DNA of 64,000 bases, from the NCBI GenBank assembly GCA_002710685.1, contig PALD01000034.1, positions 1 through 64,000 on the forward strand, written 5' to 3'. The notes under the pieces are model-generated. The model saw nothing but the letters and a program-made list of their open reading frames with translations, did not search any database and had not been told where the DNA came from. Of the stretch, positions 1-64,000 are shown piece by piece. The stretch's first letter is position 1. Every line of letters begins with the position of its first letter. The position numbers were made by a program, and so were the translations under genes. Origin of the DNA: Cytophagaceae bacterium. GTDB taxonomy: Bacteria; Bacteroidota; Bacteroidia; Flavobacteriales; Flavobacteriaceae.

Positions 1-3
1 AAT

Positions 4-75
4 GGCCCGTTCGTCTATCGGCTAGGACGCCAGGTTTTCATCCTGGTAAGAGGGGTTCGATTCCCCTACGGGCTA
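4..75 (+). tRNA. tRNA-Glu (UUC)
   Basis: The cloverleaf is complete. The acceptor stem pairs 4-10 with 68-74 and has one G-U pair. The anticodon stem CCAGG/CCTGG (30-34/42-46) encloses the loop TTTTCAT with anticodon TTC at 37-39. The T arm holds GGTTCGATTCC. The CCA tail is not encoded. It lies 26 nt upstream of rpsT on the same strand. Confidence 0.95.
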
Positions 76-100
76 CAATTTTTTATTAAAAAAAGAACAA

Positions 101-349
101 ATGGCAAATCACAAGTCAGCATTAAAGAGAATAAGAAACAGCGAGACCAAAAGGTTGCGCAACAAATATCAGCACAAGACCACGCGTAACGCTATCAAGA
201 AATTGCGTGAGGCTGATAAGAAAGAGGCAGAGACCCTGTATCCTTCTGTAGTGGGCATGATAGACAAGCTCGCAAAGAAGAACATCATACATGACAACAA
301 GGCATCAAACCTTAAGTCTCAGCTTGCCAAGCACGTTGCTGCTCTTTAA
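101..349 (+). CDS. rpsT: 30S ribosomal protein S20
   Basis: This is a small basic protein of 82 aa, the usual length for bacterial S20. It binds 16S rRNA early in assembly of the small subunit. The N-terminus ([20 protein letters not shown]) is the characteristic start of the family, and the whole chain is Lys/Arg-rich and helical in character. It follows tRNA-Glu directly and is closed by a hairpin terminator at 372-399, so it is probably transcribed alone or together with the tRNA. Nothing is unusual about it. Confidence 0.97.
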
Positions 350-371
350 GCTTAAGCCTTAGAACGATTTT

Positions 372-399
372 AAAACCTCGTTGTAAGACGGGGTTTTTT
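372..399 (+). terminator. Rho-independent terminator of rpsT
   Basis: A ten-pair stem runs from 372-381 to 388-397 (AAAACCTCGT against ACGGGGTTTT, with one U-G pair). The loop is 6 nt and the right arm ends in a T run at 394-399. It lies 23 nt after the rpsT stop codon. Confidence 0.8.
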
Positions 400-430
400 G
401 TTGGTTAAATGATTGAGTTGGTTATTGATG

Positions 431-456
431 AACTCCCAGTACAGCTGGGAGTTTTT
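431..456 (+). terminator. second hairpin terminator downstream of rpsT
   Basis: Perfect nine-pair arms AACTCCCAG (431-439) and CTGGGAGTT (445-453) enclose a 5-nt loop and are followed by a T run. It may back up the rpsT terminator. No recognisable gene lies between the two hairpins. Confidence 0.7.
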
Positions 457-458
457 TA

Positions 459-475
459 TTTGGCTTAAAGCCAAA
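459..475. repeat. dispersed palindrome, TTTGGC/GCCAAA type
   Basis: The sequence is TTTGGC, TTAAA, GCCAAA with perfect six-base arms. It is one copy of a family found across the window in both intergenic and coding DNA. Confidence 0.7.
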
Positions 476-537
476 AGAAAAAGCCCACATATAGCAGGCT
501 GGTGTAATCCTATAGATGATAGTCCAAAATCTAGATT

Positions 538-1002
538 TTAAATCAATCTGCATGCGTCAAGGGCGGTGCGAATTCCCACAGAGGCCTTCCTGCGGTCGTG
601 CACGATCTTCTTTAATTTAATCTTGTAGTATTCATAGCATATTATGAAATCTATCACTAGAGAAGCTACATAAAATACCAGGAACTGTATTTTTAAATAG
701 ACCACGCCTCCAAAAATGCTCCCACTTATATTAGCAATGGCAATGGCTATAAGTATTTTACGCTTAGCCTGTAGTGCTTTGTTCTTACGGTACTCCTTCT
801 TTAAGTACATCGAGGTCAGGATGCCCAGGTCAGTTGTAAGGTCGGTCATATGCGTGGTCTTTACCGCAAAGTTTGAGATGCTGGCGGTGAGCTCATTTTG
901 AATACCCATTGAAAATAATAGGATGGCCACGAGGGCTTCTGTTTCCCATAGTGTCTCGGGGTACAAAAAGGTGCCATAAGTGCCCACGATGGTCAGGCAA
1001 GG
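538..1002 (-). pseudogene. truncated DUF1275 (YoaK-type) membrane protein
   Basis: The readable protein, about 150 aa, matches the C-terminal part of DUF1275 family membrane proteins. It has the GIQN segment, then TTHMTDLTTDLG (family: TTxMTGxxTDLG), then two hydrophobic helices. Full family members are around 220-240 aa, so the N-terminal third is missing. The frame stays open only back to about position 1002, where it meets a different coding fragment in another frame. The only initiation codon is a GTG at 987, inside what should be a mid-protein helix. I read it as a deletion remnant. A translated stub cannot be excluded. Confidence 0.6.
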
Positions 1003-1118
1003 TATTTCCCCGTAAGGGAGAAGGTGACCTCAAAGCCTTCTTCGGTAAGGCCTTTATTGATAGAGGAGCATACCTTGATATCATCTTCTACAAGCAATAT
1101 TTTTGAACCTTCTGAGAT
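993..1118 (-). pseudogene. remnant of a response-regulator receiver domain
   Basis: In the minus-strand frame ending at a TGA (993-995), the DNA encodes GSKILLVEDD followed by KVCSSINKGLTEEGFEVT. This is the first beta strand, acidic pocket and first helix of an OmpR-type receiver. About 35 residues remain. There is no convincing start codon, no phospho-acceptor Asp region and no output domain. It runs straight into the DUF1275 fragment, so the two genes were joined by a deletion. The family call rests on the motif only. Confidence 0.6.
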
Positions 1119-1135
1119 TATGTGGTAAAATGATA

Positions 1136-1169
1136 AAAAAAAGTGATGCCGTTAAGCATCACTTTTTTT
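1136..1169. terminator. bidirectional terminator downstream of rho
   Basis: Arms at 1136-1149 and 1156-1169 (core AGTGATGC/GCATCACT) are flanked by an A run on the left and a T run on the right. It can therefore terminate in both directions. It sits 24 nt past the rho stop codon. Confidence 0.85.
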
Positions 1170-1192
1170 AATATTAAAATTCTTTGGCTACC

Positions 1193-2845
1193 CTACCCGT
1201 TCATTGATATCAGGAACTCTTCATTGTTCTTGGTCTGCTTGATACGGTCGTTGATGAATTCCATGGCTTCCACGGGGTTCATGTCAGCAAGGTACTTGCG
1301 CATTACCCACATGCGCTGTATAACGTTCTCGCTGAGCAAGAGGTCGTCACGGCGCGTGCTTGAGGCGGTAAGGTCAATCGCTGGGAAGATCCTGCGGTTT
1401 GCAATCCTTCTATCCAGTTGAAGCTCCATGTTACCGGTACCTTTAAATTCTTCAAAGATAACCTCGTCCATTTTAGAGCCCGTCTCTGTAAGTGCCGTCG
1501 CGATGATTGAGAGTGACCCGCCACCTTCAATATTACGTGCTGCGCCAAAGAAACGTTTAGGTTTGTGCAGTGCATTAGCATCTACACCACCACTCAATAT
1601 CTTACCAGATGCTGGTTGTACGGTATTGTATGCCCTTGCAAGGCGCGTGATGGAGTCAAGTAGTATCACTACATCGTGCCCGCATTCCACAAGGCGTTTT
1701 GCCTTTTCAAGTACAATATTTGCAACACGTACATGCTCATGGGCCTCCTTGTCAAAGGTAGAAGCGACAACTTCACCTTTAACATTGCGCTGCATATCTG
1801 TAACTTCCTCTGGGCGTTCATCGATAAGGAGTATCATTTGATAAACCTCTGGGTGGTTTGCTGCAATGGCATTGGCAACATCCTTGAGAAGCATGGTCTT
1901 ACCGGTCTTGGGCTGAGAAACTATCATACCCCTTTGTCCTTTTCCTATGGGTGCAAAAAGGTCCATTACCCTGGTTGAAAGCGTGCTTTGGCGTTCGCCA
2001 ATATTAAATTTTTCCTTGGGGAAAAGCGGTGTGAGGTGTTCAAAGGAAACCCGGTCACGTACCACGTTAGGATCAAGGCCATTGATCTTGTTCACTTTGA
2101 TCAGTGGAAAGTATTTTTCGCCCTCTTTGGGTGGGCGTATCACGCCCAGTACCGTATCTCCGGTTTTCAGGCCAAAAAGGCGAATCTGTGATTGGGATAC
2201 ATAAATATCATCTGGAGAGGCGAGGTAATTATAGTCTGAAGACCTTAAAAAACCATAACCATCCTGCATGATGTCAAGGACCCCTTCACTTTCTATGATG
2301 CCCTCAAACTCATAATCTGGCTCGCGGTAGCGGTTCCTGCTATCCTTGTTGCCATTGTTCTGATTATTATTGTTGTTGCTATTGCTGTTGCTGTTCTGGT
2401 TGCGGTTGTTATTGTTGCTTCGCGGGGTGCGATTGCTGTTGCCATCCTTAGAAGTATTGTTGCTTCGGGGATTGGGTTTTCTATCGTTGCTTCGAGGGGC
2501 GTCCTTTGTGCTCTTGGTATCCTTTGCCTCTTTTGTGCTCCTTGTGTCTTGAGGTTCCTTGCTGGGGCTCTCGGTCTTTTGCCGTCTCTTGTCCTCATTG
2601 TCAGTCGTGGGCTTTTCCCTTTTGGGGGCAGCTGCACGTTGGGGCTTTTTGATTTGTGGCTTTTCTTCAGCCTTTGGAGATTCTACGACTTCTGCAACGG
2701 CCTTGGGGTTGGTTGCTTGCTTGTCAAGTATTTTATAGACAAGGTCTAATTTTTTTAAAGCCCTGAATTTAGGTATTTCTAGCCCTTTAGCTATATCCTG
2801 AAGCTCGGGAAGCTTTTTGGCTTTTAGTTCTGCAATATCAAACAT
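1193..2845 (-). CDS. rho: transcription termination factor Rho
   Basis: This 550-aa protein is the hexameric RNA-dependent ATPase that ends transcription. Residues 1-42 form the Rho N-terminal helical domain. About residues 45-175 are a low-complexity insertion rich in Asn, Arg, Lys and Ser. The RNA-binding cold-shock-like fold follows at about 180-255. The ATPase core starts near 265, with Walker A around 305-317 (SQPKTGKT) and the [13 protein letters not shown] segment after it. A long Asn/basic insertion is known in Bacteroidota Rho proteins and is thought to add RNA affinity. The gene is monocistronic, with a divergent DUF4293 gene upstream and a terminator downstream. Confidence 0.98.
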
Positions 2846-3041
2846 TAAGAATTGATTAAAATTTCCAGGTTGTGGTAATTATTGAAATAAATGTGATGTA
2901 TGCTAAAAAAAATCTCGAGAGAAGATTCTAAGAAATTTTTGGCAAGAAAGAATGACCATAATAAGAACAGGTCATAATTTTATATTGCAATGATACGACA
3001 TTATTTTGAATTTAAAACCTTCGGTTATCAAAAGAAGTTTT

Positions 3042-3049
3042 TATTTTTG
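3042..3049 (+). promoter_or_regulatory. -7 promoter element of the DUF4293 gene
   Basis: TATTTTTG matches the Bacteroidota consensus TAnnTTTG and lies 24 nt before the start codon. No clear -33 TTG is seen at the expected distance, so this is a partial match. Confidence 0.45.
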
Positions 3050-3073
3050 TGCGCCCAAAGCATTACCTGAGAT

Positions 3074-3484
3074 ATGATTCAAAGAATACAGAGCATTTAT
3101 TTATTGCTGGCCGCAGCGGCCTCGGCAGGATTGATTTTTGTATTCCCGTTGTATACCAATGAAGACGCAGGTACCGTGGCGGCGCTTGACAATATGCTCT
3201 ACCTTGCCCTTTTCTTGGGCAGTGCGGCATTGTCATTGCTTACCATATTCATGTACAAAAAAAGACAGAACCAGTTTGTGATGGGGCGTCTTAATATAAT
3301 ATTGAACTTTATTTTACTAGGTGTATTGGTTTACCAGTCTCAAATCTTATCTGGAGGGGCGGCGGCCCCTGAGAAGGGTATTGGGATGCTAATCCCCATC
3401 ATTTCTATCGTTTTTATCGCCCTTGCAAATAGGGCAATCAAGCGGGATGAGGATCTTGTAAAATCTGTTGACCGGTTGCGATAG
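3074..3484 (+). CDS. DUF4293 family membrane protein
   Basis: This 136-aa integral membrane protein opens with MIQRIQSIYLLLAAAASAGL, the typical start of the DUF4293 family found in Bacteroidota. Four hydrophobic segments are visible at about 5-27, 40-60, 73-92 and 100-120, followed by a short basic cytoplasmic tail. The function of the family is unknown. It is transcribed divergently from rho and converges on the YfcE-type phosphoesterase, with a strong shared terminator between them. Confidence 0.85.
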   Translation: MIQRIQSIYLLLAAAASAGLIFVFPLYTNEDAGTVAALDNMLYLALFLGSAALSLLTIFMYKKRQNQFVMGRLNIILNFILLGVLVYQSQILSGGAAAPEKGIGMLIPIISIVFIALANRAIKRDEDLVKSVDRLR

Positions 3485-3510
3485 ACCTAATATCTTAGTT
3501 TATTAGTGCG

Positions 3511-3547
3511 TAAACCCCATAGTCTGCCAACTATGGGGTTTATTTTT
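3511..3547. terminator. bidirectional terminator
   Basis: Twelve-base arms TAAACCCCATAG (3511-3522) and CTATGGGGTTTA (3531-3542) enclose an 8-nt loop and are followed by a T run. It lies between two convergent genes. Confidence 0.85.
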
Positions 3548-3550
3548 TAA

Positions 3551-4042
3551 TTACCGCTTCATCTCGATGACCTCAAGGTTGTCAATCTTATCCCCACCTA
3601 TGGTAAAGCGCAGCATGGTGCGCACCTGGTGAAAACCATGTTTGCCCACTGCTCCCGGGTTCATGAGCAGGAGGTTTAATTTTCTATCTGGCATTACCTT
3701 GAGGATGTGTGAGTGCCCACATATAAAAAGTTTGGGTGGATTTGTCCTAATCTCTTCCCTAATGGCCGGAGAATATCTCCCTGGATAACCGCCTATATGT
3801 GTTATCCATACATCGACACCTTCACACATAAACCTGTCGTTAAGCGGGAATTCCTGGCGTATTTCATGATTGTCGATATTCCCATAAACGGCATGCATGG
3901 GTTTAATAGCCTTGATGGCATCAGTCACGGCGAGGTCGCCTATGTCACCGGCATGCCACACCTCATCGGCTTTTTTGGCGTAAGCCAGTATCTTATCATC
4001 AATATACCCGTGGGTATCGCTAAGAAGAAGGATTTTTTTCAT
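3551..4042 (-). CDS. YfcE/MJ0936-type metallophosphoesterase
   Basis: This 163-aa protein of the calcineurin-like family is predicted to hydrolyse phosphodiesters using two metal ions. The motifs are SDTHG near the N-terminus, HAGDIGD, YGNIDNH and CGHSH. I start it at MKKILLLSDTHG (4042). The frame stays open upstream to 4126, but that would overlap truA and add residues foreign to the family. The 83-bp gap to the divergent truA start probably holds both promoters. The physiological substrate is unknown. Confidence 0.9.
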   Translation of the reverse strand: MKKILLLSDTHGYIDDKILAYAKKADEVWHAGDIGDLAVTDAIKAIKPMHAVYGNIDNHEIRQEFPLNDRFMCEGVDVWITHIGGYPGRYSPAIREEIRTNPPKLFICGHSHILKVMPDRKLNLLLMNPGAVGKHGFHQVRTMLRFTIGGDKIDNLEVIEMKR

Positions 4043-4091
4043 TTTGGCGCAAGCTAAATTGTTATCATAATCGTGCCTACCTGCAAAGATG

Positions 4092-4099
4092 TATCTTTG
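4092..4099 (+). promoter_or_regulatory. -7 promoter element of truA
   Basis: TATCTTTG fits TAnnTTTG and lies 26 nt before the truA start. No TTG is found at the ideal -33 distance. Confidence 0.45.
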
Positions 4100-4125
4100 C
4101 GGCTTCACAAGCAACCCACCTGCCA

Positions 4126-4881
4126 TTGAGGTATTTTATTGAGATAGCATATGACGGTACGCCATATCACGGCTGGCAGCGGCAACCAGATGCCATTACC
4201 GTGCAGCAGGTGCTGGAGGAGGCGTTGTCCACGCTGTTGCGAAAGGAAACCACGGTGGTGGGTGCAGGTAGAACGGACACCGGTGTGCATGCAAAACAGC
4301 TCTTTGCCCACTTTGACCTTGAACAGGAGCTTACCGAAGATGAAATGCAGCACCTCGTTTTCCGGTTGAACCGGTTCTTGCCGTATGCCATGGCCGTTAA
4401 CGCCATTTTTAAGGTAAATGAGAATGCGCATGCAAGGTTTGATGCCATTTCACGTACTTATATGTACAAGGTGGTCTTGCGCAAGGACCCCTTTGCACAT
4501 TTACAGGCCTATTGTATAGAACAGCAACTGGATGTTGAGGCGATGAACGCGGCAGCTCAATTGCTTCTGGGCAGGAAGGATTTTCAATGTTTTAGCCGTT
4601 CTAATACTGATGTGAAGACCTATATTTGTGATGTGGCTTTCGCCAAATGGCTGCACGTGGGCGACGAACTTATTTTTACCATAAAGGCTGACCGTTTTTT
4701 AAGAAACATGGTACGTGCCGTAGTGGGGACCCTGCTCGAGGTGGGGAAGCATAAAAGAACCGTGGCGTCAATCAATGAAGTGCTGCAGAGCAAAGACAGG
4801 TCGCAAGCTGATGCCAGTGCACCGGCGCACGGCCTGTACTTAATAGAAGTTAAATATCCTGATACAATCAAAATCCTATAA
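4126..4881 (+). CDS. truA: tRNA pseudouridine(38-40) synthase TruA
   Basis: This 251-aa enzyme isomerises uridines 38-40 in the tRNA anticodon arm. The catalytic motif GAGRTDTGVHA places the nucleophilic Asp at residue 51. The substrate-binding segments FDAISRTYMY and FLRNMVRAVVGTLLEVG are present. The start is a TTG at 4126: no ATG precedes the conserved RYFIEIAYDG, which belongs at the very N-terminus in this family. The stop overlaps the next start by one base (TAATG), so it is translationally coupled to the ABC exporter. Confidence 0.95.
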   Translation: MRYFIEIAYDGTPYHGWQRQPDAITVQQVLEEALSTLLRKETTVVGAGRTDTGVHAKQLFAHFDLEQELTEDEMQHLVFRLNRFLPYAMAVNAIFKVNENAHARFDAISRTYMYKVVLRKDPFAHLQAYCIEQQLDVEAMNAAAQLLLGRKDFQCFSRSNTDVKTYICDVAFAKWLHVGDELIFTIKADRFLRNMVRAVVGTLLEVGKHKRTVASINEVLQSKDRSQADASAPAHGLYLIEVKYPDTIKIL

Positions 4882-6647
4882 TGGCAAACAGTAAGGGAAA
4901 TGCTTTTGATTATGGTCTTTTTAAAAGACTGATGACCTTTACAAAACCCTATAAAGGCTTCGTCGCGGCTTCTGCTGTCGCCGCGGTATCCCTGTCACTT
5001 TTTGCGGCCCTGCGGCCCTTGTTCTTGCAAGGCGCCATTGACAAGGGGATGACTCCCATGGACATGGATAGCCTGCTGTACTACCTGGGACTGATGCTCG
5101 TGGTACTCGTAGGCGAGGTGCTCTCACAGTTCTTTTTTATCTATTGGGCTAATGTACTGGGGCAAAATGTGGTGCGTGATCTAAGGATTGGCCTTTTTGA
5201 CCACATGCTGAAGTTCAAGATGCAATATTATGATAAATCTGCCGTGGGCAGGCTTGTGACCAGGGCGGTAAATGATATTGAGACCATTGCCAGCATTTTT
5301 AGCCAGGGATTGTTCATGATAGTAAGCGACCTTTTGAAAATGGCGGTCATAATAGGCATCATGCTATGGAAAAGCTGGGAACTGTCATTGATAGTCTTTG
5401 CCGTGCTGCCATTTATATTATATGCGACCCGTGTTTTTCAAAAAGCCATGAAAGTAGCCTTTGAAGAAGTGCGCACGCAAGTGGCCAACCTCAATACCTT
5501 TGTACAGGAGCGTGTAACGGGCATGAAGATTGTTCAGGTTTTTTCTCGTGAAAAGATAGAGCGGGAAAAGTTTGGCGAAATCAATAAAAAACACATGGAT
5601 GCCTGGAACAAGACGGTGTGGTACAACTCCATCTTTTTTCCCGTGGCTGAGATTGTATCTTCAATAACCATAGGCCTACTGGTATGGTATGGCGGTTTAC
5701 GGGCAATTGAGAGTGATGTGATCACCATAGGGTTGATCACTGCATTTATACAGTTTTCTCAAATGCTCTTTATGCCGTTAAGACAAATAGCAGATAAGTT
5801 CAACACCTTGCAAATGGGCATGGTGTCGGCAAACCGGGTCTTTGGTATCCTGGACACAGATTCCCGCATCGCTGATGATGGAACGAAACGGCTTGATAAT
5901 GTACAGGGAGCCATACGCTTTGAGGATGTGCGCTTTAGTTATGTTGAGGGAGAAGAGGTTTTAAAAGGTATTAACCTCCTGGTGGAGCCGGGAGAGACCG
6001 TTGCCATAGTGGGTGCCACGGGAGCCGGAAAATCAACCATAATCAATCTATTAAGCCGTTTTTATGAAATAGACAGCGGCACGATCACCATTGATGGCGT
6101 GGACATCAAAGAAGTAGAAATTGCTTCTTTGCGCGAGCAGATAGCCGTGGTCTTACAGGACGTTTTCCTCTTTGCAGATTCCATTTATCAAAACATTACC
6201 CTGGGGCAATCTTCAATCACTGAGACCGATGTGGAGGAAGCTGCCAAGATTATAGGAGTGGACAGCTTTATAAAAACATTGCCCAACGGTTATCATTATA
6301 ATGTTAAAGAGCGTGGGGCGATGCTCTCAAGTGGTCAACGCCAGTTGATTGCATTTCTCAGGGCATATGTGAGCAATCCTGCTATATTGGTGCTTGATGA
6401 GGCGACATCTTCTGTAGATTCATACAGTGAGCATTTGATACAAAAGGCAATACGCAAAATCACGAAGGGTAGGACATCCATTGTTATTGCACACCGCCTG
6501 GCTACCATCAAGAAAGCTGATAAGATCATCGTGATGGAAAAAGGACAGATTGTTGAGATAGGCAACCACAAAGAACTTTTGCAAAAAGAGGACGGTTACT
6601 ACCGCAACCTCTATGAAGTACAGTTCATGGCTGAGCAGGTTATTTAA
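4881..6647 (+). CDS. ABC exporter, MsbA/multidrug type
   Basis: This 588-aa half-transporter has six transmembrane helices in the first 330 residues and an ATP-binding domain after that. Walker A is GATGAGKST near residue 380. The signature reads LSSGQRQ, a mild variant of LSGGQ. Walker B is VLDEATSSVD, with a distal switch His in IAHRLAT. Homodimeric family members flip lipids or drugs across the inner membrane; the substrate cannot be read from sequence. It is co-transcribed with truA, and its last 8 bases overlap the convergent DUF3667 gene. Confidence 0.92.
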   Translation: MANSKGNAFDYGLFKRLMTFTKPYKGFVAASAVAAVSLSLFAALRPLFLQGAIDKGMTPMDMDSLLYYLGLMLVVLVGEVLSQFFFIYWANVLGQNVVRDLRIGLFDHMLKFKMQYYDKSAVGRLVTRAVNDIETIASIFSQGLFMIVSDLLKMAVIIGIMLWKSWELSLIVFAVLPFILYATRVFQKAMKVAFEEVRTQVANLNTFVQERVTGMKIVQVFSREKIEREKFGEINKKHMDAWNKTVWYNSIFFPVAEIVSSITIGLLVWYGGLRAIESDVITIGLITAFIQFSQMLFMPLRQIADKFNTLQMGMVSANRVFGILDTDSRIADDGTKRLDNVQGAIRFEDVRFSYVEGEEVLKGINLLVEPGETVAIVGATGAGKSTIINLLSRFYEIDSGTITIDGVDIKEVEIASLREQIAVVLQDVFLFADSIYQNITLGQSSITETDVEEAAKIIGVDSFIKTLPNGYHYNVKERGAMLSSGQRQLIAFLRAYVSNPAILVLDEATSSVDSYSEHLIQKAIRKITKGRTSIVIAHRLATIKKADKIIVMEKGQIVEIGNHKELLQKEDGYYRNLYEVQFMAEQVI

Positions 6648-7494
6648 CCTGTGACCTTTTTACCTCTTCAATGACCTCATCAAGAAGCCCCAGTTTATAG
6701 GCGATGAACATTCCCGCAATGGATAACACGGTAAATATCATGATGCTTATTCCCCAGGATAAAAGTGTTTTGAGAATGGTGTTTTCTGTATTGAGGTGAT
6801 ATAGCTTTTTAAAGACATAGGGAAAATAAAGGACGGGAAAAACCGTGGTAAGTGTGCTTGTTACAAGAAAGAGCACTGAAGACCACATGGTAAGGATGTA
6901 AAGAACCGAGGTGATAAGGCTTACATGACTGTAAGCATATAGATAGATTATAAGATGTTCTATATAATTATATTTCTTGTTCTTTAAGAACGTTAACCTT
7001 GATATGACCGCAAGTAAGGGTATCATGCTAAAGGTGAGCACCCCTTGATAATCCTGTATCTTGTTTGATAGGTCAAATGATGCCCTTGTCTGTCCATCTA
7101 CGGCATCATCGCTAAATGAGGAAAACCAGTCATAATACGTTTCCGCGAAAAATTGTTTATAAAAAAAGGCATAAAAACCAGCGATGGCAAGTGCTATTGC
7201 AAAGTAGTTGAAGGCATCTGTATATCTTTTTCTTACGCCGGTAATATAACCATCAATGACATCATCAGGTTGTGTAAAAAGGGAGATAAAGGTCTTTATG
7301 AAGGTGTTCTCAAGGTTGAGGAAGCGTTCACTAAAATCTTCTGCAAGGTTTCTGGGCGTAAGCCGGTGGGCTATATATTTTGCACCACAGCTAGGACAAT
7401 AGACTAACTGTTGTTTTAAGGGATATCCACAATTTTTACAAAGAAGTTTTTGCCTTGTTATGGGATGTCTCTTTTTTTCAGTTGAGGGGAGCAT
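6640..7494 (-). CDS. DUF3667 family membrane protein with zinc ribbon
   Basis: The protein has 284 aa. Four cysteines at about 19, 22, 33 and 36 (CKNCGYP and CPSCGAKY) form an N-terminal zinc ribbon. The DUF3667 region follows (about 65-110, including a QPDDVIDGY segment), then several hydrophobic helices. The function is unknown. It starts one base after the cdaA stop, so the two are surely one transcript, which hints at a link with c-di-AMP signalling or the envelope. Its 3' end overlaps the ABC exporter on the other strand. Confidence 0.85.
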   Translation of the reverse strand: MLPSTEKKRHPITRQKLLCKNCGYPLKQQLVYCPSCGAKYIAHRLTPRNLAEDFSERFLNLENTFIKTFISLFTQPDDVIDGYITGVRKRYTDAFNYFAIALAIAGFYAFFYKQFFAETYYDWFSSFSDDAVDGQTRASFDLSNKIQDYQGVLTFSMIPLLAVISRLTFLKNKKYNYIEHLIIYLYAYSHVSLITSVLYILTMWSSVLFLVTSTLTTVFPVLYFPYVFKKLYHLNTENTILKTLLSWGISIMIFTVLSIAGMFIAYKLGLLDEVIEEVKRSQVK

Positions 7495-7495
7495 G

Positions 7496-8275
7496 CTATG
7501 AAAGGTCTTGTATTAAGAGTTCCCTAAGTTCATCATTGCCCTCGTACAATTCAAAATCACCATCCTTGATGTAGCTTATCTGCCCGGTCTCTTCACTTAC
7601 TACCAGTGCCACGGCATCTGTCTTTTCCGTTATGCCCACGGCGGCACGGTGCCTTAGCCCAAACCGTAGCGGAATGTTGCGCTCGTTACTAACGGGCAAA
7701 ATGGCACGGGTCGCCGTTATCCTGTTGTCTTCTATAATGACGGCCCCGTCGTGAAGTGTTGAATTTTTAAAAAATATACTCTCCAGGATGGGGCGGTTGA
7801 GCTCAATATTCATTTCATCTCCAGTGTTTTTTACAAACTCGAGGTTTGTTGCCCGTTGCAGTACGATGAGCGCACCGGTCTTAGTGAGGCTCATGTTATT
7901 GCAGGCATCAAGGATTGAATCAACATCTGTGTTGAGCGAGTCTTCCACCGCATGCATAAAACGCAGGTGCTTGAAAAATCCCTTCCTGCGTGATATATTT
8001 GTGGTTCCCACCATGAGCAGGAACTTTCTTATTTCTTGTTGAAAAACAACTATGAGGGCAAAGATGCCGGCTCCTATAAACTCTCCCAGGATGGTGCTGA
8101 GCAGTTCCATCTTCAAGAGTTCCACCAGTTTTGAGATGAGGTAGATGATGACGATGCCCAGGAATATATTGATGGCGACCGTGCCTTTTACCAGCTTATA
8201 GACATAATAGAGGAGGAGTGCGACTAGAACAATGTCTATGATATCCAGTATTCGATAATTTTCAAGAATGTCCAA
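7496..8275 (-). CDS. cdaA: diadenylate cyclase CdaA
   Basis: This 259-aa membrane-bound DAC enzyme condenses two ATP into cyclic di-AMP. Three hydrophobic helices occupy about residues 10-85. The DisA_N catalytic domain follows with its diagnostic DGA (176-178) and RHR (208-210) motifs. The likely start is TTG at 8275, since no in-frame ATG precedes the first helix and the family begins close to this point. No GlmM or YbbR-type regulator gene sits beside it here; the partner is the DUF3667 gene. Confidence 0.95.
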   Translation of the reverse strand: MDILENYRILDIIDIVLVALLLYYVYKLVKGTVAINIFLGIVIIYLISKLVELLKMELLSTILGEFIGAGIFALIVVFQQEIRKFLLMVGTTNISRRKGFFKHLRFMHAVEDSLNTDVDSILDACNNMSLTKTGALIVLQRATNLEFVKNTGDEMNIELNRPILESIFFKNSTLHDGAVIIEDNRITATRAILPVSNERNIPLRFGLRHRAAVGITEKTDAVALVVSEETGQISYIKDGDFELYEGNDELRELLIQDLS

Positions 8276-8352
8276 AGCGCCGTAAGGGATTTTTGTAAAA
8301 ATAAATAAATAAAGCGGGCGGCGGGATGGATGTCAAAAACAAATTATTTTTA

Positions 8353-8374
8353 TACAACTATAAAAATAGTTGTA
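8353..8374. promoter_or_regulatory. putative BlaI-type operator
   Basis: A perfect dyad TACAACTA (8353-8360), six-base spacer, TAGTTGTA (8367-8374) is present. The ACA/TGT-type half sites resemble known BlaI/MecI operators. It overlaps the -33 TTG of the promoter just upstream of the blaI-like gene, which suggests autorepression. Confidence 0.7.
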
Positions 8375-8400
8375 AAACTAAAAAATTCGTTATATGTTTG
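8370..8400 (+). promoter_or_regulatory. promoter of the blaI-blaR operon
   Basis: The -33 TTG is at 8370-8372 and the -7 TATGTTTG at 8393-8400, separated by 20 nt. Both fit the Bacteroidota consensus. The leader to the first start codon is then about 97 nt and contains a GC-rich stretch at 8460-8483. Confidence 0.65.
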
Positions 8401-8503
8401 AAACGTGCTAGGGATAGAAGTGTAAATCATGCGCCTTTAGGCGGATATTGCAACGTATAGCCCGGCCCCGGCCCAGGCGGGGAAGCACCATAAATAGCAA
8501 CAG

Positions 8504-8863
8504 ATGGAAAAATTGACAAACAAGGAAGAAGAAATCATGCATGTGCTGTGGAGGCTGCAAAAGGCTTTTGTAAAAGAAGTACAGGCAGAACTTACCGAAG
8601 AAAACCTGCATTACAACACGGTGTCAACCATAGTGCGCAACCTGGAAGAAAAGGGATATGTGGGGCACAAAGCCTTTGGCAAGACGCATCAATATTATCC
8701 CGTTGTGAGCCGTGATGCGTATGGCAAGAAGTTCATGAACGAGGCCACGCGCAAGTTTTTTGACAGTAGTTATAAAGAGATGGTGTCGTTTTTTGCCCGT
8801 GAGGAGAAAATAACGGCAGATGAACTGCGGGAAATACTGGACATCATAGAAAAGGGAAAATAA
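8504..8863 (+). CDS. BlaI/MecI/CopY family transcriptional repressor
   Basis: This 119-aa winged-helix repressor has its DNA-binding domain at about residues 3-75 and a C-terminal dimerisation helix pair ending in LDIIEKGK. Segments such as TNKEEEIMHVLW and YNTVSTIVRNLEEKG are family hallmarks. In staphylococcal systems the repressor is cleaved when a partner membrane peptidase is activated. Here the partner M56 gene starts one base after the stop codon. A matching dyad operator lies over the promoter. The signal sensed is unknown, and no beta-lactamase gene is nearby. Confidence 0.93.
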   Translation: MEKLTNKEEEIMHVLWRLQKAFVKEVQAELTEENLHYNTVSTIVRNLEEKGYVGHKAFGKTHQYYPVVSRDAYGKKFMNEATRKFFDSSYKEMVSFFAREEKITADELREILDIIEKGK

Positions 8864-8864
8864 T

Positions 8865-11132
8865 ATGGAGACGCTATTGATTATCGCAAAGAGTTGTGGG
8901 GTCCTTGCCCTTTTTTATGGAGTGTATGTACTTTTCCTTTCCAGGGAAACATATTACGAGACAAATAGAAGGTTCTTGAACGCAGGTATCCTGATATCCA
9001 TACTGTTGCCATTCATGGTTTTTACAAATGAGAAATGGATTGCGATAAACGCCGATGACCTGATGAAGATGGATGTGGGTCAGGATGTGCCCGTTGAGGT
9101 AGGAGAAACTGGGGCTGTCCTTGATATATGGCAGGTATTTCTTGCTATTTACCTGGTGGGTGTGTCAATAATGCTCATTAGGCTGGGCAAGCAGTTCTTT
9201 ATGATTTTGAGGTTTTTGAGGTCGCAAGAGTATAAGTGTGTAGATGGGGTACGCTACCTTGAAGTTGCCGGTGTAAAATCTCCTTTTTCATTTTTTGGCT
9301 ACGTGGTCTATGATGCGGCACAGCACACCACCGCAGAAATCCAGATGATACTGGCCCACGAGGCCGCACATGCCCGCAGCGGTCACAGCTGGGATATACT
9401 TATTTCCCGATTGATGCTTGTTGCGCAATGGATGAACCCCTTTGCGTGGCTGTATGCAAAAAAAATAGAACAGAACCTGGAATACATGGCTGATGCCCAT
9501 GCCACTCAGGCCGTTAAGGACAAGAAAGTTTACCAGCTTGCGATGCTAAAAATGGGTACCACAAATCAAGTACCTGCATTGACGAGTTCATTTTATAATT
9601 CATTAATCAAAAAACGAGTAGTTATGCTTAACAAACAATCATCATCACGCAACAGCAAGTTCAAGCTTGCACTTATTTTGCCCATACTTGCTGTTTTTTT
9701 ATACAGCTTTAATTATGAAGAACGTACACGGATTAAAATAGTGGATGGCTCAACCTCTGGTAACAATGAAGTTGAAACACTTGCATTGAGCTATACCAGT
9801 TCTGATCGAGAGATTAAGGATATTGAGGACTATTTTAAAGAACATGTGGCTAATGTAGACCTTAAAATCGATAGGTGGAGAAATGATAAGGGAGAGATTA
9901 CAAGATGTTGGATTTCCACACGTTTTATGGATTCAGATAGCTATGTCAAGAATATGGCTATTGAGACTGAGGATGTTAAAATGCAGAAGTTTAGTTTTTT
10001 AGTAGGTGAGGAAAACGGCAATGTGGCGCTTTATGTTAACGATAATCCATCCTCTGGAAAATATGTCATTACCCCTGAGGGAACGGTTTTTAAAGAGGCA
10101 ATGCAAGAAGGTACGTCTTCTTTAAAAGCTCCTTCAGTACAAAATGCTCCAAAATCCCAAGTTTTTGACCTAGAACAGGAAGTACAGAAAAAGGAAGCCT
10201 TTGTAATCTTGATACCCCGTGATGCTTCAAAAAATGATCTGGATGGCATTATAAAAGTCGCAAAGCAGGAACATAATGTCATCTTGAAATACTCAGGGCT
10301 CAAGCATAATAGCGCAGGAATAATTACAGCAATCAAGCTTGAGTACAAAGATGAAAATGGCAATAGCGGTAATTATTCAATGTCTGACGATAGCGGTATT
10401 GACAATGACCTAGCATTATATAGGACCTCTAGTGGAGCAAGCGGCTTTACCACATCAGGGGCAAAAAATATGGAAGACATTACCCGTGAAAACCAAATAA
10501 GGGAAAAGGAGCACGAAGAGCGTAAGGCTCAAATGCAAAGCAGGATGGAGGAGCGGCAAGAAGAAATGGAAAAACGTCAAACAGAACGTGAAAAAGAAAT
10601 GAAAAAGCGCAAGGAGCAGGCAGAAGAGCGTATGGCTAGAGCCAAAGAAAGAGCAGAACAAGATATAATACGCGTGCGTAAATCAACCTATGTTCAAGAT
10701 AGTGTCATAGCGTCAAATCCTCCACAGTCCATCCTGCTGCGCAACACGGGAGAAGGTGAGGTACTGTATATAATAGATGGAAAGGAGGCCTCAAAAAAAA
10801 TTCTAGAGCTGTTAGACCCGCAATCCATAAAATCCCTTAACGTCATTAAAGATGAAAGTGCACTGGCAAAATATGGTCAAAAGGCTAAGAACGGCGTTAT
10901 AGAAATTTACACAAAAGATGCATCGCCTTCCAGTAGTATAGTTGTAGATGCGTTAAACAATAAAAAGGTGCTTTATATTTTAAATGGAGAAGAAAGTACA
11001 AAGACAGAAGTTGACGGTATCGATCCTGAGGATATTGAATCAGTATCTGTTTTAAAAAATGAATCAGCTACCAGTCTCTATGGCGATAAAGGCAAGAACG
11101 GTGTCATTGTCATTGCCACAAAAGTGAAGTAA
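8865..11132 (+). CDS. M56 (BlaR1-type) membrane metallopeptidase with TonB-plug-like C-terminus
   Basis: The protein has 755 aa. N-terminal hydrophobic helices flank an M56 peptidase domain whose zinc motif HEAAH is at 165-169 and whose third ligand is probably in LEYMADAHA near 205. A last membrane helix lies near residue 270. The region beyond it has no penicillin-binding sensor. Instead there is a spacer, a highly charged Glu/Arg/Lys coiled coil (about 550-615), and two related segments (about 630-690 and 700-755) of the form VLYIIDGKE...VIKDESA...YG...KNGVIEIYTK, as in TonB-receptor plug domains. This architecture occurs in Bacteroidota. It probably cleaves the BlaI-like repressor on an envelope signal. 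Confidence 0.88.
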   Translation: METLLIIAKSCGVLALFYGVYVLFLSRETYYETNRRFLNAGILISILLPFMVFTNEKWIAINADDLMKMDVGQDVPVEVGETGAVLDIWQVFLAIYLVGVSIMLIRLGKQFFMILRFLRSQEYKCVDGVRYLEVAGVKSPFSFFGYVVYDAAQHTTAEIQMILAHEAAHARSGHSWDILISRLMLVAQWMNPFAWLYAKKIEQNLEYMADAHATQAVKDKKVYQLAMLKMGTTNQVPALTSSFYNSLIKKRVVMLNKQSSSRNSKFKLALILPILAVFLYSFNYEERTRIKIVDGSTSGNNEVETLALSYTSSDREIKDIEDYFKEHVANVDLKIDRWRNDKGEITRCWISTRFMDSDSYVKNMAIETEDVKMQKFSFLVGEENGNVALYVNDNPSSGKYVITPEGTVFKEAMQEGTSSLKAPSVQNAPKSQVFDLEQEVQKKEAFVILIPRDASKNDLDGIIKVAKQEHNVILKYSGLKHNSAGIITAIKLEYKDENGNSGNYSMSDDSGIDNDLALYRTSSGASGFTTSGAKNMEDITRENQIREKEHEERKAQMQSRMEERQEEMEKRQTEREKEMKKRKEQAEERMARAKERAEQDIIRVRKSTYVQDSVIASNPPQSILLRNTGEGEVLYIIDGKEASKKILELLDPQSIKSLNVIKDESALAKYGQKAKNGVIEIYTKDASPSSSIVVDALNNKKVLYILNGEESTKTEVDGIDPEDIESVSVLKNESATSLYGDKGKNGVIVIATKVK

Positions 11133-11134
11133 TT

Positions 11135-11153
11135 TTTTGGCTTAAAGCCAAAA
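11135..11153. repeat. dispersed palindrome, TTTGGC/GCCAAA type
   Basis: TTTTGGC, TTAAA, GCCAAAA with perfect seven-base arms, directly after the M56 gene and before its terminator. Confidence 0.7.
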
Positions 11154-11154
11154 C

Positions 11155-11183
11155 AAAACCTCCCCAAGACGGGAGGTTTTTTT
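11155..11183 (+). terminator. terminator of the blaI-blaR operon
   Basis: AAAACCTCCC (11155-11164) pairs with GGGAGGTTTT (11171-11180) around a 6-nt loop and continues into a T run. Confidence 0.85.
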
Positions 11184-11420
11184 ATGCCATAAAGTTTCAA
11201 TAAATAATGAAAGCTTGAAAAAGGCTGTATTTTATCATTTAATATTCCTACAAAATCCCCCAATCGCTTAAAAACACCCTACAAAACTTACTCTCAGCGC
11301 ACTTATTAACATATATGGTTACATTTATAAAGCAGTATAAAGATTAGTGTGTTTTAATTTTTGAGTTATATGATTTATTAACTTACAATTCAGCAGTCAA
11401 ATGCGCTGATTTCTTTCAAA
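11184..11420. other. AT-rich non-coding stretch
   Basis: This AT-rich stretch between the blaR terminator and the small-gene cluster has no open frame with coding character on either strand. I see no RNA motif or repeat that I can name. Confidence 0.5.
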
Positions 11421-11424
11421 TTGC

Positions 11425-11455
11425 TTGTGGGAGTTAGCAAAAACCACATTCTTTG
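11425..11455 (+). promoter_or_regulatory. candidate promoter of the small-gene cluster
   Basis: A TTG at 11425-11427 and ATTCTTTG at 11448-11455 are 20 nt apart. The second box deviates from TAnnTTTG in its first two bases. It would give a leader of about 75 nt before the 14-codon frame. Confidence 0.35.
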
Positions 11456-11535
11456 CCATGTCAATCAATCACAACAGTTAATCAAAATCAAAAAACGACA
11501 GTAAATTTTTTATCAATCATTTAAATCAATCAATC

Positions 11536-11580
11536 ATGGCAGCAGTAGTATTACAAATCATCGAGATCCTTTTTGGATAA
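11536..11580 (+). CDS. possible 14-aa leader or micro-protein
   Basis: The frame reads MAAVVLQIIEILFG and then stops: a short hydrophobic peptide preceded by repeated TCAATCAATC sequence. It lies 97 nt before a 50-aa gene on the same strand, and a small inverted repeat (ATTCCAA/TTGGAAT, 11606-11627) sits between them. It could be a leader peptide, a membrane micro-protein, or chance. I do not recognise it. Confidence 0.3.
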   Translation: MAAVVLQIIEILFG

Positions 11581-11676
11581 CCTAGATTACCTGAACTCTT
11601 AACACATTCCAAAAGCGCGCTTGGAATACGGTTGAAATCCATACTTTTAAGATTAGACTGATCAACTAACCTGAGT

Positions 11677-11829
11677 ATGAAAAAGAAAATCTTCAAGACA
11701 TTGGCACAACTCAATAAAAAGTTCCTGCCCAGTTATAGCAATAAAAATCTGGATTTGGCGAAAGCCTCAAAACTTCAATTAGCTATCATAGGGTACAAAC
11801 TATGGGTCACAAAAAATGCACTGGACTAG
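11677..11829 (+). CDS. small conserved-looking protein of 50 aa
   Basis: The protein starts MKKKIFKTLAQLNKKFLPSY and ends WVTKNALD. It is basic and probably helical, with the pattern LxKASKLQLAIIGYKLWVT. Its codon use looks like that of the neighbouring genes. It sits 81 nt upstream of the gene for ribosomal protein THX. Similar short proteins seem to occur near THX in related flavobacteria as far as I recall, but I cannot confirm this. No function is known. Part of a dispersed palindrome (TTTGGCGAAAGCC, 11755-11767) lies inside it. Confidence 0.6.
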   Translation: MKKKIFKTLAQLNKKFLPSYSNKNLDLAKASKLQLAIIGYKLWVTKNALD

Positions 11830-11910
11830 GCAGGTAGCCCGTGTTTGGTACGGTTTTTTGAATTGCGAATTCGTTTTTTTAACTTTAAATGGAACTAAAA
11901 AATCATTTAC

Positions 11911-12090
11911 ATGGGAAAAGGAGATCAAAAATCAAAACGTGGTAAAATCCATAGGGGAACATCAGGTAAACGGCGTCCCAAGAAGAATAAAAAGAAGATG
12001 ACCGTGGCAGATGTGCCCACAAAGCAAACAGCTAAAAAGACTAAAACGGCAACGGTACAAAAACCGAAGGCCGCGGAGGAGGAAGAATAA
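11911..12090 (+). CDS. 30S ribosomal protein THX
   Basis: This 59-aa, very basic protein starts MGKGDQKSKRGKIHRGTSGK, which matches the THX family (bS31) that sits at the head of the 30S subunit. The first 30 residues are the ribosomal part. The tail is Lys/Thr/Ala-rich and ends in four Glu, a variable extension seen in Bacteroidota members. It is followed two bases later by a strong terminator. Confidence 0.9.
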   Translation: MGKGDQKSKRGKIHRGTSGKRRPKKNKKKMTVADVPTKQTAKKTKTATVQKPKAAEEEE

Positions 12091-12091
12091 A

Positions 12092-12118
12092 AAGGCGCCC
12101 ACTGGGGCGCCTTTTTTA
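12092..12118 (+). terminator. terminator of the THX gene
   Basis: AAGGCGCCC (12092-12100), a 3-nt loop, then a GGGGCGCC arm and a T run. It overlaps the 3' end region of the convergent yaaA gene. Confidence 0.85.
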
Positions 12119-12119
12119 C

Positions 12120-12884
12120 TTATCGCGTAAAAACATATTCGTTTTTTTGTGGGTTTGATTCGCGCTCACTATACGCATAACCCTCATGGTCAAACCCCTT
12201 GATGCCTTCAAGGTCATTGACATCGTTGTCAATGATGTAGCGCGTCATCATGCCGCGCGCCTTCTTGGCAAAAAATGAGATAATCTTGAGCTCACCATTT
12301 TTAAGGTCCTTAAAAATAGGCGTGATCACGGGTACTTTCAGTTTTTCTGGCTTGACAGAATTAAAATATTCATGACTGGCCAGGTTTACAAAAACCTCGT
12401 CATCATCCAGCTCTTCATTGAGTTTGCCCGTGATGGTATCTCCCCAAAATTCATAGAGGTTGTTCTTACGGCCCACCTTGAGTTTTGTGCCCATTTCTAA
12501 ACGGTAGGGCTGTATCAGGTCAAGCGGTCTCAACACGCCATACAGGCCAGATAGTATGCGCAGGGTATCTTGTAGTTTGTCAAGTTTTTCTGTGGGTAGG
12601 GTATAAGCATCCAGCCCGGTATAGACATCGCCGGCAAAGGCATAAACGGCAGGCCTTGCATTGCCCTTGGTAAATGGTGTCTCAAATTGTTTATACCGCT
12701 GGTAGTTGAGGTCTGCAAGCTTGTCACTGATGCTCATGAGCTTGGCGATTTCCTTTTTTGACTTGCGCTCCAGTTTCTTGTTTAGCGTTTCGGCCTCTTC
12801 TATAAAAGCAGGTTGCGTACCGCGGCTTGTGGGTAGTTTTGATTCATAATCCAGCGACTTTGCTGGCGAAACAACAATTTTCAT
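12120..12884 (-). CDS. yaaA: peroxide stress protein YaaA
   Basis: This 254-aa protein belongs to the YaaA/UPF0246 (DUF328) family. The start [18 protein letters not shown] and the internal segments [31 protein letters not shown] and [10 protein letters not shown] are family hallmarks, and the length is normal. In E. coli, YaaA lowers free iron during peroxide stress and binds DNA through a helix-hairpin-helix-like fold. It appears monocistronic here and converges with the THX gene. Confidence 0.95.
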
Positions 12885-12906
12885 GTACTCGGGTTTTGTG
12901 TATAAA

Positions 12907-12939
12907 AATACGCTTTAGAAAGTTTTTCTAAAGCGTATT
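12907..12939 (-). terminator. 15-bp stem terminator of the LolD-type gene
   Basis: Perfect 15-base arms AATACGCTTTAGAAA (12907-12921) and TTTCTAAAGCGTATT (12925-12939) enclose a 3-nt loop. Read on the minus strand, the stem ends in a short T run, which fits termination of the upstream minus-strand ATPase gene. Confidence 0.75.
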
Positions 12940-12957
12940 GATACGTGTGTTTATTGA

Positions 12958-12973
12958 TTTCGCTATAGCGAAA
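12958..12973. repeat. dispersed palindrome, TTTCGC/GCGAAA type
   Basis: TTTCGC, TATA, GCGAAA with perfect arms, in the short gap after the LolD-type gene. Confidence 0.7.
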
Positions 12974-12979
12974 AGCAAT

Positions 12980-13684
12980 CTATTCATATACCCCCGCGGC
13001 AACCCTGCGTTTATCGCTCTCAATGAGACCATCGCGCAAGCGTATGATGCGGTGGGCGTGTTCTGCAATATCCTCCTCGTGCGTGACCAGGATGACCGTG
13101 TTACCGGCAGCATGAATCTCGTCAAAGAGGTTCATGATCTCTACTGATGTTTTTGAATCCAGGTTTCCCGTGGGCTCATCAGCCAGTATGATACTGGGCT
13201 TGTTCACCAGTGCACGGCCCACGGCGACACGTTGTCGCTGTCCACCAGAAAGTTGGTTGGGCTTATGGTCCATACGGTCAGCAAGCCCCACAGATGTAAG
13301 CACCTCCGTGGCACGGGCATGACGCTCTGTTTTTGAATAACCTGCATACACCATGGGCAGTGCAACATTGTCCAGTGCGGTGGTGCGGGGCAGGAGGTTG
13401 AACGTTTGAAAAACAAAGCCTATCTCCTTGTTGCGCACATCGGCAAGTTCATCATCTGTCATATGGCTCACGTCACGGCCATTGAGCACATAGGTGCCCG
13501 AGGTGGGCGTGTCAAGACAGCCCAGCAGGTTCATAAAAGTGGACTTACCAGAACCGGAGGGCCCCATGATTGCCACATACTCACCCTTGTTGATATCCAG
13601 GTCGATACCCTTGAGGACTTTAACAATCTCGCTTCCCAGTGCAAAATTTCTCTTGATATCCCTGATATGGATCAAACTTTCCAT
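12980..13684 (-). CDS. ABC transporter ATP-binding protein, LolD/MacB type
   Basis: This 234-aa single ATPase domain has Walker [10 protein letters not shown] near residue 43, the Q-loop segment [12 protein letters not shown], the signature [15 protein letters not shown] and Walker [12 protein letters not shown]. The closest families energise the MacB/LolCE/FtsX type of permease, which act in lipoprotein release or peptide export. No permease gene is adjacent, so the partner must be encoded elsewhere. It ends at a strong stem terminator. Confidence 0.9.
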
Positions 13685-13759
13685 GTATGCCTTCTTTTGA
13701 TGATGAAGTTAAATGATTTTGTTCAATTTGTAGTGAAAACCCCTATGATGTTACAAAGT

Positions 13760-14530
13760 TTACAGCCTAATCTTAAAATGCTCCTTTTCCTGCTCCTTTC
13801 TAAAAAAAACAAATCCCAGCCAGTAGCAATCTACCGTTACGGTCACCCGGGCATCATTTTTAATCGTTTCCCAGGCCGCTTCCATGTGGGGCGACCAGTA
13901 GATGTCGTCAAAAATCCACACGGAATCATTGTGTGCTGTAGCTAACAATCGCTCAAAATAAGAGAGCGTTGCCTCCTTGCTGTGATTACCGTCAAAGTAG
14001 ATGAGGTCAAAGTTTTTTTTGGCCTGTGCCATAAGTGTTTCCTTAAAATCCCCCACGACCAGTTCAACATTATTTACCTCTTGCTCTAGTAAGTGTCCCG
14101 ATGCGACCTTGGCCGTGTTGGGGCAACCTTCCAGGGTTGTCACGTGGGTTTTTTTGGCTTTCGCCAAAGCTATCGTTGCAAGACCCACCGAGGTGCCCAG
14201 TTCAAGTATTTCTTGGGCGCTGAAATAAGAGGCAACGCGCCAGAGCATTTTTTGTCTTGAGCGTGTTGCACCTGCATTTTTTGCAATTGCAGCTACTTGC
14301 CTCTCATTGCTTTTAAAGACTTTTGAACCTGCACCAAAGTCAGTCACGGAGATTGTTTCGCTTGAAGCGTAAAGGCCTTTTCTATATTCTTGCAGGGTTT
14401 TATAAACAGGATATTTCTTTTTGTCATACAGGCATTTTGTGACAAAATCATAGATAAAGGGCGAGTGGACGCCGTGCTGGTTCCTGGAGTGGAGCAAGAA
14501 GGTAATATACTTTTTGACCCTGTACCACAT
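13760..14530 (-). CDS. class I SAM-dependent methyltransferase
   Basis: The 256-aa protein contains a Rossmann-type methyltransferase fold. The glycine motif ILELGTSVGLATIALA (about 110-125) binds S-adenosylmethionine, followed by the acidic residue in VTTLEG and a FDLIYFDGNH strand. The closest group is the O-methyltransferase-like small-molecule family, but the substrate is unknown. A perfect TTTGGC/GCCAAA palindrome lies inside the coding region (14153-14168) and encodes the AKAKK stretch. It lies just 2 bp after the ABC-F gene, so the two are co-transcribed. Confidence 0.85.
   Translation of the reverse strand: MWYRVKKYITFLLHSRNQHGVHSPFIYDFVTKCLYDKKKYPVYKTLQEYRKGLYASSETISVTDFGAGSKVFKSNERQVAAIAKNAGATRSRQKMLWRVASYFSAQEILELGTSVGLATIALAKAKKTHVTTLEGCPNTAKVASGHLLEQEVNNVELVVGDFKETLMAQAKKNFDLIYFDGNHSKEATLSYFERLLATAHNDSVWIFDDIYWSPHMEAAWETIKNDARVTVTVDCYWLGFVFFRKEQEKEHFKIRL
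14153..14168. repeat. dispersed palindrome inside the methyltransferase gene
   Basis: TTTGGC, TTTC, GCCAAA with perfect arms. It is in frame and encodes Lys/Ala residues between two core beta strands. Confidence 0.65.
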
Positions 14531-14532
14531 GT

Positions 14533-16434
14533 CTATTCTTCGGCTTTCATGCTGAGTTCAAACCAGCGTTCAGTCTTGTGTTCAATATCATCTTGTATGC
14601 GCTGCAGCTCAACTGAGGCCTCGTTGATCTCATCCCCGCTCAAACTTGGGTCGAGAAAGGTTTTTTCCTTGGCCTGTTTTTTTTCTTCCAGCTTTGCAAT
14701 TTCACGTTCCAGGCGCTTGAATTCTTTTTGCTCGTCGTGTGAAAGGTTGTTGCCTGATGATTTCCAGTTGTTCTTTGTCGTGTTCTTTTCTTCTTGTGGT
14801 CTTGCCTGGGTCTCTACAATGGGTGATGCATCTGCAGAGCTTTCATACTCGCGGTAATCACTATAGTTTCCCGGGAAATCCTCAACCATTGCATTACCCT
14901 TGAACACAAAAAGGTGGTCAACGATCTTGTCCATAAAGTACCGGTCATGAGACACTACGAGCAGGCAACCGGGAAAATCCAAGAGGAAATTCTCCAGCAC
15001 GTTGAGGGTAACGATATCCAGGTCATTGGTAGGTTCATCAAGGATGAGAAAATTGGGGTTTTGTATGAGTACGGTGCAGAGATAAAGCCTTTTTTGCTCT
15101 CCGCCACTAAGTTTTTCTACAAAATCATATTGCTTTTTCCTGTCAAATAAAAAGCGTTCCAGGAGTTGCTGGGCACTTATCTGGCGACCCTTTTTCAAGG
15201 GTATATAATCTCCATATTCCCGTATGACCTCTATTACCTTTTGTCCCGGTTTGATATTGATTCCACCTTGAGTGTAATAACCAAATTGAATGGTTTCTCC
15301 CACGACGACCTTGCCGCCATCAGGTTTGATACCGCCGGTAAGGATATTGAGAAATGTGGACTTGCCCGTCCCGTTCTTGCCTATGATGCCCACGCGTTCC
15401 CCCTTGATGAAATTGTAGTCAAACTTATTGAGGATGGGGGTGTCCTTAAACGATTTTGAGACATTGTGCAGTTCCACGACCTTGCTGCCCATGCGTTCCA
15501 TGTTGATTTCCAGTTGTACCTGGTGGTCGTTCCTGCGCTGGTGCGCACGGGATTTTATCTCGTGAAAATCATCTATGCGCGATTTGGATTTTGTGGTGCG
15601 CGCCTTGGGCTGGCGCCGCATCCAGTCCAGTTCTTTTTTAAAGAGCTGTTTTGCCTTGGCGGTTTCGGTCTCTTCAGCGGTAACGCGAGATTCTTTTTTA
15701 TCCAGGTAATATGAGTAATTGCCTTTGTAACCATATAGTTTGCCTATGCCCAGGTCAGCATCAAGCTCCACGATTTCATTGCATACCCGCTCCAGGAAAT
15801 ACCGGTCGTGGGTCACCATGAAAAGGGTGAGGTTTTCCTTGGCAAAGTATTCTTCAAGCCACTCGATCATTTCCAGGTCAAGGTGGTTTGTGGGTTCATC
15901 CAGGATGAGCAAATCAGGTTTTTCAAGGAGTATCACGGCAAGGGCAAGACGTTTTTTTTGTCCGCCACTCAGTTTATTGACCTTGCGGGAAAGGTCCTCG
16001 AGCTTAAGCTTGAAGAGTATCTGCTTGTACTGTGTTTCAAAGTCCCATGCTTGCAGGCCTTCCATACGGTCAAAGGCTTTTTGATAAGCATCGGTATCGT
16101 CTATGTTGAGCAGGGCCTTTTCATAGACCGCGGTTGCCTTGAGGATTTCATTGTCACTGGCAAAGATGGTCTCTTCAATGGTAAGGTCAGGATTCAGGTT
16201 GGGCTCTTGCGATAAGAAGGAAACCCGTAGGCCCTTGCGGTACACAACATTACCATCATCTGGCTCTTCAGCTTTAGAAAGGATGTTGAGCAGGGAAGTC
16301 TTTCCCGTGCCGTTTTTTGCGATAAGGCCTACCTTTTGCCCTTCATTGATACCAAAGGATAAATCTCTAAAAAGGACCCTCTCTCCAAAGGCCTTTGCAA
16401 CCCCCTCTACCGAAACATAGTTCACTGCGCTCAT
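14533..16434 (-). CDS. ABC-F family ATPase (Uup-like)
   Basis: The protein has 633 aa with two ATP-binding domains and no membrane helices. The Walker A motifs are GLIAKNGTGKTS and GIIGKNGTGKST, the signatures LSGGQKKRLAL and LSGGEQKRLYL, and the Walker B motifs end in DEPTNHLD and DEPTNDLD. The linker between the domains carries the basic RRQPKARTTKSKSR segment. A C-terminal coiled coil (about 545-630) resembles the Uup DNA/ribosome-binding tail. Family members act on the ribosome or its assembly, and some resolve stalled states. The methyltransferase follows in the same transcript. Confidence 0.92.
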   Translation of the reverse strand: MSAVNYVSVEGVAKAFGERVLFRDLSFGINEGQKVGLIAKNGTGKTSLLNILSKAEEPDDGNVVYRKGLRVSFLSQEPNLNPDLTIEETIFASDNEILKATAVYEKALLNIDDTDAYQKAFDRMEGLQAWDFETQYKQILFKLKLEDLSRKVNKLSGGQKKRLALAVILLEKPDLLILDEPTNHLDLEMIEWLEEYFAKENLTLFMVTHDRYFLERVCNEIVELDADLGIGKLYGYKGNYSYYLDKKESRVTAEETETAKAKQLFKKELDWMRRQPKARTTKSKSRIDDFHEIKSRAHQRRNDHQVQLEINMERMGSKVVELHNVSKSFKDTPILNKFDYNFIKGERVGIIGKNGTGKSTFLNILTGGIKPDGGKVVVGETIQFGYYTQGGINIKPGQKVIEVIREYGDYIPLKKGRQISAQQLLERFLFDRKKQYDFVEKLSGGEQKRLYLCTVLIQNPNFLILDEPTNDLDIVTLNVLENFLLDFPGCLLVVSHDRYFMDKIVDHLFVFKGNAMVEDFPGNYSDYREYESSADASPIVETQARPQEEKNTTKNNWKSSGNNLSHDEQKEFKRLEREIAKLEEKKQAKEKTFLDPSLSGDEINEASVELQRIQDDIEHKTERWFELSMKAEE

Positions 16435-16475
16435 AGGCTGCGAATTTAGTCAATTTAAGGTGTAGGTTTTGAGAA

Positions 16476-18080
16476 TTATTTGATGCGTTTTGGTTTGATC
16501 ATCGAGCGTAGGAAAATAAAGATTGCAGCGACCATTGCAAACCAGGCCAGGTAATCGCCATGCTTTACATAAAACGTGATCTTGTCATTGAGGTTGAGCG
16601 TTCCATTAATGGTGCCCTTTTTATTATACGGCAGGCTCTCATGCACGGTGCCCGTTTGGTCAATGATTGCAGAAATACCCGTGTTTGCACTGCGGGCAAT
16701 GCTGCGGCGGGTCTCAATGGCGCGTAGGTTTGCATAGGCCAGGTGCTGTTTGTGCCCTTGCGTGTCGCCCCACCAGGCGTCATTGGTCATAATGGCAAGA
16801 AAATCTGCGCCATCTTTTACATAACCCGTCACAAACTCCCCAAAAACCGATTCATAGCAAATTATGGATCCCACCTTGATACCAGTGTTTGCGGTAAAGG
16901 CAGTACGTTTATCCTGGATGGTCTTCATGGCCACCGTGCCGCCCATGTCAAGCATGATGTCCCCCAGCAGCGGTTTTAAAAGGTTTTGATACGGAAAATT
17001 CTCAACGCCCACCACCAGCTTGCTCTTGTGGTAGATTTGGCTTTCGCCAGAATCATTGAGCATAACGGCACTGTTGTAAAAATCCCCATAAACAGGATTG
17101 CCTATGCGGTCATCCCCCAGATAGTTGCTGGTGGGCAATATATCTTTATCGCCATGGTGCATTTGATAAAACTGGATGCCCATCAAGTAATTGAGCTTTG
17201 GGTATTTCTTTAAAAATTCTTCAGCACGTTCCTTTTCAGGGGAATAGTCAAAGGTGGTTATATCCACACCATAGCCTTCGGCCAGTACGGTTTCAGGAGT
17301 GATGAGAAACTGGGTGTTCTGCGTGAGTGCCTTTGAAGATTCTTCAAAGATCAAATCAGCAATACGGTCGTTTGTGGTGTTGTATTTTTCGGTGTAGGGA
17401 TCAATGTTGGGCTGTAGGATGACCACTTCCACGGGATTTTCCTTTTCGACGTAAGTCGCCTTTATTATAATGGAAATAAGGATGGGGATGACCACAATAC
17501 CTGTAAAACATACTATGGCCTTCCTTAATTTCTTCTCGGGATTCGTGTAGTTCCTCAAGCCATAAAAGAGGGTACAGTTTGCTGCCCAGACCCATAAAGT
17601 ACCACCAAAGGTGCCCGTGTATTCATACCACTGTATCCAGCTGGTATATTCGGCAAAGGCATTGCCCAGGTCAAGCCATGGCCAAGCCAGTTGCCAGTTG
17701 AGGTGCATAAACTCATAGAGCATCCAGATGCTGGTAAGAAACGCCAGGCTCAACAAGGTCGATGTTCTCTTACTTATATGGTAATAGAGCATCCATGCAA
17801 AGGTCATGAGCAGTGCATTTGCCATAACAGCAAACCACATGCCCACGGCGGTCGAGTTGTACAGCCACCAGGTCGAGGCAATGTTAAAGATAAAAAATGC
17901 GATGTAGGCCAGGTAAAAGACCTTCCAACCCTTTCGCTTAAGCGAAGAAATCCTTATGCTCCTCGTCACAAAAAGTAACGGGACAAAGGCTATAAAGAGA
18001 AGAAGGGGAAAGCCGTATGTGGGCCAGCTTGCCGCAAGTAAAGCACCTGTGAGAAGTGCCAGGAGAAATCTTTTCATCAT
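16476..18080 (-). CDS. lnt: apolipoprotein N-acyltransferase Lnt
   Basis: The inner-membrane enzyme adds the third acyl chain to lipoproteins. N-terminal hydrophobic helices fill about the first 190 residues, and a nitrilase-like domain follows. The catalytic triad candidates are Glu in ITPETVLAEGYG, Lys in YHKSKLVVGVENFPY and Cys in SIICYESVFGEF. A last helix lies at the C-terminus. I place the start at the MMKRFLLALL signal-anchor (18080). The frame is open to 18155, but the extra 25 residues look unlike the family. Two imperfect copies of the dispersed palindrome lie inside (17036-17051 and 17932-17947). Confidence 0.92.
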   Translation of the reverse strand: MMKRFLLALLTGALLAASWPTYGFPLLLFIAFVPLLFVTRSIRISSLKRKGWKVFYLAYIAFFIFNIASTWWLYNSTAVGMWFAVMANALLMTFAWMLYYHISKRTSTLLSLAFLTSIWMLYEFMHLNWQLAWPWLDLGNAFAEYTSWIQWYEYTGTFGGTLWVWAANCTLFYGLRNYTNPEKKLRKAIVCFTGIVVIPILISIIIKATYVEKENPVEVVILQPNIDPYTEKYNTTNDRIADLIFEESSKALTQNTQFLITPETVLAEGYGVDITTFDYSPEKERAEEFLKKYPKLNYLMGIQFYQMHHGDKDILPTSNYLGDDRIGNPVYGDFYNSAVMLNDSGESQIYHKSKLVVGVENFPYQNLLKPLLGDIMLDMGGTVAMKTIQDKRTAFTANTGIKVGSIICYESVFGEFVTGYVKDGADFLAIMTNDAWWGDTQGHKQHLAYANLRAIETRRSIARSANTGISAIIDQTGTVHESLPYNKKGTINGTLNLNDKITFYVKHGDYLAWFAMVAAIFIFLRSMIKPKRIK

Positions 18081-18227
18081 TGTTGTTGTACGGTAAAGAT
18101 ACGTGTGCAAACCGCTCATCGCAAATTGTATATTTTTTGTCAATGACGGGCACATCTTAATGTTAAACCTATTTTAAATCAAGGGCCTGCTCACCTAAAT
18201 GTGGGTAATTTAGAACTAAAACTAATC

Positions 18228-19133
18228 ATGAGGTTATTGATAACAGGCGCTACCGGCTTGATAGGCAGTGCGATAGTAAAGCAGGCCCAGGAGCGGGGGC
18301 ACAGCATACATTACCTCACCACTACCCGCGGGAAGATAACATCTGCACCTGGGTACAAGGGCTTTTACTGGAACCCTGCCAACAACGAAATAGACTTTAA
18401 ATGCTTTGAGGGTGTCGATACGATAATCCACCTTGCCGGGGCCTCGATTTTTCAACGGTGGACGGAGAAGAACAAAGAAATAATACTAAAGAGCCGTACA
18501 GCAAGTGCTGCTCTTTTATTGGATAGCTTGCGCGAAATAAATCACGACGTGACCCATCTGGTCTCGGCCAGTGCCATAGGTGCATACCCCTCATCGCTCA
18601 AGACAATCTACAGTGAGGAGGATGATGAATATCATCCGGGCTTTCTGGGGCAGGTGGTAAGTGCCTGGGAGGCAAGTGCAGATAAATTTGCAGAACAGGA
18701 CATACTTGTCACAAAGATCAGGGTGGGCGTGGTGCTGGCCAAAGATGGTGGCGCATTGCCCCAGATCGTGAAACCCATAAAGCTGTTTGTGGGCGCTCCC
18801 CTGGCTGGTGGCGCACAGTGGCAGTCATGGATTCATGTAGATGACCTTGCAGGTATTTTTCTTTATGCTATTGCAAAAAAGCTAGCGGGCATCTATAACG
18901 GGGTGTCACCTTACCCGGTCACTAACGAGACCATGACCGAGGAGGTCGCCAAGATTTTGGGCAGGCCCATCATCATCCCAAACGTGCCTGGGTTTGCCTT
19001 AAAAATGCTCTTGGGCAAGATGTCTTCACTGGTAACCGAAAGCCAAAAGGTAAGCGCATCAAAGATATTGATGCGGGGGTATGCGTTTCAATATCCCCAG
19101 TTGCACGAGGCACTCCTGGATTTGCTTAAATAA
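18228..19133 (+). CDS. TIGR01777 family NAD(P)-binding oxidoreductase
   Basis: This 301-aa extended short-chain dehydrogenase/epimerase has the nucleotide-binding motif LITGATGLIGSAI at the N-terminus. The family hallmarks HLAGASI, WTEKNKEIILKSR and WQSWIHVDDLAGIF are present, along with the C-terminal DUF1731 tail ending in HEALLDLL. I start it at ATG 18228; an in-frame GTG at 18201 is less likely. Members relate to SulA-like epimerases of unclear substrate. It is probably monocistronic, with a terminator right after it. Confidence 0.92.
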   Translation: MRLLITGATGLIGSAIVKQAQERGHSIHYLTTTRGKITSAPGYKGFYWNPANNEIDFKCFEGVDTIIHLAGASIFQRWTEKNKEIILKSRTASAALLLDSLREINHDVTHLVSASAIGAYPSSLKTIYSEEDDEYHPGFLGQVVSAWEASADKFAEQDILVTKIRVGVVLAKDGGALPQIVKPIKLFVGAPLAGGAQWQSWIHVDDLAGIFLYAIAKKLAGIYNGVSPYPVTNETMTEEVAKILGRPIIIPNVPGFALKMLLGKMSSLVTESQKVSASKILMRGYAFQYPQLHEALLDLLK

Positions 19134-19134
19134 C

Positions 19135-19161
19135 AAAAGCCCCGTCACTGACGGGGCTTTT
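19135..19161. terminator. bidirectional terminator
   Basis: AAAAGCCCCGTCA and TGACGGGGCTTTT (19135-19147 and 19149-19161) are perfect 13-base arms around a single base. It separates two convergent genes. Confidence 0.9.
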
Positions 19162-19187
19162 GAGAAATTTTGGGCTTGACCCATAGA

Positions 19188-19856
19188 TTACATTTGCCTT
19201 TCAGCAATAACCTTTACCGTCAGCTCAATATCATCGTTCACAAACTTGTCACCCAGGTCATCAAAGACTGACTTGGAGCCATAGTTTACGTTCCAGTGTG
19301 TACGGTCTATGGTAAAAGGCTCAGAGGTAAGCTTGAGCGTGGTACCATCCTGGGTGTATGAAACGGGGAACTGGATGTTTTTCTTTTGGTCCTTAATGGT
19401 AAGGTTGCCTGCCATCATCCATTTTCCATCTTTTTTCTCAAGGCCGGTGATTTCAAAGGCTGCCGTAGGATAGTTCTTAACATTAAAGAAGTGGTCTTCT
19501 TTGCCCTCCACGGTTCCTTTAAGGTGGCTCTCAAGGTTGTTTTTCATATCACCATCAAGGTCAGTCACGTTGATAGTGTTCATGTCAATCAAGAAGCTAC
19601 CGGTAAGGGTGCTGTCCTGCAGTCTTAGTATACCAGACTCAAGCTTGATGGTCCCGGTATGGGTGCCGGTGGGCTTTGAACCTTTCCAGTCAATAACTGA
19701 TTCTTCTTTGTTGACCATGTACTTCTGCGCTTCTGCTGAAGCTTCGGCCACGTTTTCGGCATCGCCCGCATCAGTTTCATTTTTGTTTTCTTTACAAGAT
19801 ACCTGTGCCACAAGGACAAAGGCCAATGTAAATACTTGTAGGAATTTAATTTTCAT
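19188..19856 (-). CDS. YceI family lipoprotein
   Basis: This 222-aa protein has a lipoprotein signal (LAFVLVAQVSC) and a polar linker, followed by a YceI-like lipocalin-type beta barrel from about residue 48 (VIDWKGSKPTGTHTGTI). The family binds polyisoprenoid or other hydrophobic ligands in the periplasm or at the outer membrane, but the true ligand is unknown. The N-terminal Cys should be acylated, and Lnt, encoded just upstream, would complete the acylation. It is a single-gene unit. Confidence 0.92.
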   Translation of the reverse strand: MKIKFLQVFTLAFVLVAQVSCKENKNETDAGDAENVAEASAEAQKYMVNKEESVIDWKGSKPTGTHTGTIKLESGILRLQDSTLTGSFLIDMNTINVTDLDGDMKNNLESHLKGTVEGKEDHFFNVKNYPTAAFEITGLEKKDGKWMMAGNLTIKDQKKNIQFPVSYTQDGTTLKLTSEPFTIDRTHWNVNYGSKSVFDDLGDKFVNDDIELTVKVIAERQM

Positions 19857-19950
19857 ATCGTTAAAAGGGTAGTGTTAATTAATAGTTCAAAAATATATGA
19901 TTACCAATTCATGAATCTTAAAGAAATATTAAATTATAGTTGTGACATTT

Positions 19951-19982
19951 TGACATTTTATAGGGATTGGCAGTACTTTTGC
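19951..19982 (+). promoter_or_regulatory. promoter of grpE-dnaJ
   Basis: TTGACA begins at 19951 and TACTTTTG lies at 19975-19982, with 21 nt between the TTG and the second box. This fits the Bacteroidota housekeeping consensus. No CIRCE inverted repeat is visible, so heat control by HrcA is not supported here. Confidence 0.6.
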
Positions 19983-20007
19983 CATCTTACGCAAAAAAGG
20001 AAATACA

Positions 20008-20568
20008 ATGAGTTCAAAGGATAAAGAAGAATTGGTACAAGATAACCCAGAAGAGGCAAACAACGGGGCTGAAACCCAGGAAACCCAGGAGCAGGTAGAA
20101 AATGAAAATACCCAGGAAACCGAACTTGAAAAATACAAGGCAGACCTAGATAAGGAGAAGGACAAGTTCCTGCGCCTATTTGCTGAATTTGAAAATTATA
20201 AAAGGCGTACTTCTAAAGAACGTATAGAGCTCTTCAAGACTGCTGGACAAGAAGTCATGCAGGCCATGTTGCCCGTTCTTGATGATTTTGACCGTGCCAT
20301 GGTTGAAATTGCAAAATCTGAAGATAAAGAGTTGTTGAAAGGTGTTGAGCTCATAAGTCTAAAACTAAAGGAGACTTTGCGCAATAAAGGGCTTGAGCCT
20401 GTTAAGGTTGAGCAAGGAGATGCGTTTGATGCGGAGATTCATGAGGCAATCACCCAGATACCAGCGCCCCAACCCAAGTTAAAGGGTAAGGTCGTTGATG
20501 TGATAGAGCAGGGGTACAAGCTGGGAGAACGCATTATTAGGCATCCTAAGGTAGTGGTAGGGCAATAA
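20008..20568 (+). CDS. grpE: nucleotide exchange factor GrpE
   Basis: This 186-aa co-chaperone releases ADP from DnaK. An acidic Gln/Glu-rich N-terminal tail precedes a long coiled coil (about 40-100, including RLFAEFENYKRRTSKERIEL). A beta domain follows with the family signature ending in GYKLGERIIRHPKVVVGQ. dnaJ follows 48 nt downstream on the same strand. The dnaK gene is not in the window. Confidence 0.96.
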   Translation: MSSKDKEELVQDNPEEANNGAETQETQEQVENENTQETELEKYKADLDKEKDKFLRLFAEFENYKRRTSKERIELFKTAGQEVMQAMLPVLDDFDRAMVEIAKSEDKELLKGVELISLKLKETLRNKGLEPVKVEQGDAFDAEIHEAITQIPAPQPKLKGKVVDVIEQGYKLGERIIRHPKVVVGQ

Positions 20569-20616
20569 CCCCCGCACCTTCAGAATGTCATGATTTTTTA
20601 AAAAAGCTTATTGAGA

Positions 20617-21735
20617 ATGAAAGAAGATTATTACGAAATATTGGGCATCAGTAAAAATGCCACGGAAGCAGAAATCAAAAAAGCTTACCGCAAAAAAGCC
20701 ATTGAGTACCACCCTGACAAGAATCCTGGGGATTCTAAGGCAGAAGAAATGTTCAAGAAAGCGGCTGAAGCTTATGAGGTCCTTAGCAATAAGGATAAGC
20801 GCGCCCGTTATGACCAGTTTGGCCACCAGGCCTTTGATGGTGGCGGCGGCTTCGGCGGTGGCGGCGGGATGAACATGGATGACATCTTCAGCCAGTTTGG
20901 CGATATTTTTGGCGGTGCTTTTGGCGGGGGAGGTTTCTCAGGTTTTGGCGGTTTCGGCGGCGGCCAGCGCCGTATGAAAGGTTCAAACCTACGCATAAGG
21001 GTAAAGCTCACCCTGGAAGAAATAGCAAACGGAGTAGAAAAAAAGGTCAAGGTAAGACGTAAAAAGCAAGCTGATGGCACCACGTATAAAACCTGCCCCA
21101 CCTGTAACGGTGCGGGGCAAGTTACCCGCATCACAAACACGATACTGGGGCGTATGCAGACGGCCACGACCTGTTCATCCTGTGGGGGTAGCGGGCAGGT
21201 AATTGATAAAAAATCTGCTGATGCAGATGCTGATGGCATGAAGACCGTTGAAGAAACGGTGAGCATCAAGATACCTGCAGGCGTGGTTGATGGCATGCAG
21301 CTCAAGGTAAGCAGCAAGGGTAACGAGGCACCTGGCGGGGTTCCTGGTGACCTGCTTGTGGTTATTGAAGAGCTGGAGCATGAAACCCTCAAGCGCGAAG
21401 GCGATAACCTGCACTATGATTTATATGTCAGCGTGCCAGAGGCCGTGCTGGGCACCAGTAAGGAGATTGACACCGTGACCGGCAAGGTGCGCATCAAGAT
21501 TGAAGAGGGTGCACAGAGCGGTAAAATACTGCGCTTGCGCGGAAAAGGTATTCCATCGATCAACGGGTATGGTAAGGGTGATCTTCTTGTACATGTAAAT
21601 GTCTGGACGCCAAAACATCTCAACAAAGAGCAAAAAGAGTTTTTTGAGAGCATGCTCAATGATGACAACTTTGCACCAAAACCACAGCGCGAGGACAAAT
21701 CCTTTTTTGAGAAGGTAAAAGACATGTTTTCTTAA
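20617..21735 (+). CDS. dnaJ: chaperone protein DnaJ
   Basis: The 372-aa J-domain co-chaperone has HPD at residues 32-34 and a Gly/Phe-rich linker at about 75-118. The zinc domain keeps only two of the usual four CxxCxGxG motifs: CPTCNGAG (from Cys160) and CSSCGGSG (from Cys186). The C-terminal substrate-binding domains are intact. A two-motif DnaJ is, as far as I know, typical of flavobacteria. I start at ATG 20617, where MKEDYYEILGIS begins; a TTG six bases earlier is unlikely. Confidence 0.95.
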   Translation: MKEDYYEILGISKNATEAEIKKAYRKKAIEYHPDKNPGDSKAEEMFKKAAEAYEVLSNKDKRARYDQFGHQAFDGGGGFGGGGGMNMDDIFSQFGDIFGGAFGGGGFSGFGGFGGGQRRMKGSNLRIRVKLTLEEIANGVEKKVKVRRKKQADGTTYKTCPTCNGAGQVTRITNTILGRMQTATTCSSCGGSGQVIDKKSADADADGMKTVEETVSIKIPAGVVDGMQLKVSSKGNEAPGGVPGDLLVVIEELEHETLKREGDNLHYDLYVSVPEAVLGTSKEIDTVTGKVRIKIEEGAQSGKILRLRGKGIPSINGYGKGDLLVHVNVWTPKHLNKEQKEFFESMLNDDNFAPKPQREDKSFFEKVKDMFS

Positions 21736-21762
21736 TTTAAGAAGTTATTAAGAAAAAAAATG

Positions 21763-21798
21763 TATATTTGAATATCACTAATCACTACTAGTGATATT
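21763..21798 (+). promoter_or_regulatory. -7-like box followed by an inverted repeat
   Basis: TATATTTG (21763-21770) fits TAnnTTTG and abuts the perfect 10-base inverted repeat AATATCACTA/TAGTGATATT (21771-21780 and 21789-21798). It could be the start of a short RNA, or a first, weaker terminator of dnaJ. No -33 TTG is seen. Confidence 0.35.
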
Positions 21799-21822
21799 TT
21801 TCTTTTTCATAGCAATTTTTTT

Positions 21823-21858
21823 CCCACCCCTACTGATTTCAGTAGGGGTGGGTTTTTT
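21823..21858 (+). terminator. strong terminator downstream of dnaJ
   Basis: CCCACCCCTACTGA (21823-21836) and TCAGTAGGGGTGGG (21839-21852) are perfect 14-base arms with a 2-nt gap, followed by six T. Confidence 0.9.
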
Positions 21859-21931
21859 CTATACATATCCATTTCATAAATGGCAATAAAAACATGAGGA
21901 ACAGCAATGAGTTTAAATAATCCTTGCATCT

Positions 21932-21948
21932 TTTGGCTTTAAGCCTAA
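21932..21948. repeat. dispersed palindrome, one mismatch
   Basis: TTTGGC, TTTAA, GCCTAA: an imperfect copy of the family in the gap between dnaJ and the ABC ATPase. Confidence 0.5.
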
Positions 21949-22011
21949 ATAATTCTTAACATCGCCATAGCCTATAAGGTTTTCAATATCTTTATCCATT
22001 ATTTTTTACTT

Positions 22012-22971
22012 ATGAATGAACTTCTTGCTGCAAACCACATACATAAAAAGTTTGGCAAGTTTACCGCACTTAACGACCTCTCCATTTCAGTTCCCCGGGG
22101 GAGCATCTTTGGACTTCTGGGGCCCAATGGCGCGGGAAAGACCACTTTAATAAGGATCATCAATCAAATCACCATGCCTGATACCGGTGAGGTGTTTATT
22201 GATGGAGAGCCCCTTGAACCACGACATATACAAGAAATAGGCTACATGCCCGAAGAAAGGGGCCTTTATAAAAGCATGAAGGTAGGCGAGCAGGTTACTT
22301 ACCTCGCCCGGTTGAAGGGGATGAGCAAGGCACAAGCCCGGGAGCGCAGCGAGTACTGGTTTGAACGCCTGGGCATGGGTGACTGGTGGAACAAGAAAAT
22401 ACAGGAGCTGTCAAAAGGTCAAGCCCAGAAAGTACAGTTTATTGTTACGGTGCTCCATAAACCGAAACTCTTGATATTTGATGAACCCTTTAGTGGTTTT
22501 GACCCCATCAATGCAAACCTTATAAAAGATGAAATCCTGAAACTGCGGGATGAGGGTGCCACGATAATCTTCTCAACACATAGGATGGAGTCAGTCGAAG
22601 AAATGTGTGACTACATCGCCTTGATCAATAAATCAAATAAAATCCTGGACGGTAAGCTATCTGAAGTCAAGAGGCAGTTTAGCTCTAATATCTTTGAGGT
22701 GGGCCTTGCCAGTGATGGCGATTCAGTAGATGCGCTAAATGCCTTGGAAAAAAAGATATTGCCGGATATGAAATCTAAATGGGAAATTTCTCCAGCCCAT
22801 TTCAAGACCATTAATGAGAACGATCTAAAATTAAAGGTACAAGTGCCAGAGCGTATGAGTTCTAATGATTTATTATCGTACCTGACATCCAGGGCCACGG
22901 TAAACCATTTTGTGGAGGTAATACCCACGGTAGATGAAATCTTTATTCAAACAGTTAAATCAAACTCATGA
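22012..22971 (+). CDS. ABC transporter ATP-binding protein (Nat/DUF4162 type)
   Basis: The protein has 319 aa. The ATPase domain covers about residues 1-215, with Walker A GPNGAGKTT, the signature LSKGQAQKVQF and Walker B LLIFDEPFSGFDP. A C-terminal DUF4162-like domain follows. This type pairs with NatB-like permeases that export sodium or small molecules; the substrate is not evident. It is the first gene of a tight five-gene unit ending at 27226 and overlaps the permease gene by four bases (ATGA). Confidence 0.92.
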   Translation: MNELLAANHIHKKFGKFTALNDLSISVPRGSIFGLLGPNGAGKTTLIRIINQITMPDTGEVFIDGEPLEPRHIQEIGYMPEERGLYKSMKVGEQVTYLARLKGMSKAQARERSEYWFERLGMGDWWNKKIQELSKGQAQKVQFIVTVLHKPKLLIFDEPFSGFDPINANLIKDEILKLRDEGATIIFSTHRMESVEEMCDYIALINKSNKILDGKLSEVKRQFSSNIFEVGLASDGDSVDALNALEKKILPDMKSKWEISPAHFKTINENDLKLKVQVPERMSSNDLLSYLTSRATVNHFVEVIPTVDEIFIQTVKSNS

Positions 22972-24254
22972 GCAAACTGGGATTGATCATAAGCAGGGAG
23001 TATAAATCCCGGGTAAGAAACAAGTCGTTTATCGTGATGACATTTTTGAGCCCCATAATCTTTGTGGGCATGATACTGCTCGTCATCTATCTCACCCAGG
23101 TCAATGCAGATGATAGCAGGACGATTGTCGTGGTGGATGAGTCAGGAATATTTTATAAGGAATTTGATAATACCGAGAGCATCAATTTTGTTGATTTATC
23201 TCCCGCCGGTTATGACGCTGCACGTGAAACGGTAAAGGAAAACAGCTATTACGGCCTGCTCTACATTCCTGAAAACATAAAGAAAAATCCCACGGGGGTC
23301 AAGTTTTATGGCGATGAAGCGCCCGGCTACGCGACCCTGGAACGTATTGAAGGGCAGATATCACAAAAACTTACAGATGAAAAACTCGTGGATAGGGGCG
23401 TTGACCTTGACCTGCTTGAGCAAAGCCAGACCAAGGTGTCAGTAAGTATAGAAAACTTCACGGGAGAAAGGACCTCAAAGATATCAAACTGGATCAAGGC
23501 CGCCTTTGGCGGTGCTGCGGGATACCTGCTCATGATGTTTATCATCATTTATGGCAACATGGTGATGCGCAGCGTTATTGAAGAAAAGACAAACCGTATT
23601 ATTGAAGTCATTATATCTTCGGTCAAGCCATTTAAATTGATGATGGGCAAGATTGTGGGTACTACCCTGGCGGGTATAACGCAATTTGCCATCTGGCTGT
23701 TGATAGGTGGGGGGCTTATGCTTTTTCTTACATTGTACCTTGACCTTGATCCCACGGCGAGCACGCCCGTGGGCAATATGGGAGCAACAGACCTGGATAA
23801 ATTTGAACTGATTGCCCTTGATATTTTACGGTTGCCGTTACTGGAACTGGCCATAGGTTTTATTGTTTATTTTATAGGAGGCTATTTTTTATATAGCTCC
23901 ATATATGCGGCAATAGGTGCTGCGGTTGATAGTGAGACAGATACACAACAATTCATGTTGCCCATCATCATGCCCTTGATGCTGGCCATTTATGTAGGGT
24001 TGTTTTCAGTGATAGATAACCCCCATGGTACGGTTTCCACGGCATTTTCGTTGATACCGCTTACCTCTCCCATAGTCATGCTCATGCGTATCCCCTTTGG
24101 TGTTCCCTGGTGGGAACTGGCCTTGTCAGTGTTCTTGCTGGTACTGAGCTTTATAGGTACGGTTTGGTTTGGGTCTAAGATTTATCGGGTAGGTATTCTC
24201 ATGTATGGCAAGAAGCCCACGTATAAGGAAATAGCAAAATGGATTAAGTATTAA
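22968..24254 (+). CDS. ABC transporter permease (NatB-like, ABC2 type)
   Basis: The protein has 428 aa. A first hydrophobic helix near residues 20-43 is followed by a large extracytoplasmic domain (about 45-180) and then five more helices from about residue 185 to 410. The segment VIEEKTNRIIEVIISSVKP between helices is typical of the NatB/ABC2_membrane_3 family. It overlaps the ATPase gene, so the two form one exporter. The MscS gene starts 3 bp after its stop. Confidence 0.9.
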   Translation: MSKLGLIISREYKSRVRNKSFIVMTFLSPIIFVGMILLVIYLTQVNADDSRTIVVVDESGIFYKEFDNTESINFVDLSPAGYDAARETVKENSYYGLLYIPENIKKNPTGVKFYGDEAPGYATLERIEGQISQKLTDEKLVDRGVDLDLLEQSQTKVSVSIENFTGERTSKISNWIKAAFGGAAGYLLMMFIIIYGNMVMRSVIEEKTNRIIEVIISSVKPFKLMMGKIVGTTLAGITQFAIWLLIGGGLMLFLTLYLDLDPTASTPVGNMGATDLDKFELIALDILRLPLLELAIGFIVYFIGGYFLYSSIYAAIGAAVDSETDTQQFMLPIIMPLMLAIYVGLFSVIDNPHGTVSTAFSLIPLTSPIVMLMRIPFGVPWWELALSVFLLVLSFIGTVWFGSKIYRVGILMYGKKPTYKEIAKWIKY

Positions 24255-24257
24255 GTC

Positions 24258-25170
24258 ATGTTCCAGGATGATGTCAAAGAAAATATAAAAGAAGGGGCCG
24301 AGAAGGTCAAGGATGTCATTGAAGAAGATATCTGGGGTTCCATTCAGGATTTCCTCAATTTGGGATTTCATTTTGGTGAGGGGAACAGTCAGATTCACCT
24401 AACCGTGGGTGCCCTGTTGCTGGTGATTTTTGCTTTTCTTTTTACCAGTGGCATCTTACGGTGGATACGTGGACTTGTGACCAAGAAAATGGACCGGGAG
24501 AACGAGCTGAAGTTTGTAAGCATTTTCAAGTTCATTAAATATACCGTTTATATTGCGGTGATCATCATCACCCTTAGCGCCTCGGGAATTGATATCACGG
24601 TATTGATAACCGCGTCGGCCGCGCTTTTTGTGGGTTTGGGGCTGGCATTGCAGGAGCTCTTTCAAGATATCATAGGTGGTATCTTTATCATGGTTGATAA
24701 GTCACTTGCCGTGGGTGATATTGTTGAAGTTGATGGTAAGGTGGGGCGCGTTTATGAAATCAAGCTGAGAACAACACGTGCGCTTACCCGCGATGATAAG
24801 GTAATCATCATACCTAATCACAAATTTATCAGCGATACCATTTATAACTATACCCAGAACCACAAAACCACTAGGGAGAACGTTAAGGTAGGAGTGGCTT
24901 ATGGCAGCAACACGACACTGGTAAGGGAAATACTGGTGGATTGTGCAAAGCGGCAAAATGGGGTGCTCAAAACTCCAAAGCCCTTTGTGCTTTTTTGAGG
25001 ATTTTGGGGATTCGGCATTGATGTTTGGAGTTTATTTTTTTATAAACGACAGTTTTGTTGACCCCCGCATCAAGAGTGAGATCAGGTTTAGGATTGATGA
25101 GGAATTTAGAAAGAACAACATATCGATTCCTTTTCCTCAACGGGATGTACACTTGTTTCCCACAAAATAA
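24258..25170 (+). pseudogene. MscS-family mechanosensitive channel with a frameshift
   Basis: The first frame (24258-24998) encodes membrane helices and an MscS core (LFVGLGLALQELFQDIIGG, VGDIVEVDGKVGRVYEI) and stops after KTPKPFVLF. The rest of the C-terminal domain (EDFGDSALMFGVYFFIND... to HLFPTK, stop 25168-25170) continues in the +1 frame. The switch is at a run of six T (24991-24996). Five T would restore a single frame of about 303 aa. It is either a real or sequencing indel, or a slippage site. Both halves look conserved, so decay must be recent if it is real. The neighbouring genes are intact. Confidence 0.8.
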
Positions 25171-25178
25171 ATTTAGCT

Positions 25179-26060
25179 ATGAAAAGAAAGATATTTACCA
25201 TTTTAATGATGGGTATGTGTGTCTTTGGCTACAGCCAAAGTACAGACCTTGCCCGCATAGAGTACATGTATGTGCCACAGGCAAACTCGGGCAACTCCAT
25301 AACCCGCTTCAGGGCTCTTGCGCAGATTCCCATACCGCTTGATAAAGAATTGAACAGACTTTTTGTCGTGGGGCTGGGGTATAGAAACACCGGCTTGACC
25401 ATACAAGACCCTGTCCCGTTTGAAACCTCCCCACTTGACCACCTTCATCAAATAGAAGGTTATGTGGGATACCTTTTTAAGGTTTCAGAAAATTGGCGCT
25501 TGGGAGCGAAAGTAGGGGCAAGGATAAACTCAAACCTTGAAGGCAAGGTGATAAGTGACGATGTTATTTATGAGACTGCCGTGTATGCGATACATGATAT
25601 GAAGGATGCCAACGTGGGCAAACCCTACAGATGGATTTTAGGTTTGACCTACTCCACGACCCCAGGGCGTAATTACCCCCTGCCGTTGATCAATTATTTC
25701 CGGGAATTCCATCCTAACTGGACATATACTTTGGGTGTGCCCAAAACAAATATTAGGCATTACCTTAACGATAATCACAAGGATGCGTTACAGGCCTTCG
25801 TTACCCTGGACAACTTTTTCAGCAACATTCAAAATAACATTGTCATAGACGGTAAGACGGCAGAAAATGTCTCGATGACCATAATATTGGGAGGCCTGGG
25901 ATATGAACACTTTTTTACAGAGCACCTCTTGTACTATATGTATGCCACGCACTCCGTGAGCAATGATTTTAGGTTAAGGGATAATGAACGGAATGATATT
26001 TATACCTTTAATGACCAGAATACCTTTTACTTTAGGTCTGGTATCAAATTTAAATTTTAA
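25179..26060 (+). CDS. DUF6268-type outer membrane beta-barrel protein
   Basis: This 293-aa protein has a signal peptide (IFTILMMGMCVFGYSQS). Alternating hydrophobic strands follow, and it ends in the aromatic FYFRSGIKFKF, a typical barrel-closing strand. The sequence fits the DUF6268 family, whose function is unknown. It lies between the channel gene and an NtrC-like regulator with gaps of only 8 and 2 bp, so it belongs to the same transcript. A palindrome of the dispersed family (25224-25239) falls on the signal-peptide codons. Confidence 0.75.
   Translation: MKRKIFTILMMGMCVFGYSQSTDLARIEYMYVPQANSGNSITRFRALAQIPIPLDKELNRLFVVGLGYRNTGLTIQDPVPFETSPLDHLHQIEGYVGYLFKVSENWRLGAKVGARINSNLEGKVISDDVIYETAVYAIHDMKDANVGKPYRWILGLTYSTTPGRNYPLPLINYFREFHPNWTYTLGVPKTNIRHYLNDNHKDALQAFVTLDNFFSNIQNNIVIDGKTAENVSMTIILGGLGYEHFFTEHLLYYMYATHSVSNDFRLRDNERNDIYTFNDQNTFYFRSGIKFKF
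25224..25239. repeat. dispersed palindrome inside the DUF6268 gene
   Basis: TTTGGC, TACA, GCCAAA with perfect arms, covering the end of the signal-peptide coding region. Confidence 0.5.
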
Positions 26061-26062
26061 GC

Positions 26063-27226
26063 ATGGCAAAAATCCTAATAATAGAAGATGAAGCGGCCAT
26101 AAGACGCGTATTGACTAAAATCCTGACCGAAGAGAGCAAGGAGTATCAGGTTGAGGAAGCCGAAAACGGCCTGGAGGGAATGGAAAAAATCAAGGACATA
26201 GATTATGACCTGGTGCTTTGTGATATCAAAATGCCAAAAATGGATGGCGTTGAGGTCCTTGAAGCGACTAAAAAGGTTAAACCAGAGACCCCCATGGTCA
26301 TGATTTCTGGTCATGGCGACCTTGATACGGCGGTAAACACGATGCGGCTGGGTGCCTTTGACTATATCTCAAAACCACCAGACCTTAACAGGTTGCTCAA
26401 TACGGTAAGAAACGCACTGGATAGAAAGACCCTGGTTACCGAAAATACACGGCTGAAGAAAAAGGTAAGCAAGCAATATGAAATGGTGGGCGACAGTGAT
26501 GCTATTGCAAATATCAAGGAAATTATAGATAAGGTAGCACCCACGGAGGCCCGTGTCTTGATCACCGGCCCTAATGGTACCGGAAAGGAACTCGTTGCGC
26601 ACTGGCTCCATGAAAAGAGCGATAGGAACAAAGGCCCCATGATTGAGGTTAACTGTGCCGCGATACCTTCAGAATTGATTGAGAGCGAACTCTTTGGCCA
26701 TGTAAAAGGAGCCTTTACAAATGCAAATAAGGACAGGGCAGGAAAATTTGAGGCTGCAAACGGGGGCACGATATTTCTGGATGAAATAGGGGATATGAGC
26801 CTTTCGGCGCAAGCCAAAGTACTGCGGGCCCTTCAAGAAAACAAAGTACAAAGGGTAGGTAGCGATAAGGACATCAAGGTAGATGTGCGCGTGATCGCGG
26901 CAACTAATAAGGACCTGAAATCTGAAATAGATGAAGGAAAGTTCAGGGAAGACCTCTATCACCGCCTTGCGGTCATCCTGGTACGGGTACCACCGCTTAA
27001 TGAAAGACGCGACGATATCCCATTGCTCGTCGAGCATTTTGCAACAAAAATAGCTGAAGAGCAGGGTACAATCGTAAAAGGGTTTACCGGCCCGGCAATT
27101 AAAAAACTGCAAGAATATGACTGGACGGGCAATATACGTGAGCTTAGAAATGTGGTGGAACGGTTGATAATCTTAGGAGGAAAAGAAGTTTCTGAGGTTG
27201 ACGTTGAGCTTTTTGCCAGCAAGTGA
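26063..27226 (+). CDS. sigma-54 dependent response regulator, NtrC-like, without HTH
   Basis: The protein has 387 aa. The receiver domain covers 1-120 with the phospho-acceptor Asp54 (LCDIKMPKMDG). The AAA+ sigma-54 activator domain runs from about 140 to 380, with Walker A GPNGTGKE at 169-176 and the sigma-54 contact loop as GAFTNA at 216-221 (usually GAFTGA). The chain stops at ELFASK right after the AAA+ lid, so the usual Fis-type DNA-binding helix is missing. It may act without specific DNA binding or together with a partner. No histidine kinase is adjacent. It is the last gene of the unit. Confidence 0.92.
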   Translation: MAKILIIEDEAAIRRVLTKILTEESKEYQVEEAENGLEGMEKIKDIDYDLVLCDIKMPKMDGVEVLEATKKVKPETPMVMISGHGDLDTAVNTMRLGAFDYISKPPDLNRLLNTVRNALDRKTLVTENTRLKKKVSKQYEMVGDSDAIANIKEIIDKVAPTEARVLITGPNGTGKELVAHWLHEKSDRNKGPMIEVNCAAIPSELIESELFGHVKGAFTNANKDRAGKFEAANGGTIFLDEIGDMSLSAQAKVLRALQENKVQRVGSDKDIKVDVRVIAATNKDLKSEIDEGKFREDLYHRLAVILVRVPPLNERRDDIPLLVEHFATKIAEEQGTIVKGFTGPAIKKLQEYDWTGNIRELRNVVERLIILGGKEVSEVDVELFASK

Positions 27227-27251
27227 CTTTAAAACATATAAACTTTAACAT

Positions 27252-27280
27252 AAATGCGTCCGCTGGGGCGCATTTTTTTT
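27252..27280 (+). terminator. terminator of the 22.0-27.2 kb unit
   Basis: AAATGCGTCC pairs with a GGGGCGCATTT arm around a short loop, with eight T after the stem. It lies 26 nt past the regulator stop codon. Confidence 0.85.
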
Positions 27281-27492
27281 GGGCATAACTTGACCTTGTT
27301 CTTTATTGCTTCATAATCAATAATTTAGATTACAATTTCACCTCATTAAATCATCGATTAAGTGCATTTTTAAACGATGTAAAATGTTAAATGTTTTATA
27401 TTATCGATGAAATACACAAAAATTACGTCAAGTAACTTGCGTATTTAAAAAAATCATATAATATTTGTCAGCGTAACTCATAACCCACCCCA

Positions 27493-27993
27493 ATGAAACT
27501 GAACCTATCTTTAACGCCCTTTGCGTTAATGTTTCTGGCACTTTGCACAAGCTGCTCCCCAGAAGAAACAGAAGAACCCGTCCAGGCAAATTATGTAGTT
27601 GAAATCTCAAATATCTCTGTTGATAATAAACTTTCAATGGCGGTACTTCATGAGGTCAATGCCCATAGGGAATCTGTAGGTCTGGAAAAGCTGGCATGGA
27701 AGGACCTACCCTTTCAGCTAGCGGCACAGCATAGCAATTATATGGCACAGATAGGAGATTTAGATCACGATAATTTTAACGAGCGTGCACAGTACCTTAT
27801 GGATCAAGGTGCACAACATGTGAGCGAGAATGTAGCCTTTGGCTATGTTAATGCACACAAGGTCGTCGATGGATGGCTCAATAGTCCAGACCATCGAGAA
27901 GCTATTGAAGGTGACTTCAATTTCACGGGAATCGCAGTAGTAGAAAACGATGAAGGTGTACCATATTACACACAGATTTTTATCAAGCAATAA
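27493..27993 (+). CDS. CAP-domain (SCP/PR-1-like) lipoprotein
   Basis: This 166-aa protein has a lipoprotein signal ending in LALCTSCSPEE. A CAP domain follows with the motifs LHEVNAHRES, HSNYMAQIGDLDHDNF, HVSENVAFG and WLNSPDHREAI. The CAP cavity His/Glu residues are present. Bacterial members are exported and of uncertain activity. It stands alone, with an AT-rich upstream region and a 31-bp tandem repeat starting 6 nt past its stop codon. Confidence 0.88.
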   Translation: MKLNLSLTPFALMFLALCTSCSPEETEEPVQANYVVEISNISVDNKLSMAVLHEVNAHRESVGLEKLAWKDLPFQLAAQHSNYMAQIGDLDHDNFNERAQYLMDQGAQHVSENVAFGYVNAHKVVDGWLNSPDHREAIEGDFNFTGIAVVENDEGVPYYTQIFIKQ

Positions 27994-27998
27994 TTGAA

Positions 27999-28060
27999 AA
28001 CCCCAAATCATGATTGCTTTTTTGCCCCAAACCCCAAATTATGATTGCCTTTTTTGCCCT
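27999..28060. repeat. 31-bp tandem direct repeat, two copies
   Basis: The unit starts AACCCCAAAT and continues with ATGATTGC, a T run and GCCC. Copy 1 is 27999-28029 and copy 2 is 28030-28060, with few differences. A decayed third unit may follow up to about 28095 (CCCCAGATCATTTTTT). It lies directly downstream of the CAP gene. Confidence 0.7.
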
Positions 28061-28154
28061 GATCCCCAGATCATTTTTTATTAATACCCCCATTTTTAAA
28101 CCTTTGGTATATTGATTTAATTCTACTTTTTAATTGCAAATTCAAATCGTGAAG

Positions 28155-28186
28155 AAAAGGCAGGTACTTGGTACCTGCCTTTTTGT
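28155..28186 (+). terminator. terminator between the CAP gene and ppk2
   Basis: AAAAGGCAGGTAC (28155-28167), loop TTG, then GTACCTGCCTTTT: perfect 13-base arms followed by T-rich sequence. Confidence 0.85.
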
Positions 28187-28253
28187 TTTTTGTAGTGGTA
28201 AAGCTTTTGCTAAAGTTGTATTTTGGCTATCCATTCAATGCTCACATTATACC

Positions 28254-29135
28254 ATGAAAGATTTTCACCTTGCAGATTACCGCGTTGATAAACCCGTCGT
28301 TTTATCTAAAGTGCCCACGCATGAAGACTGGGGCAGGAAAAAGAAACTTGAAGAAGACCTTGATGCCGTGGGAAAACAGGTTGCTGCCATACAGAACAAG
28401 ATGTATGCTTATGATAAATACGCAGTTTTGATTTGCATACAGGGCATGGACACGGCCGGTAAGGACAGCCTGATACGTGAGGTTTTTAAAAATTTTAATG
28501 CCCGTGGCGTGGTGGTGCATAGCTTTAAGGTACCCACTGAACTTGAGCGTGGCCATGACTACCTATGGCGGCATTATATTGCCCTGCCAGAGCGTGGCAA
28601 GTTTGCCATTTTTAATAGGACGCATTATGAAAATGTACTGGTAACAAGGGTTCATCCAGAATATATTTTGGGCGAAAGCCTGCCAGGCATTCACTCCATG
28701 GAGGATGTAAATGATGATTTCTGGGCCTCCCGTTTTGAACAGATCAACAATTTTGAAAAGACCATCCAGCAAAATGGTACGATAATCCTCAAGTTTTTTC
28801 TGCACCTGTCAAAAGATGAACAAAAGAACAGGTTGCTGAGAAGGCTGGAAAAAGAAGATAAAAACTGGAAGTTCTCTGCCGGGGACCTCAAGGAGCGCAA
28901 GCTATGGGATGAATACCAGGCCTGTTATGAAGATGCCATCAATAAGACCTCAAGGCCACACGCGCCATGGTATATCGTCCCGGCAGATGACAAGCCCACC
29001 GCACGGTTGATATTTGCAACGATAATGCTGCATGAACTGTCCAGATATAAAGACGTTAAGGAGCCACAGCTCGATTCAGAGACCAAGTCTCACATTGATG
29101 AATATAAAAAGCAGCTGGAGAGCGGCACAATTTAA
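28254..29135 (+). CDS. ppk2: polyphosphate kinase 2 family protein
   Basis: This 293-aa protein has the PPK2 fold: Walker A GMDTAGKDS at residues 64-72, the Walker B region FAIFNRTHYENVLVTRV, and the lid with basic residues (KDEQKNRLLRRLE). PPK2 enzymes use polyphosphate to phosphorylate nucleotides, and small class members such as this often act on NDP or NMP. I start at MKDFHLADYRVDKPV; the frame stays open upstream to 28134, but that part overlaps a terminator. The M28 peptidase starts 8 bp downstream. Confidence 0.9.
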   Translation: MKDFHLADYRVDKPVVLSKVPTHEDWGRKKKLEEDLDAVGKQVAAIQNKMYAYDKYAVLICIQGMDTAGKDSLIREVFKNFNARGVVVHSFKVPTELERGHDYLWRHYIALPERGKFAIFNRTHYENVLVTRVHPEYILGESLPGIHSMEDVNDDFWASRFEQINNFEKTIQQNGTIILKFFLHLSKDEQKNRLLRRLEKEDKNWKFSAGDLKERKLWDEYQACYEDAINKTSRPHAPWYIVPADDKPTARLIFATIMLHELSRYKDVKEPQLDSETKSHIDEYKKQLESGTI

Positions 29136-29143
29136 TCCACCAC

Positions 29144-30544
29144 ATGTACAAAAAATCAACAATACTACAGCTCACCGTGTTTATTTGTTTTGGCTTGGTA
29201 GCCAAAATCTCTCATGCACAAGCCAGTGATGAAGAGCAGATCAGGCAATTCTACAAGCTCTCGCTCCTGGAAGGGCAAAGCTATCAATGGCTGGATGCGC
29301 TGAGCAACGACATAGGGTCGCGCCTTAGCGGGAGCCTGGGTGCTGAAAAAGCCGTGGCTTGGGGAAAGGATGAACTGGATTCCCTTGGTCTTGACAAGGT
29401 ATGGCTGCAGCCCGTCATGGTGCCCAAATGGATACGTGGCGTACCAGAATATGCCTATCTAGAGACCAGTGCAGGGCATTCTACCAACGTGCCCATCTGT
29501 GCCCTGGGAGGTTCAGTGGCAACAGCCCCCGGCGGCGTAAAGGCAGAGGTAATAGAGGTGCATGCTCTTGACGAACTCAAAGAACTGGGAAGGGAAAAAA
29601 TAGAGGGCAAGATCGTGTTCTATAACCGGCCCATGCAGGCAGATTTGATAAATACCTTTGAGGCGTATGGCGGTTGTGTTGACCAGCGCTATAACGGTGC
29701 ACGCGAAGCTGCAGGATACGGTGCTGTGGGCGTCATTGTACGCTCCATGAACCTGCGACAAGATGATTATCCACATGCCGGGGCCATGTCTTACGGGGAT
29801 TTGCCCAATACCCAGAGGATTCCCGCCGCGGCAATAAGTACCAATGGGGCTGACCTGCTCAGCAATACCTTAAAATTGAACAAGCAGAGCAAGTTTTTTT
29901 TTAAGATGAGCTGCAAAAACCTGGCAGATGTACAAAGCTATAATGTGATAGGCGAGATTACCGGCAGCCAGTACCCCAACAGGTTCATGGTCGTGGGCGG
30001 CCACCTGGATTCATGGGACCTGGGAGATGGTTCTCATGATGATGGCGCAGGTATCGTGCAAAGTATGGAAGTACTTAGGTTGATAAAAAAAGCGGGTTAC
30101 CGGCCCAGGCACAGCATACGCGTCGTACTCTTCATGAATGAAGAAAACGGTCTGCGTGGCGGCACTGAATATGCAGAAATTGCCAGCAGCAAGGGCGAAG
30201 ACCATGTTTTTGGCCTTGAGAGTGATTCGGGTGGGTTCTCACCCCGTGGGTTTACCCTGGATATTGACGATGCAAACTTTGAGAAAGTACAGGGATGGGC
30301 CCCGCTCTTTAAACCATACATGATCCATTATTTTGAAAAGGGAGAATCTGGAGCAGACATAGGGCCTTTAAAAAAAGATGGGATTGTACTTGCCGGCCTG
30401 CGGCCAGATTCTCAGCGCTACTTTGATTATCACCATGCGGCAAACGACACCTTTGATGCCGTTAACAAACGCGAACTGGAACTGGGGGCGGCCGCAATGA
30501 CAAGCTTGATGTACCTGTTTGATAAATACGGTGTTTCGCAATAG
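29144..30544 (+). CDS. secreted M28 family peptidase (carboxypeptidase Q-like)
   Basis: This 466-aa protein has a signal peptide ending near SHAQA. A PA-type insertion (about 120-235) is followed by the M28 zinc peptidase core. The metal ligands are His and Asp in GGHLDSWDLGDGSHDDGAG, Glu in FMNEENGLRGG, Asp in LESDSGG and a final His in FDYHHAANDTFDAV. It should act as a periplasmic or secreted aminopeptidase/dipeptidase. It is likely co-transcribed with ppk2, 8 bp upstream. A palindrome lies over the signal-peptide codons (29189-29206). Confidence 0.92.
   Translation: MYKKSTILQLTVFICFGLVAKISHAQASDEEQIRQFYKLSLLEGQSYQWLDALSNDIGSRLSGSLGAEKAVAWGKDELDSLGLDKVWLQPVMVPKWIRGVPEYAYLETSAGHSTNVPICALGGSVATAPGGVKAEVIEVHALDELKELGREKIEGKIVFYNRPMQADLINTFEAYGGCVDQRYNGAREAAGYGAVGVIVRSMNLRQDDYPHAGAMSYGDLPNTQRIPAAAISTNGADLLSNTLKLNKQSKFFFKMSCKNLADVQSYNVIGEITGSQYPNRFMVVGGHLDSWDLGDGSHDDGAGIVQSMEVLRLIKKAGYRPRHSIRVVLFMNEENGLRGGTEYAEIASSKGEDHVFGLESDSGGFSPRGFTLDIDDANFEKVQGWAPLFKPYMIHYFEKGESGADIGPLKKDGIVLAGLRPDSQRYFDYHHAANDTFDAVNKRELELGAAAMTSLMYLFDKYGVSQ
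29189..29206. repeat. dispersed palindrome inside the M28 gene
   Basis: TTTGGC, TTGGTA, GCCAAA with perfect arms, in the region encoding the signal peptide. Confidence 0.5.
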
Positions 30545-30633
30545 GATTTTGGATATTCTTTGTTAAACTTCCCTAAACCATACGGGCGGAAACTCAGGGT
30601 GTGGGTAAATTTGGGTTAAACCCAAAAAAACTC

Positions 30634-32166
30634 ATGGCAATACTAGGCTCACTCATCAAGGGTATCATTGATCTAAGCGATACCATAACCTCAGACCCAC
30701 ATCCTGTCGAAGAACAAAAGGAGGTTTTAAAAAAGCTTCTCAAAAAGGCCAGGGATACCCAGTTTGGCCAGCAATACGACTTTGAGGAAATCCTGGAGGC
30801 TGAAGACCCGCGAGTGGCTTTCGCCGAAAGGCTCCCCTTTTTTGATTACAACAGTATCAACGAGGAGTGGTGGCATAAGCTGCACGAGGGGGAGACTGAT
30901 GTGACCTGGCCGGGAGAACCCCATTATTTTGCATTGAGCAGCGGTACCACGGGCAAGACCAGCAAGCGCATACCGGTGACAGATGAGATGATATCTGCAA
31001 TTAGGAGTGCGGGTATAAAACAGGTGGGGGCGCTGGCAAATTTTGATTTTGATGCTGACTTTTTTGAACGCGAAATCATGATGCTGGGCAGTTCTACTGA
31101 CCTAGAGGAAAACAACGGCCACCTGGAGGGCGAGATAAGCGGTATCAGTGCGAGCAACATCCCGTTCTGGTTCAGGGGATATTACAAGCCGGGTGAGGAA
31201 ATAGCAAAAATTGATGATTGGGACGAGCGGGTACAAAACATTGCTGAGAATGCCGCAAACTGGGATATAGGCGCGCTGAGCGGCATCCCCAGTTGGATGG
31301 AGCTCATGATGCAGAAGGTAATAGAGCACAACAACCTGGACAATATTCACGATGTATGGCCTAACCTCCAGGTATATACATCAGGTGGGGTAGCATTTCC
31401 CCCGTACGAAAAAAGCTTTAACGCCCTGCTGGGAAAACCCATAACCGTCATTGATACCTATCTCGCTTCAGAGGGTTTTATGGCGTTTCAATCACGTCCA
31501 GAAACAGATGCCATGAAACTGGTTACTGATAATGGCATCTACTTTGAGTTTGTGCCCATGAACCCAGAGTATATCAATGAAGATGGGGGTATCAAGCAGG
31601 ATGCACCGGTGGTTACGCTAGAGGATGTCGAGGAAGATAAAGATTATATCCTTATCATTTCAACAGTGGCGGGAGCATGGCGTTACCTCATAGGCGATAC
31701 CATCAAGTTCACTGACAAGGCCCGTGCCGAAATCAAGATTACGGGCCGTACAAAATTCTTCCTCAACGTGGTGGGGAGCCAACTCTCTGTCAATAAAATG
31801 GAAGATGCCGTTTGTGAACTTGAGGAAGCGTTTGATATCAAGATACCAGAGTTTACGCTTGCCGCAAAAAGGAATCCTGAGGATGGAGAGTTTTATCACA
31901 ACTGGTACCTAGGCACAGACGCGGATATTGCAAATGAAAAACTGGCCGAAACCCTCGATAACAAACTCAAGGAAGCAAACAAGAACTACGCCGTGGCCAG
32001 GAGCAAGGCCCTTAAAGGTGTATTTGTGACCACCATACCGCCAGAAACCTTCCATGAATGGAATGCGCAAAACAAGAAAAAAGGGGGGCAGGTAAAGATG
32101 GAAAAGGTGATGAACGAAGAAAAATTCAAAGAGTGGGAAGATTTTGTAAAGTCCCAGGTTGGGTAG
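30634..32166 (+). CDS. GH3-like (auxin-responsive promoter family) protein
   Basis: The 510-aa protein belongs to the adenylating GH3 family. An ATP-binding loop (ALSSGTTGKTSKRIP) is followed by the conserved segments LQVYTSGG, YLASEGFMAFQ and LIGDTIKFTDK. Plant GH3 proteins join amino acids to carboxylic hormones; the bacterial substrates are unknown. I start at MAILGSLIKGIIDLSDTIT (30634), which matches the usual N-terminus, although the frame opens at 30601. It is the third gene of a same-strand group starting at ppk2. Confidence 0.9.
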   Translation: MAILGSLIKGIIDLSDTITSDPHPVEEQKEVLKKLLKKARDTQFGQQYDFEEILEAEDPRVAFAERLPFFDYNSINEEWWHKLHEGETDVTWPGEPHYFALSSGTTGKTSKRIPVTDEMISAIRSAGIKQVGALANFDFDADFFEREIMMLGSSTDLEENNGHLEGEISGISASNIPFWFRGYYKPGEEIAKIDDWDERVQNIAENAANWDIGALSGIPSWMELMMQKVIEHNNLDNIHDVWPNLQVYTSGGVAFPPYEKSFNALLGKPITVIDTYLASEGFMAFQSRPETDAMKLVTDNGIYFEFVPMNPEYINEDGGIKQDAPVVTLEDVEEDKDYILIISTVAGAWRYLIGDTIKFTDKARAEIKITGRTKFFLNVVGSQLSVNKMEDAVCELEEAFDIKIPEFTLAAKRNPEDGEFYHNWYLGTDADIANEKLAETLDNKLKEANKNYAVARSKALKGVFVTTIPPETFHEWNAQNKKKGGQVKMEKVMNEEKFKEWEDFVKSQVG

Positions 32167-32232
32167 CGACTTACCCGTTTTTAGTTTTTGAATCTTAAGG
32201 GATTTTAAAGCTTTACCAACCCAAAATCCACC

Positions 32233-33444
32233 ATGCATTTAAGAGACGCCTCTGCAGCAAGAAAAAGGTACGCTAACATACTCACGTTCATTGCCCTGCC
32301 ATTTTCTGGCTTTATGACAGATGTTTACCTGCCATCATTTCCATCTATGGCAGAGAGCCTGCAGGTTCCAGAAAAAAGTATACAGCTTACCCTTACATGT
32401 TTTTTTCTGAGTTATGGAATTTCTCAACTATTTGTGGGAAGTATCCTTGACAGTATCGGGAGGTATAGGCCGGTATTGATTTCGCTGGTGGTACTCATTG
32501 CCACGAGCATCAGCATCGCTTTTACTGATGATGTTATGGTCATCAATATACTGCGTATCGTTCAAGGGGTGGCGACAGCATTCATGGTGGTTGCAAAGCG
32601 CGCTTTTTTTGTTGACTTGTATGAGGGAGAAAAGCGCAAGCATTACCTAAGTTTTTTTACCATAGTATGGTCTTGTGGTCCCATTGTCGCGCCATTTCTT
32701 GGCGGGTATCTTGAAAAGCTTTTTGGGTGGCAATCAAACTTTTATTTCCTCGCCATCTATGCAACCCTTGTTTTGGCAGGTGAGCTGCTTATAGGCGGGG
32801 AGACCATAAGGAATGTCAAGCCGTTCAACCTGAAGAAAACCAGCGTCCTGTATAAGGTCATGTTGCGCAATAAGGGCTTTCTTTATGGTATTTTTGTGCT
32901 GGGTATTGCGTATTCGGTTACCATGGTCTTCAATATTGCCGGGCCTTTTGTGGTTGAGCATCACTTTGGGTTTGACTCGGTTACCATAGGGTATTGCACA
33001 TTGATTCTCGGGTTTTCCTGGATGCTGGGCGGCATCCTCAGCAAGCGGTTGACACCGTTGGCTTTTAAGCCAAAAATCTTTACGGCCAGTTTTGTCCAGT
33101 TAGGGTTGATAGCCGTGCTCATGGCCCTCGGTTTTTCTTTTGACAATCTTGTCCTGCTCGTTGGTCTTGCCTTTTTAATCCATATTTGCTCTGGGTTTAT
33201 CTTTACCAATTTTTTTACCCACAACATGCTTTTTTTTCCAAATAATGCCGGAATTGCTGGCGGTCTCATGGGTGGTATGCTGTACATCATCACCTCTTTT
33301 TCAAGCTTTTTGATTTCATCTTCGGGCAAGATTGACACCGCTTTTGATATGTCGTTGCGTTATTTACTGTTTGGGGTTCCCTTGCTGCTTATCGTGATGC
33401 TTGCGGTAAATGCATCAGTTAAAAAGGTGCGGTCAAAAAATTGA
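32233..33444 (+). CDS. MFS transporter, Bcr/CflA type
   Basis: This 403-aa protein has about twelve membrane helices. The N-terminal helix carries FMTDVYLPSFPSM, a hallmark of the Bcr/CflA drug-efflux group. The loop LDSIGRYRPVL is the MFS signature between helices 2 and 3. It is probably an inner-membrane proton-coupled exporter; the substrate is unknown. A near-perfect palindrome (33058-33073) lies in the coding region. Another palindrome follows right after the stop codon. Confidence 0.9.
   Translation: MHLRDASAARKRYANILTFIALPFSGFMTDVYLPSFPSMAESLQVPEKSIQLTLTCFFLSYGISQLFVGSILDSIGRYRPVLISLVVLIATSISIAFTDDVMVINILRIVQGVATAFMVVAKRAFFVDLYEGEKRKHYLSFFTIVWSCGPIVAPFLGGYLEKLFGWQSNFYFLAIYATLVLAGELLIGGETIRNVKPFNLKKTSVLYKVMLRNKGFLYGIFVLGIAYSVTMVFNIAGPFVVEHHFGFDSVTIGYCTLILGFSWMLGGILSKRLTPLAFKPKIFTASFVQLGLIAVLMALGFSFDNLVLLVGLAFLIHICSGFIFTNFFTHNMLFFPNNAGIAGGLMGGMLYIITSFSSFLISSSGKIDTAFDMSLRYLLFGVPLLLIVMLAVNASVKKVRSKN
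33058..33073. repeat. dispersed palindrome inside the MFS gene
   Basis: TTGGC, TTTTAA, GCCAA with five-base arms, encoding part of a cytoplasmic loop (LAFKPKI). Confidence 0.5.
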
Positions 33445-33451
33445 TTTTTGC

Positions 33452-33464
33452 CTTTCGGCGAAAG
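33452..33464. repeat. short palindrome between convergent genes
   Basis: CTTTCG, G, CGAAAG lies in the 27-bp gap between the MFS gene and the M19 dipeptidase. It relates to the TTTCGC/GCGAAA class but is shifted by one base. The same form recurs at 38944-38956. Confidence 0.5.
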
Positions 33465-33471
33465 CCTTAAA

Positions 33472-34545
33472 CTAACGCCACACCCGGTCTAAAAAACCCA
33501 GGAAATTACCATGCAGGATTTTCTTGATGTCCTCCTGAGAATACCCCCGGTTTTTAAGTATCGCGGGGAGTTTTTGTAAGTCGGCAATAGTGTCAACATC
33601 CGTGGGGCCTTGCTCTGTGCCAAATCCGCCATCCAGGTCTGTACCGATGCCAACGTGGTTAATATTTCCTGCCAATTGACAAATGTGGTCAATGTTATCT
33701 GCGATAATTTCTAGTGTCACGTTTTTTTCAGCGGGTTGTGAGATGCCACGCTCCCAGTGGGTTACCATCATCCAGGCATCCAGCGCCATCCCGATAATAC
33801 CTCCGCGGTTGATGATTTCCAGGATTTGCTCATCGGTGAATTGACGGTTGTGATTCACAAATTTCCTGCACAGGTTATGACTGGCCCACAAAGGACCATC
33901 ATAAATATCCATCGCTTCCCAAAAGCTGATGTCACATAAATGCGTGACATCGAGAATCAATCCTAACTCCTGTATTTTATTGATGAGTTCCCTTCCTTTG
34001 GCTCCCAAGCCACCTTCTGCATCGGTGCCATGCGCATACGTCCCCGGGCCATAATGCGCCGGCCCTATTGCTCGCAGGCCAGCTTCATGTGATTTTTCTA
34101 GATAGCTCAAATCCACGATGGAATCTGCGCCCTCAAGTGATAGGATATACCCTATGGGTTTCTTGCCAGGCTCGGTTTCCCAAAGCTTTAAATGGTTTTG
34201 TAGTTGCTCCCGGTTTCTTATCTGTACCAGCTCGCCACAATCTTCCATCGCCCGGTACCAGGCGAGTTGACCCTGGGTTTGCGCCCAGGCCTGCTCTGGA
34301 GATTGCCAGCCGGGCAACTTGCTGCCCGGTTTTACATAACGGGCTATTTGAGTAGCCATGCAAAGACCTACGTTTCCTGCGCGCATTGCCGGAAAGGAAA
34401 CCGTGTTGCGCTCACGGTCTGGCTTGTCTGTCATGCCTTTTTCACGCTGGCGCATTTCTGCAACGGGCAAGCGTAGGTCCCGGTTCCATTCCATGGCGTT
34501 CATGGAGAGGTCAAGATGTGCGTCAAAAATAAAATTGTCCAGCAT
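33472..34545 (-). CDS. M19 family membrane-type dipeptidase
   Basis: This 357-aa dinuclear zinc dipeptidase has the ligands HLD at residues 10-12, Glu in LSLEGADSI, and His in VTHLCDISFWEAMD and ASHNLCRKF. Family members cleave dipeptides that often carry a C-terminal D-residue. No signal peptide is visible, so it acts in the cytoplasm. Its start codon shares a base with the stop of the PLP enzyme gene, so it is the last gene of a four-gene operon that also encodes a GntP permease and RidA. Confidence 0.93.
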   Translation of the reverse strand: MLDNFIFDAHLDLSMNAMEWNRDLRLPVAEMRQREKGMTDKPDRERNTVSFPAMRAGNVGLCMATQIARYVKPGSKLPGWQSPEQAWAQTQGQLAWYRAMEDCGELVQIRNREQLQNHLKLWETEPGKKPIGYILSLEGADSIVDLSYLEKSHEAGLRAIGPAHYGPGTYAHGTDAEGGLGAKGRELINKIQELGLILDVTHLCDISFWEAMDIYDGPLWASHNLCRKFVNHNRQFTDEQILEIINRGGIIGMALDAWMMVTHWERGISQPAEKNVTLEIIADNIDHICQLAGNINHVGIGTDLDGGFGTEQGPTDVDTIADLQKLPAILKNRGYSQEDIKKILHGNFLGFLDRVWR

Positions 34546-35654
34546 TAGATAGATATTTTATGGTCGCGTGCAGCAACTCTCCAGCTGCCGGTTACCAGCC
34601 CATCGACCACGGTAAAAACACGGGGATATTTGGCCACTGTTGGGCAAATGTGTTTTGGGATGGCGTAATACACATCGCCTATTTCATGGGTTTCGGGATG
34701 ACCGGGTCTTACCACAAAATGTTCCTCGCTCTGTCCCAGTTGGTCAAGGTCATCCGTGTTCAGGAATTTCACGCGGGGAAAAGCCATCTCAGAAGCCAGT
34801 GATTTATGCCCCAGGTCCAAGCAGAATTGTTCATTTGTGGGTTTGCTTATCAGGCGGGTTACCAGCACCGCCGCACATTGAAAGGGCATGTCTGTAAATA
34901 ACGACCCATACCCGTCATCCCATAACAAGGTCGTGCCTGGGGAGGCGACAATACCATCACGTTTTGCGTGTATGGGAAATGTGGGCGAACCTCCCGCAAC
35001 AATGTTTTTTACATTAAATCCACGTTTTTCCAGTTTTCGCTTTAGCGAAATCACCTCTTCAAAGGCAGCGTCACACACTTTTTTACGCTCAGAAATTTTA
35101 GGGTATCTAATATGCCCGTCATAGACGTGTAGCCCTTCAATGCTGAGGTTATGGGCGGTTGCAATCTTTTTGTATAGCGATATAGCATCGTCCCCGGGTG
35201 TGATGCCCGTGCGGTTCATGCCCACATTGATGTCGATATATACATGCGCCTGCATGTGTTTTTCTTTCGCTTTAAGCGAAATGAAATCCACGGTCTTCTC
35301 GTTGTCCACCAGGCAGGAGAACTTGAGGTTTGGGTATTGCCCTACCAGGTTGAAAAACCTTGCGACATTAGGCCCCACGGGCTGCATGGCCAGCAGGATG
35401 TCTGGTGCGCCGGTGGTGGCCAGCAGTTCGGCCTCGCCTATGGTGGCGCATTTAAATTTTGTGATGCCGTGGTCCAGTTGCATCTGGATGATTTCGGCCA
35501 TTTTATGGGTCTTGATGTGCGGGCGTAAAAACTGGGGTCCGCCGGCCATCTCGAGCATTGATTGTATGTTTTGCTCAATGCGTTCTGGGAAGACAAGGAG
35601 CGCGGGAGAGGCCACATCATCAGGATTGTGGAGGGTGTACCAGGCGTTGTTCAT
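34545..35654 (-). CDS. D-threonine aldolase / D-serine dehydratase-type PLP enzyme
   Basis: This 369-aa fold-type III PLP enzyme has an alanine-racemase-like barrel with the Schiff-base Lys in FLRPHIKTHKM (about residue 48). A C-terminal beta domain holds a zinc site of the His-x-Cys type in IPKHICPTV, as in DSD1 D-serine dehydratases and D-threonine aldolases. The reaction is therefore elimination from, or aldol cleavage of, a D-hydroxy-amino acid; RidA next door favours dehydration. Two perfect palindromes sit within the gene (35035-35050 and 35265-35281), both encoding SLK-type stretches. Confidence 0.9.
   Translation of the reverse strand: MNNAWYTLHNPDDVASPALLVFPERIEQNIQSMLEMAGGPQFLRPHIKTHKMAEIIQMQLDHGITKFKCATIGEAELLATTGAPDILLAMQPVGPNVARFFNLVGQYPNLKFSCLVDNEKTVDFISLKAKEKHMQAHVYIDINVGMNRTGITPGDDAISLYKKIATAHNLSIEGLHVYDGHIRYPKISERKKVCDAAFEEVISLKRKLEKRGFNVKNIVAGGSPTFPIHAKRDGIVASPGTTLLWDDGYGSLFTDMPFQCAAVLVTRLISKPTNEQFCLDLGHKSLASEMAFPRVKFLNTDDLDQLGQSEEHFVVRPGHPETHEIGDVYYAIPKHICPTVAKYPRVFTVVDGLVTGSWRVAARDHKISI
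35035..35050. repeat. dispersed palindrome inside the PLP enzyme gene (copy A)
   Basis: TTTCGC, TTTA, GCGAAA with perfect arms. On the coding strand it falls on the codons for ISLKRKLE. Confidence 0.7.
35265..35281. repeat. dispersed palindrome inside the PLP enzyme gene (copy B)
   Basis: TTTCGC, TTTAA, GCGAAA with perfect arms. On the coding strand it falls on the codons for ISLKAKEK. Confidence 0.7.
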
Positions 35655-36121
35655 TATTTGTGCAGTTCAAACATGGCTTCTACTTCTACCAGGATATTAT
35701 TGGGCAGCATCATGCCCACGGCGCTACGTACGCCTATGCCGTGCTCGCGGCCCCACACATCTGCCATGAGTTCGCTAAACCCGTTCATCACATACGGCTG
35801 TTGGCCAAAATCTGGTGTGCAATTCACCATACCAAGCACCTTGACCACGCGCTTGATGCGGTCAAAATCGCCAAAATGGTCATGGATGGTTGAAAGCATG
35901 GTGAGCCCCACCTGGCGCGCGGCAAGCTTTGCGCCGTCCTTGTCAGTATCGTCTCCAGCGCGGCCTGTCATCAGGCTGCCATCATTTTGCACAGGGCCCT
36001 GGCCTGAGACATATAAAAAATTGCCCACTACAAGCACGGGTCTATACACCCCTGCCGGGGGTGGTGCTGGGGGTAATACAAGACCTAATTTTTTTATTTT
36101 TTGAGCAGGAGATACTTCCAT
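35654..36121 (-). CDS. RidA (YjgF/YER057c) family deaminase
   Basis: The protein has 155 aa. The family core includes NFLYVSGQGPVQNDG, the Arg-containing GVRSAVGMMLPNNILVEVEA region and a trimer-forming fold. The Arg equivalent to RidA Arg105 appears kept. RidA-type enzymes hydrolyse reactive enamines and imines such as 2-aminoacrylate released by PLP dehydratases. Sharing a start/stop junction with such a PLP enzyme fits that role. It is the second gene of the operon, after the GntP permease. Confidence 0.9.
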   Translation of the reverse strand: MEVSPAQKIKKLGLVLPPAPPPAGVYRPVLVVGNFLYVSGQGPVQNDGSLMTGRAGDDTDKDGAKLAARQVGLTMLSTIHDHFGDFDRIKRVVKVLGMVNCTPDFGQQPYVMNGFSELMADVWGREHGIGVRSAVGMMLPNNILVEVEAMFELHK

Positions 36122-36132
36122 TTTTATTGATT

Positions 36133-37446
36133 TTATATAAATAGGCTTAAAGCCAAAGTTCCTAAAAGTCCCATTACGCCCACCAGGGTTTCCATGACCG
36201 TCCAGGTGCGCAAGGTGTCATTGACCGATAGGTTGAAATATTCCTTGAACAGCCAAAAACCAGAATCGTTTACATGCGAGAGCATCAAGCTCCCTGATCC
36301 TATGGCCAGTACCAACAGTTCTGGTGGCGTACCCGTGGAAGATGCCAGTGGCAGGGCGATGCCGGCAGCGGTCAATCCTGCTACCGTGGCTGACCCCACA
36401 CAAACACGTATGACGGTTGCTATCAACCAGGCCACCAATATGGGGGAGAGGTCAGTGCCTTCAAGCAGGCTGGCGATGTATTCACTCACGCCACTATCCA
36501 CAAGGATTTGTTTTAATGCCCCCGCTCCCGCGATTACAAGCAGGATCATCGTGATACCCGTGACAGACTCTGACAGGGTGGACATGACCTCTTTCATCTT
36601 TTTGCCCTGCTTTAACCCTAGCGAGTAGATGGCAAAAAGCACGGCGATGAGCATGGCGATTACCGGGCTTCCCAGAAAGACAAGCAGGGTCTTTAATGCA
36701 CCGTCAGCTAAAAAATGATTTGCAAAAATAGCTGCAAAAATAAGGATGATGGGCAGCAGGGCTGTGAGCAGGCTAGTGGTCGCTGATGGCATCTCATCAT
36801 TAGTAAGGATAACGGGATTATAAAATTCTTCAAGGGGTTTTGCTTCTATTTTTTTTATTGTCCTGGCAAAGAGCGGTCCCGCGACGATGATTGCGGGCAC
36901 GGCGATGACAAGCCCATACATCAAGGTCTTGCCTATGCTGGCCCCAAACATGGCCGCGATGGCGGTGGGAGCAGGATGGGGAGGGAGGTAACCATGTGTT
37001 ACAGAAAGCGAGGTGAGCATGGGCAGGCCCACATAGAGCAAGGGGAGTTTAGTGGTTGCTGCAATGGTAAATGCAAGGGGTACGAGAATCACAAAACCCA
37101 CGGAATAGAACATGGGAATCCCCACGATAAAACCCGTGAGCACGACGGCCCATTGCACATATTTTATACCAAAGGCATCCACAAGTTTTGTGGTTATGCG
37201 CTGTGCCGCACCGCTATCAGCCACGAGCTTGCCCAGCATGGCACCCAGCCCCAGGATGAGCACGAGAAAGCCCAGGGTGTTGCCTATTCCCCGTTGTATG
37301 GAGTCAATAATGCCCAGCGGCTCCATACCCTCCAGCGCACCCACAAATATGCATACGATGATAAAGGAGATGAAAGAGTTGAGCTTTAAGGCGGCAATGA
37401 GTAAAAAAAGGAGTAGTATTCCGGCAATTACAATGACTAATGACAT
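36133..37446 (-). CDS. GntP family permease
   Basis: This 437-aa inner-membrane protein has about 12-14 hydrophobic helices. Family hallmarks include GLGAMLGKLVADSGAAQRI, LPPHPAPTAIA and the closing HVNDSGFWLFKEYF segment. GntP proteins import gluconate and related acids, and the DsdX branch imports D-serine. With a D-amino-acid enzyme, RidA and a dipeptidase downstream, a D-serine-like or D-hydroxy-amino-acid substrate is the best guess. It is the first gene of the operon. A copy of the dispersed palindrome (36143-36157) covers its last codons. Confidence 0.92.
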   Translation of the reverse strand: MSLVIVIAGILLLFLLIAALKLNSFISFIIVCIFVGALEGMEPLGIIDSIQRGIGNTLGFLVLILGLGAMLGKLVADSGAAQRITTKLVDAFGIKYVQWAVVLTGFIVGIPMFYSVGFVILVPLAFTIAATTKLPLLYVGLPMLTSLSVTHGYLPPHPAPTAIAAMFGASIGKTLMYGLVIAVPAIIVAGPLFARTIKKIEAKPLEEFYNPVILTNDEMPSATTSLLTALLPIILIFAAIFANHFLADGALKTLLVFLGSPVIAMLIAVLFAIYSLGLKQGKKMKEVMSTLSESVTGITMILLVIAGAGALKQILVDSGVSEYIASLLEGTDLSPILVAWLIATVIRVCVGSATVAGLTAAGIALPLASSTGTPPELLVLAIGSGSLMLSHVNDSGFWLFKEYFNLSVNDTLRTWTVMETLVGVMGLLGTLALSLFI

Positions 37447-37566
37447 AACAAAGATTAGATAGACCTTAAAAGTAGGAATTCAATAATATATTAGGAGTAT
37501 AATTGCCCGATTTGTTAGCTTCCCCTTAAAAATCAAAAATAATAGTATTGATTAACAATTGCACAT

Positions 37567-37583
37567 TTTGGCTTTAAGCCAAA
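37567..37583. repeat. dispersed palindrome, TTTGGC/GCCAAA type
   Basis: TTTGGC, TTTAA, GCCAAA with perfect arms, in the divergent intergenic region between the GntP operon and the histidine kinase gene. Confidence 0.7.
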
Positions 37584-37716
37584 TAAATATCATCCATATC
37601 ATCGTGAATCATGTAAATACCCAACAAACTAGTTAACTGATAGAAAAAAGAGTTGAGGCACCATCAAAGATGGTTAAATAGCATATATTTATAAAAAAAA
37701 TATAGTACATATTATT

Positions 37717-38919
37717 GTGAATAATCTGGATGACACGTTAAAAAACGATATTCATAACATCCTGAGCATTAAAGCGGTTCCCTCAATGCTTAATGTTATC
37801 TGTAAAACTACCGGGATGAAATTTGCAGCCGTTGCCCGTGTCACAGATGATAGATGGGTAACCTGTGTTTCACGGGACGAAATAAACTTTGGCCTCAAGC
37901 CTGGTGATGAGCTTGAACTGGAGACCACGCTGTGCAATGAGATACGTCAACACAAAGATGCAATCGTAATAGACCATGTCTCTCAAAGTGCTACCTATTG
38001 TAATCACCACACCCCGGCTAAGTATGGTTTTGAGAGTTATATCTCCTTTCCCATCTTTAGAAAAAATGGGGAATTCTTTGGCACGCTCTGCGCCATTGAC
38101 CCTGAACCGGCCAAGTTGGACAACGAAGTCGTACGGGAGCTTTTTAACCTATATACTGACCTTATCTCGTTTCACCTGGAAGCACTTGAGGAGCTCAATG
38201 ATGCCCATACCAACCTTGATGAGGCCAATAGGGTTGCAAAGCTCAGGGACACATTTGTGGCCGTGCTGGGACATGACCTGCGCAACCCACTGGGCACCAC
38301 GCGTATGTGCGCAGATATCCTGATGAAGTTGAACTTACCGGAGTTTGCCAACAAACAGGTAAGCACCATTAAGACCACTTCCCTGCGCATGCAGGAGCTC
38401 ATTGACAACCTGCTTGATTTTGCCCGGGGCGAACTGGGGGAGGGCATACAGCTGGAAATAGGTGAAAATGCCGTAAAGCTGGAACAGGAAATCAACCAGA
38501 TCATCAAGGAGACCAGGACAACTGATTCTCAACATGATATAGTTGCCACGATCAAGTTTGATTCGCCGGTGTTCTGTGATGTAAACCGCGTGGGGCAACT
38601 GTTTTCAAACCTGTTGAGCAATGCCGTGAAGCACGGCCATGAAAACACGCCTATCTATATCGAGGCCTCAAATGACGCAAAAGAGCTTAAGTTAAAGGTC
38701 ATAAATTCTGGTGAGCAAATTGCACCAGAAATCAGGGAAGAGCTTTTTAAACCCTTTGTGACCAATAATAAAAACGGCCTGGGCCTGGGCCTTTACATCG
38801 CTTCAGAAATTGCCATGGCACATAACGGTAGTCTTGAGGTTTCTTCCCATTCTCCAGAAATCGCTTTTGAATTCACCATGCCATTGCAGGATAATGACCG
38901 TTTTTTAGGGGTTTCTTAA
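37717..38919 (+). CDS. cytoplasmic GAF-domain sensor histidine kinase
   Basis: The protein has 400 aa and no membrane helix. A GAF domain (about 15-155) is followed by a short coiled coil. The HisKA box is FVAVLGHDLRNPL, with His186. The ATPase domain has the N box NLLSNAVKHG and the G box NGLGLGLYIA. The start is a GTG at 37717. No response regulator is adjacent, so it is an orphan kinase. It is transcribed divergently from the GntP operon. The ligand of the GAF domain is unknown. Confidence 0.92.
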   Translation: MNNLDDTLKNDIHNILSIKAVPSMLNVICKTTGMKFAAVARVTDDRWVTCVSRDEINFGLKPGDELELETTLCNEIRQHKDAIVIDHVSQSATYCNHHTPAKYGFESYISFPIFRKNGEFFGTLCAIDPEPAKLDNEVVRELFNLYTDLISFHLEALEELNDAHTNLDEANRVAKLRDTFVAVLGHDLRNPLGTTRMCADILMKLNLPEFANKQVSTIKTTSLRMQELIDNLLDFARGELGEGIQLEIGENAVKLEQEINQIIKETRTTDSQHDIVATIKFDSPVFCDVNRVGQLFSNLLSNAVKHGHENTPIYIEASNDAKELKLKVINSGEQIAPEIREELFKPFVTNNKNGLGLGLYIASEIAMAHNGSLEVSSHSPEIAFEFTMPLQDNDRFLGVS

Positions 38920-38931
38920 ACCACTTAGCTG

Positions 38932-38939
38932 TATTTTTG
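38932..38939 (+). promoter_or_regulatory. -7 promoter element of the MBL hydrolase gene
   Basis: TATTTTTG fits TAnnTTTG and lies 35 nt before the start codon, immediately followed by a short palindrome (38944-38956). No -33 TTG is clear. Confidence 0.45.
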
Positions 38940-38943
38940 TATG

Positions 38944-38956
38944 CCTTTCGGCGAAA
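38944..38956. repeat. short palindrome upstream of the MBL gene
   Basis: CTTTCG, G, CGAAAG: the same form as at 33452-33464. It would lie at or just after the transcription start. Confidence 0.5.
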
Positions 38957-38974
38957 GCCATAAACCCATACCAC

Positions 38975-40063
38975 ATGCTTTATTTTTTATTGGTTGTACT
39001 CCTCGTTGTTGCGGGCGTTTATATTTTCCTGCAGCAACCTCAATTTGGCAAAGCACCTTCTGGTGAACGGTTGTCCCGTATTTCACGATCTGTTAACTAC
39101 CGCGATGGGGCGTTTCAAAATCTGTCGCCCACCCCTACGTTGACAAAGGGATATTCATATCCTAAAGTACTGTATGCTTTTTTCTTTAAAAAGAGCAAGG
39201 AGCAAAAACCTACACACGCGTTGCCCTCTATTAAGACAAACCTGAAGGAGCTTGCTGCTGATGAAGAGGTCCTGGTCTGGTTTGGCCATTCATCTTACTT
39301 TTTACGGGTGCAGGGGGTGAGTTTTTTGATAGACCCCGTGTTTAGTGGTAGGGTATCACCGCTTCCAGGAGGTTCACAGGCATTTCTGGGAACAGATATT
39401 TATGGCGTGGAAGATATGCCACCTATTGATTACCTGGTATTATCGCATGACCATTATGACCATTTGGACCATGAAACGGTCAGCCGGCTTAAACCCAAGG
39501 TTAGTGAAGTCATTTGTGGACTGGGCGTGGGTGCGCACCTAGAACGCTGGGGGTATGCCCCGCAAACCATTCATGAAAAGGACTGGGATGAACAGATGGA
39601 TTTAAAACAGGGCCTAAAAATATATACCCATCCCGCCAGGCACTTTTCGGGGCGGACGTTCAAGAGGAACAACACGCTGTGGTTATCATACTTGCTGCAA
39701 ACCCCAAATAAAAAAATATTCTTGGGCGGGGATAGTGGTTATGATACACACTTTAAAAAAATAGGGGAGCAGCACGGTACCATAGACTTTGCCATTCTTG
39801 AAAATGGGCAGTACAACGAGGCCTGGCATGCCATACACTGCCTTCCACCAGAGACCGTGAAGGCAGCTCAAGACTTGCATGCTAAACGTATGATGCCCGT
39901 ACACTCCAGTAAATTTACCCTGGCATTGCATGCCTGGTATGCACCCTTGACCGAAGTATCAATGCATGCAGCAGGCAAGTTGCCCCTGGTCACCCCCAGG
40001 ATAGGGGAACCGGTGTGGCTTGACGATGAAGGTCAAACCTTCATGCCATGGTGGGCGGAGTGA
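38975..40063 (+). CDS. MBL-fold metallo-hydrolase (UlaG/NAPE-PLD-like)
   Basis: This 362-aa protein has one N-terminal membrane helix and a metallo-beta-lactamase fold. The metal motif is SHDHYDHLD at 157-165. Further ligands are likely in HPARHFSGR, LGGDSGYDTHF and PVHSSKFTLALHAW. The long form with an N-terminal anchor and the WFGHSSYFLRVQG segment resembles the NAPE-PLD-like group, which cleaves phospholipid head groups, but the substrate is unproven. Its stop codon runs into a (ATATA) repeat. Confidence 0.88.
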   Translation: MLYFLLVVLLVVAGVYIFLQQPQFGKAPSGERLSRISRSVNYRDGAFQNLSPTPTLTKGYSYPKVLYAFFFKKSKEQKPTHALPSIKTNLKELAADEEVLVWFGHSSYFLRVQGVSFLIDPVFSGRVSPLPGGSQAFLGTDIYGVEDMPPIDYLVLSHDHYDHLDHETVSRLKPKVSEVICGLGVGAHLERWGYAPQTIHEKDWDEQMDLKQGLKIYTHPARHFSGRTFKRNNTLWLSYLLQTPNKKIFLGGDSGYDTHFKKIGEQHGTIDFAILENGQYNEAWHAIHCLPPETVKAAQDLHAKRMMPVHSSKFTLALHAWYAPLTEVSMHAAGKLPLVTPRIGEPVWLDDEGQTFMPWWAE

Positions 40064-40081
40064 TATAATATAATATAATAT
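40063..40081. repeat. pentanucleotide microsatellite
   Basis: ATATA is repeated three times plus a partial fourth unit, in the 25-bp gap between two convergent genes. Confidence 0.7.
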
Positions 40082-40088
40082 GATGTGG

Positions 40089-41258
40089 TCAAAACAGGTT
40101 ATAGCTCACAATAAAGGATAAGGTGCTATACTCTGTAGAATAGTATTGATACTTCCATAGCATGTTCCTGTCAAATCCATACCTTACTTCAACAGCATAT
40201 TTTTTATACCGTGCACCGGCGCCCATCACAAAATTTTGACCATTGCTTACCTTTAACATGTTGATGGTCGAGTCAAAATTAAGGTCAAATAAAAAAGAAG
40301 CATTGATAAATATAGCGGTCTCGTCATTGAGATAAAAATGGTGGCGTACCCCTATGGGAAGTTCTATGGATTTATAATCAACCTGGTTATTGACAGAGCC
40401 TACCTCTTTTTCAGATTTAAAATATTGATAGGTAGGTTCAATAATCACAGACCATTTATTCTTGTTGAAAGGCATGAAAAATTCTGCTTCAAGGCCTATC
40501 CTTCCCGTCATCTGGCTACCAAAATCCACATTTCTTGACTGGAGAGTCTCGTGGTTTACCTGTAATGTGGAGATATTGAGACCGGGTCTAAGATTAAGGT
40601 GGAAGAAGTTATTTTCTGGGGTGTAGTCAAGCTCATTATCACTTGATCCATTGCACCTATTGAATTTTAAGAACAGGTCTTGTAGCTCCTTTTTAGCGTA
40701 CTTGAGTTTCTCAAAATCCCTTTTTTTCATATCAGGACATTGCAATGCGTTGAGGAGCTGTTGCTTATATCGTGCATTTGTCACCACCACGTTAGACGTG
40801 TTCAAATATCTTTTATAGATGAGGGGTTGTATGGCATCATCATCTATTGAATAGAAATACCGGCTTAGGTTACCATCATAATATGCAAAGAGATTTCCCT
40901 TTCCTTCAATGAGTTGATGCAAGAACACGGTTTCTTCAACCATGTTTAAGGTGCGCACCATGGTCAAGTCCTTGATCTGGTCACTTGACCTATCCATCTC
41001 AACCGTTTGCCTGATGTACTTTGAAGCATTATACACCCCAAACTCTTTTATATCTTCAATGCTTCCCGTTTTAGGGACTTCATTTTCAGAGAATTTATAC
41101 TCAATCTCCGTGGGGTTGTTGAGCCATTCAATATTCTTGATAAGACATTCCTTCTTGTTGTTTTCATCATCAATGATGTACCCTTTTTCAAAGGTAATCT
41201 GTGAAAATGAAATCATGGACGAGCATATAACAAGGGCTAACAGGTAATACTTTTTCAT
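40089..41258 (-). CDS. outer membrane beta-barrel protein of unknown function
   Basis: This 389-aa protein has a signal peptide (YYLLALVICSSMISFSQ). A soluble N-terminal half (about 20-215) has two Cys (near 173 and 202). A C-terminal porin-like barrel (about 225-389) starts NNFFHLNLRPGLNISTL and ends in the aromatic strand STLSFIVSYNLF. Such proteins are common in Flavobacteriaceae, often several per genome, and have no assigned role. It is a single gene with its own upstream region. Confidence 0.75.
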   Translation of the reverse strand: MKKYYLLALVICSSMISFSQITFEKGYIIDDENNKKECLIKNIEWLNNPTEIEYKFSENEVPKTGSIEDIKEFGVYNASKYIRQTVEMDRSSDQIKDLTMVRTLNMVEETVFLHQLIEGKGNLFAYYDGNLSRYFYSIDDDAIQPLIYKRYLNTSNVVVTNARYKQQLLNALQCPDMKKRDFEKLKYAKKELQDLFLKFNRCNGSSDNELDYTPENNFFHLNLRPGLNISTLQVNHETLQSRNVDFGSQMTGRIGLEAEFFMPFNKNKWSVIIEPTYQYFKSEKEVGSVNNQVDYKSIELPIGVRHHFYLNDETAIFINASFLFDLNFDSTINMLKVSNGQNFVMGAGARYKKYAVEVRYGFDRNMLWKYQYYSTEYSTLSFIVSYNLF

Positions 41259-41368
41259 AAATTAAAAATCAATTTTATGGTCAACAATAAACAAAAAATA
41301 TCCTTTACAGAAAATTAAACAACTCAAAATCCATATCCATATATAAAAGTTTAAAGAGAATGTAGTAC

Positions 41369-41384
41369 TTTGGCTATAGCCAAA
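41369..41384. repeat. dispersed palindrome, TTTGGC/GCCAAA type
   Basis: TTTGGC, TATA, GCCAAA with perfect arms, 12 nt upstream of the DUF1304 start codon and thus in its leader or promoter. Confidence 0.7.
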
Positions 41385-41396
41385 AAAACACCATCC

Positions 41397-41762
41397 ATGA
41401 CCATTGCCATCAACATACTCATAGCATTTGTAGCCGTCCTGCACCTGTACTTTGCTTGGTTTGAGATGTTTGCCTGGGAGACCAGGGGGAGGAAGGTTTT
41501 CAGGCAGTTTCCCTCAGAATTGTTTACCCCCACAAAGGCACTGGCCGCAAATCAAGGGCTGTACAATGCTTTTTTAGCAGCAGGACTGGTGTGGAGCTTC
41601 TTTATCACTGATGGGTCCTGGAGTACTTATGTGGCTGTCTTTTTCTTATGCTGTGTGGCCATTGCCGGTATTTATGGGGCACTTACCGCTTCAAAAAAAA
41701 TACTGTATGTTCAGGCATTGCCAGCATTATTGACCTTGCTGTTGATCTATATTTCAGCTTAG
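41397..41762 (+). CDS. DUF1304 family membrane protein
   Basis: This 121-aa protein has four hydrophobic helices. The family signature is visible as HLYFAWFEMFAWETRG near the N-terminus and ANQGLYNAFLAAGLVW after it. The function is unknown. I start at MTIAINILIAF (41397), which puts the first helix at the N-terminus; a frame opening at 41370 would translate through the palindrome. It overlaps the 3' end of the next gene, on the other strand, by four bases. Confidence 0.88.
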   Translation: MTIAINILIAFVAVLHLYFAWFEMFAWETRGRKVFRQFPSELFTPTKALAANQGLYNAFLAAGLVWSFFITDGSWSTYVAVFFLCCVAIAGIYGALTASKKILYVQALPALLTLLLIYISA

Positions 41763-42238
41763 CCCTTGTTCAATTTATCAAGCTCCTGCCTATAATCCAG
41801 CTGTAGGTCTTCATGCAGCGCTGCTATCTTCTTTAAGGTGCTGTCGTGGGTTCTTTCATATAAGCTGCGCAGCACCCTGTCCCTTGTTATGGAGGGAGTG
41901 ATCTTGCGCATGGCCTTGAGAAAATGGGTAAGCAGCACCACCTCGGTTTCCTTGTTACCTGAATATCTTATGTATTTTCTTACCTCGCGCATGATCTTGC
42001 GCACGCTCTTCTTGATGTAATAGTAGTTGCGGTGGCTAATCTCGGCAAAAAGGGTGTCGATGTGCTCCATTATATTTTGGCGAAAGCCTTCTTCATAATC
42101 TGCCTCAAAAAGCAGGTAATGGAGCAGTTCCTTATTCTCCTTTTTGAACCGGCCCAGGCGCAGCACGAGCTGGCGCAGTTCATCTTCTCCCAGGTGGTTA
42201 AGTTCTTTGCGTATAACAGGTAAGGATGCAGGCTTCAT
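41759..42238 (-). CDS. hypothetical helical protein (possibly DUF6155-like)
   Basis: The protein has 159 aa, is strongly charged, probably all helical, and has no signal peptide. It starts MKPASLPVIRKELNHLGEDE and contains NYYYIKKSVRKIMREVRKYI. It resembles a small family of conserved flavobacterial proteins that I recall as DUF6155, but I am not certain. No catalytic motif is visible. An imperfect palindrome (TTTGGCGAAAGCC, near 42076) lies inside. It converges with DUF1304. Confidence 0.65.
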   Translation of the reverse strand: MKPASLPVIRKELNHLGEDELRQLVLRLGRFKKENKELLHYLLFEADYEEGFRQNIMEHIDTLFAEISHRNYYYIKKSVRKIMREVRKYIRYSGNKETEVVLLTHFLKAMRKITPSITRDRVLRSLYERTHDSTLKKIAALHEDLQLDYRQELDKLNKG

Positions 42239-42346
42239 GACGGGCGTTGTAAAGTATGTGACGGTAGGGTTGAAAAGTATTGAAAATTATGCAATAATAG
42301 GCTATTTGCCATTGCTAGCAACTGATGGTTTTGGCAGGACAATCTA

Positions 42347-42354
42347 TATATTTG
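42347..42354 (+). promoter_or_regulatory. -7 promoter element of the 42397 gene
   Basis: TATATTTG fits TAnnTTTG, 42 nt before the start codon. An imperfect palindrome (TGGC/GCCA, about 42358-42370) follows. No -33 element is at the ideal distance. Confidence 0.4.
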
Positions 42355-42396
42355 TCATGGCTCAAGGCCAAAAAGACCCTCCAAAACTAACCTGCC

Positions 42397-43236
42397 ATGT
42401 TCAAAGATTGCAAAATACTATTCCTTTTTTGTCTATTGCCCGGTTTGTACTGGGGTATTAAGGCCCAGGACCCGGCCGGGATTACCCCATCCATTGAACG
42501 GCACGAGTATTACACCCTTACAGGGAAGATAGATGGCAAGCCCATCTTGATGCACCTGGAAAGAAACGGTAGTTTTTGTGGCATGGAACCCAATAACCGT
42601 ATGAATGCACCCGGTTTTTCAGGGTATTATGCAAGTGCGATGGATGCTGAGCGGGTAGAACTTGTGGGGTATATGAAAGATGATGCCAACAAGGCTTTTA
42701 TAAAATTGTACGTCCCAGACCCCTATTTACCCAGCGAATTTAATACTGCCTGTGAATTAACAGGGTTTGACCAGGCATTTATTGCCGCCACAAGCAACAA
42801 TTTTAAGGAGGTGCTGTACAGCAATAGCCAGAATACCACGCCCAGGCCCGCCAATCTTGAACTCTTGCACGATTTTTCATTTAAAACCACGGCAACACTG
42901 GCAGTAGCTTATAAAACGGGAAATGCCAAACATTTTAACCTTACCGCATTGACGGGACTGTCGTATATAGATGATGTGGAGGTCATTGCCCAGAAAGAGC
43001 TTGTGGGTGCATTGTACCTTATCCTAAAATTTGGCAATACATCCATACCGGGTTCTGATGGTATGGGGTTTTGTGGGGTGGGTTATGAAGGTTATCTGGG
43101 CTTCATGCATATTGATGAAGATTATGAACTGGCAGACTTTGATTACAAGCAGGTAGAGAGTTGCCTTGTGGAGATAATTGAGGACTATACCTATGATACC
43201 GCACATCCTGAAAATGGGCTTATACCCGTTGAATAA
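42397..43236 (+). CDS. secreted protein of unknown function
   Basis: The 279-aa protein has a signal peptide (ILFLFCLLPGLYWGIKAQ) and no lipobox. The mature part is acidic, begins with a YTLTGKIDGKPILMHLERNG strand pattern and includes three Cys near residues 64, 107 and 226. The charge and pattern suggest a soluble beta-rich domain. I do not recognise a family. It may be a stand-alone transcript, with a promoter-like box upstream and a hairpin downstream. Confidence 0.7.
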   Translation: MFKDCKILFLFCLLPGLYWGIKAQDPAGITPSIERHEYYTLTGKIDGKPILMHLERNGSFCGMEPNNRMNAPGFSGYYASAMDAERVELVGYMKDDANKAFIKLYVPDPYLPSEFNTACELTGFDQAFIAATSNNFKEVLYSNSQNTTPRPANLELLHDFSFKTTATLAVAYKTGNAKHFNLTALTGLSYIDDVEVIAQKELVGALYLILKFGNTSIPGSDGMGFCGVGYEGYLGFMHIDEDYELADFDYKQVESCLVEIIEDYTYDTAHPENGLIPVE

Positions 43237-43260
43237 TACATGGCTTTAAAAAATAAGGAA

Positions 43261-43301
43261 TCCCCATGACCGGCGTGCGTTGTTCACGGCGGTCATGGGG
43301 A
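43261..43301. terminator. hairpin between convergent genes
   Basis: TCCCCATGACC (43261-43271) pairs perfectly with GGTCATGGGGA (43291-43301); the 19-nt loop can itself form a CGTG/CACG stem. A short T run follows on the plus strand. Confidence 0.65.
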
Positions 43302-43324
43302 CCTTTTAAAAAGATAGGGTATTG

Positions 43325-43915
43325 TTAATTACGCGATTTAATAGCTGCCTTGGCCCGGTCATTGCCCGTATAGATTGCGCTTTTTATATTTTCCATTCCA
43401 TTGGAGAGCAGCACGCCTTGACTATTGACCGTGCAGGTCACGTTCTTCCAGCCGTCAGGATATTTGTACACCCCTTTCTCAACATCGCGCTGTAGCTGCT
43501 CGCAAGAGTTATATCGTGTTTCTTGATAGCATTTGTTATTGTCTCCACAAAGTACCAGTTGACGGGCATGTATGTTACCGCTTATATTGACCTCCACCGT
43601 GTTTTGCCTCATGGTGGCGTCCCTATTGTTCCTGGCCATCGCCCGGTGCTGTACCAGGGCTGCGCCCCTGCCGCTTAGGGTAATACCACCTCCAGCCGCG
43701 GCCTTATCCTCACATTTTATGTCCTTAAATCCACTGGGCGGTTTATATGTGCCATTATCTACAGCGCGTTGCCATGCTTCACAGTTAGCATAGTTATTGT
43801 CGTCCCATACCTGCCTGTTGCCGTAGCCCCTCTGCCCATCGAGTTCTACCGTTTGTGCAAATGAAAAAGTACCCATTAAGAGAAAGATTCCCAGTATTGC
43901 TTGTTTTGTTTTCAT
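43325..43915 (-). CDS. exported protein with two Cys-bounded 24-residue repeats
   Basis: This 196-aa protein has a signal peptide (ILGIFLLMGTFSFAQ). Two copies of a motif are seen, Cys45-Cys68 and Cys138-Cys161, both 24 residues long. Shared residues are CE at the start, QR, V, G-x-YK-x-P, then G[FW]K[DN][IV] and a final Cys. Each copy is followed by a short G-[IV]-x-L-S strand. A Gly/Arg-rich spacer links the two halves. Each Cys pair probably forms a disulphide. I know of no family with this pattern. Confidence 0.75.
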   Translation of the reverse strand: MKTKQAILGIFLLMGTFSFAQTVELDGQRGYGNRQVWDDNNYANCEAWQRAVDNGTYKPPSGFKDIKCEDKAAAGGGITLSGRGAALVQHRAMARNNRDATMRQNTVEVNISGNIHARQLVLCGDNNKCYQETRYNSCEQLQRDVEKGVYKYPDGWKNVTCTVNSQGVLLSNGMENIKSAIYTGNDRAKAAIKSRN

Positions 43916-44223
43916 GATCTTCTATTTTTTTTTGCCTATTGTTTGTATAGTTAGGCTTTTGTTATGGGTCAAAGGTGGGGCAACCCTGGCCATAAAAAAT
44001 CACCAGATCAAGCAAGTGGGGCACCCGCTCTATAAACGGTCGTCATGAAGCGATGAAGTGAAAATAAACTGCAATGGCCTTTTGTATATCGCTTTCGCGA
44101 AAGCAAAACAAACTCAACCGCTAGAGGCATAATCCTATGATGGATAACAACGAGGGAAGGTTGCATCATCTGCCAGCCACAAGTGCAAGGATTGCCTATG
44201 GGCCTGCATCCATAGGGGTTAGA
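43916..44223. other. intergenic region without a convincing gene
   Basis: These 308 bases hold a perfect palindrome (44091-44104) and a seven-pair hairpin CCTATGG/CCATAGG (44195-44201 and 44210-44216) just past the cyclase stop codon. No coding frame looks real. Confidence 0.5.
44091..44104. repeat. palindrome GCTTTCGCGAAAGC
   Basis: A 14-base perfect palindrome without spacer, the most compact copy of the TTTCGC/GCGAAA class. Confidence 0.7.
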
Positions 44224-44919
44224 TCAATCCTCAAAAACGGCGACTGCCCGTACTGGTGAGCCGGTGCCGCCCCGTATTTTTAAGGGCAGGCCTATAAATC
44301 TAAACCTGCCACGGCCTATCAAAGCATGTAGGTTGATGAGGTTTTCATAGTGGGTAAAGTTCAATGCTCCACATACGTAGTGGACCTCTTTGTTTGAAAC
44401 ACCGGGAACGCCCGGGGACATGGTCTCCACGCCAAATGCCGCTATTTTTCTTTCTCCCAGGAAGCGTGCACATGAAACCGTGATGCCCGGTCCCTTGGGC
44501 CAGTTTGCGGTATTGAAGTGCTTGCGGTAATGGTCAGTGTACAGCAGGACGGTATCACCCTCTTGTATATTTACTTTTGCCGTATGGCAGGCCTCTTCAA
44601 TCTCGTGGGGCCCAATCAATTCTTGCAGCCCCTTGTGCGAAAAATCCAGGCAAATGCCCGATGTAAAGAACATGGACAGCGGCATGGTGTCTATGGATTT
44701 GCCGGTGTGCTCAATGGCCATGTGGTTTATGGCATCTACATGGGTGCCGGTGTGCTCGCCCAGTTCCAGTTTATGTACTGCCGGGGTCTTTACTGGTGGA
44801 TTTTGTATCCCGTTCCATTCTTCATGGCTGTTGTGCACCGTCATTTTTACCTGCGGGAGGTCTTTATAAACGGGCATGCCCTCATAAATTTCTTGACTAA
44901 GGTCTATGATTTCGCTCAT
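44224..44919 (-). CDS. cyclase family protein (kynurenine formamidase-like)
   Basis: This 231-aa metal-dependent hydrolase of the cyclase family (PF04199) has the signature HTGTHVDAINH, with ligands at about His56, His60, Asp62 and His66. DLSQEIYEGMPVY near the N-terminus is also typical. Members open formylkynurenine or similar amides and lactones. No tryptophan-degradation genes are near, so the substrate is open. It lies 4 bp downstream of the sulfurtransferase gene and is probably co-transcribed. Confidence 0.88.
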   Translation of the reverse strand: MSEIIDLSQEIYEGMPVYKDLPQVKMTVHNSHEEWNGIQNPPVKTPAVHKLELGEHTGTHVDAINHMAIEHTGKSIDTMPLSMFFTSGICLDFSHKGLQELIGPHEIEEACHTAKVNIQEGDTVLLYTDHYRKHFNTANWPKGPGITVSCARFLGERKIAAFGVETMSPGVPGVSNKEVHYVCGALNFTHYENLINLHALIGRGRFRFIGLPLKIRGGTGSPVRAVAVFED

Positions 44920-44923
44920 GGTC

Positions 44924-45748
44924 TTAAAGTGCTTTAAGGTTGTTTAATGTTGCCCATTCTGTCCAGGAGCCGTCATATAGCTTTAAACTGTGCGCATATC
45001 CTATTTTGCAGGCGAGCATGATGATACAGGCCGTTACTCCTGACCCGCAACTGAATACTAAATCCCTGGCGCCAGGGCATGCATTGTTGAAAATGGCATA
45101 CAGTTCTTTCTTGCCCTTGTACCTGCCGTTGTGCAGGACGGCGGTATAGGGAATATTGACCGATTGCGGGATATGCCCACTCCTTATATGTTGCCTAGGT
45201 TCTGCAGCCGTGCCATTAAACCTTCCTGCCGACCTGGCATCTACCAGCACAAAGCTCCTGTTATGTATATTGTAGTTTACGGTCTTAAAATCCATGACCA
45301 GGTTTTCATCATAACCTACTTTAAAATTTCCCCGTTCAAAGTCTTCAAGATGTTTTTTTGTGGTAGGAAAACCCATGTTGACCCAGTGGGGGAGGCCACC
45401 GTCGAGCACGGCGATATTTTTATGCCCCATGACTTTGAACAACCACCATGCACGCGGGCTTGAATAGATTCCGTTGTTGTCAAAAACAATGATGATGGAA
45501 TCCCGGTTGATGCCCAGTTCCCGGCATGCCATTTCAAATTCAGCGGGAGGGGGTATTGTGTTTGGGAAGGGGCTTGCCGTGTCTGAAAAGGTTGTTTTTA
45601 AATCCAACCGCCTTGCATCTGGAATAGTATCATCAATGAAGTTAAATGCACCTCCATCAACACGGGAAGCACTACTTGCATCCAGTATGACCAGATTGGG
45701 GTTGCTGAGGTTATGATAAAGCCATTTGGCTGAAATGAGTGCTTTCAA
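44924..45748 (-). CDS. 3-mercaptopyruvate/thiosulfate sulfurtransferase
   Basis: The 274-aa protein has two tandem rhodanese domains. The active-site Cys is near residue 234 in CGSGVTAC, where the CGSGVT loop favours 3-mercaptopyruvate over thiosulfate. The first domain carries LDASS and the inactive-site Asp in VFDNNGIYSSPRAWW. It moves sulfane sulfur to cyanide or thiols in the cytoplasm. It is the first gene of a pair with the cyclase. Confidence 0.92.
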   Translation of the reverse strand: MKALISAKWLYHNLSNPNLVILDASSASRVDGGAFNFIDDTIPDARRLDLKTTFSDTASPFPNTIPPPAEFEMACRELGINRDSIIIVFDNNGIYSSPRAWWLFKVMGHKNIAVLDGGLPHWVNMGFPTTKKHLEDFERGNFKVGYDENLVMDFKTVNYNIHNRSFVLVDARSAGRFNGTAAEPRQHIRSGHIPQSVNIPYTAVLHNGRYKGKKELYAIFNNACPGARDLVFSCGSGVTACIIMLACKIGYAHSLKLYDGSWTEWATLNNLKAL

Positions 45749-45851
45749 AAGTATTCAATATACATTGTGCAGCGGCCCTGTACAACACGCTTTAGCAGTG
45801 TAAAGTTAAAACACTTTTTGTTTTATGTAGATAGAAATCAATGGGGGACAA

Positions 45852-46010
45852 TCAAGCCTTACCTAATTTCCTTTTGCCGTGAGCAAGATTTTTTAAAAGC
45901 ATACCCACGGTTTTCCTATTACGTGAATTTTTAGGCAAAAAGGTACCCGTATCCCATGCCCCGGGTTGCCGTGTTTTTACCGGTATAAGAAATGTATTGA
46001 CCTTTGAAGA
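45852..46010 (-). pseudogene. possible gene remnant or unstarted small frame
   Basis: Within a 318-bp gene-free stretch (45749-46066), one minus-strand frame of 52 codons without an ATG near its start looks protein-like. It ends NRKTVGMLLKNLAHGKRKLG plus KA and a stop. I do not recognise it. It may be the tail of a deleted gene or chance. Nothing else is visible in the stretch. Confidence 0.2.
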
Positions 46011-46066
46011 TTATATTTTACGCTTACGCGAAATAACCACCCGGCGGGTACCGCGGCATCCCATGG

Positions 46067-46441
46067 TCAATAACTATCATCAAAGTCAGTGTCAATAGCT
46101 TGTAGCACCCCGTTTTTAAAATCAGCAATGAGTTTATCTTGTATGGAGGCCAGACCGCGTTCCGTAAGGTTTTTATGTGAAAAATATTCGTCGCAGTAGT
46201 GATTGTCAAGCCCTCTTACATGGTGTTCACCATTCAGGTTAAAAAAAGTATCCATGGGACAAATATGCATTTTAAAGTATTCATCCAGAAATCTTTTTGA
46301 TTTCCATCGCACGCACCAGTACAGGTTTTCTTCCACAATGCGTAGAGTCAGTTCTTTCTCGGGCCTATCCTCTTGTAGTTTTTTTACAAATACGGTAAGG
46401 GCCTGGCTGAGCGTGGATGCAAAATGGGGAGGAGGGTGCAT
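46067..46441 (-). CDS. hypothetical 124-aa protein, tandem paralogue 1
   Basis: This is a small soluble acidic protein with no signal peptide. It has ENLYWCVRWKSKRFLDEYF in the middle and ends in KNGVLQAIDTDFDD. The neighbour at 46598-46972 has the same length and is close to half identical; the WK-S-[RQ]-FLDEYF block is nearly the same. Tandem paired small proteins of this kind can be immunity-type proteins, but no toxin gene is adjacent, so no function is proposed. Confidence 0.7.
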   Translation of the reverse strand: MHPPPHFASTLSQALTVFVKKLQEDRPEKELTLRIVEENLYWCVRWKSKRFLDEYFKMHICPMDTFFNLNGEHHVRGLDNHYCDEYFSHKNLTERGLASIQDKLIADFKNGVLQAIDTDFDDSY

Positions 46442-46597
46442 ATCAGAGTGACATTTGCTATGTCCAAGTATAGGGATTTTATCTGTGAAAGCTAACCTGG
46501 TCTTGATTATATATTTAATAAAGGATGGCTAGCTTTTTTTTAAAATATCTTCCCAAAATTCAGGCATTGTCTGTTTTTTAATAGTTGTACCCCTTTT

Positions 46598-46972
46598 TTA
46601 ATTGTTAACATCAAGAGGCGTGTCAACGGCCTCAAGCACCCCTTTCTTAAAGTCCAGGATAAGTTCTTCCTGCAAGTTGACCAAAGCTTCAACCGTGAGG
46701 TCCTCCCGGTAGAAATACTCCTCGCCATACTCATCCATAAGGTCTATTGCCCTACGCTCGCCCATCACGTGGTACACGGCATCCATGGGCCATATCTGTA
46801 GCTGGAAGTATTCGTCCAGGAATTTTTGTGATTTCCACTTGATACACCAGTAGAGGTTTTCTTCCTCAATATGCAAGCTGAATTCCTTCCCGGGCCTATC
46901 GTCCTGTAACTCTCCTATAAATGCGGTAAGGGCCTGGCTAAATGTGGTTGCATAGTGGGGTGGAAGGGGCAT
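46598..46972 (-). CDS. hypothetical 124-aa protein, tandem paralogue 2
   Basis: This is the second copy of a tandem duplication. It starts MPLPPHYATTFSQALTAFIG and contains ENLYWCIKWKSQKFLDEYF, and ends in a KKGVLEAVDT tail. It is alkaline at the start and acidic in the last third. The 156-bp gap to its paralogue is AT-rich and holds a poly-T tract that may end its transcript. No domain is recognised. Confidence 0.7.
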   Translation of the reverse strand: MPLPPHYATTFSQALTAFIGELQDDRPGKEFSLHIEEENLYWCIKWKSQKFLDEYFQLQIWPMDAVYHVMGERRAIDLMDEYGEEYFYREDLTVEALVNLQEELILDFKKGVLEAVDTPLDVNN

Positions 46973-47065
46973 GGGGGAGTATAAATGTTTTTTCTGGAAA
47001 TTCTTTTTTATGAGATATAAATGTTGGGATATGCTTTTATAAAATACGGTGCTGCCCGCTGTTTT

Positions 47066-47623
47066 TTAATTGTTGTGTAGTTCAATATCTGCAATATAAT
47101 TAAGTTCTGCCCAGTCAACGATGGCATGGGTTTCAAATTTGTTTTCCCATTTTATTTCTTGACCTTTAGGAACTTTAAAAAGAATGCTGCCGCTATTCAA
47201 ATCCATAATATGTTCCTCCTGCAGTTTTAAATCATCCATGGCTGTTAACCAATCTTGTTGATACGCCAGGGTATGCATATCAAAAAGCCTGGGGAATATC
47301 CATATTTGGTTAGTTTGCCTATGTACATAACCGTTCACGAACCAGTTTATACCATCATTGGTATAATTTTTTTCGTTTAAAATGTCTAAAACAAACTGTA
47401 GGTCCCCTGGGGGTAAAAGCGATGTAAAGGTTAATGCGTGTATATTGTCAACTTCAAGGCCCACTTCATTGATAAAATTGAATAGGGCATGTATGTCAGT
47501 GCCACTTTTTATTCCCACAATGACTTCTCCAGGAACAAATGCTGGGTTTTCCATGTCGCTATCATCTTTTGAACACGAGCTTAACAACCCCATAAGTGCA
47601 AATAGAATGAATAGTTTTTGCAT
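47066..47623 (-). CDS. lipoprotein of unknown function
   Basis: This 185-aa protein has a lipoprotein signal (LFILFALMGLLSSCSKDD). I start at MQKLFILFALMG (47623), since a longer frame to 47722 adds a non-signal sequence. The mature part begins FVPGEVIVGIKSGTDIHAL, a pattern also found in propeptides of subtilase-like proteases. A longer acidic C-terminal half contains several aromatic residues. I do not recognise a family. It could be an inhibitor-like domain, but this is only a resemblance. Confidence 0.65.
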   Translation of the reverse strand: MQKLFILFALMGLLSSCSKDDSDMENPAFVPGEVIVGIKSGTDIHALFNFINEVGLEVDNIHALTFTSLLPPGDLQFVLDILNEKNYTNDGINWFVNGYVHRQTNQIWIFPRLFDMHTLAYQQDWLTAMDDLKLQEEHIMDLNSGSILFKVPKGQEIKWENKFETHAIVDWAELNYIADIELHNN

Positions 47624-47852
47624 ACCGCTCTTTTTTAATAGATACATGATGTGGTGATGGGTTGCGTCAATATTGCCCATACCGTGTACTATACCTATAA
47701 AAATAAGGAATATTCTTGCCACATCGCTATGGTGCTCAAGCGTTTTGTGGTCTGCTTGGGTAAAGCCACTTCATGTATTGGCTTGTTATCAGGAAAATTT
47801 ATCGTAGGGTTTCTTATCCTCCCAACTAAAAAAAAGGATAATAAATACTCCC

Positions 47853-48779
47853 TTACTCCTCAAGCGCCTCAATTACCCGCTCAGGATAATCCGTGATGAT
47901 GCCGTCAACCTTAAGTTCAATCATTTTGGCTATGGCCAAAGAATCATTAACCGTCCAGGGGATGAGTTTCATGCCCAGTTCATGCACATGGTTTACCATG
48001 GTAGAGTCAGTCACCAATTTATAATGTGGACTGTAGATCTGTGGGGTGTAGCTTAGTTTCTGCATGTTCTCATCTACCGTACCATCGCCCACCAGGTATG
48101 CAATTTCCACCTCGGGGTATTTAGTGTGCAGGACCTCGAGCGGGGCGGGGTCAAAGGACTGTATGTTGTAATGCCCCTCAATATCCTTGCTGTTGATTAC
48201 CTCCATCAACAGGTCCACAAAGGGTTCGGGTTGTGGTTGGGTAACATCATATTCTTCCGGGACGCTCTTTACCTCAATGTTGTATTTTACCTGCGGTAGT
48301 CCCTTTGCGGCGATTTCGGCCTGTATGGTGTCTATCATTTCGCTCAGCAGGGGCTTGTAGGTCTTCATTCTTTGTTGCTGGGGGAAATTCTTGTTGCCCC
48401 GGCTACCGCTGTCCCACTGGCGTATTTCTTCATAATCCATCTCATGGAGGTTGTACCTGTCCTCATCTTCTTTGGCGACAGCCTCACCCCCTGGAGTACT
48501 CATGTAGAGCGAGTTCATGAAGGGTTCATGTGAAACGACAACTTTGTTGTCCTTGCTGATCACCACATCCAGCTCCAGCACGTCCACGCCCTTGTGCAGG
48601 GCACCCAGGAAGGCTTCAATGGTATTTTCGGGCAGGTTACCGCGCTCGCCACGGTGGCCCTGTACCGCAAGGGTAGGCTTGTCTTGTGTCATGGGTTCTT
48701 CTTTTTCTGCGGGTTTGTTTTCTTTACAGGCTAAAGCCAAAGCAAGCATTGCCAGGAGAAAGATACTTTTTGTTTTCAT
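47853..48779 (-). CDS. glycerophosphodiester phosphodiesterase lipoprotein
   Basis: This 308-aa protein has a lipobox (LALALACKE). The GDPD TIM-barrel motifs are QGHRGERGNLPENTIEAF, then LELDVVISKDNKVVVSHE and NIEVKS. The catalytic His pair and the Glu/Asp metal ligands are present. It releases glycerol-3-phosphate from deacylated phospholipids at the cell surface or in the periplasm. It lies just downstream of a SusCD locus that also encodes a phosphoesterase, but a terminator separates them. A perfect palindrome (47925-47940) lies within it. Confidence 0.92.
   Translation of the reverse strand: MKTKSIFLLAMLALALACKENKPAEKEEPMTQDKPTLAVQGHRGERGNLPENTIEAFLGALHKGVDVLELDVVISKDNKVVVSHEPFMNSLYMSTPGGEAVAKEDEDRYNLHEMDYEEIRQWDSGSRGNKNFPQQQRMKTYKPLLSEMIDTIQAEIAAKGLPQVKYNIEVKSVPEEYDVTQPQPEPFVDLLMEVINSKDIEGHYNIQSFDPAPLEVLHTKYPEVEIAYLVGDGTVDENMQKLSYTPQIYSPHYKLVTDSTMVNHVHELGMKLIPWTVNDSLAIAKMIELKVDGIITDYPERVIEALEE
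47925..47940. repeat. dispersed palindrome inside the GDPD gene
   Basis: TTTGGC, TATG, GCCAAA with perfect arms, encoding LAIAKMIE on the coding strand. Confidence 0.6.
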
Positions 48780-48958
48780 AAGGATAAAGGTAGATGTTAG
48801 TATTAAGATGGGGAAAGCAACATAATGAAATTAGAAATACGGGATTAGAACGACGAGCTACGAAAAATGAAATACGAACGATAATCAACCAATAACGAAC
48901 CGGGGATCCATCATCTTTTTGCCCATATAACCATTTTATTTCATAACGCCATAACACT

Positions 48959-48999
48959 AAAAAAAGGCCCGCCTTGAGCATAACACTTTTGGCAGGCCT
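48959..48999 (-). terminator. terminator downstream of the phosphoesterase gene
   Basis: AGGCCTGCC and GGCGGGCCT, as read on the minus strand (48991-48999 and 48965-48973), form a nine-pair stem with one mismatch and are followed by a T run. It ends the SusCD transcript before GDPD. Confidence 0.75.
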
Positions 49000-49015
49000 C
49001 ACTCACATAGAAAGA

Positions 49016-50596
49016 CTAATTACCAGTGATGGATTCTTCTATTTTATATGTCCGTTTACCAGTGTAGGTCTGGCCATATTGGTCAGTGGCCTTGATTTCT
49101 ATGGTATGTTCCCCCAGCTCGAGTTTTGTGGGGATGTTGCCACGCCATAGGTGCTCACAGTTGATGGGGTTGCTACTACGGCGTCCCGGCATCATTTTAT
49201 CTGCCAGGTCCCACTCATAGACGAGGGCCACATAACTGGGGTCAGGCTCTTCCATATAGCTCATTTTTTTCCATTCGCCACCATCCACACGGTAGAAAAC
49301 CTCATCACCTTCGGTACCCATGAAGAAGTTGGTGAAAATACCAGCTTTCGTGGGGCGGCCCTGGGCCACCACCTTAGGGGCAAAAATCTCCATTTGGAAT
49401 TCTTTGGGCTTGCCCGCAACCTTATAGTCGGTCATGTATTCATTGCCGTTGAAATGGATAAAGGCATACCCCTTGGGCGTTCCATCACGCATCACGGCAA
49501 TGGGCGTGCCATCAGGGCCCAGCTTGCCACTGTACCAGTCTCCGCTGGTGGTGCCCACATTGTATTCATGGTGTGGTTTCTTGCCTTTCCAGCCCTGGCT
49601 TTCGCCAAAGAAATCCTGACGCTGTATATGGGTGTGTGCCGAAAGGGTCAAGTTGTGCTCAAAGGGCAGCAACAGGTCAAAGAGACGCTGCCTGTCTTCA
49701 TCTCGGAAGCTGTCACCATCACCCTCCTCGCTCAACGGGATGTGGTAGGACACAACCACCAGGTAATCCTTGGGCACAAACCTGAGGTCGTTTTCCACAA
49801 AGTTGAGCTGGTCCTCACGGAAACCACCCCAGTATCCCTCATGGTCACGTGGGTCAGGATAAAGGATGTCATCAAGCACGATAAAATGCACCTTGCCATA
49901 ATTAAAAGCATAATTGGAAGGGCCAAAGTGTGCGGTAAAGCTATCGTCACTGTCCTTTTCATCCTTGGCATCAAAGTCCATATCGTGGTTGCCCATCACG
50001 TTGAACCATGGGATGCCTATCTTTTTCATGACCTTTTTATAAGGAGCATGCAGGTCAAGGTTGTTCCCCACGATATCACCCAGGCTCATGCCAAAGGGAA
50101 TGTCCTGTATACCCTCTACCTCGCTCACGATACCCTTTTCAAACCAGTCCATGTCCTGCATGGTATAGGGTTGTGGGTCGCCAAAGATAAGTGCGGTAAA
50201 CTTCTCGTTTTCTTCAGCTGGCAGGACGGCAAAATCAAGTTTTCTGGGGGCCTTGCCCGTGGGCGCGATACCCTTAAACTTGAGTTGAGGTGAACCCGCA
50301 GGCCGGTGAATCCTGAAGAACTGGGGGATGTTGAGGTCATCCACCGGTAGGGCATAGCCCGTGGGCTTGATGACCGCGATGATGTTCTCATCGCCCAGGG
50401 ACAGTTCATACATACCCTTATCATTTGTTTGTACCACCTGCTCCCCATTGGTCACTGATACGTTGGAAAGTACCTCTTCCTTACGGTCCTTTTTACCATT
50501 ACCATTAGCATCTACATACACATAGCCCTTTACGGTTTGCTGTGCCGTGAGTTGGCAGCTAAAAGCTATACCGGCAATAATCAATAACTTTTTCAT
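49016..50596 (-). CDS. secreted calcineurin-like phosphoesterase (MetallophosN/C architecture)
   Basis: The 526-aa protein has a signal peptide (LLIIAGIAFSCQLTAQ). An N-terminal carboxypeptidase-like beta domain (about 22-115) contains DANGNGKKDRKEE. A metallophosphoesterase core follows (about 125-350) with FGDPQPY, SLGDIVGNN, VMGNHDMDFD and SAHTHIQRQ. The C-terminal domain (about 365-520) is of the MetallophosC type. It should cleave a phosphoester outside the inner membrane. The gene is directly downstream of susD in the same operon, so its substrate may be the imported compound. Confidence 0.9.
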   Translation of the reverse strand: MKKLLIIAGIAFSCQLTAQQTVKGYVYVDANGNGKKDRKEEVLSNVSVTNGEQVVQTNDKGMYELSLGDENIIAVIKPTGYALPVDDLNIPQFFRIHRPAGSPQLKFKGIAPTGKAPRKLDFAVLPAEENEKFTALIFGDPQPYTMQDMDWFEKGIVSEVEGIQDIPFGMSLGDIVGNNLDLHAPYKKVMKKIGIPWFNVMGNHDMDFDAKDEKDSDDSFTAHFGPSNYAFNYGKVHFIVLDDILYPDPRDHEGYWGGFREDQLNFVENDLRFVPKDYLVVVSYHIPLSEEGDGDSFRDEDRQRLFDLLLPFEHNLTLSAHTHIQRQDFFGESQGWKGKKPHHEYNVGTTSGDWYSGKLGPDGTPIAVMRDGTPKGYAFIHFNGNEYMTDYKVAGKPKEFQMEIFAPKVVAQGRPTKAGIFTNFFMGTEGDEVFYRVDGGEWKKMSYMEEPDPSYVALVYEWDLADKMMPGRRSSNPINCEHLWRGNIPTKLELGEHTIEIKATDQYGQTYTGKRTYKIEESITGN

Positions 50597-50621
50597 TTTC
50601 TATGTTTAGTGAATTGGTTGT

Positions 50622-52055
50622 TTATTCATCCCACCATACGGGTGTGTTGATATCATCGGGCCCTCCCAGGAGCTCAATGGCTGCCTGATAGTTTGTATTG
50701 TTGTTTACCTGCACATCAGATGGATAATAAAAACGCACGGGCATGATACCATCATTGAGCATGGCAGGGGTCGTGGGCAATTCCGGGAAACCGGTACGGC
50801 GGTACTCAAACCATTGTTGATAGTCCACAAAGTACAATGCATAGTACTTTTGAAAAAGGATTTTTTGCAAGGTGCCGTCATATTCTGCCAGTGGGTTTGT
50901 AAAATAATCCCCGGGAAGCTCGGCCCCCAGTTGTTCCATCGCGGCGGTCACACCGTTCTCATAATGGGTCACTGCATCGCTGGTAAAGCCTCTTTGTGCC
51001 ATTTCGGCCTTGATGAACTCCACCTCTGCATAGGGCAGTAGATAGATAAGCATGGGGTTGGTCACCTGCTCGATATTAAAGGTTGAGGCATTGTAATCAA
51101 ACTGAGATTCAGGACCATCGTACGCGCTGGGTATACCCTTGTAGCCTATGTTGTTATTGTCGACATCCGTGGCCATGGTAGAGATTATGGGCCTCCTGGG
51201 GTCTTCAAGGGCATTGAGGTTATCTATAAAGTAAGATGCAATCTTTGTGCTAAGCCTAAAATCCTGTGGGCGTCCCCAGGGTGAAACATTAGGCGTGACG
51301 CCAGTGACCTCCAGTATGGCAGATTCATCAGTGCTCTCAAAAACAGGGTAGGCATCTGGGTTGTTGATCATGGATGCCAACTTTTGAAACGCCTGGGTCT
51401 CGCTGCGGTTTGAAATGCGGAGCAACAGGCGCATGTGCAATGAATTGGTAAACTTTTGCCAGCGCTCAACATCGTTGTGAAACAAGATGTCATCAGCATA
51501 CACCATACCGTCGCTAAGGTCATATAGTGTATTGGCACGCTCCAGGTCTTCCAGGATGGAGGTGTAGATAGACTCTTGACTGTCAAAGGTGGGGTAAAAG
51601 TTACCGCTCTCCCCACTGGCCGCTTCAGTATATGGCACGGGGCCAAAAAGGTCTGTAAGGTTGCTCATTACCCATGCCTTAAGGGTAAGAGCTATGGCTT
51701 CATAATTGCCATCCTCAGCACGTACCGAAGCTTCTTCCATCTCCTTGATGTTGTTCAACCATTTATAATAATTGTACCAGGAAGAGTTACCTATGTTCTG
51801 GCTCACATCATAGCGGTGCAACCCCCCCGAAACACTGGGAAAGGGCAGGGATACCTGCATGAGGTTGAAGGTTATGGCATCTGCACGGTCAGCATTGTGC
51901 GTTGCAAGGCCATAGATGATTGGGTTTATCAACGTGCCCGGGCTTATCTGGGCAATGCGGTTGGGGTCTTCGTTTACATCTTCAAAGTCACCCGTACAGG
52001 AAACCAAGATTGCCAGTAAAACAAAATATAGACTTGTTGTTTTTAATGTTTTCAT
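50622..52055 (-). CDS. SusD/RagB-type nutrient-binding outer membrane lipoprotein
   Basis: This 477-aa lipoprotein (signal LYFVLLAILVSCTGDF) belongs to the SusD-like_2 group (PF12771). Tetratricopeptide-like helices follow after FEDVNEDPNRIAQI and contain LTDLFGPVPYTEA, typical of the family. It forms a lid on the SusC receptor and captures oligomeric nutrients at the surface. It is 9 bp downstream of susC and 25 bp upstream of the phosphoesterase. The substrate is unknown. Confidence 0.92.
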   Translation of the reverse strand: MKTLKTTSLYFVLLAILVSCTGDFEDVNEDPNRIAQISPGTLINPIIYGLATHNADRADAITFNLMQVSLPFPSVSGGLHRYDVSQNIGNSSWYNYYKWLNNIKEMEEASVRAEDGNYEAIALTLKAWVMSNLTDLFGPVPYTEAASGESGNFYPTFDSQESIYTSILEDLERANTLYDLSDGMVYADDILFHNDVERWQKFTNSLHMRLLLRISNRSETQAFQKLASMINNPDAYPVFESTDESAILEVTGVTPNVSPWGRPQDFRLSTKIASYFIDNLNALEDPRRPIISTMATDVDNNNIGYKGIPSAYDGPESQFDYNASTFNIEQVTNPMLIYLLPYAEVEFIKAEMAQRGFTSDAVTHYENGVTAAMEQLGAELPGDYFTNPLAEYDGTLQKILFQKYYALYFVDYQQWFEYRRTGFPELPTTPAMLNDGIMPVRFYYPSDVQVNNNTNYQAAIELLGGPDDINTPVWWDE

Positions 52056-52064
52056 CCTTGTGAA

Positions 52065-55000
52065 TTATAAGTTTACTCTAAGGTTCATTCCATAGGTTGC
52101 AGGCGAGGGCATCTGGCCCATCTCGATACCTGGCAAGATTGTACTGCCGTTAAGGGCTGCTGTCTCTGGGTCATAAATGGGGAAGTCAGTCACCATGATC
52201 AGGTTTCTGCCATACACTGAAAGGTTGAGTGACTTGATACCTGACCTGCCCAGGAAGCTTTTGGGAAAATTATAGGCCAGGGAGACCTCCCTGAGCTTAA
52301 GGTATGAGGCATCAAATGAGTTTGACTCCACATTGGCCCTGCGATAATACCGGTTGTACCAGTCTGGTGTTACCGCCTCTGTCGTGTTGGGAGAATAGGT
52401 TCCATCATCGTTGAGTACCACTCCGTCACCCACGATAACACCTTCTTCACGGCCCATAAAGTTAGACCTCAACTTGCCCTGCTGGGTAAGTTTATGGTGT
52501 GTTTGTGAGTAGATGATGCCACCATATTGCCCATCAAGGGTGACGTTAAGTGTTAGGTTTTTATAGCTGAAACTATTGTAAAGCCCCGCTCTCCACTCTG
52601 GGCTGGCATCACCTATATATTGTATCTCATCAGGATACGCTGGGAGCCCGCCATTGTCATACACAATCTGCCCATCAGGAGAACGTACAAAGCCGTAACC
52701 ATAGATTGCCGTTGTTGTTCCACCTACTTTTGCGATAAGCGTGGCATTGCCACCACTTCCTATTTCCTGTTGCCCGTCAATGCCATCGGGCAGTTCAAGA
52801 ACCTTGTTCCAGTTTTGGCTAAAGGTGAGGTTGCTGCTCCATTTAAACTGCTCGTTATTGATGACCTTGCCCCCCAGGGTAAGCTCAATACCACGGTTTC
52901 TTACCTCACCAGCATTCAATACCCCGCTACTGTACCCTGTCGTGATATCAAGGGGAACATTGATGATTTGGTTTTTTGTGGTGGTTTCATATACGGTGGC
53001 ATCCAGGGTAACCCTACCCTTTAAAAAACGGGCCTCCACACCTGTCTCAAAACTTGTGGTGATTTCCGGTTTAAAGTTGGCATTATACAAGGTTAATGGT
53101 ACGGTGGCCGAACTTGCAAATGAATTCTGGCTGTAGTACTTAGAAGTCTTGTACGGGTCAGTATCATTACCCACCTGGGCAAACGAAAAACGGTATTTTA
53201 AGTAAGTGTCTTTGTTGAAGTTAAAAATGTCAGACATGATAAAACTGGCATTTGCCGAAGGATAGAAAAAGGAATTGTTCTTCTTGGGCAAGGTGCTTGA
53301 CCAGTCATTACGACCGGTAAGGTCAAGAAAAACCTGATTTTTATACCCTAGGGAAACAAGACCATATAAACTGTTGACCTTTCTGTTCTTGTCATAGGTC
53401 TGGATGATGGGGTTGTTGACCCCGTTGGAGAGCTTGTAGACCCCAGGTACCACAAGGGCGTCCACCGAGGCATCCGTGCGGCGGTACCTATAATCCATTG
53501 CGTTGCCCCCGGCAGATGCCGAAATGTTCAGGTCTTTGGTAATATCAGTGTTATAGCTCAAGAGAAAATCAGAGTTTACTTCCTGTTTCCAGATATCCTG
53601 ATTTTCATAATACCCCTGTGCATATCTGTTGATGCTGTATGGACGCTTGAGTTCGCGGTCCTGGTGGTAGGTGTTTAATGAGCTGCGAAGCATGAGTTCC
53701 AGCTTTGGCGCCAGGGTTATTTTCGTGTAAACGTTACCCACCATTTGATTGCTCTCCAGGGTGTTCAGGGCTTCATAGGCAATAAGGTAGGGGTTGTCTA
53801 TGTAAGAACTAAAGGGCTGTATCTGCTGTATGTTTTCCTTACCATCTTCCCAGATGGGTTTGTACCAGTCCAGGTCAACATTAGGGTTTTGAAAAATCAT
53901 GAAATACGCAATAGAACCATTGTTATAACCTGTACTGGGCAGGTTGTCACTGCTGCGGTTGTTGTAGTTGAGCACGCTACCTATCTTGATGGCCTTGGAG
54001 ACCTGATAGTCTGCATTGATTGATGCCGTGATTCTCTCATAGCCCGTATTGGGCATGATCCATTCATTTTTAGTATGACCCACGGAGAGCCTCATGGAGC
54101 CCTGGTCATCACCTCCTTGTATGGAAACGTTGTTGTCAAAGGTCATGCCTGTTCTCCAGAAGGCTTTGCGGTTGTCCGGGTAAGCCCTCCATGGGGTGCG
54201 CTGTGTTCCCTGTGATTCGGTAAGTGGGTCATATTGAAAAAACTCCTGCCCCTCAAAGCGTGGTCCCCATGCGCTACTGGTGCTACCGGTATTAGGGCCA
54301 TCTTCTGAAGCGCCATAGGAGTAATATGGATTGCCCTCAACATCAAAGCTCTTGCCCGTGCCCTGGCCATATTCATATTGCCAGTCTGGCCAGCGCTGAA
54401 TCTTGTCAAAGTTTACCGAAGAGTTAATGGTAATGCCCAGTCCAGAATTTTTCTTGCCGGACTTTGTGGTGATGATAAGGGCACCATTTGCCGCACGGCT
54501 ACCGTAAAGGGCAGTGGCCCCGGGACCTTTAAGTACGGTGACGCTCTCTATATCATCCAGGTTGAGGTCTGAGATGGCGTTACCATAATCAATGGGTGAA
54601 TCATCTCCCGTATATGCTGTTGAAGAACCTGATGTGGTCATCTCGCTGTTGACGGGCACACCATCTACCACGATCAAGGCATTGTTGCCGTTGGGATCTA
54701 GGGAGTTGTTGCCGCGCAGGGTGATCTGTTGTGAGTTCAGGGGGCCAGAACCCGAAGAAACGATTGAGAGCCCCGCAACCTTGCCCTTGAGGCCACTGGA
54801 CCAGTTGGTGGGCATGGCTTGAGATAGGTTATCGCTCTTGACCGTGGCCTGTGAGAACCCCAGTTTTTTCTCTTCTCTTTTAATGCCCAGGGCCGTCACG
54901 ACTACCTCGTTGAGGGCATTGATGCTCTCACGCAGCGTGACATTGATGGGTTCTCCTATCGTGGCCGTCACGGTAGTGCTCTCAAACCCCACAAAAGAGA

Positions 55001-55508
55001 TTTCAAGTTGTGCGGTAGTGTTGCTTACCTCTAGGGTAAAGTTGCCATCAAAGTCAGTCGTGGTGCCATTACTGGTACCCTTAACCACAACGGTGGCCCC
55101 GGGCAGGGCAAGGCCCTGGGGGTCCATCACCTTACCGCTCATGACCTGTTGCAGCGCAGTGGGGATGACAGTAATGGTCTTGTTGATGGTCTTGAACGCC
55201 AGCCCGGTCTTTTTGGTAATGTCTTCCAAGACCTCATCCAGGGGTTGCTGTTGTGTCGTGATGCTCAGGTACGTCCTGCTCTTGGTGATCTTGCCATCAA
55301 AGACAAATGTGAATTCAGACTGTTTCTCCACAGCATCAAAAAAGGTGGTGATGTGTGCGTTCTTGAGGTCTAGTGTTACTTTTGTGTCCTCTAGGTTCTG
55401 GTCATTTGCCGGTCTTGCAAAGGCATGGCCCAGCAAGAGCATAAAGAGTGCCAGGTGCAGGGACTTCATGCGGGTTAACTTTTTAAAAAGTTGTAGTTTC
55501 GTGTTCAT
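52065..55508 (-). CDS. SusC/RagA TonB-dependent receptor with STN signalling domain
   Basis: The 1147-aa outer-membrane receptor has a signal peptide near residues 14-32, an STN domain (about 44-116), a carboxypeptidase-regulatory beta domain (about 122-200), a plug (about 215-350, with ESVTVLKGPGATALYGSRAA) and a 22-strand barrel ending in GMNLRVNL. The STN domain is the contact for a FecR anti-sigma factor. The adjacent fecR and ECF sigma genes point to surface signalling that switches on this locus when the substrate is bound. Confidence 0.94.
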   Translation of the reverse strand: MNTKLQLFKKLTRMKSLHLALFMLLLGHAFARPANDQNLEDTKVTLDLKNAHITTFFDAVEKQSEFTFVFDGKITKSRTYLSITTQQQPLDEVLEDITKKTGLAFKTINKTITVIPTALQQVMSGKVMDPQGLALPGATVVVKGTSNGTTTDFDGNFTLEVSNTTAQLEISFVGFESTTVTATIGEPINVTLRESINALNEVVVTALGIKREEKKLGFSQATVKSDNLSQAMPTNWSSGLKGKVAGLSIVSSGSGPLNSQQITLRGNNSLDPNGNNALIVVDGVPVNSEMTTSGSSTAYTGDDSPIDYGNAISDLNLDDIESVTVLKGPGATALYGSRAANGALIITTKSGKKNSGLGITINSSVNFDKIQRWPDWQYEYGQGTGKSFDVEGNPYYSYGASEDGPNTGSTSSAWGPRFEGQEFFQYDPLTESQGTQRTPWRAYPDNRKAFWRTGMTFDNNVSIQGGDDQGSMRLSVGHTKNEWIMPNTGYERITASINADYQVSKAIKIGSVLNYNNRSSDNLPSTGYNNGSIAYFMIFQNPNVDLDWYKPIWEDGKENIQQIQPFSSYIDNPYLIAYEALNTLESNQMVGNVYTKITLAPKLELMLRSSLNTYHQDRELKRPYSINRYAQGYYENQDIWKQEVNSDFLLSYNTDITKDLNISASAGGNAMDYRYRRTDASVDALVVPGVYKLSNGVNNPIIQTYDKNRKVNSLYGLVSLGYKNQVFLDLTGRNDWSSTLPKKNNSFFYPSANASFIMSDIFNFNKDTYLKYRFSFAQVGNDTDPYKTSKYYSQNSFASSATVPLTLYNANFKPEITTSFETGVEARFLKGRVTLDATVYETTTKNQIINVPLDITTGYSSGVLNAGEVRNRGIELTLGGKVINNEQFKWSSNLTFSQNWNKVLELPDGIDGQQEIGSGGNATLIAKVGGTTTAIYGYGFVRSPDGQIVYDNGGLPAYPDEIQYIGDASPEWRAGLYNSFSYKNLTLNVTLDGQYGGIIYSQTHHKLTQQGKLRSNFMGREEGVIVGDGVVLNDDGTYSPNTTEAVTPDWYNRYYRRANVESNSFDASYLKLREVSLAYNFPKSFLGRSGIKSLNLSVYGRNLIMVTDFPIYDPETAALNGSTILPGIEMGQMPSPATYGMNLRVNL

Positions 55509-55580
55509 TTTTTAAAAAAGGCTATAATGTTAGTTTATGGTCAACTTTCCATCCCTGTTACCGCAGGGGTGGTTTTTTTC

Positions 55581-56528
55581 TTACTGTTCTTCTTTTTTTC
55601 TAATAAGGATTTGTTTTGGTGACTTATATTCAATCTCTAGGTTCTTCAGTAGGGCGATACTGGTCATGATGTTTTCAAGTTTTTCTTTCTTAAACTTTCC
55701 CGAAATGGTTTCCTGGCCTATTGTGGGGTCAGCAAAACCTATCTGTACGTCATACCAGTTTTCAAGGATGGTGGCGGTATCTGCAAGGGTGGTTTCTTTA
55801 AGGGATATGATATTCTTGGTCCAGAGGATATCATCATCACTGTCTGCCGTGCTTACTTTCGCCGTAAGGCTATTGAAAAACTCTACCTGTTGATTTTTTA
55901 TGAGGTGGATGAGGGTATCCACTTGCGTGGAACGTACGGCGACCTTGCCGCTGTTGACGCTTACCTTGATGCGGTCTTTGTCATAGCTGTTGATATTGAA
56001 GGAGGTGCCCAGTACGCGTACGGTCACATCGCCCATATTGACAGTAAATGGCCGGGTGGTATCGCGTGCCACGTCAAAGAAGGCCTCGCCCACAAGGGTA
56101 ATGTGCCGCTTATCCTCAAAACTTGACCTGTAGGTGATGCTGCTGTTGCCGTTAAGGAAAACATGGGTGCCATCTTCAAGAATGATTTCTTTTTTCTCGC
56201 CCTTTGCGGCAAGCTGGGTAATTGTTTGCGCAGGCAGTAAAAAGATGGCGCTTAGCGTCAATCCCACCAACGCAACAAAAATGGCTGCTGCGCCCCAGTA
56301 AACTTTAGTATTTAAAGTCTTTACCGGGTTGCGGTCAAGCACTGAGCGGAGTATGCGGTCGCGCTGAGCGGGCGAGGTTTTGATGGGCAGGTCAGCATGT
56401 TCATGCTGCAACCGATCCATAAAATATTCTACCTGCTCCTGCTCTTTGTGCGTGGCGCTTTTATCAGCATATTTTAGGGCAATCTTTTTAAAGTCTTCTT
56501 GCTTCAAGATGTGTGTCTTTACAAGCAA
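55581..56528 (-). CDS. FecR family anti-sigma factor
   Basis: The 315-aa protein has a cytoplasmic N-terminal segment (about 1-80), one membrane helix (about 83-107) and a periplasmic FecR domain with DGTHVFLNGNSSITY and the DVTVRVLGTSFNINSY stretch. A DUF4974-type C-terminal domain binds the STN domain of the receptor. It holds or activates the ECF sigma factor from the gene just upstream. The annotated start is a TTG; another TTG 21 bases later (leading KQEDFKKIALKYAD) is equally possible. A 72-bp gap with a hairpin separates it from susC. Confidence 0.9.
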   Translation of the reverse strand: MLVKTHILKQEDFKKIALKYADKSATHKEQEQVEYFMDRLQHEHADLPIKTSPAQRDRILRSVLDRNPVKTLNTKVYWGAAAIFVALVGLTLSAIFLLPAQTITQLAAKGEKKEIILEDGTHVFLNGNSSITYRSSFEDKRHITLVGEAFFDVARDTTRPFTVNMGDVTVRVLGTSFNINSYDKDRIKVSVNSGKVAVRSTQVDTLIHLIKNQQVEFFNSLTAKVSTADSDDDILWTKNIISLKETTLADTATILENWYDVQIGFADPTIGQETISGKFKKEKLENIMTSIALLKNLEIEYKSPKQILIRKKEEQ

Positions 56529-56606
56529 GTCACATTTTTTTAGGGCAACACGTAGTGCAAAAAATGCATTTAAAGGTTTGTTTAAATAGCGGTGTTTTTC
56601 TTAACC

Positions 56607-57185
56607 TTAATGAAACATTAAGGCAATGATTAGGGAAAGTTCGGCCGTATGGAGGTTAGAGCGTAAGTGGCTTAATGCGTCGCTTATGTGCTTCTCTACC
56701 GTGCGAATCGAGATATTGAGATGCTGTGCAATCTCTGAGTTTGAAAGGTCTTCAAAGCGGCTCAACATAAAAACCTTGCGGCAGCGGGGCGGAAGCTTGC
56801 TTATCTCGAGGTGTACACGTTGCTCAAGGTCATTAAACTCAAGTTGCTGTCCAGCGCGTGGCAGGGTGGGTATTTCTTCAAGTATGCTATCGTGAACCTT
56901 TGTGAACCTTAGGTCCCTGATGTGGTTTGCGATGCGGTATTTTACAGCTCTTAATAGGTAGGCTTCCAGGTTGATAATTTTCTGTACATCGGGCTTTTCC
57001 CAAAGGCTTATAAAGACCTCCTGAACGATATCTTCACATATTTTTTCTTTGCCATAGATGCGGTAGGCGTATGCGTAAAGGCGTGACCAGTACCGGTCAA
57101 AAAGGGCTTCAAAAGCCTTTTCACCCGCTGTGGGGAGCAGCTCTTGCAATTGAAAATCAGTGAGTGAGGAAAAGTCTTTATGCAT
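56607..57185 (-). CDS. ECF RNA polymerase sigma factor
   Basis: This 192-aa protein of the Bacteroidota ECF sigma-70 group has region 2 at about 25-95 (DIVQEVFISLWEKP) and region 4 at about 120-180, whose helix-turn-helix is SNSEIAQHLNISIRTVEKHI. It directs RNA polymerase to the promoter of its target locus once FecR signals. Here the targets are probably susC, susD and the phosphoesterase gene. It is upstream of fecR on the same strand, 78 bp apart. Confidence 0.94.
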   Translation of the reverse strand: MHKDFSSLTDFQLQELLPTAGEKAFEALFDRYWSRLYAYAYRIYGKEKICEDIVQEVFISLWEKPDVQKIINLEAYLLRAVKYRIANHIRDLRFTKVHDSILEEIPTLPRAGQQLEFNDLEQRVHLEISKLPPRCRKVFMLSRFEDLSNSEIAQHLNISIRTVEKHISDALSHLRSNLHTAELSLIIALMFH

Positions 57186-57292
57186 GGCTTTTGCTTAAAA
57201 ACAAATAACTCATTTTTCTTCGCTCACATCAAGTATGGAAGTTTAAGATTTGGTTAAGAAAAAGCAGGGTCTAGAGCGGGATTTAGATGATG

Positions 57293-57340
57293 GGGTGATT
57301 GAGCGGTGCCGATATCACCTTCAACGTTGCTCAATCACCC
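57293..57340. repeat. nested inverted repeat
   Basis: GGGTGATTGAGC (57293-57304) and GCTCAATCACCC (57329-57340) are perfect 12-base arms, with an inner GGTG/CACC pair (57305-57308 and 57316-57319). It lies 15 bp past the GDSL gene stop, between that gene and the sigma factor gene, and has no T run. It may be a terminator without a T run, or a protein or RNA site. Confidence 0.6.
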
Positions 57341-57355
57341 AAAGGTCAAGATGGT

Positions 57356-58036
57356 TTATTTTTTCATCGCTTTCTTGATGCCAGCTTCCACAAGGGGGGC
57401 CATGACCTTGTAACCTGCGGGAGTGGGGTGGACGCCGTCTTCAGTATATTTTGGGTCGAGACCCTGCTTGTCGTCAACCATGGCCTTAAAGTAATCCACA
57501 AGGGTCATCTTGTTTTTTTTGGCGTAAGCCGTAAGCATCTTATTGAGTTTTGCTACGGGCTCCACGGGATTTATTTCCTTTTTCCAGGGGAGAATATTAG
57601 AAGGGACAAGCGTACACAGCACCACCTTGATGTCATTTGCTCGGGCAATCTCAGCCATGGACTGTATGTTATTAAAGGTCTGTTCCACGGTCATGGGGCC
57701 GGTATTGCCCGCTATATCGTTGATGCCGGCAAGGATGACCACAACCTTGGGATTGAGCTCAACTACATCTGGCCTAAAGCGTATGAGCATCTGTGGGGTG
57801 GTTTGCCCACCGATGCCGCGGTCAATGTAATGTGTGTTCTCAAAAAATTCTGGCATCTGGTACAGCCACCCCTCCGTGATGGAGTTGCCCATAAAGACCA
57901 CGCGTTCCGCATCGGGCTTTAAGGCTTTTAATGAATCGTTGTGTGCCGCGTATTTACCAAGGTTAGGCCAGTCTTGTGCCATGGCATGAGAAGTCGTTAG
58001 CAGTGTTAATCCTACAATCAAAAAGAAGGTTTTCAT
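57356..58036 (-). CDS. exported SGNH/GDSL hydrolase
   Basis: The 226-aa protein has a signal peptide ending near SHAMAQ. The nucleophile motif is VVFMGNSITEGW (Ser52), block III is AGINDIAGNTG, and the catalytic Asp/His pair is in DGVHPTPAGY. It fits acetyl- or acyl-esterases that trim carbohydrates. The gene is divergent from the GH127-type gene and may serve the same polysaccharide, removing acetyl groups. It ends near a nested inverted repeat. Confidence 0.88.
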   Translation of the reverse strand: MKTFFLIVGLTLLTTSHAMAQDWPNLGKYAAHNDSLKALKPDAERVVFMGNSITEGWLYQMPEFFENTHYIDRGIGGQTTPQMLIRFRPDVVELNPKVVVILAGINDIAGNTGPMTVEQTFNNIQSMAEIARANDIKVVLCTLVPSNILPWKKEINPVEPVAKLNKMLTAYAKKNKMTLVDYFKAMVDDKQGLDPKYTEDGVHPTPAGYKVMAPLVEAGIKKAMKK

Positions 58037-58245
58037 AGAAAATATTATAAATGTATATTGTACTTTTATTACTGTTCAGTAGTTTAAATATAATTCATTT
58101 ATCCTAGTCCATACAGTTTTTAAAACGTTTTAGTTTATTTGTGATTTACATGACTATTTTGATTGATAATTCATGAATCGCTATTGCAAATTAATTAAAA
58201 ATCAGAATTTCAAACATTTACACACCCGTTGATACTTGCCTGTAT

Positions 58246-60255
58246 ATGAAAAAACATTCCTATTTATTAAGCATTGCCTGCCTTATTTACGTTAACGTTT
58301 TCGTTGCAAACGCACAGGAGAGAAACAAGCATTATATCACAAACCAAGCCCCATTGCTTGCTCAAAAGTTCACCGCCCTTCCCCTGGGCGACATACAGCC
58401 GCATGGGTGGTTGAAAAAACAATTGGAGATACAACGTGATGGCTTGACGGGTAACCTGGATGAGGTGTACAAAGTTGTCGTGGGGGACAACAACGGGTGG
58501 CTGGGCGGCACGGGAGATAGCTGGGAGCGGGGCCCCTATTGGCTAGATGGCCTGACCCCGCTGGCCTATATACTGGATGATAAGGCGCTTAAAGCGAAAG
58601 TCAAGAAGTGGGTTGACTGGAGTATTGTGCATCAACGAGATAATGGATATTTTGGCCCCATCCCCATAACAGAAGATACCCCACGCATACCGGGCACACA
58701 GCAAACCCCGAGCGAAGACTGGTGGCCCAAGATGGTCATGCTCAAGGTGCTGCAACAATATTATACCGCAACAAATGATGAACGCGTCATCAAGCTGATG
58801 GACGGTTATTTTAGATACCAGCTGCAAGAACTACCACAAAAACCCTTGGGAAACTGGACATTTTGGGGAGAACGCCGTGGCGGTGACAACCTGCAACTGG
58901 TTTACTGGCTGTACAACATCACAAAAGAAGACTACCTGCTAGAACTGGGCCAGCTCATCCATGAGCAAACACATGACTGGGCAGGGATTTTTGTGAGCGA
59001 TGCCTTTAGAAGCGCAAACCCCTTTATGGACCTGCATTGCGTCAACGTGGCACAAGGGGTAAAAGAACCCATGATATATTATCAACAGAGCAGGGATGAT
59101 AAATTTTTGCATGCGCCAAAAGAGGGCCTGGAATCCCTCAAGGCAATCCACGGCTTTGCCAATGGCATGTATGGCGGTGACGAGGCATTGCATGGCAACA
59201 ACCCCATACAGGGGTCAGAGTTTTGTTCAGCCGTGGAGCTCATGTTTTCGCTAGAAAGCATGTTGCCCATCTCAGGCGATGTATATTATGCAGACTACCT
59301 GGAGAAGATAGCATTTAACGTATTGCCCACCCAGCAGAATGACGATTTTACTGCAAAACAATATTTTCAACAGCCCAACCAAATCAAGATATCGCACGAG
59401 TACAGAAACTTTAGGGATGCCCACCACGGCAGCAATACCGTATATGGATTGACCACCGGCTACCCATGCTGCCTGTCAAACATGCATCAAGGATGGCCCA
59501 AGTTTACACAAAACCTTTTTTACGCTACTGCGAAAGATGGCCTTGCGGCATTGGTCTATGCCCCCAGCGAGGTCAATGTAAAAGTAGCAGATGGTCAGGA
59601 GGTCAATATTGTTGAAGAAACAAACTATCCCTTTGAAGATGAGATCAATTTTAAGGTAAACCCCAAGCAAGCAGTAGCATTTGAATTTGTACTAAGGGTG
59701 CCCCAGTGGTGCGCGTCACCACAAGTAAGCATCAATGGCAAGCCAGTGACCACACAAGTCTCACCAGAAGGTTTGATCACCCTTGATCAAACCTGGAAAA
59801 AAGGAGACCAAGTGACGCTCAAACTCCCCATGGAGATAAGAACGTCCCGATGGTATGAAAAATCTGTTGCCTTTGAAAGAGGGCCCTTGTTATATGCCCT
59901 GAAAGTAGGAGAAGATTGGCAGCAAAAATCCAACGACCTCTGGCCAGACCCATTTTGGGAAGTCTACCCCACAACTGACTGGAACTATGGCATCCCCCGA
60001 AAAGTATTTGAGAAAAACAAGGTTGAAGTAAGGTACAACGGCATGAAGGAAATGCCATGGAACCTTGAGAACGCACCCATAACCTTGACCATGCAGGGAG
60101 TTCAATTGCCCTACTGGAAAGAATACAGTGGCAGCCCAGGCCCACTGCCCTTTGAGAACTTTACTGATCAAAAAAGAGGCCCCGCAAAGACCATTGAACT
60201 TATCCCATATGGATGTACAACCCTTCGGATTTCTCAGTTCCCGGTGATTCATTAA
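58246..60255 (+). CDS. DUF1680/GH127-type glycoside hydrolase
   Basis: The 669-aa secreted protein (signal VNVFVANAQ) has an (alpha/alpha)6 barrel at about 40-440 and beta domains after it. The zinc-thiolate site of GH127 beta-L-arabinofuranosidases (Glu, Cys, Cys, Cys) is matched by Glu325 and Cys327 in SEFCSAVE and by Cys408-Cys409 in TGYPCCLSNM. The nucleophile would be Cys408 by analogy. The exact linkage is not certain, since DUF1680 also includes enzymes with other pentose substrates. It leads a plus-strand polysaccharide locus with SusC and SusD. Confidence 0.88.
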   Translation: MKKHSYLLSIACLIYVNVFVANAQERNKHYITNQAPLLAQKFTALPLGDIQPHGWLKKQLEIQRDGLTGNLDEVYKVVVGDNNGWLGGTGDSWERGPYWLDGLTPLAYILDDKALKAKVKKWVDWSIVHQRDNGYFGPIPITEDTPRIPGTQQTPSEDWWPKMVMLKVLQQYYTATNDERVIKLMDGYFRYQLQELPQKPLGNWTFWGERRGGDNLQLVYWLYNITKEDYLLELGQLIHEQTHDWAGIFVSDAFRSANPFMDLHCVNVAQGVKEPMIYYQQSRDDKFLHAPKEGLESLKAIHGFANGMYGGDEALHGNNPIQGSEFCSAVELMFSLESMLPISGDVYYADYLEKIAFNVLPTQQNDDFTAKQYFQQPNQIKISHEYRNFRDAHHGSNTVYGLTTGYPCCLSNMHQGWPKFTQNLFYATAKDGLAALVYAPSEVNVKVADGQEVNIVEETNYPFEDEINFKVNPKQAVAFEFVLRVPQWCASPQVSINGKPVTTQVSPEGLITLDQTWKKGDQVTLKLPMEIRTSRWYEKSVAFERGPLLYALKVGEDWQQKSNDLWPDPFWEVYPTTDWNYGIPRKVFEKNKVEVRYNGMKEMPWNLENAPITLTMQGVQLPYWKEYSGSPGPLPFENFTDQKRGPAKTIELIPYGCTTLRISQFPVIH

Positions 60256-60373
60256 AGTTTCGTTAATATTTAATCTCCGCCCTGTTAAAAAGGTGTGTTT
60301 AGGCAATCATTAATATAATTTCGAGTTAAGAACTAAATCGATTTATTAATGTTTTCTTAATAAAAACAACACT

Positions 60374-63300
60374 ATGAAACAGAAATTATTGAAAATGAGA
60401 ACCGAACGAGGTTCCGTATTTCAGCGGAAGCTTTTTGACCTTGCATTTTTGAGAAAAAAAGGTGGTACAATGGCCTTTTTGATGATGCTTCTAGGGTTTG
60501 CCAATGTGCAGGCTGCAGAAGCATTTTTTTTACAAGACCCCATAACAGTTACAGGTACCATAACAGATCCTACGGGAATGCCACTTCCTGGTGCCAACGT
60601 GCAGGAAAAAGGTACTGATAATGGTGTGGTAACAGATTTTGATGGTTATTTTTCATTAGAAGTAGCTTCCGCGGAAAGCATCTTGCAAATATCTTACGTA
60701 GGTATGGCAACTCAGGAAGTTGGGGTTACAGATGGAGAACCCATTGCTGTGCAACTTGAAGCAGAGGCAGAGAGCCTTGAAGAGGTGGTACTTGTGGGGT
60801 ATGGTACCCAGCAACGTAGGTCTGTTACCACAGCTGTGGCAAAGGTAGAAGCAGAAGAATTTAATCAAGGAGTGGTTACATCTCCACTAGACCTTGTTCA
60901 GGGTAAAGTTGCAGGGCTTAATATTACCAGGGCGGCGGGCAACAACCCTAACTCATCAGCTTCTATACAATTGAGGGGGGTGACTTCACTTACAGGGTCA
61001 ACTTCACCGCTTATTGTTATTGATGGTATCCCTGGTGGTAACCTGGATTTGATTCAGCAAAATGATATAGAATCATTTGACGTTCTAAAAGATGGTTCCG
61101 CGGCAGCGATATATGGTACACGGGGAACCAATGGGGTAATCTTGATCACTACCAAGAAGGGGAAGAAAGGGGTCACTTCATTTGAATACTCCACATACCT
61201 ATCTAAAGAGTATGTTGCAAGTGAGCCTAATTTTCTTTCAGCAGATGAATATCGGGGTGCCATAGCTGATGGCCTGATTGCCGATTCTTATGACCTGGGC
61301 TATTCAACTGATATTTTTGATGAGCTGGTAAACCATTCTAACCTGAGTCAGTATCATAATTTTGTGGCTTCTGGTGGAGGAGAAAATGGTACTTACAGGG
61401 CATCTCTTTATTATCAAGAACTTGAAGGTATCGCAAAGGAAAATGATAGACAGGAATATGGGTTTAGGGCAAGTTTTAACCAGTCTGGGCTGGATGATAA
61501 ACTGACTTTTCAATCTAGTTTATCCACAAACTTCAGCAATGCTAATTTCTTGGGGGGCGGTCCTGACGATGATAATCGTGGTGGTTTATTTGGTATCGTG
61601 ACAGATTGGAACCCTACGGCACCCATCTATGCACCCTACTCAGTAGAAGAGGGAACTGACCTTTATAACGAGGGTGAATATGGTTATTATCAACCCCAAA
61701 ACGGATTTAATCCCATCTCCCAGTTTGCCAATAGGACAGATGAAAGGAAACAACAGACCTTTTCTGGTGATGCAAAACTTACCTATTCTATAATTGAGGG
61801 GCTGGATGCATCAATTTTTGGATCTTATCAGAGAGATACCTATAATGATAGATATTACAGGTCAACACAAGACTGGGATCAATATAACTCCGGTAGCGCT
61901 TATAACAGAACTGCCTATGCTTACAAAGGCAATTATCTTTCTTCTACAGTTACCATGGAGCCTACCATTAATTACAGTGTGGATATAAAAGACCATTCTT
62001 TTGAACTTTTGGGAGGATATAGTTATCAGTACTCAACAACCGAAACATATTCAATGGATAACAGTGGTTTTACATCTGATGTATTTCAAGACTGGAATTT
62101 TGGAGCAGGAAACGCAATAACTGATACAGATTTGCCAAGACCTAGTTTAGGAAGTTTTAAAGAAGATAATACGTTAATAGCTTATTTTACCAGGATAAAC
62201 TATGCATTTTTAGATAGATATTTCTTTCAGGCATCTATTAGACATGAGGGGTCATCACGTTTTGGAGCCAATAATAAGTGGGCTAGTTTTCCAGCTGTTT
62301 CGCTTGGTTGGTTAATTTCAGATGAAAATTTCCTTATTGATTCAAACTGGGTGAACAACCTTAAACTACGTGTGGGTTATGGAGAAACTGGAAATCAAGG
62401 AATCCCTAATTATCAATCGCTCTACACCCTGGGAACGGGAGGTAAATACCCCATCTTTTTAAGTAATGAAGATGCAGCTACATATTATCAGACCTATGGG
62501 CCTAATAGAAACTTTAACCCTAACTTAAAATGGGAAACCAAAAAAGAGGTAAACTTTGGTCTTGATTTTGGATTATTTCAAAATAGGGTAAGTGGAGCAC
62601 TTGATGTATACTATAGAAAAACTGAAGACCTTCTTTTAAACTATACGGTTCCACAACCTCCTTTTGTGCAACCTAGTATATATACTAATGTAGGTTCCAT
62701 CAGCAATAGCGGTATAGAATTATCACTAGGTGTGGATATTTTACGTGAAGGTGATTTTACCTGGTCAGCAGATTTTGCGGGTAACTATCAATCAAATAAA
62801 TTAGAGACCCTCTCTAACCAAACCTTTATAGCAAGCGAACTTTATGGGGGTAACATAGGTAATCCTGGAAATCTTGGGAATGCAATACGTAACACCGAGG
62901 GTGGCCCAATAGGTGATTTTTATGGAAAACATTTTGCTGGTTTTACAGACGATGGCAAGTGGCTATTTTATAAAGCAGACGGCTCTACCGGAACCGTGGA
63001 CCAGATGACTGAAGAAGATAAAACGGTTATAGGTAATGGTGTCCCAAAATTCAATGCATCACTTTCAAATACGTTTAAGTACAAGAATTTTGATTTGAGG
63101 GTGTTCTTTAGGGGTAAATTTGATTATGACATCTTGAATACTGTCAATTTGTTCTATTCTAACCCTACGTTGCTGCCAGGTAACGTGCTATCATCGGCAT
63201 TGACGACCCAGGTAAATCAAGCACCGCAATTTTCTGATTACTACTTAGAAAAAGGTGATTTTGTTAAACTTGACAATATAACACTGGGCTATAGCTTTGA

Positions 63301-63487
63301 TTTTAAAGAAAACACACCTATAAAAGCACTTCGTATCTATGTAAGTGCAAGAAACCTGGCAACCTTTACTGGATATAGTGGTAGAGACCCTGAAGTTCAG
63401 GATACAGGGCTTTATCCAGGTATTGATGATAGGACATTTTACCCTAGGACCACTACGGCTACAGCTGGATTTAACGTAACCTTTTAA
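60374..63487 (+). CDS. SusC/RagA TonB-linked outer membrane receptor
   Basis: The 1037-aa receptor has a long N-terminal signal region (hydrophobic core at 33-48, AFLMMLLGFANVQA). A carboxypeptidase-regulatory domain (about 57-135) and a plug (about 140-250, with DVLKDGSAAAIYGTRG) precede the barrel ending in TTATAGFNVTF. It lacks an STN domain, so it is not signalling through FecR. It imports oligosaccharides into the periplasm with SusD encoded next to it. The gap to the upstream glycosidase gene is 118 bp. Confidence 0.95.
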   Translation: MKQKLLKMRTERGSVFQRKLFDLAFLRKKGGTMAFLMMLLGFANVQAAEAFFLQDPITVTGTITDPTGMPLPGANVQEKGTDNGVVTDFDGYFSLEVASAESILQISYVGMATQEVGVTDGEPIAVQLEAEAESLEEVVLVGYGTQQRRSVTTAVAKVEAEEFNQGVVTSPLDLVQGKVAGLNITRAAGNNPNSSASIQLRGVTSLTGSTSPLIVIDGIPGGNLDLIQQNDIESFDVLKDGSAAAIYGTRGTNGVILITTKKGKKGVTSFEYSTYLSKEYVASEPNFLSADEYRGAIADGLIADSYDLGYSTDIFDELVNHSNLSQYHNFVASGGGENGTYRASLYYQELEGIAKENDRQEYGFRASFNQSGLDDKLTFQSSLSTNFSNANFLGGGPDDDNRGGLFGIVTDWNPTAPIYAPYSVEEGTDLYNEGEYGYYQPQNGFNPISQFANRTDERKQQTFSGDAKLTYSIIEGLDASIFGSYQRDTYNDRYYRSTQDWDQYNSGSAYNRTAYAYKGNYLSSTVTMEPTINYSVDIKDHSFELLGGYSYQYSTTETYSMDNSGFTSDVFQDWNFGAGNAITDTDLPRPSLGSFKEDNTLIAYFTRINYAFLDRYFFQASIRHEGSSRFGANNKWASFPAVSLGWLISDENFLIDSNWVNNLKLRVGYGETGNQGIPNYQSLYTLGTGGKYPIFLSNEDAATYYQTYGPNRNFNPNLKWETKKEVNFGLDFGLFQNRVSGALDVYYRKTEDLLLNYTVPQPPFVQPSIYTNVGSISNSGIELSLGVDILREGDFTWSADFAGNYQSNKLETLSNQTFIASELYGGNIGNPGNLGNAIRNTEGGPIGDFYGKHFAGFTDDGKWLFYKADGSTGTVDQMTEEDKTVIGNGVPKFNASLSNTFKYKNFDLRVFFRGKFDYDILNTVNLFYSNPTLLPGNVLSSALTTQVNQAPQFSDYYLEKGDFVKLDNITLGYSFDFKENTPIKALRIYVSARNLATFTGYSGRDPEVQDTGLYPGIDDRTFYPRTTTATAGFNVTF

Positions 63488-63494
63488 AAAAACA

Positions 63495-64000
63495 ATGATG
63501 AAGAAAATTAAAATAAATAAATCCATAGCAGCCTTTGTCTTGGTCTTCATGGCCATGGGCTGTACAGATCTAGATGAAACCCTATATAGTGAGGCTACTA
63601 CAGATTCTTTCTACAACAATGAATTAGAAATCCTACAAGCAACCACAAGGCCTTTTACACATATGCAGGCTTGGCTTTCCTGGTGGGGCGAATCTGGATA
63701 TTACTATCATAATGAACTCAGTGCAGATCAGTTGGCATGGCCACAAAAGGGACGTCATGGATACGACAATGGTGACCATATCCGCCAGCACTATCATACC
63801 TGGACTCCCCAGGAAAACAGGATGGAAAGTGCCTGGAACCTGATGTGGACGGGAGTGGGATATGTTAATATCGTAATAGAGACGGTTGAAAAATCCAATC
63901 CAGAAGACGTGGGGTTATCACAAGAACAACTTGAATCCATCGCGGCAGAATCAAAGGTGCTCAGGGCCTATCATTACATGAAAATCATGGATATGTTTGG
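63495..64000 (+). CDS. SusD/RagB nutrient-uptake lipoprotein (cut by the window end)
   Basis: The open frame begins with two ATG codons (63495 and 63498), 7 bp past the susC stop, and runs to the window edge without a stop. The start MMKKIKINKSIAAFVLVFMA leads to a lipobox Cys near residue 23, followed by TDLDETLYSEATTDSFY, typical of SusD/RagB. About 168 residues are visible, including SKVLRAYHYMKIMDMFG. It pairs with the SusC receptor. Confidence 0.9.
   Translation, partial: MMKKIKINKSIAAFVLVFMAMGCTDLDETLYSEATTDSFYNNELEILQATTRPFTHMQAWLSWWGESGYYYHNELSADQLAWPQKGRHGYDNGDHIRQHYHTWTPQENRMESAWNLMWTGVGYVNIVIETVEKSNPEDVGLSQEQLESIAAESKVLRAYHYMKIMDMF

Follow-up and report, generated by a model that had tools for sequence, protein, structure and literature searches.

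What does an importer locus take up when its SusCD pair is accompanied by two phosphoesterases, and under what control does it do so? This question is raised by a set of six genes on the minus strand at positions 47853 to 57185 of the window (the whole 64,000-nucleotide stretch of DNA that was analysed), which comes from a marine Bacteroidota genome. We propose, at a probability of roughly 70%, that the locus is a phosphate utilisation system (PUS) serving small organophosphates, the most probable being glycerophosphodiesters derived from phospholipids.

Gene content and enzymes of the locus

Profile matches recovered, in place and on the minus strand, all six genes that an earlier note on this DNA had listed. 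The first (56607..57185) encodes an ECF sigma factor that matched TIGR02985 at 155 bits (cut-off, 126.4) and contains Sigma70_r2 and r4_2. It is followed by a FecR-type anti-sigma regulator (55581..56528; PF04773 and PF16344) and a SusC-type TonB-dependent receptor (52065..55508; PF07660, PF13715, PF07715 and PF00593; TIGR04056 at 615.6 bits), whose domain matches comprise STN, carboxypeptidase-regulatory-like, plug and barrel. The FecI/FecR-type surface-signalling gene set, consisting of the ECF sigma factor, FecR and the STN domain on the receptor, is complete in the window. Next comes a SusD-like surface lipoprotein (SusD-like_2; 50622..52055; PF12771, 4.8e-141), in which Cys20 is invariant among 28 aligned sequences. 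The fifth gene (49016..50596) encodes a phosphoesterase, hereafter MPE, with a GpdQ-like catalytic fold and with MetallophosN, Metallophos and MetallophosC matches, all above the Pfam cut-offs. It had been called secreted; because it shows an apparent signal peptide, seen by eye, and matched no secretion domain, we describe it as exported.

The MPE gene closes the run and, as the earlier note had stated, is separated from the GDPD gene by an intrinsic terminator (48957..49000, minus strand) with an outer stem of 10 bp and a T run. The stem has an energy of -24.4 kcal/mol (z -2.23), and 9 of 200 shuffles were equally good. The last gene (47853..48779) encodes a glycerophosphodiester phosphodiesterase (GDPD) lipoprotein, which matched PF03009 (6.4e-38; 131.7 bits against a cut-off of 23.6) and resembles 3ch0 (E 4.4e-63). 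An alignment of 49 sequences showed conservation of 95% or more for its Cys18 and for its HR, ExD, H and ExK type residues, the latter being of the active-site type. No CAZyme was found from 47853 to 57185, consistent with the claim that the locus lacks a glycosidase.

Structural comparison of the predicted MPE model gave GpdQ, the glycerophosphodiesterase of Enterobacter aerogenes, as the best alignment by VIA-align (Z 24.3, rmsd 2.3, 221 residues) and at rank 5 by Foldseek. Rv0805 came second among the fold families in VIA-align (Z 23.4) and headed the Foldseek ranking, and the fold also matched purple acid phosphatases and sphingomyelinase-like enzymes. MPE shares the catalytic-domain fold of GpdQ but is only 13% identical to it, carries extra N- and C-terminal domains and differs by a Gln in its first metal-site motif. 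All metal-site motif residues, including this first motif, D140-P-Q142 (D-x-Q), are invariant in 40 aligned sequences; the first motif of class III phosphodiesterases is usually D-x-H. Since the locus encodes two such enzymes and GpdQ is the best-aligned fold, the cargo appears to be a phosphodiester, with glycerophosphodiesters the likeliest. The locus probably uses lipid head groups as a phosphorus source during phosphate shortage.

Conservation and possible cargoes

To judge conservation, we compared related genomes, so that the counts below are not independent events. MPE was present at 64-67% identity in 9/12 genomes of the same genus and missing from three, and all nine carriers kept the ECF-FecR-SusC-SusD-MPE order, one of them (L034) with a short ECF frame and with fecR as two frames. 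GDPD lay next to MPE in seven of the nine and not beside it in two. Because nine of the 12 genomes hold MPE in the same order, the gene set is not a chance association. Two wider searches, by SusD and by MPE, scored the best three or four candidates per genome. When 397 family genomes were surveyed SusD-first, each of the 24 SusDs that are close to that of the window proved to adjoin an MPE homologue (closely related in 17 loci, divergent in 7), and a GDPD lay nearby in 19 of the 24; among the next-nearest SusD loci, of which 16 of 37 were fetched, MPE was found in 1/16 and GDPD was detected in 0/16. Starting from MPE, the closest 80 of 555 relatives were accompanied by a SusC-type receptor in 71 loci, a SusD of this type in 60, FecR in 55, an ECF sigma factor in 55 and GDPD in 48. 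SusC was absent from the same gene run in 13 of the 80, and the closest relative (Neptunitalea, 71% identity) is one of these.

The GDPD gene starts no more than 20 bp after the preceding gene, or overlaps it, in 30 of the 48 loci (L055, counted among the 30, is probably a start-calling artefact) and lies within 129 bp of it in all 48; in the window it comes after the terminator. Distant GDPDs replace the usual one in L294, L295, L314 and L327 (54-58 bits) and in L095 and L040, which suggests that GDPD was recruited repeatedly. Other phosphoesterases found in this slot were EEP, further Metallophos genes, and PhoA with GDPD_2 (L042), and six Flavobacterium loci have a polyphosphate kinase shortly downstream of GDPD. 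The presence of phosphoesterases across these loci, the enzyme pair and the GpdQ-like fold support the earlier suggestion that a phosphorylated compound, not a plain polysaccharide, is taken up.

Oligosaccharides are the usual cargo of SusCD pairs, and the imported compound might therefore be a phosphorylated glycan (teichoic-acid-like, phosphomannan or phosphoglycan) from which the esterases would remove phosphate or glycerol phosphate, the sugar being the actual nutrient sought. Individual loci would fit such a cargo: L314 has a GH97 between MPE and GDPD, L047 a Laminin_G_3 protein and a 3-keto-disaccharide hydrolase, and L076 a phosphomannose isomerase. We nevertheless consider it unlikely. 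No glycosidase was among the profiled recurrent neighbours of the MPE loci, and the 20 of 124 extra same-strand genes that were profiled contained no glycoside hydrolase by Pfam name except the 3-keto-disaccharide hydrolase. When the close SusD loci were checked, as the earlier note had proposed, for glycosidases in place of phosphatases, the GH97 of L314 was the one glycosidase identified, a minority of the other neighbouring genes having been profiled.

Slightly less probable still is a cargo of nucleotides, cyclic nucleotides or nucleic acid fragments, with MPE acting as an Rv0805-like phosphodiesterase. The structural ranking of Rv0805 would accord with this, as would a nucleoside hydrolase in L296, a more distant SusD locus of the same genome; however, MPE was not detected in L296, and the steady partner of MPE is GDPD. 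The locus might also serve to remodel or recycle the cell's own lipids or envelope instead of scavenging nutrients, given that phosphate-starved marine bacteria, Flavobacteria included, swap out phospholipids (excerpt of PMC4796936). It would be odd to devote a SusCD importer under FecR control to that task, and we regard self-recycling as very improbable.

Relationship to known systems

We conclude that the locus is a variant of the PUS and does not represent a new kind of system. It contains no CAZyme, as a polysaccharide utilisation locus (PUL) would; it has a SusCD-like pair and, in place of CAZymes, co-located phosphoesterases, as a PUS does. The PUS was described for Flavobacterium johnsoniae in a paper (ISME J 2020) of which Lidbury is reportedly the first author. 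As excerpted from PMC8115612, PUS I-IV of that organism combine a SusCD pair or TonB receptor with an ECF sigma factor and/or FecR and with phosphoesterases replacing CAZymes, as here. PUSI, which we compared by its description there, pairs PusCD with a Metallophos-domain phosphodiesterase and a second one of PI-PLC type, whereas the window has MetallophosN/C and GDPD; PUSII has PhoA1 instead of that pair (PMC8115612, excerpt). PusD1 and PusD2 are of the PF07980/PF14322 type and the SusD of the window is PF12771; since PusD is polyphyletic, with three Pfam types (same excerpt), the SusD Pfam type does not define a PUS. One of the six F. johnsoniae PusCD forms may be of the window's type. The ECF sigma factor, FecR and STN-bearing receptor are common to the locus and to FecI/FecR/FecA signalling, in which the ligand is ferric citrate; here the receptor is a SusCD one and the ligand would be an organophosphate.

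Candidate regulation by phosphate and by antisense RNA

New here is an 11-bp direct repeat, CTTAAC-N5-CTTAAAC (57239..57258, minus strand), 73 bp 5' of the ECF start; its consensus, YTTAAC-N5-STTAAAY, is conserved in several genera. The repeat was spotted by eye in the window and scored with a hand-made pattern, for which simple shuffles yielded many two-mismatch hits; it was therefore redone by a de novo search, seeded from every 20-mer of the window, and by a leave-one-genus-out analysis, seeded with the window's site. In the latter, 43/52 ECF upstreams reached the score of the best 2% among 243 control upstreams; the nine that missed this mark included all from Galbibacter, Parapedobacter and Echinicola, and L095. 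The repeat was found 5' of the PUSII fecR in 8/8 cases (scores 11.7-19.0) and 5' of the TonB receptor adjoining phoBR in 6/6 (10.5-12.1), and 4/224 control upstreams scored at least 11. The F. johnsoniae counterparts of both genes are induced by Pi depletion (excerpt of PMC8115612). Because it recurs 5' of homologues of Flavobacterium genes induced by Pi starvation, we read the repeat as a putative Pho box. A PUS is induced by phosphate depletion only; for the present locus, the candidate box lends indirect support to a response to phosphate limitation.

The repeat was found 5' of phoB in 0/6 cases and 5' of the glycosyltransferase in 2/6. At a score of 14, a threshold above several PUSII sites, it was not found at five PhoX loci (L159-L163); PhoX was present in 1/12 and 4/14 genomes. 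Use of the exact string as a regulon finder was abandoned, as it gave five hits in its own genome versus eight in the reversed control, and the other four hits had, by eye, no known phosphate gene alongside. Literature searches turned up no published Bacteroidota Pho-box sequence; a passage of PMC4796936 mentions predicted Pho boxes near plcP and gives no sequence.

Between fecR and susC, a terminator lies on the antisense strand (55549..55582, plus strand), which is what a DonS-like antisense RNA would predict. Antisense terminators scoring at least 9 were present at 45/55 fecR-susC junctions, compared with none on the sense strand and 2.2% of shuffles, and in a plain hairpin test 22/52 junctions exceeded 99% of shuffles. 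An antisense TAnnTTTG promoter occurred at 11/55 junctions, no excess over chance (20%), and five sources scanned gave no Rfam match at the hairpin. The hairpin was rejected as a feature special to this locus and is general, since other fecR-susC junctions also carry it (antisense terminator, 10/19); PUSII junctions mostly lack the terminator, with 1/7 reaching 9. The DonS-type cis-antisense RNAs of Bacteroides PULs likewise have an antisense terminator near the susC start (excerpts of PMC7366714 and PMC11697453) and are about 78-128 nt long (PMC7366714); here the RNA is predicted from the terminator.

From gene content, order, conservation, the motif and the terminator, we infer the following functional steps. 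At low phosphate, PhoB would bind to the 11-bp direct repeat and raise expression of the ECF sigma gene. SusD and SusC would bind the ligand and import it across the outer membrane, and the occupied receptor would signal through STN to FecR, freeing the sigma factor for transcription of susC, susD and the MPE gene. In the periplasm or envelope, the ester would be cleaved by the GDPD lipoprotein together with the GpdQ-like MPE, making phosphorus, along with glycerol or the head group, available for uptake. Expression of susC may be dampened by an antisense RNA whose end lies between fecR and susC. More tentatively, at slightly under even odds, we suggest that the locus is an AND-gate, in which a PhoB-type box of 11-bp direct repeats, common to phosphate-starvation genes of Flavobacteriaceae and present in Algoriphagus as well, drives the sigma gene of a FecR/STN circuit, the importer requires both low phosphate and a phosphodiester, and a DonS-like RNA serves as brake. 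If true, this would allow the Pho regulon of these Bacteroidota to be approached from sequence.

With its clear enzyme pair, the conserved SusCD system is a well-defined candidate to take up lipid head groups and bears on phosphorus acquisition by Bacteroidota without the common organophosphate importers; plant-associated Bacteroidetes have neither PstSABC nor the common transporters of organic phosphorus (excerpt of PMC8115612). PhoU was present in 27/397 family genomes and in 0/12 genomes tested; its absence was dismissed as support, because its overlap with MPE carriers (one genome, G369, versus about 2.4 expected) is uninformative. The candidate Pho box makes a wider regulon searchable from sequence.

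Elsewhere in the window, a GH127-type gene and another SusC occupy 58246-63487 on the plus strand, 1.1 kb upstream of the locus. We counted them as a separate locus; the GH127-type gene is divergent and was not found next to the locus in nine same-genus genomes. A second strong match to the repeat (19.9), at 62513 of the window, falls inside coding sequence.

Gene content of the locus and its association with phosphoesterases

Open reading frames and family scans recovered every element that the earlier note had named, at the same coordinates on the minus strand (47853-57185): genes for an ECF sigma factor, FecR, SusC, SusD (PF12771), a metallophosphoesterase (MPE) and a glycerophosphodiester phosphodiesterase (GDPD). 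Pfam models MetallophosN, Metallophos and MetallophosC all matched the MPE above their cut-offs. The closest solved relative of the GDPD, which is a lipoprotein-type protein, was 3ch0 (E 4.4e-63), and a strong hairpin followed by a T run lies between the two genes. An MPE was found in 9 of the 12 same-genus (probably Leeuwenhoekiella) genomes at 64-67% identity, and all nine carriers contained ECF-FecR-SusC-SusD-MPE, with a short ECF frame and a fecR split into two frames in L034. The GDPD gene came next in seven of these nine loci and was missing there in L032 and L034. Positions 57356-63487 hold an SGNH hydrolase gene (minus strand), followed on the plus strand by genes for a GH127-type protein and a further SusC. 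The SGNH and GH127-type genes lie just upstream of the unit but had no match in the nine same-genus loci and thus were not counted in it; the stretch is a separate glycan locus adjoining the phosphoesterase locus. The NCBIfam aceric acid hydrolase model matched there at 103 bits, far under its cut-off of 950. Positions 46067-46441 and 46598-46972 encode a tandem pair of similar 124-aa proteins. The window assembly has a contamination rating of 8.79%, and its contig C21 (L154) contains, by eye, cytosine methyltransferase-like and ParA-like genes and is perhaps foreign.

The earlier note had expected such loci to occur with phosphatases, not mostly with glycosidases, and starting from SusD is a fairer test of this than starting from MPE. 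A SusD search of 397 family genomes gave 61 matches at E 1e-90 or better in 51 genomes, separated by a gap into 24 matches above 520 bits and 37 at or below 353 bits; at most four candidates were scored per genome, making the low scorers a partial list. The expectation was supported, as an MPE homologue was close by in all 24 high scorers (21 from coordinates, L293-L295 on reading the loci). A closely related MPE was present in 17 of the 24, and L043, L293, L294, L295, L318, L325 and L327 showed only a divergent or longer form (111-188 bits). The divergent MPE of L043 and the long form of L322, the two that were profiled, were confirmed as MetallophosN/C by Pfam. GDPD was found in 19 of the 24 loci, adjacent in 18 and one gene away in L314; four of the 19 were distant GDPDs (54-58 bits), of which the L294 copy was confirmed by Pfam, and none was detected in L293, L315, L318, L325 or L043. 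Among the 16 of 37 low-scoring loci that were read, one contained MPE (L328) and none a detectable GDPD.

One low-scoring locus, L298, encoded a 1-hydroxy-2-aminoethylphosphonate ammonia-lyase (722 bits; cut-off 525), a phosphonatase-like enzyme (233 bits; cut-off 218.9), a type I phosphodiesterase and a purple-acid-phosphatase-type protein. Phosphorus-related genes are thus found in the next-nearest SusD branch as well, and L298 is likely a phosphonate SusCD locus. L299, L300, L304 and L307-L309 resemble L298 by gene sizes, L298 being the one profiled. The window genome has a further SusD locus, L296 (C70:196000-215900), with genes for a solute-binding protein, ABC transporter parts, a nucleoside hydrolase, a kinase-like protein and a radical SAM protein.

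Starting from MPE, the best 80 of 555 relatives, with named hosts, were kept, a choice that favours close relatives. Counting neighbours up to 10 kb away, 71 of these 80 loci had SusC-type genes, 60 had SusD of the window type, 55 had FecR, 55 had ECF and 48 had GDPD; the neighbour cluster ranking next, apparently another SusD type, occurred in 12. When the count was confined to same-strand runs with gaps under 200 bp, 67 of the 80 had SusC, 50 had ECF and 49 had GDPD. The remaining 13 MPEs, including the closest relative, from Neptunitalea, had no SusC in their run, which counts against the idea. The GDPD start was within 129 bp of the preceding gene in 48/48 loci and within 20 bp or overlapping in 30 (one probably a start artefact), so most relatives probably have GDPD as part of the operon. 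Other phosphoesterases occurred near the same slot: an EEP enzyme (the cluster member profiled was that of L046), a Metallophos-PQQ protein, another Metallophos gene, an alkaline-phosphatase-superfamily protein (L123) and a different GDPD (L095). A polyphosphate kinase gene followed soon after GDPD in six Flavobacterium loci (L080, profiled, L081, L091, L093, L102 and L106). Seven loci (L064, L075, L076, L083, L084, L088 and L094) formed a subtype that has two MPEs in tandem, of about 660 and 530 aa, and a BACON-type protein; three of the seven also encode a 428-aa protein lacking a Pfam match.

The phosphoesterase and the relation to known systems

D140-P-Q142, GD174, GNH204, H285 and H321-T-H323, which we take to be the metal-site motif residues, were invariant across 40 MPEs. 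Residue 142 is Gln; many relatives have His at the equivalent position. By sequence, no solved relatives were found, the profile matching only SdrD through the N-terminal domain. The AlphaFold2 model was confident (mean pLDDT 90.8, pTM 0.90), and Foldseek ranked Rv0805 first and GpdQ fifth. VIA-align placed GpdQ on top (Z 24.3, rmsd 2.3, 221 residues), followed by Rv0805 (Z 23.4), Lmo2642 (Z 21.7), purple acid phosphatases (Z about 21), and SMPDL3A and acid sphingomyelinase (Z about 19). GpdQ and Rv0805 were counted as tied, since their Z scores differ by less than 1. Fold alone is no proof of substrate, but with a GpdQ-like enzyme beside a GDPD, glycerophosphodiesters would be the simplest common substrate.

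The closest known system is the phosphate utilisation system (PUS) of Flavobacterium johnsoniae, as outlined in PMC8115612. The window locus shares its defining features of gene content, SusCD and phosphoesterases in place of CAZymes, but differs from PUSI and PUSII as described there in SusD type and enzyme pair, and may already be one of the six PusCD forms that the paper describes. We therefore regard it as a variant of the known PUS kind, and its interest lies mostly in a sharper function and a regulatory layer. L042 of genome G033 encodes SusC, a PF07980-type SusD, a MetallophosN/C enzyme and a PhoA with an unusual GDPD_2 domain, a domain likewise reported for PUSII PhoA1; L042 looks like a bridging locus.

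Antisense terminator and candidate Pho box

A stem-loop between fecR and susC was conserved and is preceded by an A run, which makes it an intrinsic terminator of the opposite strand. An antisense terminator score of at least 9 was reached at 45 of 55 junctions, window included; the sense strand reached it at none of them, and shuffled sequences did so in 2.2% of cases. Of 19 further fecR-susC junctions, 10 also had the terminator. The layout is the same as that of the DonS-type antisense RNAs of Bacteroides, which according to PMC7366714 repress susC homologues. The antisense TAnnTTTG promoter was not enriched (11/55; 20% by chance), so the antisense transcript stays a prediction.

De novo search of 250 bp upstream of the ECF genes returned YTTAAC-N5-(C/G)TTAAAY, often about 73 bp before the start. 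In all ten loci of 16-20 kb that were scanned (nine Leeuwenhoekiella, one Gelidibacter), a single motif match scoring above 14 lay upstream of the ECF gene, and three had one weaker second match; in the window, a second strong match lies within a coding region (62513). When the tested genus was left out of training, 43 of 52 ECF upstreams reached the top 2% of control scores (243 control upstreams, one in four of the set). The nine misses were two Galbibacter, two Parapedobacter, Echinicola, L095, one Salegentibacter and two Leeuwenhoekiella; L051, L070 and L108 were near misses, and that of L052 apparently came from a too early start call. Nine other testable ECF genes of the window genome and G009 scored -4.0 to 12.4, and the motif was rare in the gap before fecR of MPE loci (3/49 above 13). 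PhoB boxes elsewhere have 11-bp repeat spacing too. We regard the repeat, with moderate confidence, as a candidate Pho box.

According to PMC8115612, phosphate depletion induces the PUSII genes Fjoh_3249-3252, including a FecR-like gene, and the TonB receptor beside phoBR (Fjoh_0545). Same-layout loci in Flavobacterium genomes were scanned with the matrix trained on MPE loci only; because of their close relatedness, the counts are not independent and significance is overstated. The motif was found before PUSII fecR in 8/8 (scores 11.7-19.0, each 80 bp before the start) and before the phoBR-linked TonB receptor in 6/6 (10.5-12.1), compared with 4/224 control upstreams at 11 or above (median 1.1). 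PUSII ECF, absent from the PMC8115612 table, scored 7.7-14.9 in 8/8, with 23/224 controls at 7.5 or above. Among phoBR-linked genes, the motif preceded the glycosyltransferase gene in 2/6 and phoB in 0/6. The PUSII loci L249 and L251-L257 have repeat-type sites before ECF (-167 to -180) and fecR (-80), with CCTACC and GACATA blocks downstream of both sites by eye, possibly a full promoter layout.
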